Below are positions 1 to 29,694 of a DNA stretch of 29,694 nt, in pieces; the first letter of the stretch is position 1; each line of letters begins with the position of its first letter. The notes under the pieces were generated by a model. That model made no database searches. It saw nothing but the letters and a program-made list of their open reading frames with translations, and was not told where the DNA came from. The DNA is from a virus: positions 1-29,694 of the IMG/VR virus record IMGVR_UViG_3300027847_000980, one strand, 5' to 3'. The translations under genes were made by a program, and so were the position numbers.

Positions 1-1
1 C

Positions 2-214
2 TTAGAGAAAAAGAGGGGCTGGAGGATAGCAAAGGAGAAGACTAGTTCCAAGATAGACTCTGTGGTATCGTTAGCGGCCTCAGCCTACCACACCATCACG
101 CATGGGGCCTATGTAATTGACAAGCCTTTGACTTTGACATCTAATTTCGCAGACGATGGTGCAGTACCTGCGGCATGGAACGAAGAGTCCTTACCAGCAA
201 TGTTTAGGAATTAA
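2..214 (+). CDS. Terminase large subunit, C-terminal fragment (5' end outside window)
   Basis: The frame is open from base 2 to a TAA at 212-214 and gives the last 70 residues of a protein whose start lies upstream. It contains the stretch WRIAKEKTSSKIDSVVSLAA. A basic segment followed by K-I-D-x-x-x-x-L-A-x-S-A-Y is typical of the end of the RNase H-like nuclease domain of large terminases, where the Asp (codon at 56-58) would be the last metal ligand. The enzyme translocates DNA into the prohead with its ATPase and cuts concatemers with the nuclease. Its place next to lysozyme and portal genes agrees. The ATPase motifs would lie upstream, so the call rests on a short stretch plus context. 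Confidence 0.72.
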   Translation, partial: LEKKRGWRIAKEKTSSKIDSVVSLAASAYHTITHGAYVIDKPLTLTSNFADDGAVPAAWNEESLPAMFRN

Positions 215-216
215 TC

Positions 217-915
217 ATGCCAGATCAACCAGAACTTACTCCAGAAGGAATAGCATTTATAAAATCTTATGAAGGATATAGAGAACATCCGTATTGGGAT
301 GTACAACAATATTCTATAGGTTGGGGCACTGAAGCCACCGAACTAGATATGATGCGGTGGGATTATGGGCGTTCAGGGTGGCAAGGTATAGATGTGCAAG
401 AAGCAGATGAGCGGTTTAATGGATACATTGATACGATTGCGGTTCCTGAACTGAACAGTATGTTAGCTGTAGAAACCACACCAGAACAATATGCTGGTCT
501 GGTATCTTTTATATATAATGTTGGACAACCACAGGCCACTGCAGCTATTCAGGCTGTGAATCAAGGGAATTTGCAAAGTGCGGCTTATGAGATGAATAGG
601 ATCAAGTATGCTGGCAATCAAGTAAACAGCGCACTGGTAAGTCGTCGAGCAGATGAAGTTCAGTTTTTGATGGGTAGTGTTCCTGAGAGAGCCACTCAAT
701 TTGAATCACCTAGTGGCCCTCCTAGTATACCAGGAGTCAAAAATTATGCTGATAGCACAAGGTTTCGTGAGTCTCAAGCGGGATTTCAACCCATAGAACA
801 AACAATCGGTGATCGCCCACCAATTACCTATCCTGACAAAATACAATCAGGATTACGAAGCAGAGGCAGACGCACGTCACCAGATGATTCGAGGGCTAGT
901 AGATGGGCAATGTAA
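217..915 (+). CDS. GH24-like lysozyme (endolysin or virion muramidase)
   Basis: This 232-residue protein starts 2 bp after the terminase stop, with AGGAA at 206-210 as ribosome binding site. Residues 7-155 look like the T4/P22 lysozyme family (GH24), which cleaves MurNAc-GlcNAc bonds of peptidoglycan. TPEGIAFIKSYEGYREHPYW carries the catalytic Glu (E19). YSIGWGT (residues 32-38) matches the family's TIGYGHT strand. The helical part QYAGLVSFIYNVG is the usual structural signature. The family Asp and Thr are not clear: D28 could serve, and the usual Thr aligns with S33. Residues about 156-232 form a Pro/Ser/Arg-rich tail not expected in a minimal lysozyme. There is no signal peptide, SAR anchor or membrane segment, and no holin is seen nearby, so it could be a soluble endolysin or a structural lysozyme. 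Confidence 0.85.
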   Translation: MPDQPELTPEGIAFIKSYEGYREHPYWDVQQYSIGWGTEATELDMMRWDYGRSGWQGIDVQEADERFNGYIDTIAVPELNSMLAVETTPEQYAGLVSFIYNVGQPQATAAIQAVNQGNLQSAAYEMNRIKYAGNQVNSALVSRRADEVQFLMGSVPERATQFESPSGPPSIPGVKNYADSTRFRESQAGFQPIEQTIGDRPPITYPDKIQSGLRSRGRRTSPDDSRASRWAM

Positions 916-1340
916 ACGTAAGCGGCTTAGAAGAAGCTGGCTTGTCTATTGACCAGTTCAAGACCACTACAGGTGAATATAGGGTGCCTGTTAGTGTGGA
1001 AAGCCAGGAGGAAACTCCTATGTATGCGGCTGGCAATGCTATAGTTGCTGATGAAGATATGGGTCAAGAGTTGGAAGAAAGGCTCAAAGAAAGCGGCAAT
1101 AGAGCCTGGAAAGACGATTATGTAGGCCATGTTGTAATGAGGTCTCCAGAAGATGAAGGCAAGAAGATGTGGATCAAAAGCCAGTTAACAGGCAAGTGGA
1201 TTGGCCCTTTGGTGGCAGTTAAGTCAATACCGAATGACAGTTATTACCAGTGGGTGAATGAGGATATAGTGATTGCTGTAGACTCTAAGATAGGTAGAGA
1301 AATAGGATTAATGGAACGAGGTGGAGCAGCAAAGAAATGA
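903..1340 (+). CDS. Unrecognised 145-aa protein, possible double-psi beta-barrel-like domain
   Basis: The start overlaps the lysozyme end by 13 bp and follows GAGGG at 891-895, which suggests translational coupling. The N-terminal half is polar. Residues about 74-140 read like a small beta-barrel: a GHVVMRSPEDEGKKMWIK strand pair, then GKWIGPLVAVK, then EDIVIAVDSKIGREIGL. The order 'V-rich strand, G-P-L-V-V, then I-A-V-D-x-x-x-G-R-x-x-G' is reminiscent of RlpA/barwin-type double-psi barrels, which bind or cleave glycans, but the classic D-R-G-P motif is absent and I cannot confirm it. No transmembrane segment or signal peptide is seen. Sitting between a lysozyme and portal operon genes, it may be a small cell-wall-binding or virion protein. 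Confidence 0.7.
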   Translation: MGNVNVSGLEEAGLSIDQFKTTTGEYRVPVSVESQEETPMYAAGNAIVADEDMGQELEERLKESGNRAWKDDYVGHVVMRSPEDEGKKMWIKSQLTGKWIGPLVAVKSIPNDSYYQWVNEDIVIAVDSKIGREIGLMERGGAAKK

Positions 1341-2803
1341 GTACCACTAGACAAAGAGTAGAAATTTATTGGGGAGACCAGCCACCTGGGCTTGAAGAGA
1401 TGGCTTCTCCTGCGCCAACTGGAGAAATGATCTTTAACCCTGTCGATGTGGGTATGTTAGGGCGTGCATCAGGATCCAGGGAACCTGGCACATTACCAGG
1501 AATAGGACGAGCATCTGCCGTGCACGGTAGTAATGTAGCCGCAATAGCTAGTGCAACAGGGCAATCGGAATCCTCGGTGGAAGGGAGTTTAGGTAATCTA
1601 GCAATGCCGATGGTAGGAGGAGACAGTGGCTTTGATGCACGTTCTAATCGTATTGCACATCACACTAATGTACTACAACAAAACAGAGTGATTAAAAGAA
1701 GTACTGGCGCGTGGTCTGGTTTAGGAGATAATTGGGGTGCGTCTCATGGCTATGGCTATGGCGGTGACGATGAAGGTGGCGGAGAAGGCGGAGCAGGCGA
1801 AGGAGAGACACGACCTGATATAGCTTTACCACCACACGTAGAGACTACTGGCCATAATACAAAAGAATATGAAATTATGATGCTTACGGGCTTGGACCAA
1901 CACGGTATCAGGTTGTGGGCAGAAGAGCATGGATATAGCTTTGAAGAAGCAATTGATCAACTATTTGCTGAGTTTGTGCCTACGGAATGGAAGTCGCCCT
2001 GGGAACAGCATTTGGAAATGTCGGGGTTTGCTGAGGGCACTAGTTTAGAGGAAGCGTGGACTCAGATTGGTTTAGATCCTACATCAGTGGAGTTATATGA
2101 GGGCCCAGAGGGAACTCGGGACCATTGGGAACATGACAGGTCTCAGGGTTTAACGACATTACCATTTGGTGAGTGGGCACTTGATCGATGGCACTTAGGG
2201 GCATTTGAGGACGGTAAAGAGAAAGCACCCCTAGATGATGAAGCGGGTTTAGCTGCAGATGATTGGGAATTGTATGAAGAATGGAAAGCAAAAGCAGAAG
2301 CGGAAGGTCTACTAGATGAGTTTTTGGCTAACAAAGCAGATTTTATTGCTGAAATAACGCAGATGCCTGACGGAACACCAGCAATACAAACTGGGCCAAC
2401 AAAGGATACCGTATCCCAAGATACGGAGGAACCTGTAACTGAAACGACATCCCAAGAATCAGCAGAAGAATCTCAAACAGTAGAACCTAAATTTAATCAG
2501 TATCAAATGGATATAGCAGCATCACATGGATATTTTGGGGATAATGCTTATGCGGACTTTTTGGAGGGCTGGGAAGATCCAGAGCCAGAAGAAGATGCGC
2601 CAGCATCAAATCAATACGAAGAACAGTATAAAGAATGGGTGGATGAAATCAATGAGACAAGTCCGGTGAACGAAAACTTTGGGGAGATGCCAGGTCAAGC
2701 AGAGGAAACAGGATGGGCTGGTATGGACGAGAAAGAAAAACAACGAAAAAGAGGCGAACATTGGGAGATGATGGAGCAAGCTAACATGGCCGAGGGTTGG
2801 TAG
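1337..2803 (+). CDS. Unrecognised acidic 488-aa phage protein
   Basis: The start codon overlaps the previous stop (ATGA at 1337-1340), a typical coupled operon arrangement. The product is strongly acidic and hydrophilic. Residues 1-125 are Ser/Gly/Ala-rich. Residues about 129-160 are a Gly/Glu low-complexity linker. The region from about 170 to 345 is rich in Trp, Glu and short helices (for example WAEEHGYSFEEAIDQLF). The C-terminal 140 residues are again Glu/Thr/Gln-rich and probably disordered. There is no signal peptide, membrane segment or catalytic motif that I recognise. Its place directly upstream of the portal gene suggests a virion-associated or assembly role, which is inference only. 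Confidence 0.75.
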   Translation: MSTTRQRVEIYWGDQPPGLEEMASPAPTGEMIFNPVDVGMLGRASGSREPGTLPGIGRASAVHGSNVAAIASATGQSESSVEGSLGNLAMPMVGGDSGFDARSNRIAHHTNVLQQNRVIKRSTGAWSGLGDNWGASHGYGYGGDDEGGGEGGAGEGETRPDIALPPHVETTGHNTKEYEIMMLTGLDQHGIRLWAEEHGYSFEEAIDQLFAEFVPTEWKSPWEQHLEMSGFAEGTSLEEAWTQIGLDPTSVELYEGPEGTRDHWEHDRSQGLTTLPFGEWALDRWHLGAFEDGKEKAPLDDEAGLAADDWELYEEWKAKAEAEGLLDEFLANKADFIAEITQMPDGTPAIQTGPTKDTVSQDTEEPVTETTSQESAEESQTVEPKFNQYQMDIAASHGYFGDNAYADFLEGWEDPEPEEDAPASNQYEEQYKEWVDEINETSPVNENFGEMPGQAEETGWAGMDEKEKQRKRGEHWEMMEQANMAEGW

Positions 2804-2838
2804 AAATAGGGAATTGTGTAGTACAATAGGAGTATAAT

Positions 2839-4647
2839 ATGGCAGACGACCAAATGAGCCGGGAAGCCGATTTATTAGAGAAGTTCTATCGTGCTAAAGC
2901 AAAGTGCAGTAAGTGGCACGGACGTATAAAAGAACATGAACAGTTCTATGATTTAGAACATTATTCTGATGCGTCTTTACCTGGAGAAAAACGTATTACT
3001 CTTACTAAGGCTACTAATGTTGTAGACCTTGCTGTGGGTATATTAACTGCAAACGAACTAACCATTCAGGCTGTTTCTCCTGAAGAAAGCGAAAGCATTA
3101 AGAAGGAGGCTAGTTTAGTAGAGCAGTTCTTAGATGGTGTTATCTACATAAACTCCGAAAGACAGGAAACTGACCTGAGATATGACTGGACATTTTATCA
3201 AGTACGGGATGGGGCAGTTGGCCTAAAGACCGTATGGGATAACGGTTTTGATAAAACCTTACGGGTGGAAGCCGATGAAGAGGGGGCTCAACGTGCCGTT
3301 TATGATCATCTACCTTTATGTATCAATGTTCTCCCTGCAAAGTATTTATTCCCTGAGCCAGGTGGAAAACTTGGTAGATGGAAGCACGTATTTTACGCTA
3401 TTGAGCGCAGTATTGATGACATGGAGCGTGAGTATGGCCCGATGGAAAAATACAATAGCATGTCTGATAAGCAGAAAGAAACCAAGAAAGGCGATTTTAT
3501 TGACTATTGGGGCGAAGTTCAGTTACCTGACGGTAGTTGGGCAATTGAGAATGCGACTTTATTTGACAATCGTCTGTTAGATGGTCCTCGTATTATGGAA
3601 GGATATAGTGAGATACCAATTACTATGATGTTCTATAAGCCGATAGGGCATGTCAATCCGGAAGATTGGGGCCACTCTATTCTCAGACCGGTGATGGGAA
3701 TGGTGAAAGAACTGGAATGGCGTATCAATCGCCAGACTCGTTTATTGAATGTATTCGCTAATATGCCGTTGATAGCAAGAACACGAGATGGACGGCCTAT
3801 AAAGGTTGACTCATCCTTTGGTGATGTAGTTAATTTGAACGAAGGTGAAGATATTGCTTTCCCGGTATGGCCCGGAACAGCCCCTGATTTCAAAGATCAG
3901 ATGGCAATGGTGGCTACCGAGATAGCAGACGCATCTTTCCCGGCTGTAATGTATGGCGAGGGGCCAAGTGCGGCTTCAGGTTATGCATTATCACAACAAG
4001 GAGATGCTGGACGAATACGATTAACACAACCACAGAAACAACAAGAGCGGTCACTAGCAGTATGGGCACGCAAGACACTTACATTATTGCGTAACTTTGC
4101 ACCCGAATATACAGTTGAAGTATATGGCGATAAGTCTGGTGCACCATATAGCCAGGAGCTTACCGGACAAGATACAATGGGCTTTAGGGTCAACTTCCAG
4201 TTGAAACCACAATTCCCCAATGATGAGACTCGAAAGGTTGCTATGTCTACCCAAACTAAAGATACCTTGTCGGCTGAGACCCGAATGGAGAAATACCTCG
4301 GGATACAGCAGCCGGACCAGGAGACTACCCGCATATTACGTGATATGGCTAGGAAGCACCCCATGATGGTGGAATATCAGATGATGGCCTTATTTAGGGA
4401 GTTAGCTGGAGAGGGTGACGAAGCGGCACGTATGGTTTTAGAGAGACTAGAACAGGGCGGCGGAGGTCAGGGAGGCCCAAGAGGCCCAGCACCTGGAGGT
4501 CCTAAGCCGGAACAATCACCGGGCTTACCCTCTGCTGTTAGAGGAGCAGTAACTCAACAAGAACAGGGCTTTGCACCAGCCGGACAAGAGCCCTCTGAAG
4601 ATGTATATAAAGTAGTGAATTCAATGCAAGGCGTACCAATGGGATAA
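2839..4647 (+). CDS. Portal protein
   Basis: At 602 residues this is within the usual portal size. The start is supported by AGGAG (2828-2832) before the ATG at 2839. The N-terminal part has the helix and strand order of portals, including TKATNVVDLAVGILTANELT (residues about 56-75), the region that often reads 'N-x-x-x-x-x-V-D-x-x-x-G-x-L-T' in this family. The core has WGHSILRPVMGMVKELEWRI and RQTRLLNVFANMPLIARTRD, the long stem/wing helices. SGYALSQQGDAGRIRL matches the portal 'S-G-x-A-L' tunnel-loop region. The last 70 residues are Gly/Pro/Gln-rich. Twelve copies would form the ring at the head vertex through which terminase packages and the genome exits. Confidence 0.9.
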   Translation: MADDQMSREADLLEKFYRAKAKCSKWHGRIKEHEQFYDLEHYSDASLPGEKRITLTKATNVVDLAVGILTANELTIQAVSPEESESIKKEASLVEQFLDGVIYINSERQETDLRYDWTFYQVRDGAVGLKTVWDNGFDKTLRVEADEEGAQRAVYDHLPLCINVLPAKYLFPEPGGKLGRWKHVFYAIERSIDDMEREYGPMEKYNSMSDKQKETKKGDFIDYWGEVQLPDGSWAIENATLFDNRLLDGPRIMEGYSEIPITMMFYKPIGHVNPEDWGHSILRPVMGMVKELEWRINRQTRLLNVFANMPLIARTRDGRPIKVDSSFGDVVNLNEGEDIAFPVWPGTAPDFKDQMAMVATEIADASFPAVMYGEGPSAASGYALSQQGDAGRIRLTQPQKQQERSLAVWARKTLTLLRNFAPEYTVEVYGDKSGAPYSQELTGQDTMGFRVNFQLKPQFPNDETRKVAMSTQTKDTLSAETRMEKYLGIQQPDQETTRILRDMARKHPMMVEYQMMALFRELAGEGDEAARMVLERLEQGGGGQGGPRGPAPGGPKPEQSPGLPSAVRGAVTQQEQGFAPAGQEPSEDVYKVVNSMQGVPMG

Positions 4648-4649
4648 AT

Positions 4650-4871
4650 ATGGCAGATAATCGACAGTTCAAAGTAATGAAGTTATGGCATGGATTAGGC
4701 GGAGATGCTGATAAGCAGTGGAGGAATGTGATGAATAGATATCCAAGGGAAAGGAACGCATTTAGTAGCTTAACTCCTGCGAAACGTGACTACCTAGACC
4801 GTACATACGGCGAATCGGAATCAAATGAATGGTTGTCTATGATGAGCGGGACACCTAGACTAGGAGTTTAA
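4650..4871 (+). CDS. Small unrecognised 73-aa protein
   Basis: The gene starts 2 bp after the portal stop with only a weak GGGA at 4641-4644, so it is probably coupled to portal translation. The product is basic and polar with two probable helices (KLWHGLGGDADKQWRNVMNR and LTPAKRDYLDRTYGESE) and no membrane segment. I do not recognise it. The tight spacing on both sides and the matching frame suggest a real gene; a small portal-associated or assembly factor would fit, but that is inference. Confidence 0.6.
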   Translation: MADNRQFKVMKLWHGLGGDADKQWRNVMNRYPRERNAFSSLTPAKRDYLDRTYGESESNEWLSMMSGTPRLGV

Positions 4872-4876
4872 TTATG
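4862..4876 (+). repeat. Translation-initiation repeat, copy 1
   Basis: AGGAGTTTAATTATG is a strong Shine-Dalgarno core plus spacer and start codon. The identical 15 bases recur at 5546-5560 before the next gene. Here the stop of the upstream gene (TAA, 4869-4871) lies inside the repeat. Confidence 0.75.
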
Positions 4877-5542
4877 GCATTATTTCCACCTGATTTGACA
4901 GAAAGAGCAAGACAAAGAAGAAGCAGAGGATCTCGGTTACAGACTAGAGCAGCTCGTGGAGCAACTGAAGATACTGCAATGGATATTGCTAGTTCCAATA
5001 AGTGGCGAGAGCAATATACCCCACCACGTGCTAGAAATATTGCTGCAGCAGCGCAAGAATCTATACCTGCAACACCTGGCGCAGGGATGACTTCTGAACA
5101 AAGTCAAGCTGTAAGTGCAAACCAGAGGTTTCTTGCAGATAATCCGGACCTAGACCCAGGTAGTTATGAGCATGAATTTATTAGGGCAACGGAGCCACGT
5201 CGTAAGGACTATGCCCCGCAAGAAGGGGGAGCAGCAATTGGAACAGGAGTTTCACCTCACTGGGAACCTGTGCCCGACGTAGCACGAGTGGATCAAGAAA
5301 CCTATGACTTTTTACAGCACCTGAAGGAGCAAGGGTTGTACGAAGATAATCAGGAGATCCCAGATTGGATGCAAGATGCTATCGATGATCATTTAGCAGG
5401 AGTTTTAGATGAAGGTGATGTTTATGCGATGGAGCCAGAGATGGTTGTAGAAAATACACCACCCTCAATAAGATATGGAATAGCTTTACCTCCTGGTGCA
5501 AGAGGTGTATCACCAGTACCATACCAACCAAGATCTTACTAA
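4874..5542 (+). CDS. Unrecognised 222-aa protein with Arg-rich N terminus
   Basis: The start is well set by AGGAG at 4862-4866. Residues 1-55 are very basic (TERARQRRSRGSRLQTRAAR), residues 60-100 are Ala/Ser/Gln-rich, and the rest is acidic with many Pro and Asp/Glu, ending in a Pro/Arg tail. I see no catalytic motif, membrane segment or coiled coil, and the protein is likely partly disordered. Basic N termini of this kind could contact nucleic acid or the portal, but no family is recognised. It belongs to a run of three unknown genes between portal and the giant gene, consistent with internal or ejected virion proteins. Confidence 0.7.
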   Translation: MALFPPDLTERARQRRSRGSRLQTRAARGATEDTAMDIASSNKWREQYTPPRARNIAAAAQESIPATPGAGMTSEQSQAVSANQRFLADNPDLDPGSYEHEFIRATEPRRKDYAPQEGGAAIGTGVSPHWEPVPDVARVDQETYDFLQHLKEQGLYEDNQEIPDWMQDAIDDHLAGVLDEGDVYAMEPEMVVENTPPSIRYGIALPPGARGVSPVPYQPRSY

Positions 5543-5545
5543 AGC

Positions 5546-5560
5546 AGGAGTTTAATTATG
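5546..5560 (+). repeat. Translation-initiation repeat, copy 2
   Basis: An exact second copy of the 15 bases at 4862-4876 (AGGAGTTTAATTATG). It supplies the ribosome binding site and ATG of the gene at 5558. Related but not identical sequence (AGGAGGGCAATTATG) precedes the scaffold-like gene at 24583-24597. Confidence 0.75.
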
Positions 5561-7870
5561 ACACATGTTAGAGGACATAGAGGCACACGAAAAGATAGGT
5601 TACACCGTAAACCACCTGCACCACCTGTGGTGGAGAACTTTGATGATCAGTTTATAGACCAAAGTCCTCGTGGTTATACTATTAAAAACCAAGCAGTAAT
5701 AGACCAAATTATAAGAAGGAGAAGTGATAGGGAAGCGTATGGCTTAGGGATAAGGAGACCGCCCGTCATGCGTGGTGGTGGTAGGGATTCGTCAGATATA
5801 TCTAGACATGAGGTTGATCCACGGCGCGATGAGAGATTAGTCTCACATAAATTCACTAGCGACTTTCCTGGGTACGATATAGATGCTACGGTGACGGTAG
5901 GGGGGCCCGAAGACCCATACGAAGAAGAAAGAGATTCTTTTATGCAAGATTTGATTAACCAGCCGGATGTTTATGCTGGACTGGTAGGAGGGCCCGCAGA
6001 CTTATTCGGGGGACTGGCTTCAAAATACATTGAAAGCATATATGACTTTCCTGAAACAGAAACTAAAGAACAGGCAGAAAAAAGAGCAGCCGACCAAAAT
6101 CTAGAGGTCACTTCGGATGAAGCATATCTATGGTTTTTCCGACATCAAGTTGACGGAAAAGGAAAAAAACGGGTAGAAACTGAACCTGTTGGAGGAAGTG
6201 GACAGACGACATTCTATTGGGTACCAAATCCTGATCAAAAATCATATGAAATTGGTGATGAAGTGTTTTGGATTGACAAATCTAGATGGGCCCATGCAGA
6301 TGCGTATATGAAACAAATAACAGAGGCAACCCAACTTGCCATCAAGAATAGAGATGAGTTAATAGATTTAGAAGAATCAGGTGTAATGGGAGGACAATCA
6401 GGTATATCACCCACTACGCCTATAGACTATGGAGAACACAGACCTGAGATTCGGCCTGAAAGAGACTCATTTGGCCGGATAATTCTGCCTCCGGATAGTG
6501 ATGCTGTTCTTGAGCGGCCAGGTGACTGGGAAGATACTATTAAAGTAGGAGACAAAGACGCAGAAGCAGAAGCTGACGAAAAAGTAGACGCAGACACTAC
6601 CGTAGCAGCGGTTGAGCTTGAAGGTAACTATGGAGATAATGTAGTCAACCCAATACGCAGGTCATCATATAAGTTACCGAGCGATCCCGATTTTAAAGCA
6701 AAAGCTACAGACGAACAAAATGCGGCCTTTATTATTCGGGAAGTATTTGGATTGGCTGAGGGTAGTAAACGGCAAAATCCTTACACGTTAGAGACATTAG
6801 AGGATGCATTTTTTGAACATAAGTGGTCTGAACATGATTGGGAAGGTAATCCCCCAGGCGAGATAGACCTGAACCCACCATATCTACAAGAAGGCATTGA
6901 TGAAGGATATCAAGAAGCAATGGATACACGTGGTGGCCCATTCAATATGGCGTATGAAGGAGAACACAAACCGGCTATTGTTGAATGGGCTGTGGATATG
7001 TTAAAATCCCAATATGGCTATAGCGACCAAGAGATATTAGACCAGATGAATGCAGGCTGGGCTTATTATAACTATACTGCTGAAGAACTTGCTGGAGGAG
7101 GGAGTGGGCCTGAAGTTCCTAAGAGCCCAGTTACCACCCCTTCGGAGCCAGGCACATTAGGTAATGGCGACAATATAGCTGGTAATGATGGTAATCAGGC
7201 AGGTGAAGCTAAAGGTTGGGCGCGTGACCTTAGAGAACATGTGGCGATGGGAACTAGTCAATTGGAATTAGCGGGTGAAGCTCCTTATTGGTGGGAAGGT
7301 TATCTACCACAAGAGGTTAATCCCGACTCTATACATATAGCTACCATGAACGCAATCATGCCATTTTTATCTAAGTCAGACCAACAGAAATTAGGATTCC
7401 ATCTAGCTTTAGCTTTAGGGGAAGGTGGAGGTTTGGATGCTTATAACTTTATAGATGGGTCTTCATTTTATGGTGACGAAAGTTGGGAAGATTTGATATA
7501 CAACCCAACACGGTGGCGAAATTTATATGACACATTAGTCAACTTACGTAAACATTTCCAAGACGAATTAGGCCCCAATACTGTTGAGGCTAAAAATCTC
7601 ATACAATTGGATTGGCTTGTCAATATTGTGCAAAGAGCTAAGAGGATGTTCTCAGCAGGTAGAATGTCCAGAATGGAATTAGAGCAAGCTAAAAACCAAC
7701 TACAACAATGGTTTAGTGAAGCTGAAGCTAATAACGATCCTACTAATCCCAATTGGGCTGAAGGGTATGGCCCACTACTAAAAATGATTGTCGAGCCCTA
7801 TGTTTCGTATCTTGAATCACCCTGGAAGGATATTCAAGAGGGAGAAGGGACACAAGAATATGGTAGATAG
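5558..7870 (+). CDS. Unrecognised 770-aa putative virion protein
   Basis: The start follows the repeated AGGAGTTTAATT leader. The first 25 residues are basic (MTHVRGHRGTRKDRLHRKPP). Residues about 30-130 remain Arg/Asp-rich. The middle is acidic with a Glu/Ala-rich stretch (about residues 330-350), and a Pro/Gly/Asn linker lies near residues 510-545. The C-terminal 220 residues look helical and folded, with segments such as IHIATMNAIMPFLSKSDQQK and KLGFHLALALGEGGGLDAYN. No transmembrane helix, signal peptide or enzyme motif is convincing. The next gene starts 10 bp later. Size and position next to the portal and the giant protein suggest an internal or ejected virion protein; function is unknown. 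Confidence 0.75.
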   Translation: MTHVRGHRGTRKDRLHRKPPAPPVVENFDDQFIDQSPRGYTIKNQAVIDQIIRRRSDREAYGLGIRRPPVMRGGGRDSSDISRHEVDPRRDERLVSHKFTSDFPGYDIDATVTVGGPEDPYEEERDSFMQDLINQPDVYAGLVGGPADLFGGLASKYIESIYDFPETETKEQAEKRAADQNLEVTSDEAYLWFFRHQVDGKGKKRVETEPVGGSGQTTFYWVPNPDQKSYEIGDEVFWIDKSRWAHADAYMKQITEATQLAIKNRDELIDLEESGVMGGQSGISPTTPIDYGEHRPEIRPERDSFGRIILPPDSDAVLERPGDWEDTIKVGDKDAEAEADEKVDADTTVAAVELEGNYGDNVVNPIRRSSYKLPSDPDFKAKATDEQNAAFIIREVFGLAEGSKRQNPYTLETLEDAFFEHKWSEHDWEGNPPGEIDLNPPYLQEGIDEGYQEAMDTRGGPFNMAYEGEHKPAIVEWAVDMLKSQYGYSDQEILDQMNAGWAYYNYTAEELAGGGSGPEVPKSPVTTPSEPGTLGNGDNIAGNDGNQAGEAKGWARDLREHVAMGTSQLELAGEAPYWWEGYLPQEVNPDSIHIATMNAIMPFLSKSDQQKLGFHLALALGEGGGLDAYNFIDGSSFYGDESWEDLIYNPTRWRNLYDTLVNLRKHFQDELGPNTVEAKNLIQLDWLVNIVQRAKRMFSAGRMSRMELEQAKNQLQQWFSEAEANNDPTNPNWAEGYGPLLKMIVEPYVSYLESPWKDIQEGEGTQEYGR

Positions 7871-7879
7871 GACAATTAA

Positions 7880-10800
7880 ATGAGTAATGGTAGAAGGCCA
7901 GACGACCTTGTATCGTCTGACGTAATCGACAACGCATTAAAAAAAGTAAGAATAACATCTGGCCCTAGTTCTGTTACTCCTGCAAAAAGAGTCGGGAGTG
8001 TAGAGCAACCTATACCCGTTAGAACAGGTAGCCTCACTGAGATGGCAGAAGGCCAGCGTGAACAGGTAGAGGAAGAAAGAAGAGACTCGGTTGTTACTCA
8101 GGTCAAAGAACCAGATCTCGTTGCCTATCCTCCACTTGTAGAAGAGGAAGAGCCTGTACCAGGCTCTGATGTATCTTTATTAGACAAAACTCCACAAGAA
8201 ATTCAGGAAGAGGTACAAACAGTAGAAGAGCCTAGAAATGATGGTGCGTTTGCATGGTACCCGAAATTTCATGCGTCTGTTGATAAAGGTCAGGCGGATG
8301 AAATTTCTCCGGCTGTTATAACAGCGATTGTTCAGGCTAGGTCAGCCGGAGATGAAGAATATATATATGGGGATGCGTATGGTTTGTTTGGTATGGGCGC
8401 ATCTGAAAGAGCATATGTACAGCAAGTATTGCGCGAAACTGGAGAACTTGAACCCGATGAAGTAATGTCGGTCAAAGAATATAATGATTGGCGGGGCGAG
8501 CCCGATAACCAAATAAATTTTTATGCACCCATGATTCATGGGTTTGTGTTACGTGGAGTCGAAGCTGGAATTAAAGGGCGTGATCTGGCAGAGATGGTTG
8601 GTAAACAGGTGGAGTTACCAGGCTCTCGTGTTTTACCAGATGGAGCCTATGCAAAGGGATACGACACAGTTACTGCAACTGCGCAACAAAGAGTTAATGA
8701 AGAATTCCCCGATGGTGTTCCTGATAAGGTGCGTGTCGAAGCAGGAGTATTGTCACAAGACGCATTGCGAGAAGCAGGACTTAAAGTACCTACCAGACAG
8801 GTCGGGTTGTTTGAAAGTGAGTATCCTGAAGATGTAACACCACGCATGGTAACTACTGCCGAAGGTGAGCCGTTTGAAGCTGGTCGGTCACGCGAGTGGT
8901 ATGAAAAATACCTAATAGATCCTATATCTAGAGCATTTAGACCAGTCAAGCAATGGGCTGGATTGATGTATAACAGTTCACCACAAGGTAAGGCATCAGT
9001 TGAACTTGGGGCCGCAGCAGCAGATCGGTTGGGTGCTCTGGTGGTGACTAGTATTACAGCCGCTTCAGGCTCAGTTGGTGCGCCATTTTATGCGGTGGCT
9101 GGTTTTGCTAAAACCGATACTTCTAAAAGTGATAGCTTATGGCACTCTCTGGGAATGAAATCTGCCGGCGCATTTGAGGCAGTCAAACGTCGATGGGAGC
9201 GTGTAGGCGACCATTGGGCTCCGCAGTTTGTAAACAAAGAAGAAGACCAGAGTGGCTGGGAGTGGACCGTAGAGAAATGGAACGAACTAAAGGATCATGT
9301 GCCTGATGAAGGGTCTGGTCAAGATTGGTTTCAAACTGAGTCTATACCATTGGGATGGAAAGAATTTAAGCGAGCATTCATCCCCGGAACTCAGGGTTGG
9401 TCAGAAGAGAAATTAGACGAAGAGTGGAATAAGTCGCGTGATTGGTCTTACACTTTTATGTTCGACCCAGATGCTGAACGAGCTTACCTCAAGGATAAGG
9501 CACAGGTATTAGCGGAAGTTAATGCTCGTAGAGCAATGGACGGTTTAGGGCCGCGCTCACTTAGTTACCACGAAACTGATGAACTGAAATTAAGACACGA
9601 GGATCCATCTATAGAAATGGTGGGTGAAGTAGTGGGCGATCTTACCTGGCTTTTCCCGGGTAAGCTAATAAAAGGGGTGGGCTCACTTCTTAGTGAAAGC
9701 TTTGTAGCAAAAGGAATAAAGACTCAAGCACTAAAAATTCCTGCAATAAGATTATTAGTAACTGAACATATAGGTTCTACAGCCAATAAGCTTGCGGGAC
9801 GCGCAACAACTCCAGTTGAAGATATACTTTATGCTTATCGTAAGTTAGCGGAAGATCTTCTTCCGGACCTTGAGCCGGGTGAGGCATTAAAAAAGTTCAA
9901 TGATGCACAGGGACAATTATTTGACCCCAATACTTTCACGTCAACATATTCGGATTCGGGTGGTGTTGTTGAAGCATTAGAGTTGCTGTTGCGTAAAGGC
10001 AAGATAGTAGATCCTTTGACAAATGTCACCATTGATTTAACAGGAGATGAAATACCAGAATTAGTAAGTAAGTTGTGGCTTAGGCTAGGTAGTAGACCTG
10101 ATATGCCAACATGGACCTCAGTGCCGCATAAGTCCGGGTGGTTTTCCAGGCCGAAACTAAATCTTATAGCTCGTAATACAGAGAAAGTATTAGGTCCTCG
10201 CGCTACAGCACTTGGTCGTTCTGTACAGAAACGTCTAGAAACTGTTTATAAGATATATAAATATAATGACAACTTTTGGGATCACACAAGCGAGATAGCG
10301 AGGGATCCAGCAGAAGGATTTATAAAAGTCTTACGTGACCTTACAGAGCAGGCTCAGTCCCAAATGGGTGATGCCTGGGGTGGGTTAGATGATATTGGTA
10401 AGCAAGATGAAATCCTAAACTTGTTTAAAAAGGATGTGTCTAAAGAATTTAAAATGAAACATGGATTTGCTCAGGGAGGGAAAATCTATGACACGTTGGA
10501 AGCCAGTGACACGTATAGACAACTTATAGACGCAGAAACTATTAACCCATTCCTAATGGCAGGCCCACGCTTTTTCCGAGGCTTATGGATTGAATCTAAC
10601 TTAAGTGCTCGCCCAGGGTTTACAGCTAGGAATGTAATTGATTCAACCTTTAGGGCACTTACTTTCGGTGGTGGGGGTATCTTTAGAAGGTCACTAAAAA
10701 AGATAATGGCTGATACTCCTTTGGTAGACGAGATATTAGCAGGTCTTCAAAGAGGGGCTGGCACTGGTGCATCTGCCGCAATTCTACAGAAGTATGGGAG

Positions 10801-13800
10801 ATTACCTAGATTTTGGTCTCCGAAAGATTGGTGGACTGCCATAAGGGAAGTTACTGAGGCGGCCCAAAAAGAAGGTGCCAGCCCTGGAGCTATAGCTAAA
10901 CTCCCTTGGCCGGCAGGGCGTTGGGGTTGGGGAAGTAAATGGAGAGGTACCTGGAAGACACCGTGGGGCGATATGAATCTCACTTACTCTACGATGGTGG
11001 ATGTGATGCGGGATTGGAACGAGGCATTCGAGGTGATGTTGCGTATCAGGTTGTTTGATAAATTTTATCATAACTTGTTTGACGATATATTCAAATGGTG
11101 GCGCAAGGGCGTACTAAATAATCCGAATTTATCACGGGCATCTCGACAGAAACTGAAAGAAATGCTAGATAATTTGCCAGACAAAGAGGAAGATGTTGCA
11201 ATTGTGGTAGCACACTTTTTAGAATCGACAGGTGCGGACTTGTCAAATGCTTTGATTCCTAAAGAGGTAACAGCCCTCATAGACAATATGGATGTGGCGG
11301 ATCCTTTGAATATTCGTAGTGCTAAACAAATAGTTAGGGAAATAGCTGACGACCTTTACAGTGCATATAAGAAGAATAAAAAACTTGACCAAGCTGATGT
11401 TGATGAGATATTTAGCAAACGCCTTGAGGAACTACATAAAAACTTTGACGATGCATTAGATGATGCAAAAGCTACTAACATGCCAAAAGACAGTGATGAT
11501 GATGTATCTGGCTTCATTTCAGATGATCCTAAAGGTCCTAAAGATCCTAAAGATCCTAAAGATGACTTGGATTTTTCAAGTATGGGTGGTAAGGGAGATG
11601 GTGAGACAAAGAAAAAGCGAGGCGTAGAGCATACAAACAATGCTCAACATACTACAACTAAAGGCGGAGATCTTACCCAAGAAGCAGTTGCCAAACAAAA
11701 AGCAGAAGTACAAGAACAGATTGGAAAGGCTCAAAAGGCCAAAAAAGTTCCTGACGTAGAAGTTAAAGAGGTGATGTCTGACTATCAGCTAAACAGCACT
11801 AATAGCTACACAAAAATTCACAACGACAGTGTACTTGAGTACGGTAAGGGTAGTGTAGAGGCAAAACTATATTACAAAGTAAATCACACTATTAGGAGTT
11901 TATGGACGTTTTTGTTATCTCATCCTTCTGCAAATGCTAAAGCTGCGGATAAATTGTATTATGCTACACGAGCAAAAGATAATTTATACGGTTGGTTAGC
12001 ACCAAATGCAGCATTGAATACGGATGGGGCTCATACAGCTAAAGCCTTTATAAGAGCTCGTGATGTGATGGCACATGTAAATAAAACAGTAGCAGAGCTT
12101 CTAGATAAAAAGAACCTAAACCGCATGGACAACTTATTAAAACTAGCCACTTTAGAAGGATTTTTAGATAGCATGGGATGGAAATGGGATGCGCTAGGAA
12201 AAGCACAGTTTGAGTCGGGTGCACTTGCTGATGAAGCAGCGAAACTAATTAAAGACACAGGTTATGAAGTAGGTACATTGACCAAGCTAGACATTGAAGT
12301 GTTGAGGAATGGTGATCCAGCACTTTCGTCCTATAGAATAAAATGGGAATGGGACCCCAAAGGCGAGAAGAAAGGAACAGTTGTGAAGGGGAAAGAACAT
12401 TTTCATGCTCCCGATGAAGCAGATTTAATTCATTTGTCAGAAGGATGGGATAACTGGGTTGTAAGAGACGGGAAGTCAATTAAAGTTAGGGGGAAAAATG
12501 ACGGACTGGGTTATGCAAACTTCGAGGGAAAGGATATTATGGATGACCTCAATTATAAATATGATAATCAAGACGAAAATGTTGCAGATGCATTTCGCGC
12601 TATGGTAGACCCTAACTTTGAAGGAACCTTAGATGTTGCAGATGCAAATGAGAAAATGTTACAACAGGATATTGGCATAGGTACTCCCACTAATACCACG
12701 AAAACATCCCAGGCCTCTGGTCGTACATATCAAGAAATGCCTAACGACGAATTCAATACACTTATTGATAACATAGATGATGTTGATGAGCTAGGTCGTA
12801 TCGAAGATGCTATTCATCAAGAAGCTGGTGGGCCATCTACACAAGGAAAAATACTTAGTGATGTAGATGCAGTGAAAGCAAAAAGAATTGCTGATAGAAA
12901 GCATGTCCTGGAAAATCTAAGAAATGAGGGCAATATTAATGTAGAGGCACAAGCGCGAATTGTAAACACAAACGAACTACAGATACGAGAAGCCCAAACT
13001 GCATTGCAAAACATTAGGCAGGCTCTTGAGATTAGGATGGCAGACATTGAAAAAATGAGTCCTGATGTTGCAGACAAATACCTTGTAGACCATGCGCACC
13101 TAATGGATTTAGAGACATACGCCAATAAGGTTGGTGAGACACCGTATGGCAAGCCAATTTATCATAGCGACAAGCATGTTGATAAGGTCAATGCAGTATT
13201 AGATTTGAATACTCATGAGGTAATAGAAGAAGGCGTTTACGCAGAAGCCAGTGGGTACATTGAAGATGTTAGAGCATTAATTAAACCTGTTCGTGTTGCA
13301 GATTTAGAGTTTATTGCTTCATCTTATGGTATGCCATTCAAATATAAATTAGGAAGAATAACTAAAGACCAATACAGTGAACAGATCTTGACCTGGCTGG
13401 AGCTACGTCAACGAATGATGACTTGGGAGAAAGAGGCTAGTGGTGATTTGGTACGTCATATAACGAAAGATGGCGGGATGAGTGATGAAGTACGAGAATG
13501 GATGATCCAAACATTCAAGGGTTTGTATCCTGACGCAGAGGATTTTATAATTCCCCTCCAAAGCGTGACAGATGAACTTGTACTTATGCGTTACACAGAA
13601 GACCTTGTGGCATTTTATCGAGAAGGCAAGGTACTTGCAAATGAGTTTTCGATTTTAAAAAGCTATAGGGATAGAGTTGTAAAGGCAGTTAGAGATGGTA
13701 AACAGTTAAGTGATGATGTTATAAGAGCTACATTGCGTGCTGAAGATGCTTTGGTTGATCGATTCGACCAAAAGGCACTTGGTCTAAGCCTGAAACACGT

Positions 13801-16800
13801 CGATCTAGATGAACAAGAGGAAGCATTGAGTATCTTTAATAAGGTATTTATACCCGACCATGACTTGATGAGTGGCGCAAGAGCGATTGACGCGGGATAT
13901 AATTTGACAGAATTCTCGTTTACATCGCCAAATGAAATAAATAATTGGCTGGCTACTTCACTTGAAAGTCAACAATGGTTAGAAACATCAATTGCGATAG
14001 TCAAAGAAGACGATTTATATCGTATTGCTGTCAAGAATATAGATATGAAAAAAGCCCCTTGGCAAATGACAACTCCAGAGTTTCTAGTTTGGTGGACGGG
14101 TAGCCCAAAAGAAACCTTAGCAAGTTGGGGACTGGTACACATACCCCAAGAGCTTGCTCTGCCTGCGTATCGTACACGATTACAAATTAGGATAAATAGT
14201 TTAGATGATGCGAAAGCAATGTGGTCATCTAACTTTACAGAGGATGAAATAAAATTGTATGGGCTCTTACATAGTAATCGCCGTAAAGTATTAGACACTG
14301 CTATTGAGAGAGGCCATGATGTTGATGATAACTTCCTCAAAGCATATGATGGGCTTATCCAGCAACAGTCTGTACTAAGGCACCAAGGTTTTGAAAATGG
14401 CTTACCTATTATTCGCGTAGGCCGAGGTAAGACAAGAGTTCAGCCCACTAAAGAAATGCAGGGTTTGCCGTTCGTAGAGAAGTACAACAAAGAAACAGGA
14501 AGGGCTCAATTGTCATACCGGACATTAGATGAGTTTATTGCGATCTGGGACTTCATGGAGCCCGTGGGCACCAAAGGCAAGAAAGTGCTCCGAACAGGAT
14601 GGGGTGAACATCTGTGGCAAGATGATTATATAGGGCTCAAGACGACTAAGAAAAGAGGTGAGCCGATAAAAATTACGGACACTAAAGCCTTACCAAGAGT
14701 TATAGATCTTATTGCAAGTATTACTGATGTAATAATTAACTATACTCCTGATTATCAAATGCAGTCACTCATTAATGTGCGCAAAAACATTAGGCCAAAA
14801 CAGAGAAGAGTCATCAATGTCTTAACACAATTAGAAGATTTAAAATTTCAATATGCGAAAGAATCAGGTACACGCGAGATAGTAGAACAGGCTATTGATA
14901 ATGTCAAGCAAGCTAGGGATGACATTGAAAAAGTAATGATGTTATTGGACGACAGGATTGAGAAAAATTATCCATCTAATAGCTCATTTCAGATAGATGA
15001 ATTACGAAAGAAGGAAGGTATTACGCGCGTTATGGCGGGCATTGGTGATATGGATCCTTTGCAGGCTAAAATACAGCATGGCACAGGTTGGAGTTTAGCA
15101 GGGGGACCGACAAAACAACGTGGTCAACTTCCTATGCGTTCGCAAATAGATGAGATGCGAGCATACGTAAGAAAGCAGGGTGAGCCTGTAACTGCTAAGT
15201 ATAAAGATGCTCGCACATGGGCTTTGTTTGAATTGTTGAATGGAACTGGACTGCGTATAAGTGAAGTGAGAGATTTGCGGTGGAGTAATATTGTAGAACT
15301 CCCAAATGGAAACTTCGCAATCACAATCAAACAAACAGATAATCGGAGAGGTGTACAGATAACTTTAGATGAAGGGGCACAGAATGCCTTAGCGAAATTA
15401 CAAGAACGTGCCCAGCTTGGTATAGGAGTTCCTGCAGTTTCGGAAGAGACACTATTCGATACACATGTGTTTGTGAGAGAGAATGGAGAAAGATATAAGA
15501 ATAGTAGCGCATTAACTGGACACATATCAGATTCTGGCGGCGAAACTCAGTGGGGACTAAACGCAGAAAGTATAAAAAAATGGAAGGGCAAAACACCTTC
15601 TGACAAATTCTATGACAAGACAGGATCTCATCTCTATATCTGGCGGCCAGACCAGGAGTTGCATGCACATGACCTAAGACGGAATTATGCAGTTAAGGTA
15701 TTTTATAATACAGGCGGTGATATTGCGAAAGCACAAAATCAATTAGGCCATGAAGGACCAATAACAACTGTGTTGTATTATTTGCGCCGAGGTGGAGTGC
15801 CAGATAATATGTTGCAAGATGCTATCAAAGATAGTAAGTCAGGTACTGTTGACAAAATCCTCAAAGAGTTTACAGAGATGGTTGGCACTGAAGAGGGTAC
15901 TAAGGTAGCCAAGGCAGCGGAGAAAGCAATGCTGGCAAAGCAATTTGCGGCAATTAACTATCACCAAATAAAGATGTTGCAGCCGATTAATTTGAAAACT
16001 GCCAAGAACTTTGGAAAGATAAAAGAACGTGTAAAACGAAACCTCGAATACTTTTTTACCTACGACCATGCAGGGCAGCAAGCAACAAAAGCAGGTGAGA
16101 ATTTCAAAAATAAATTTAAGTCTATTATTCGTGTGATACTGGAGGACGAACAAGTTGCAAATCAGTTTTATGAGGAGGTTGCACGTAGAACACAAGGTTC
16201 ATTGAATGATATTCAGATGGGTCAAAAACTCATACACCAGGCCGGATTACGACGGATAGATGTAATGGATATGATTCCAATTACCTTGCGTGATGAGCCA
16301 CAGGATTTGGCAGGAATGGTACAAGCAGAGTGGATAGACCCTTGGTATCGAGTGAGAGATTTCGGTCAACAGAAAGGTGGTATGTCTACTCAAGACGTTC
16401 TGAAAGAGTATTTAGAAGAATTACAAGGAATAGCGGATCCTAGTGTAGGACGAAAAACCGTCAATTATCTTGAGTCTCCTAATGTTGATGCAATATCAGG
16501 CTGGCAACTAACAGATCAAAGCGGTAAGGTTGTAGAGTTTAGCCCAGTATATCTTACTAGAGAGGCAGCCGAGCAGGATGCATATTATTATGCGATGCGA
16601 AAAAACATAGCTCCTAAGATGACAGTAAAGGAAGTGGAGTTAGGAAGTAGCGCAGCCTGGGAAGACGTACTTCCGAATTATTATCGTAATTGGAGACGGT
16701 CTCAATGGTATCACAACAAAGAAGAGATATTACAATATGAGGCTTATCAAGATATAGTTGAAAACTATGAGTTATGGAATAGGGAACTGCCTGGTAAATA

Positions 16801-19800
16801 TGCGGCAGGGCTAAAAGATTTCCACCCACTTATTAATGATGATGCGCCTTTAGGGTATCGAAAGTTTTTGGCTGACCTAAAACGCCGTAATATGGGTCTT
16901 GCTGACCTAGAGGCAAATACGCCTCGGTATATTAAGCCTACTGATAAGGAAGCAGAAGCTCTTATACAGGCTGGTATAGAACATTCTGGTTATTGGAATC
17001 GTCAAATACAAACTGGTAAATCATTAGGGACTAAGAATAATCACCCTCCAGTACAGATGGGATTAAATCCTAAGTATAATAAACCACGACAATATATTGT
17101 AGTTGGCCCACGACATGCGTATGAAATGATTCCGGAAGAGGACTATATAGCCTACGTTGTAGATGCTCCGAAAGGTGTGGAAGAAGTGATTGATGAAAGC
17201 CTACAAAAGCAGGGCATTTTTGCACGGTATTTTCCACAAGATAACAAAATTAAATACCAATCAGAAAGCATGAAATACAATCCGACAATTAGAAATCATG
17301 AGATTGGGCATGCCTTAGTACACGATATGGTTGGTACTATAGATATAAATAAGACTCTATCTGATCAAAGTCTGCATCCATTGTTTAGGGAGTATGGTGA
17401 AGCATGGCATGGTGAAAGTCATGAACCAATTAGAAACTTCCTGGACGAGGACAAAGCAGAAGCATTTTGGAAAGATTTAGAGTTATGGCTTACTGACCCA
17501 GACAGTTTAGATAAACCGGATATTGTATCCGTCTTCAAAAAGCATTTTGGAGATGTACATAAAGATCTAAGTCCCATAAGAAAGCAACCGGCTCAGTATG
17601 ATCCGGGTATACATGGCTTGAATTATGAAGGTGTAAAAGTAAAATATGCTAACAAACCATATGTCTTAACAAACAATACACATTATTATCCGTCTGAAGA
17701 TTGGATTGCGCCTCTTAGTGATATTGGAATGTGGCATGACCAACCTCCAATTTATGGTAAGAAAATTATACTTACGAGAGGTAGGCATCAGTGGGGTGCT
17801 CATTATGCTATTGTAGATCTAATGCAATTAAAGCCCCAATATCAATGGGTGACAAGCCCTATCAAGACCGGAGTCGGCAAGTATTCCCTTGAGCTTAATC
17901 CCGAGGTAAATCCGCGATTCCTGCGTGACTTTCCAATTGATGTTGATGCAAGTGCCAGTTCTATTAGAGCAACAGCACAGAACTATGTACCAGAGTATGG
18001 ACTTAGTAGTGAATTAGATGCCCTTAAAGGCATACTGATTGATACGAATGGTAATGTTTTGAATAACCATAGAGATGTATTGGTACATCAATATTGGGAT
18101 TTACCCGAAGTTTTGTTGCACAATAAAAAAGAGCAATATAACAAAGAGTTATTCCAGAGTCTTACTGCCAGGTTTGGTATAGATGAAAGTGAACTAGCAA
18201 AACTTCAGGGACAGACTCGCACAATGGAACACCCAGTTTTAGTGCGTATGCTTAACCCTTTAGATGAGGCTAGTATGCAAGATTTGATAGACAGAGTTAA
18301 TCCAAGAGTGATAGCACCACCCGATGGAAGTGCACTCAAAAAGATAATAGAGCGTGAAGCAAAGCTTATAGAGAGTGCACTAGATGAAGGGGTATTACCA
18401 GGGCTCAAACAAGATGATGAGGTAATTATTACTTTTGATGACTTTATATCGCACTTGGCAAATAAGCCAGATGCTTTGGGTGGAAGGAAGTTCATCAAAG
18501 GAAATCAATATCAGGTAGAGCCTCAGTTCCGAGAGAGTATCTGGCGTACTATGGCAATTGTACTCTTTCCGGAAGAGCAGGCAGATTTTGTGTTAGATAT
18601 GGTAGATTTCCGAAAACTATCACCCGATGAACGTGTACATAACTTAATGGATATTATCACCAATGAGTTTGGGTGGCTGTTGAAGTATAAAAAAGACCAC
18701 CCTGATTTGTATAGTAAATATATAGCTGGCAAAGATGGTATAGGTCTCTTGTATGATATCGAAGAGGCATCGCGAATATTAGCAGCGACGAAATACTTAA
18801 TGCCTGATAAGGATATTCGATACGGTATCAAACAGATATTACAACCAGAGACTGTAGACGGAGTAATGAGTCCGATAAGATTGATCCAAGATGCGACCCA
18901 GCCAGATGAGATTATATCGAAAAATGCTATATTGTTAGCAGAACATACTGCCAGTCATGGGCGTTTTGCTGGTAGTAACTTGAGTATATTGTCTAAGGCA
19001 CTAAAAGAAGAATTTGACAGGCAAGTGAGACAAAGAGACCCACAATTACTACAATCGTTAGAGGACATAATAAAAAATGGTATCGAAAGAGCAGAAAAAG
19101 AAATCGCAAACCAATCAGTTACACAACGAACCTACGCAGCAGGAGCAGCAGACGCAGCAATCGTCTCAACAAGAAATACCCAAGCAGTTAGTGATGGGCT
19201 TGAAACAGTTGAAAGAACTAATAGAGCCAAGCTGGCGAAGTATGCAGAAGAAATAGCAAAAGCGAAAAAATTGACGGCAGAGCAAATACAGTATATGGCT
19301 CTAATGCATAGAGTAATGCCTGATGTGCTGGGAGAAATCGATCCCGACTATATTGCTCGTACAGCATCAAACCTTTCAGAAATAGCATTAGGTCCAGAGC
19401 AAGTCAAAGCGAGATTCGGTGAGAGAACTTTAGGGGAGGTTGCGGTCTCATGGAAACATATGGCTGACAATATTGAGGACAATGTTTTTGTAGAATGGCA
19501 TCGCCAGATTCTCGATATTGTTAATGAATATGGTCCACAAAAGCCAGTGACTGAAGGTTCGTACGACACTATATACTACACGAAAGTGAAGGCTGATGGT
19601 CCGTGGGACAAATTTGCCTTAGAGAATGCAGACAAAGCAGATATTGTAGAGGCATTTGCTGAGTGGGTAGACAAAGGTGCTAAGGAAGCTTGGATTGAAT
19701 TATCTGATATGGAAAAGACGATGTATCATAGAGCAAAAGAATGGTTAAATAGGGTACAAAGTGAGTCAGGTCTTTTCAGTATTCCACATCAACATCAGGA

Positions 19801-22800
19801 TGGTAAAGCTGCGCCTTATGAAGAGTTGATTGAGTTGTGGAAGCATTTGGATGTGTATCTATTAGCTCATGGTTATACTGGTGCACCAATCGCCTTTGGT
19901 GGAAAAGATGCAGCCCAAGCTGTATGGAGAGTAACGGGTGCAGGAGATGGCTCACCAATGGGTTTTGAATATACAACTTATGGGAAGGAATTACGTGAAA
20001 AGATAATAAAAATGTTTATCGCCAAACAGCAAGTAGGGACGGTGAATGCTTCAGTACCAAAGTGGTCGCAAGAAATATTAGAAGGATTGGCTGATCAAAT
20101 TGTAGACCTAGTACATTTATACAATAATGGAATAATTAATCAGGCTTTTGGTAAAGCGAGACCGAAGGGTGGCATACGCACAAGACTAGCACAAGCTGAT
20201 GTTGGAGTAAGAAAGGCTAAAGATCAACACCCGACAACTATTTCCAACCAAAAACATATTGCTGATAGTATCGGCATGTGGTTAGATATGATTTCTAAAG
20301 CACCAGAATATGGCGGATTGGGTATACCATTAGGGGATGAAAATATATGGGAACTATTACAAATAGTATCAGCAAGGGATGTTTTTAGGACAACAAAACA
20401 AGAAGCAAGAGAGACATTAGTAGAGAAATTGAACTATTATCATTATGCTAACCTCTCAGATAATATTAATCAAATTACTAAGACGGGCCAGGTTCCTCCT
20501 TCATTAAAACAGCTTAGTGAGAAGAAGAAATTAGCTGCTATTACAGGAAGTAAATATGCAGACCCTGAAGATACACTCAAAGCTATCAATATTCAGTTAA
20601 GATTCGCACACTCTGAATTATGGGATGCAATGAGTGCTAAGGGTATCGATGAAAAGCTTAGATTGATCGGTCCAAACCCTATGCAAATTGAGGATATAAA
20701 CACACCTGTTCCGCAACAACTGGTTGACGGATTGGATAATAGTGTGGAGTGGGGATTACTTTCGGAAGAACAGGCTGCTACTTGGGCAAATGAAGCGATA
20801 GCATGGAATGGGCAGGGTGATACTTTTGCATATCATCCTAATAAAAACCAAAATCCATTACCACATAATGAGGCTACCGAACAGGAGCTGCTATATGTCA
20901 AAGAAGAGATTGAAAAAGCATTGCGGCAATGGCATCGAGACTTGGTGGGACCGGAGGGTAATCTCAATCAGGGAATCGAATTACCTATAGAAGAAGAACA
21001 TGAAATCCGTGAACAGTTGAAGAGTGCATGGATACAAGAAGGAGGATTATTAGATCAGTACCGGGCAATTAAGCATACTGCTATTTATGGAACAAAAGAT
21101 ACAAGTCAGTTGAGTAAAGTCTTAATGCCTGAAGCACCACGATCTGATTTAGAACAAGTTGTTGATGCATATGTTGATAGGAGTTTGGACGAGTTTAAGT
21201 TGGGACCTGACCCGTATGATATGGATTTATGGCAAAGTCGCTATGGTCCTGGAAGTGACAATTGGGAAACAAGTAAAAATAAAATGTCTGAAACATTTCA
21301 AGACTTAGCTGAAAGAGTTGATCTAGAGGACCAACCTGCAGAAGTTGTAATGAGTCAAAGATTTGACAAACATGTTGAGCGAGTAAAGCAGGACCCCATG
21401 AAATGGATGGACTGGAGAACTTTGAGATCTACAATCGATGCTCAGGAAGGGTTGGCTTCATTAGAGGGTGCTGTTAGCAGGTTGACCCCTGAAGAATTAG
21501 CTCTACTGGCTCCTGGATATTACAATTGGGGCTTTGGCATTCCTTTAGTCGGCGATAGGGTAGTGCTAGGGGCTACTAAACCGAGAAAGATACATGGTGC
21601 GACTAAGCTGGTAGGTAATGCGATGGTTGATTATCAAACTAATACCAATCTTGATCAGGTGATGAAGACAATCTTTCCGTTTTGGATATTCCCTACCAGG
21701 TCCATCAAGTTCTGGCTGGGCGAGTTAGCGGCCAAGCCTAAGATCCTTTCTACATGGTCGCAAATACAAGGTATGTCAGAAAGAATGGCACATGATGTTG
21801 GGGCCACTGATACTCGAGGGCATCAGTTGCCGAGATTTAGGGGTAACATAAATCTGACAGGTACAAATTGGTGGTGGAATCCTACTGCTCCACTGTCGTT
21901 TACACAAGCTCTCCCTGGCGCAAGAAATATTTATGGGTTAGCAGATTCTGAAGCACCTATATTCAAGAGATTAGCTACGTATCTTTATGCTTTTGGTCCG
22001 GCAACAGGGTTTCATCTAGCACCGTGGATCTCAATCCCAATGCATCGAATGGGCTGGTTAGACGAAAACGAATTTCCACAACGGTCTTTATTAGGACAGG
22101 CTGACTTAATACCTGAATGGCATCAAAGAGATATATTGAAGAAAGTACAAGATTCGCTTTGGTATAGTATACGACCTGATGCTACCTGGACTCCTGAAGT
22201 AAGCTGGAAGGATTTCCTTATAGAAAGGCAGGTACTAATCAATCTTAATCAAGAGATTGAGCCCATGCATGAACTTGGCAAGCAGGAGAAAGTGAAAGAA
22301 GCGGAGATGGCCATCTTACTACGTACTGGCGAGAGATGGAGTACGGCCAGACAAGAGCTAGAGCAAACTGATTATTTTGCTAGGATAGTAGGATACTTAT
22401 CTGGTACGTATGGAAAGAAGTTTCATAAGGGCGAAGCAGCATTGTATGAGGCCCGGGATGAAGTTGGTCGATTACGTAGACAAATATCTTTAGATGCGAA
22501 CTATGAAGAGTTTTATAAGGATTACCGTTATAACACAGCAGATGGATTGACCTATGGTTTATACAAAGACATCAGTTGGGTAACTGATGAAGATGGTAAG
22601 CAATTGTATGGCCAAGCACGATGGGATGAGGTCTCGAAGAACATTGCATATCAACAACAAATGGCGGCCAAGATAGCACGAGAAGGAGCTAACAGAAGGA
22701 TGTTAGAAATTAGGCTGTCGGAATTACCTATCGGCTCACCCTGGGAGGCGAAAGAAGAGATTTATCAGGACTATGAAGAAATACAGAAATCTATTTTGAA

Positions 22801-24514
22801 GTCATTCCCTGATGTTGTGTACCAATGGGGTCCATACAATAAGAACGACGAAACTATACGAGAGCATGTCGTAGATAAATGGATGAAAATTGTGGGTGAG
22901 GGTAGGCCTTTCAACTGGAATAGAGAAGAGCAGGATTGGACTCAATTCCAGAATAGTATTGTGGAATGGGAAGATGACATACCAAATATAGGTAAACTAA
23001 ATATTGACCGCTTGTTTATGGAGTTAGCTGGCGAGAAACTATTGGAGCCTTTGAAAGATTATGAGGGTCAACCTTTATACCAGAAAGATGAAGCAGGCAA
23101 TGTATTGTTAGATGCGAAAGGAGAGCCTGTACCAGAAACAATCTTTGAATCAGTACTAGGTAAGAGAATAGAGGTCAAGAAAGCTTTATTGGCAATGGCA
23201 ACATCAGCCGAATGGAACAAGTGGGACATTGATGGTGACTCATTGGATGATGCACTCAATAGAGTATGGCTTGATAATTATGCTGGAGCATTTTATGACA
23301 CCATTGATGCAGGTGGTCTTAACGAAGCTGAAGGGTCAGAGAGAGAACAGCTTGAGCGGGCTTGGATAGAGAAATATCCTGGTGGGCCTAGTACAGTTGA
23401 TCTTACTGGTTGGATAAGAACAATTTATGGTGACAAGTGGTCAGACGAACAAATTGCTTTACATAGATATGGTTCTGGTGTAGCTACAAGAGAAGAAAGA
23501 AGTGAGATGCAAGCTACTGCAAGGCAAAAAGCGGCCAATGAAGTATATAAGTGGTATGGCTGGGTTGGACCACGAGGTGCTAAATCAGAATTCTATGATA
23601 CCTTAGAAAAAATTGACGAAAGGGATGGTACTGAATGGACTGAGGTATTGGGGGACTTCTTGGATCCCAGTCGAAAACGTACATCAAGTGCTCAAGGTTT
23701 GTTTACATACTGGTCCGATAAATTCTGGACAGATTTTTATAATGCAATGCGTGAGGTATCTCTAGTTTTAGACTTACAGGCACCCACAGACGAGGAGTTG
23801 GAGGAATGGGTGCTGGCAGAACAATTGAATGATCAATTCAATAGGTGGAGAGAACTTGATTATGGTCCTAATTGGGATGGGTTGAATGCATTGTATTACA
23901 ATAAAACTAGGTCTGAGCAGTTGGACTGGCGTAAAGAAAACCCCGGTCTGTGGCAACGGTTACAAGATGGTTGGACGATGAAAGATGCTTGGGGGGAACA
24001 ACATCCAGCGTGGCAAAAATTCTTTGACCCTGATGTATATCATGGTACTGAAACAGCTAGATCGTCTATCTCTGGTTACTCCGGAGTTGGTTCCACAGTA
24101 ACATTTGGTGGTGAAAACTGGAGACATTCCTTTGCACCATCAGCAGCCTTAGATAGCTATAAAGGTGTTAGTATCAGCAAGATCATTCAAGGTTTAGAAA
24201 GGCCTCAGACTCCAGGGCAATGGCCTACGTTAGAAGTATCACAATTAGCATTAGAAGAGTTGTTGGCTGGTAAAGTCAGTGATACAACAGAAGAATACCT
24301 GAAGAAATTACACCAGAGAGTAGCATCTTATTCTCCATATGAGACGTTCTTGAAGCAACTCAGGGATTTGGCACGTTCAGTATTGGGAGATATCACTAAA
24401 GAAGAAGATGATTGGATTTGGAACAGGGAGGGTGCAAGCACGGATACTGTATCCCCTGAAATGCCAGTGACACCCGGTGGTAGGGAAGATACATTTACCC
24501 CACAAAGGTCGTGA
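7880..24514 (+). CDS. Giant 5,544-aa multidomain protein (large polyvalent protein type)
   Basis: One uninterrupted frame of 5,544 codons starts at ATG 7880, with AGGA (7869-7872) overlapping the upstream stop, and ends at TGA 24512-24514. The product is roughly 600 kDa. Visible in order: an acidic disordered N terminus (1-115); a lytic-transglycosylase-like segment (about 128-270); an Ala/Gly-rich, weakly hydrophobic stretch (about 370-410); IEMVGEVVGDLTWLFPGKLI (about 577-596); SNLSARPGFTARNVIDSTFR (about 906-925), a motif recurrent in giant phage proteins; a DPK repeat linker (1216-1227); a coiled coil (about 1668-1730); a tyrosine-recombinase domain (2419-2640); a HEIGH zincin motif (3140-3144); an LPD38-like segment (about 4560-4700); and a long Trp/Glu-rich helical C terminus. 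Polyvalent proteins are known to combine such enzymes and are thought to enter the cell with phage DNA. N4-type virion RNA polymerase was considered, but I found no T7-like polymerase motifs. Location between portal and capsid genes supports a packaged, ejected protein (inference). Confidence 0.85.
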   Translation: MSNGRRPDDLVSSDVIDNALKKVRITSGPSSVTPAKRVGSVEQPIPVRTGSLTEMAEGQREQVEEERRDSVVTQVKEPDLVAYPPLVEEEEPVPGSDVSLLDKTPQEIQEEVQTVEEPRNDGAFAWYPKFHASVDKGQADEISPAVITAIVQARSAGDEEYIYGDAYGLFGMGASERAYVQQVLRETGELEPDEVMSVKEYNDWRGEPDNQINFYAPMIHGFVLRGVEAGIKGRDLAEMVGKQVELPGSRVLPDGAYAKGYDTVTATAQQRVNEEFPDGVPDKVRVEAGVLSQDALREAGLKVPTRQVGLFESEYPEDVTPRMVTTAEGEPFEAGRSREWYEKYLIDPISRAFRPVKQWAGLMYNSSPQGKASVELGAAAADRLGALVVTSITAASGSVGAPFYAVAGFAKTDTSKSDSLWHSLGMKSAGAFEAVKRRWERVGDHWAPQFVNKEEDQSGWEWTVEKWNELKDHVPDEGSGQDWFQTESIPLGWKEFKRAFIPGTQGWSEEKLDEEWNKSRDWSYTFMFDPDAERAYLKDKAQVLAEVNARRAMDGLGPRSLSYHETDELKLRHEDPSIEMVGEVVGDLTWLFPGKLIKGVGSLLSESFVAKGIKTQALKIPAIRLLVTEHIGSTANKLAGRATTPVEDILYAYRKLAEDLLPDLEPGEALKKFNDAQGQLFDPNTFTSTYSDSGGVVEALELLLRKGKIVDPLTNVTIDLTGDEIPELVSKLWLRLGSRPDMPTWTSVPHKSGWFSRPKLNLIARNTEKVLGPRATALGRSVQKRLETVYKIYKYNDNFWDHTSEIARDPAEGFIKVLRDLTEQAQSQMGDAWGGLDDIGKQDEILNLFKKDVSKEFKMKHGFAQGGKIYDTLEASDTYRQLIDAETINPFLMAGPRFFRGLWIESNLSARPGFTARNVIDSTFRALTFGGGGIFRRSLKKIMADTPLVDEILAGLQRGAGTGASAAILQKYGRLPRFWSPKDWWTAIREVTEAAQKEGASPGAIAKLPWPAGRWGWGSKWRGTWKTPWGDMNLTYSTMVDVMRDWNEAFEVMLRIRLFDKFYHNLFDDIFKWWRKGVLNNPNLSRASRQKLKEMLDNLPDKEEDVAIVVAHFLESTGADLSNALIPKEVTALIDNMDVADPLNIRSAKQIVREIADDLYSAYKKNKKLDQADVDEIFSKRLEELHKNFDDALDDAKATNMPKDSDDDVSGFISDDPKGPKDPKDPKDDLDFSSMGGKGDGETKKKRGVEHTNNAQHTTTKGGDLTQEAVAKQKAEVQEQIGKAQKAKKVPDVEVKEVMSDYQLNSTNSYTKIHNDSVLEYGKGSVEAKLYYKVNHTIRSLWTFLLSHPSANAKAADKLYYATRAKDNLYGWLAPNAALNTDGAHTAKAFIRARDVMAHVNKTVAELLDKKNLNRMDNLLKLATLEGFLDSMGWKWDALGKAQFESGALADEAAKLIKDTGYEVGTLTKLDIEVLRNGDPALSSYRIKWEWDPKGEKKGTVVKGKEHFHAPDEADLIHLSEGWDNWVVRDGKSIKVRGKNDGLGYANFEGKDIMDDLNYKYDNQDENVADAFRAMVDPNFEGTLDVADANEKMLQQDIGIGTPTNTTKTSQASGRTYQEMPNDEFNTLIDNIDDVDELGRIEDAIHQEAGGPSTQGKILSDVDAVKAKRIADRKHVLENLRNEGNINVEAQARIVNTNELQIREAQTALQNIRQALEIRMADIEKMSPDVADKYLVDHAHLMDLETYANKVGETPYGKPIYHSDKHVDKVNAVLDLNTHEVIEEGVYAEASGYIEDVRALIKPVRVADLEFIASSYGMPFKYKLGRITKDQYSEQILTWLELRQRMMTWEKEASGDLVRHITKDGGMSDEVREWMIQTFKGLYPDAEDFIIPLQSVTDELVLMRYTEDLVAFYREGKVLANEFSILKSYRDRVVKAVRDGKQLSDDVIRATLRAEDALVDRFDQKALGLSLKHVDLDEQEEALSIFNKVFIPDHDLMSGARAIDAGYNLTEFSFTSPNEINNWLATSLESQQWLETSIAIVKEDDLYRIAVKNIDMKKAPWQMTTPEFLVWWTGSPKETLASWGLVHIPQELALPAYRTRLQIRINSLDDAKAMWSSNFTEDEIKLYGLLHSNRRKVLDTAIERGHDVDDNFLKAYDGLIQQQSVLRHQGFENGLPIIRVGRGKTRVQPTKEMQGLPFVEKYNKETGRAQLSYRTLDEFIAIWDFMEPVGTKGKKVLRTGWGEHLWQDDYIGLKTTKKRGEPIKITDTKALPRVIDLIASITDVIINYTPDYQMQSLINVRKNIRPKQRRVINVLTQLEDLKFQYAKESGTREIVEQAIDNVKQARDDIEKVMMLLDDRIEKNYPSNSSFQIDELRKKEGITRVMAGIGDMDPLQAKIQHGTGWSLAGGPTKQRGQLPMRSQIDEMRAYVRKQGEPVTAKYKDARTWALFELLNGTGLRISEVRDLRWSNIVELPNGNFAITIKQTDNRRGVQITLDEGAQNALAKLQERAQLGIGVPAVSEETLFDTHVFVRENGERYKNSSALTGHISDSGGETQWGLNAESIKKWKGKTPSDKFYDKTGSHLYIWRPDQELHAHDLRRNYAVKVFYNTGGDIAKAQNQLGHEGPITTVLYYLRRGGVPDNMLQDAIKDSKSGTVDKILKEFTEMVGTEEGTKVAKAAEKAMLAKQFAAINYHQIKMLQPINLKTAKNFGKIKERVKRNLEYFFTYDHAGQQATKAGENFKNKFKSIIRVILEDEQVANQFYEEVARRTQGSLNDIQMGQKLIHQAGLRRIDVMDMIPITLRDEPQDLAGMVQAEWIDPWYRVRDFGQQKGGMSTQDVLKEYLEELQGIADPSVGRKTVNYLESPNVDAISGWQLTDQSGKVVEFSPVYLTREAAEQDAYYYAMRKNIAPKMTVKEVELGSSAAWEDVLPNYYRNWRRSQWYHNKEEILQYEAYQDIVENYELWNRELPGKYAAGLKDFHPLINDDAPLGYRKFLADLKRRNMGLADLEANTPRYIKPTDKEAEALIQAGIEHSGYWNRQIQTGKSLGTKNNHPPVQMGLNPKYNKPRQYIVVGPRHAYEMIPEEDYIAYVVDAPKGVEEVIDESLQKQGIFARYFPQDNKIKYQSESMKYNPTIRNHEIGHALVHDMVGTIDINKTLSDQSLHPLFREYGEAWHGESHEPIRNFLDEDKAEAFWKDLELWLTDPDSLDKPDIVSVFKKHFGDVHKDLSPIRKQPAQYDPGIHGLNYEGVKVKYANKPYVLTNNTHYYPSEDWIAPLSDIGMWHDQPPIYGKKIILTRGRHQWGAHYAIVDLMQLKPQYQWVTSPIKTGVGKYSLELNPEVNPRFLRDFPIDVDASASSIRATAQNYVPEYGLSSELDALKGILIDTNGNVLNNHRDVLVHQYWDLPEVLLHNKKEQYNKELFQSLTARFGIDESELAKLQGQTRTMEHPVLVRMLNPLDEASMQDLIDRVNPRVIAPPDGSALKKIIEREAKLIESALDEGVLPGLKQDDEVIITFDDFISHLANKPDALGGRKFIKGNQYQVEPQFRESIWRTMAIVLFPEEQADFVLDMVDFRKLSPDERVHNLMDIITNEFGWLLKYKKDHPDLYSKYIAGKDGIGLLYDIEEASRILAATKYLMPDKDIRYGIKQILQPETVDGVMSPIRLIQDATQPDEIISKNAILLAEHTASHGRFAGSNLSILSKALKEEFDRQVRQRDPQLLQSLEDIIKNGIERAEKEIANQSVTQRTYAAGAADAAIVSTRNTQAVSDGLETVERTNRAKLAKYAEEIAKAKKLTAEQIQYMALMHRVMPDVLGEIDPDYIARTASNLSEIALGPEQVKARFGERTLGEVAVSWKHMADNIEDNVFVEWHRQILDIVNEYGPQKPVTEGSYDTIYYTKVKADGPWDKFALENADKADIVEAFAEWVDKGAKEAWIELSDMEKTMYHRAKEWLNRVQSESGLFSIPHQHQDGKAAPYEELIELWKHLDVYLLAHGYTGAPIAFGGKDAAQAVWRVTGAGDGSPMGFEYTTYGKELREKIIKMFIAKQQVGTVNASVPKWSQEILEGLADQIVDLVHLYNNGIINQAFGKARPKGGIRTRLAQADVGVRKAKDQHPTTISNQKHIADSIGMWLDMISKAPEYGGLGIPLGDENIWELLQIVSARDVFRTTKQEARETLVEKLNYYHYANLSDNINQITKTGQVPPSLKQLSEKKKLAAITGSKYADPEDTLKAINIQLRFAHSELWDAMSAKGIDEKLRLIGPNPMQIEDINTPVPQQLVDGLDNSVEWGLLSEEQAATWANEAIAWNGQGDTFAYHPNKNQNPLPHNEATEQELLYVKEEIEKALRQWHRDLVGPEGNLNQGIELPIEEEHEIREQLKSAWIQEGGLLDQYRAIKHTAIYGTKDTSQLSKVLMPEAPRSDLEQVVDAYVDRSLDEFKLGPDPYDMDLWQSRYGPGSDNWETSKNKMSETFQDLAERVDLEDQPAEVVMSQRFDKHVERVKQDPMKWMDWRTLRSTIDAQEGLASLEGAVSRLTPEELALLAPGYYNWGFGIPLVGDRVVLGATKPRKIHGATKLVGNAMVDYQTNTNLDQVMKTIFPFWIFPTRSIKFWLGELAAKPKILSTWSQIQGMSERMAHDVGATDTRGHQLPRFRGNINLTGTNWWWNPTAPLSFTQALPGARNIYGLADSEAPIFKRLATYLYAFGPATGFHLAPWISIPMHRMGWLDENEFPQRSLLGQADLIPEWHQRDILKKVQDSLWYSIRPDATWTPEVSWKDFLIERQVLINLNQEIEPMHELGKQEKVKEAEMAILLRTGERWSTARQELEQTDYFARIVGYLSGTYGKKFHKGEAALYEARDEVGRLRRQISLDANYEEFYKDYRYNTADGLTYGLYKDISWVTDEDGKQLYGQARWDEVSKNIAYQQQMAAKIAREGANRRMLEIRLSELPIGSPWEAKEEIYQDYEEIQKSILKSFPDVVYQWGPYNKNDETIREHVVDKWMKIVGEGRPFNWNREEQDWTQFQNSIVEWEDDIPNIGKLNIDRLFMELAGEKLLEPLKDYEGQPLYQKDEAGNVLLDAKGEPVPETIFESVLGKRIEVKKALLAMATSAEWNKWDIDGDSLDDALNRVWLDNYAGAFYDTIDAGGLNEAEGSEREQLERAWIEKYPGGPSTVDLTGWIRTIYGDKWSDEQIALHRYGSGVATREERSEMQATARQKAANEVYKWYGWVGPRGAKSEFYDTLEKIDERDGTEWTEVLGDFLDPSRKRTSSAQGLFTYWSDKFWTDFYNAMREVSLVLDLQAPTDEELEEWVLAEQLNDQFNRWRELDYGPNWDGLNALYYNKTRSEQLDWRKENPGLWQRLQDGWTMKDAWGEQHPAWQKFFDPDVYHGTETARSSISGYSGVGSTVTFGGENWRHSFAPSAALDSYKGVSISKIIQGLERPQTPGQWPTLEVSQLALEELLAGKVSDTTEEYLKKLHQRVASYSPYETFLKQLRDLARSVLGDITKEEDDWIWNREGASTDTVSPEMPVTPGGREDTFTPQRS
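8261..8690 (+). other. Lytic-transglycosylase-like domain, catalytic Glu apparently missing
   Basis: Residues about 128-270 of the giant protein follow the order of SLT-type lytic transglycosylases: a helix SPAVITAIVQARSAG (143-157), then DAYGLFGM (165-172), which matches the A-x-G-L-x-Q-M motif, then a helix NQINFYAPMIHGFVLRG that would match the 'N-I-x-A-G-x-x-Y-L' helix. In active enzymes the first helix ends in Q-E-S; here it reads Q-A-R-S, with Arg154 where Glu is expected. E159 or E160 could substitute. This is fold-level resemblance judged by eye. Confidence 0.4.
11525..11560 (+). repeat. In-frame 9-bp tandem repeat encoding DPK/GPK units
   Basis: Four consecutive copies of GATCCTAAA, the second with one change (GGTCCTAAA), encode DPK-GPK-DPK-DPK, residues 1216-1227 of the giant protein. 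The unit preserves the frame. The surrounding 60 residues are Asp/Lys/Gly-rich, so this is a flexible hydrophilic linker between two larger parts of the protein. Confidence 0.9.
15134..15805 (+). other. Tyrosine recombinase (phage integrase family) catalytic domain inside the giant protein
   Basis: Residues 2419-2640 match the catalytic domain of tyrosine recombinases, which break and rejoin DNA through a 3'-phosphotyrosine. ALFELLNGTGLRISEVRDLR holds Arg I (R2459). AITIKQTDNRRGVQIT is the beta-hairpin with the catalytic Lys (K2484). HAHDLRRNYAV gives H2597 and R2600 of H-x-x-R. LGHEGPITTVLYYL gives H2624 and the nucleophile Y2633, nine residues later as in XerC/D and integrases. All six residues are present, so the domain may be active. 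The gap between Arg I and H-x-x-R (138 residues) is somewhat long. I see no clear N-terminal SAM-like core-binding domain; residues about 2300-2418 are helical and may replace it. There is no internal stop, and flanking frame and codon use continue smoothly. Confidence 0.85.
17180..17530 (+). other. Zincin metallopeptidase domain (HEIGH) inside the giant protein
   Basis: NHEIGHALVHDMV (from residue 3139) contains HExxH with H3140, E3141 and H3144, embedded in a hydrophobic helix as in zinc metallopeptidases. A plausible third ligand lies about 50 residues downstream in EDKAEAFWKDLELWLTDP (E3194), which resembles the 'E-x-x-A-E-x-F' helix of gluzincin-like enzymes. Zincins (MPTase-PolyVal) are recurrent parts of large polyvalent phage proteins. 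Likely roles are self-processing of the giant chain or attack on host proteins; both are inference. Confidence 0.65.
21560..21980 (+). other. LPD38-like segment near the C terminus of the giant protein
   Basis: Residues about 4560-4700 include DQVMKTIFPFWIFPTRSIKF (about 4592-4611) followed by a helix LGELAAKPKIL. A helix ending in 'P-F-W-x-F-x-R' and then a helix ending before 'x-x-P' is the pattern I associate with the large polyvalent-protein-associated domain LPD38. The function of that domain is unknown. The assignment is from memory of the motif and needs a profile search. Confidence 0.45.
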
Positions 24515-24518
24515 GTGC

Positions 24519-24547
24519 TTGCTATACATGAATAATTCCTGTATAAT
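24519..24547 (+). promoter_or_regulatory. Sigma70-like promoter for the capsid cassette
   Basis: TTGCTA (24519-24524) and a perfect TATAAT (24542-24547) are separated by exactly 17 bp in an 80-bp gap after the giant gene. Transcription would start near 24553-24556, giving a short leader before the scaffold-like gene. Position just upstream of the scaffold and capsid genes, which need high expression, supports it. The host sigma factor is unknown. Confidence 0.65.
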
Positions 24548-24565
24548 GTTCACTGTATGAACAGT
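24548..24565. promoter_or_regulatory. Overlapping palindromes at the predicted transcription start
   Basis: GTTCACTGTATGAAC (24548-24562, 5-bp arms) and ACTGTATGAACAGT (24552-24565, 5-bp arms) overlap immediately after the -10 box. Such a site could be an operator or a 5' leader hairpin. Arms are short, so chance is possible. Confidence 0.35.
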
Positions 24566-24594
24566 AGTTTTAACAACAGAATAGGAGGGCAATT

Positions 24595-25377
24595 ATGCCT
24601 GAAGGATTGACTCAACAAACTTCTGAAAGTCCTGCCACAAGTGGTGTAAAGTATATACCACAGGGAGCACAATCAGAAGGGGCAGATCCTGCCGCGCAAG
24701 CGGGAGCATCTCCCACAGCCACACCGGCGCAAAGAAGCCCCGGTAGCACTGGAGAGCCACAGTCAGAAGCCGTTGATGCAGGACGTTTACAGACTCAGGT
24801 TCGCCAGATGCAAACCCAGCTTGATAGAGCTAGGACTCAACTCTCTGCCTCGGACCGTGCTTTACGAGAACGGGAACAGCAGTGGGGTACAGAGCGAGAA
24901 GAGCTATCGCGCACTGTAGAAAATATGCAAATGTCGGACATGTCTGAAACTGAGAAGGTTGCGTATGAACGGGATGTGTACCGTCAGAGAGCGGAAGAAG
25001 CTCAAACACAGGTACAAGATGCCCAGTATAGGGCAGAATATTCAGACGCAATGCAACAATGGCGTGCCTATTATGGTCAAATGGGTGTTCCGTCTAACGT
25101 GTTAGATAGTTCTTCAATAGAGAATATGCAACACTCTGCACTAAGATGGACAAATACCCAATTGAAGGCTGCACGGCAGGCACCACAGCAAGAAGCTGTG
25201 GCACAGCCAGAACAGCCACAAAACAATCGGGTACAACCTCCCCAAGTTACCACTGCGGTACCACAGGGAGCAAGTCCCGGACAAAAAAGATGGAACGACA
25301 TTCCTTACGAGGAATGGGATGCCATCTATAAGAAGGCAGAGAGAGGACAAATATCGTCCGATCAAATGCCACGATAA
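24595..25377 (+). CDS. Scaffold-like protein (prohead scaffolding)
   Basis: This 260-residue protein starts after a strong AGGAGG (24583-24588, 6-nt spacer). Residues 1-60 are Gln/Ala/Pro/Ser-rich. Residues about 63-155 form a long coiled coil (QTQVRQMQTQLDRARTQLSA and onward). A Gln/Pro linker follows, and the last 30 residues (RWNDIPYEEWDAIYKKAERG and beyond) form a short charged helix. A coiled-coil, Gln/Glu-rich protein with a small helical charged C terminus directly upstream of the major capsid gene is the standard profile of a phage scaffold, whose C terminus binds the inner capsid surface. No protease domain is present. The call rests on architecture and position rather than on sequence similarity. 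Confidence 0.72.
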   Translation: MPEGLTQQTSESPATSGVKYIPQGAQSEGADPAAQAGASPTATPAQRSPGSTGEPQSEAVDAGRLQTQVRQMQTQLDRARTQLSASDRALREREQQWGTEREELSRTVENMQMSDMSETEKVAYERDVYRQRAEEAQTQVQDAQYRAEYSDAMQQWRAYYGQMGVPSNVLDSSSIENMQHSALRWTNTQLKAARQAPQQEAVAQPEQPQNNRVQPPQVTTAVPQGASPGQKRWNDIPYEEWDAIYKKAERGQISSDQMPR

Positions 25378-25401
25378 ATAAATTTTTGGGAGATATAAAC
25401 T

Positions 25402-26430
25402 ATGGCAACTCAGACTCAAAGTACTCTGAGTGATTCTGTCAAAACCCAATATTTGCGACGACTGTTGATGCGGGCAGTGCCCCGCTTGATTCATGGCCGC
25501 TTCGGCGAGAAGGCCAATGCTTCCGGTTACGGTAGCCTCGAATGGCGTAAATTCGGTGCTATTACTGTAGCTGCAGGCGGACCTTCCGCTCTTAGTGAAG
25601 GCGTGACTCCTGAAAGCGAGAGCACTTCTGTTTCAACTGTTACTGCAACACCTGCGTTCTATGGTTCGTACCTACAGCACACAGATGAACTTGAGATGAC
25701 ATCGTATGATCCGATTGTCTCCGAGTTCTCTAATGTTCTAGGCGAACATGCAGGATTGGCAATTGACACACTTATTCGTGAAGACCTACTGGGCTCTTCG
25801 CCTACCACGCGTTTCGCTGGTGCGGCTACTGCCCGGACAAATATAGACTCCACCAATGACAAGATCTCGTACATTGATTTCCTCAAGGCCGTTGCGGTCC
25901 TGATGGCAAACAGTGCACTTCCTGTTGATGGTGCGCGATATGCTTGCATATTGCATCCGCATAGTTATGCGACACTTATGAATACAGACAGGTTCGTTAA
26001 TACGTTCCTTCACGCTTCACCACGTGACAACGACAGTAACCCAATGCGCACAGGCTTTATGGGCACATTCTTGAATGTAGACATCTACATTTCTGGTAAT
26101 GCCCGTGAGTATGCAGATGGTGGTACCGGTAGTGCAGATGTTTACATTGCCTTGTTCATCGGACGTGAGGCATATGGTGTGGTTGGTGTTGGTAACATAG
26201 ATCCACGTGATGTGGATGGGGCCGGAAACGATCCCTTTGCCGTAAATACTGGCAAGGGTCGCTCACTTGCTCCAGTTGATTTGATCGTGAAACCTTTAGG
26301 TTCTGGTGGTGCAGAAGATCCACTAAACCAACGTGGAACAGTAGCATGGAAAGCGGCTCATGATACAGCTATGCTAAACGCAAGCTGGATTATCAGCCTT
26401 GAACATGCTAATGAATTTACGGATGCATAG
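25402..26430 (+). CDS. Major capsid protein, N4-gp56 family (HK97 fold)
   Basis: The 342-residue product starts after GGGAGA (25388-25393). The N-terminal part follows the N4-gp56 family closely: YLRRLLMRAVPRLIHGRFGE, then SLEWRKFGAITVAAGGPSAL, then SEGVTPESESTSVSTVTATP, then YLQHTDELEMTSYDPIVSEF and GEHAGLAIDTLIREDLL. The order 'L-x-x-R-L-L-x-x-A, R-F-G-x-K, F-R-R-F, L-x-E-G-V-T-P, D-P-I-x-x-E, G-x-x-A-x-x-x-D-T' is characteristic. The protein builds the icosahedral shell around the scaffold. Codons look richer in C-ending choices (GGC, CGC, TTC, GCC) than in neighbouring genes, as expected for the most highly expressed virion gene. Length agrees with the family, and no N-terminal prodomain is apparent. 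Confidence 0.92.
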   Translation: MATQTQSTLSDSVKTQYLRRLLMRAVPRLIHGRFGEKANASGYGSLEWRKFGAITVAAGGPSALSEGVTPESESTSVSTVTATPAFYGSYLQHTDELEMTSYDPIVSEFSNVLGEHAGLAIDTLIREDLLGSSPTTRFAGAATARTNIDSTNDKISYIDFLKAVAVLMANSALPVDGARYACILHPHSYATLMNTDRFVNTFLHASPRDNDSNPMRTGFMGTFLNVDIYISGNAREYADGGTGSADVYIALFIGREAYGVVGVGNIDPRDVDGAGNDPFAVNTGKGRSLAPVDLIVKPLGSGGAEDPLNQRGTVAWKAAHDTAMLNASWIISLEHANEFTDA

Positions 26431-26441
26431 GGGAATAAATC

Positions 26442-26846
26442 ATGAGCTATAATCATTCTGGAAAATGGGCAACTCTATCTATGATTGCCATTGGCACTCA
26501 GGCAGCACAAGCACTGGCAACTGGCGACACTTGGCAAAGTTGTAGAATGCCGTTTGATGGTTACATCGAAAGCGTACAGATGACTCTCACCGCTACTGGT
26601 GGAAGTTCTGGTGCAACCGAAGTAATGATTGCTAACGGTTCTAACAACTTGTGGGCAGCAGATACTCTTCAGATATTGTATTCTGCTTCTGATGGTTCAA
26701 GTGCTGTTATTGGTCGTAGCGACTTCAACAGTGATGGAACAGCACTGTTCTCTGAAGGCGCACAGTTCGACCTCGATGTTGATGAGGTTCCGGGTACCGC
26801 AAGTACAGGACCTTTGATAGTACAGATCGTTGTCGTTGGTAACTAA
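26442..26846 (+). CDS. Small beta-rich virion protein, possibly capsid decoration
   Basis: The gene starts 11 bp after the capsid gene (GGGGA leader) and encodes 134 residues. The product is rich in Ser, Thr, Gly, Ala and Asp with alternating hydrophobic residues (DGYIESVQMTLTATGGSSGA, LQILYSASDGSSAVIGRSDF, PLIVQIVVVGN), which predicts a compact beta-sandwich. There is no signal peptide or membrane segment. Head decoration/cement proteins often have this size and place, directly downstream of the major capsid gene. I do not recognise the family, so decoration is an inference; a small fibre or spike domain is another possibility. Confidence 0.6.
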   Translation: MSYNHSGKWATLSMIAIGTQAAQALATGDTWQSCRMPFDGYIESVQMTLTATGGSSGATEVMIANGSNNLWAADTLQILYSASDGSSAVIGRSDFNSDGTALFSEGAQFDLDVDEVPGTASTGPLIVQIVVVGN

Positions 26847-26875
26847 GTTACTCAACAAACAATAGAATAACCTTC

Positions 26876-26903
26876 GGGGCATCATCTGAGATGTTGATGC
26901 CCT
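26876..26903. terminator. Intergenic hairpin between decoration-like and coiled-coil genes
   Basis: GGGCATCA (26877-26884) and TGATGCCC (26895-26902) form a perfect 8-bp stem with a 10-nt loop, extendable by a G-U pair (26876 with 26903). It occupies a 75-bp gap and ends just before the AAGGAGGG ribosome binding site (26907-26914). No T-run follows, so it is not a classical intrinsic terminator. It could be an attenuator, an mRNA processing or stability element that protects the abundant capsid message, or a modulator of the next start. Typed as terminator only because no better class exists. Confidence 0.4.
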
Positions 26904-26921
26904 CGCAAGGAGGGATACACA

Positions 26922-27644
26922 ATGACAATAATTTCACAGGAACATGTTGCAGTCAAAGCTCTCAAGGATGATAGTTTCCTAGAGATGGGCGATAGCGAGG
27001 CTTTAGAGATAGCATTACAGTTACAAAGACTGTTGCGTGGACAAGATTCTTTAATCGAAAAGGTGTCGAAGGTCGATAAGAATGCGCAACGTATGTCAGA
27101 TGAGATGTCTAAACTAAAAGAACGTACTGCAGAGATGGAGACATTCGCTAAAACTTTTGAAGACAATCGTGCTAAGTACGAGAACATGTGGCGCGACCGT
27201 TCTGAGAGTGTGTCAGCAGATGTAAGAGCACAATCACAGGCTGAAACAATGCAACAGGTACAGCAGATGACACAATCGATACGTGCTAATAGAAATGTAG
27301 ACGATATGCAAAAGAAAGCTTTTATGAAGAATGCTCCTAAAGTAAAGATCACTCGACCTGGTAGGCCTATTACCACCCCGCAAGGTTTAGTAATGGAGGC
27401 AGAGGTGGTAAGTTTAAATGGTATGCAATACATAATGCCGCCTAATGTTGAAGTAGAAGTACCCCGTCCAGTGGTAGATTACCTGGAATCACAGGACCTT
27501 GACAGGGCTGTGCTTGCCGAGAAGAAGAAATTACTGGATGCAGACAATATTAAACAGGACACAGCAATATCGCGTGGCATGCAAGCTATTGATCAGAAGT
27601 ATGGTATCAAAAGCGAAATTATGCCAGTAGCATCTAGAGTATAG
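26922..27644 (+). CDS. Coiled-coil virion protein of unknown function
   Basis: The 240-residue product has a near-consensus AAGGAGG leader. Residues about 25-130 are a long coiled coil (LQLQRLLRGQDSLIEKVSKV to QQVQQMTQSIRANRNVDD). Residues about 140-195 form a small beta domain (VKITRPGRPITTPQGLVMEA and MQYIMPPNVEVEVPRPVVDY), a 'x-I-x-x-x-G-x-x-x-x-x-P, V-E-V-P-x-x-V-x-x-x-L' arrangement seen in small phage structural proteins. The last 40 residues are helical. There is no enzyme motif. Between decoration-like and adaptor-like genes, a head- or neck-associated role is likely, but the family is not recognised. Confidence 0.65.
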   Translation: MTIISQEHVAVKALKDDSFLEMGDSEALEIALQLQRLLRGQDSLIEKVSKVDKNAQRMSDEMSKLKERTAEMETFAKTFEDNRAKYENMWRDRSESVSADVRAQSQAETMQQVQQMTQSIRANRNVDDMQKKAFMKNAPKVKITRPGRPITTPQGLVMEAEVVSLNGMQYIMPPNVEVEVPRPVVDYLESQDLDRAVLAEKKKLLDADNIKQDTAISRGMQAIDQKYGIKSEIMPVASRV

Positions 27645-27645
27645 T

Positions 27646-28788
27646 ATGGCAGAACCTACCAGTACACGAGCTGCACTAAGACAAGAGATAGCACGTCGTA
27701 CCAATATGGATTTTGCTTTACGTATAGGTGCATCCTCAACAGCAACCGATGGTGGTACCAACGAGCTTATAGACACCAACAGATTAAGACAGGCAGATGA
27801 CTTTTGGAATGGGGCCTGGTTATATATCGTCAATGATACGTCCGGGACTGACAATGACGGTGAGGTGCGTTTGATATCAGATTTTACCAGCGATACTAGA
27901 AGTATTGCTGTGGTAGAGCCGTTCAGTGCCGCTATTGCAAATACAGACGAATACGAGATCCATTCACCCTGGAATGCGTTACAGATACATGATGCCATCA
28001 ATGATGCTATTGACGATGGTTTCCCAGAGTTCTTTGATACAGTGATGGATGAAACAGTAGTGCATTTAGAAGACACAATGGCCTACGATTTACCCACAGG
28101 TATAGCACCTTATTATGTAACCAAGGTGTGGATAGAAGAAGTAAGTGATAAATCAAGAGGCACAGCTAGTAGTGGCTCCTCTATTACACTAGTAGATAGT
28201 ACTCAATCTTGGACCAATGATGCCTTCAACAATATGACGGTGGCTATTTATGATGGAACAGGCAAAGGGCAGTTCGCCACTATTACAGATACTACTGCAG
28301 GAACTACACTTACAGTAGCGGCATGGTCCGGTACTGGTACTACATCACCATCTACAGATAGTAAATACGTTATCAAAGATACACCAACCGAACAATATAC
28401 ATGGCGTAGAATCCCCTCTTTACGTTTTGACCAGGCGTATTGGCCCACTAAGATGTACTTAACATCACGCTATACCCGGTTTCAAGGTATGGCTTTTCGT
28501 ATTCAGTACATTGCAAAGCCAGCCGCTCTTAGTGCCGAATCTGGCACAACTATAATACCTTCTGGATTTGTAATAGCAAAAGCTATGGCCCTATTGCACG
28601 GAATGAAAGTTGCTGATAGTAGGTCTGACCAGGATAGGCACCGATACTTACATCAATTCTGGGAGTCTCGGGCAGAGGCGTACAAATTGCAGAATAAGTG
28701 GCGCATGCCAAAAGGTACTCTCTGGATGGAGAAAGATACGGTGGGGGATCAGCTACCTTCGGATTATCCTTTTTCGAGTAGCGGGTAA
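27646..28788 (+). CDS. Putative head-tail adaptor with two related beta modules
   Basis: The gene starts 2 bp after the previous stop and encodes 380 residues. A short N-terminal helix (RAALRQEIARRT) is followed by beta module 1 (residues about 30-108). A helical stretch (WNALQIHDAINDAIDDGFPE, about 109-128) and a strand region lead to beta module 2 (about 172-245), then a C-terminal helical part with KAMALLHGMKVADSR and DQDRHRYLHQFWESRAEAYK. The 'N-A-I-x-x-A-I-D-D-x-F-P' helix and the C-terminal packing helices resemble adaptor or head-completion proteins that sit under the portal; the beta modules would be decorations. The call rests on architecture and gene order. The next gene begins 2 bp downstream. 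Confidence 0.6.
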   Translation: MAEPTSTRAALRQEIARRTNMDFALRIGASSTATDGGTNELIDTNRLRQADDFWNGAWLYIVNDTSGTDNDGEVRLISDFTSDTRSIAVVEPFSAAIANTDEYEIHSPWNALQIHDAINDAIDDGFPEFFDTVMDETVVHLEDTMAYDLPTGIAPYYVTKVWIEEVSDKSRGTASSGSSITLVDSTQSWTNDAFNNMTVAIYDGTGKGQFATITDTTAGTTLTVAAWSGTGTTSPSTDSKYVIKDTPTEQYTWRRIPSLRFDQAYWPTKMYLTSRYTRFQGMAFRIQYIAKPAALSAESGTTIIPSGFVIAKAMALLHGMKVADSRSDQDRHRYLHQFWESRAEAYKLQNKWRMPKGTLWMEKDTVGDQLPSDYPFSSSG

Positions 28789-28790
28789 TT

Positions 28791-29694
28791 ATGGCAACAG
28801 TTGGTATTGAAGGTGATGTCTTAATAAACAGCAAGCCTTATAGAATAGATGTAACATCTTATCAGCGCAGGGATATTGTAGACTTCAGTCCTCGTGCTTC
28901 CACAGCAACAGGCGCATCAATTTCATATTCAGAGCTAGGACTATATCAGACTCTAACCCAGGAGGATTTTAGGCATGGGTTTGGGTTCTATCGCTATACT
29001 GATGCGGCAGGCTACCAAAGAACTGAAGGCGAAATAGATACTAGGCATCCAGGTCTTATCATGCGCTCTACAAAAGGGGTATCTTCCGAAACTGATAATG
29101 CGATTAAGAATGGTGGCGTAACATTCGGTAGTGATTTCTACACCTGGGGAGCAGCAGTAAGAAAATACAGCAGTGGCTCGTGGAGTGAAGATGCTTCAGG
29201 TGCATCTAATTCTCTGGTAGTAGGTAGTGGACATATCTTTAATCTCAAGGATGGGGCTCGTGTGCAGAGAAAAGCCACCGGTGGGTCCTGGGAGAATGCT
29301 GGTATAGACAGTAATCCACCTACGGATATGAAAATTGCTACTACACATGGTGGCTATATGTGGTTCGCTGAAGATGGAAATAGCTTTGTACATTATGGTG
29401 AAGAGCTTGATCTATCTGACTTAGAGGGGGATGGTAAAAGTGATACTAATGTAATAGTAGTGGGTCCGGGCGGTCTTGCTATAAGAAACATGATCTCATT
29501 TTCTAATGCGTTATATGTAGCCCGTGCTGATGGATTGTGGGTAGTCAATCAAGATGGAGAATTTACGGCGAGGCAGGTGCTAAATTTTAGTGCCGAAACT
29601 CATCCCGACAACTTTAGGTCAATGGTAGTATTCCAGGGAGCTTTGTATTTTCCTATCAGACACCGTATCTATAGATGGACCGGCTCTACTATAG
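28791..29694 (+). CDS. Beta-propeller-like virion protein, 5' part (runs off window)
   Basis: ATG at 28791, two bases after the adaptor-like gene's stop, opens a frame with no stop to the window end (301 codons plus one base). The start resembles other leaders here (GGGTAATTATG). After an N-terminal stretch with RIDVTSYQRRDIVDFSPRAS, the sequence shows repeated 'hydrophobic strand, D-G, x-x-W/Y' units: YMWFAEDGNSFVHYGE, ALYVARADGLWVVNQDGE and ALYFPIRHRIYRWTGST. These are the typical blades of a propeller. Such proteins occur as tail or neck hubs and receptor-contact proteins downstream of adaptors. The exact role cannot be settled because the C terminus is missing. Confidence 0.7.
   Translation, partial: MATVGIEGDVLINSKPYRIDVTSYQRRDIVDFSPRASTATGASISYSELGLYQTLTQEDFRHGFGFYRYTDAAGYQRTEGEIDTRHPGLIMRSTKGVSSETDNAIKNGGVTFGSDFYTWGAAVRKYSSGSWSEDASGASNSLVVGSGHIFNLKDGARVQRKATGGSWENAGIDSNPPTDMKIATTHGGYMWFAEDGNSFVHYGEELDLSDLEGDGKSDTNVIVVGPGGLAIRNMISFSNALYVARADGLWVVNQDGEFTARQVLNFSAETHPDNFRSMVVFQGALYFPIRHRIYRWTGSTI

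Follow-up and report, generated by a model that had tools for sequence, protein, structure and literature searches.

A tyrosine-recombinase catalytic domain in a giant protein encoded among the head genes of a tailed phage

Polyvalent proteins, of which the DdrB-like ParB domain is a hallmark, are predicted to be injected together with DNA; phages encode as many as 35% of them, and packaging of these is likely (PMC5512222). DdrB of phage P1 is located in the head of the virion, where a processed form was found (PMC5512222). The domains carried by polyvalent proteins are mostly host-directed or anti-defence domains (PMC5512222). The gene of gp44, an ejection protein of phage 80alpha, lies between the portal and scaffold genes; the protein must be packaged in the virion and was proposed to promote circularization of the injected 80alpha genome, for which, according to the authors, the recombinase is not known (PMC7290940). 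The virion of PhicrAss001 stores a cargo of approximately 5.5 MDa, with single proteins of up to 277 kDa (PMC10172136). How headful-packaged linear phage genomes are circularized right after entry is a partly open question.

In this study, we describe a giant gene that is located among the virion genes of a portal-terminase phage, as judged from a capsid match, a terminase large subunit, and a portal gene recognized by its place, and that encodes a tyrosine-recombinase catalytic domain. The DNA analyzed, hereafter the window, is the whole stretch of 29,694 nucleotides of the IMG/VR virus record IMGVR_UViG_3300027847_000980.

The giant gene and its neighborhood

A preliminary description of this DNA had noted one unbroken frame of 5,544 codons. 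The frame is present at positions 7880..24514 of the + strand, with an ATG start and no internal stop, and the encoded protein of 5,544 amino acids has a predicted mass of approximately 629 kDa. Two near-identical contigs, L023 and L003, extend the window on either side to approximately 41 kb in total; L023 contributes an intact terminase large subunit upstream, and the genes that L003 adds on the downstream side encode a tail-tip fibre protein and another lysozyme. From upstream to downstream, the genes are those of the terminase (in L023), probable portal protein (2839..4647, + strand; assigned from its size, its place, and a weak profile match), giant, probable scaffold protein (24595..25377, + strand; place and composition), and major capsid protein (25402..26430, + strand; phrog_1357, 3e-41), the gene of the last being located approximately 0.9 kb downstream of the giant gene. 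Additional head-tail genes are present within the window.

Several further features of the giant protein were recorded. The N-terminal conserved region (residues 97–371; 8168..8992, + strand) contains a QARSxGDE motif and has no known family match; a lytic-transglycosylase identity of this region, suspected by eye, was not supported by any family. The best conserved C-terminal part covers residues ~4541–5514 (21500..24421, + strand). A HEIGH motif at 17297–17311 (residue 3140), between the recombinase domain and the ParB-like region, could belong to a zincin-like peptidase; the giants of the relatives G005 and G006 do not carry HEIGH. A defence-system family search gave no match.

The neighborhood holds other observations of its own. 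The genome has two phage-lysozyme genes, one of the endolysin type at 217–915 beside the terminase and one at L003:12328–13029 after the tail genes. The overlapping gene pair at 903–2803 corresponds to one fused frame in G005 (contig L044) and G014 (contig L042). Upstream of the terminase, the adjacent genes L023:1402–2697 and L023:2660–4042 share an N-terminal stretch, MGKYDR..WL..MEEAQAPDYIP..VQEQYQARATPT, and diverge afterwards; the shared stretch is possibly a common delivery tag, and the second gene carries a HEFTH zincin-like motif. In regards to inverted repeats with core-site geometry (Xer- or lox-like dyads), their number in the window, which is part of an incomplete genome, was not above that in shuffled sequences. 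A dyad at 26877–26902, between two late genes, reads GGGCATCATC-TGAGAT-GTTGATGCCC and is kept at the equivalent place in the relatives L005–L012, where both arms change in step. Its core CATCTGAGATG is invariant and no T-run follows it; the dyad is probably an RNA hairpin.

The recombinase domain and its conservation

The preliminary description had placed a complete tyrosine-recombinase catalytic domain at 15134–15805 and had suggested a PF00589 profile search. The Pfam family PF00589 (Phage_integrase) matched positions 15200..15781 of the + strand (residues 2441–2634) when the contig was scanned (E-value 2.4e-16). A 521-residue piece of the giant protein gave 55.5 bits (E-value 8e-15), well over the cut-off of 27.1. 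The catalytic core therefore lies inside the proposed interval but is narrower. PHROG integrase families matched the domain at 1e-13, and the closest NCBIfam families were XerC, XerA, and XerD, all far under their equivalog cut-offs (43.7 bits against 335 for XerC). A search of the PDB with a profile of four homologous domains matched XerA, an XerC-like archaeal recombinase, and the integron integrase IntI4; HIV reverse-transcriptase matches in the same list were weak (E-value ~0.06–0.2) and were regarded as chance.

The six residues previously named as catalytic were all found at the numbers given: R2459 (15254..15256), K2484 (15329..15331), H2597 and R2600 in an H-x-x-R motif (HDLR, 15668..15679), H2624 (15749..15751), and Y2633, which is directly followed by Y2634 (15776..15781), all on the + strand. 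The Arg, the Lys, the His and Arg of the motif, and the second His are present in 4/4 giants. Type IB topoisomerases do not have the first His of HxxR, and this identity was excluded by the presence of HxxR in 4/4 giants. In regards to the presumed nucleophile, Y2633 had been proposed. It occupies the usual spacing of the tyrosine nucleophile (H+9), and the column reads Y, Y, Y, and N in the window, G005, G006, and G014, respectively, so that two of the three relatives have Tyr there. In G014, however, the Tyr is located at H+10, which matches the position of Y2634. Because of this shift by one residue, the nucleophile in the window may be either Y2633 or Y2634. No match to the Pfam core-binding (SAM-like) domain was detected upstream in any of the four members at E-values up to 5, in agreement with the apparent lack of a canonical core-binding domain noted before.

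Relatives were reached through the capsid and portal proteins in IMG/VR, which yielded a discrete group of approximately 20 contigs; a scan of IMG/VR with the window recombinase domain alone gave no matches. At the sensitivity used, the group was absent from INPHARED phages, PLSDB plasmids, and GTDB species genomes. Four records (G005, G004, G006, and G014) cover the place of the recombinase, and each of them has it in frame with the rest of the giant. G004 is a near-copy of G005 (99.7% identical DNA) and was counted with it once, which leaves three independent lineages besides the window. The giant homologue of G005 has 5,684 amino acids, and those of G006 and G014 have at least 4,205 and at least 2,839, respectively. 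The PF00589 scores were 40.3 for G006 and 29.5 for G014, over the cut-off of 27.1, and 20.7 for G005 and G004, below it. The search for homologous giants in viral metagenomes that had been proposed earlier thus recovered the same domain in separate IMG/VR records, and the in-frame domain in three further independent lineages rules out a misassembly or a gene fusion as its origin. The domain had also been called an insertion. This description, and with it a recent insertion, was not supported: in every covering relative the homologous flanks run collinear with the domain, and the GC content is flat across it. The collinearity indicates that the domain seems to be ancestral to the giant-protein family rather than newly inserted.

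The giants were 21–43% identical between phages, whereas the portal proteins were 84–96% and the capsid proteins 83–97% identical. The contrast in rate between the giant gene (7880–24514) and the portal (2839–4647) and capsid (25402–26430) genes is striking. In the middle of the giant, identity was higher in the recombinase domain (32–34%) than in its flanks (21–28%). The four-sequence domain alignment has 25 invariant positions out of 246, which include R2459, K2484, H2597, R2600, and H2624. If catalytic positions are assumed to be no more constrained than the remaining alignment positions, the probability that R, K, H, R, and H are all invariant in four sequences is approximately 7e-6, or 3e-5 on ungapped columns. 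The E-value and this conservation exclude a chance match.

Two AlphaFold models computed from four-sequence alignments had mean pLDDT values of 46.6 and 50.8, which are of low confidence. The order of helices and strands in these models fits the tyrosine-recombinase family, and helices were predicted upstream of the domain, likewise with low confidence. In a Foldseek search with the domain model, the top PDB matches were all tyrosine recombinases, with Cre first (E-value 4.9e-6, TM ~0.3), and the best viral matches were integrases; VLF-1 was a weak match among the viral folds. VIA aligned 98 residues to Cre (Z 6.6, 3.3 A), mainly in the first half of the domain; VIA matches of the 521-residue model comprised long helices only and were discarded. 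Since neither model is confident, the active site was not seen assembled in them.

A region of the window giant (residues ~3280–3480; 17717..18319, + strand) is collinear with the DdrB-like ParB domain (PF18763) of the relatives. This domain was matched in G006 at 2.2e-7, over the Pfam cut-off, and weakly in G005, and it was not matched in the window, where the region is degenerate and has lost the DGxxR-type motif. The G006 chain therefore carries both PF00589 and PF18763 over their cut-offs, and the window giant has only the PF00589 match over a cut-off.

Possible roles of the domain

The explanation that we tentatively prefer, with slightly less than even confidence, is that a protein of the polyvalent type in the virion delivers an active tyrosine recombinase that acts on incoming phage DNA. 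The giant would reside inside the virion of a tailed phage: it would be produced late, along with the head proteins, enclosed in the capsid, and pushed out into the host either before the DNA or with it. The presence of the DdrB-like ParB domain in the chain of a relative and the place of the gene in the head module point to ejection in the manner of polyvalent proteins, and packaging and ejection of the giant are probable, although a chain of 629 kDa must pass the tail. The domain itself is quite likely to be catalytically active, as judged from its conserved residues. It would use the Arg-Lys-His-Arg-His-Tyr set to cut and rejoin DNA through a phosphotyrosine bond, and DNA recognition would come from other parts of the giant chain. 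Given packaging, ejection, and activity, the incoming phage genome is the most likely substrate, with somewhat better than even prospects, because the recombinase would arrive ready-made. Cre circularizes P1 DNA, and the incoming genome may similarly be circularized or resolved by recombination at repeated sites near its ends. The fullest form of this proposal, in which a virion recombinase within an injected protein of 630 kDa circularizes, resolves, or integrates the genome at entry, before viral expression, is possible but doubtful. The packaging of gp44, whose gene has a similar place, the large virion cargo of PhicrAss001, and the lack of a recognized separate integrase gene among the open reading frames listed for the approximately 41 kb agree with the preferred explanation. 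The lack of a Pfam core-binding match, the low confidence of the models, the lack of an excess of dyads, and the shifted Tyr in G014 speak against it.

The enzyme could instead act late, resolving or trimming concatemers or multimers at packaging and staying in the head as a by-product. VLF-1, a weak viral fold match of the domain, is presumed to act in this way; the giant gene is located in the late head module, and the intact terminase large subunit encoded nearby would hand over the DNA. However, concatemer cutting by terminases does not normally involve a recombinase, and the ParB-type domain in G006 fits delivery into the host better. We consider late action unlikely. It is rather unlikely, in turn, that the domain serves host attack or counter-defence by acting on host DNA or replicons after injection, for instance at dif-like sites or on plasmids. 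Such a role would agree with the nearest families (XerC, XerA, and XerD), with the very fast evolution of the giant beside the head genes, which resembles that of conflict proteins, and with the mostly host-directed or anti-defence content of polyvalent proteins (PMC5512222). No conserved host target is known for it, however, the surface diverges apart from the catalytic residues, and the score falls far short of the XerC equivalog cut-off.

A captured recombinase might also have been kept as a DNA-binding or structural module only. Two of the five domain-bearing sequences (G005 and its near-copy G004) are under the Pfam cut-off and the tyrosine is shifted in G014, but the five other catalytic residues are invariant at 23–31% identity in the domain alignment. 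A non-catalytic role is disfavoured and appears quite improbable, because the catalytic residues were kept while the adjacent ParB motif decayed in the window. In regards to lysogeny, the ejected domain of a temperate phage could be a virion-delivered integrase that integrates the genome; the PHROG matches are integrases, and no separate integrase gene was recognized among the open reading frames listed or scanned in the window, L023, and L003 (approximately 41 kb). However, a pattern-limited search of 84,980 species genomes found no provirus with these giants, and no repressor-type gene was recognized. These results leave this role very little probability.

If the incoming phage genome is indeed the substrate of the delivered recombinase, the question of circularization would be directly answered for one lineage, and DNA recombination would join the activities that phages deliver ready-made. 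The domain could also be a source of a recombinase with an uncharacterized site specificity. Because the active site is conserved within an otherwise fast-diverging chain, the idea is testable by simple assays. A recombinase in an ejected protein or in a giant protein of the polyvalent type was not found in the open-access literature. The preliminary description had likewise cited none in polyvalent or ejected virion proteins, and the terms "recombinase", "integrase", "resolvase", and "transposase" are absent from the main text of the 2017 survey of these proteins by Iyer et al. (PMC5512222).

Comparison with known recombinases and packaged proteins

The domain shares the catalytic residues, their order, and their spacing with XerC, XerA, XerD, Cre, and phage integrases, and both profile and fold matches connect it to these enzymes. 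Known tyrosine recombinases are free proteins of ~300–450 amino acids with an N-terminal core-binding domain, whereas the recombinase of the giant begins ~2,440 residues into a chain of 5,544 amino acids and has no recognized core-binding domain. VLF-1 of baculoviruses is a relative of tyrosine recombinases and a nucleocapsid component. The VLF-1 proteins of baculoviruses and nudiviruses, which gave weak fold matches, therefore resemble the domain of the giant in their family, but VLF-1 is small and free-standing, and its virus infects eukaryotes.

In regards to packaged phage proteins, gp44 of 80alpha resembles the giant in the place of its gene between portal and scaffold. It differs from the giant in that it binds DNA ends and is not a recombinase. 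The RNA-polymerase-associated proteins of PhicrAss001 are likewise very large and have enzymatic parts, and they belong to a short-tailed phage. Their function is transcription and not recombination, and their packaging was shown by mass spectrometry, whereas that of the giant is deduced. The polyvalent proteins of the P1 DdrB type are, like the giant, very large and encoded alongside the virion genes of portal-terminase phages; their multidomain character is matched over cut-offs in G006. The DdrB-like ParB domain is common to them and one relative of the giant (G006), and its motif is degenerate in the window. Compared with the polyvalent proteins described in PMC5512222, the giant adds a tyrosine-recombinase catalytic domain.
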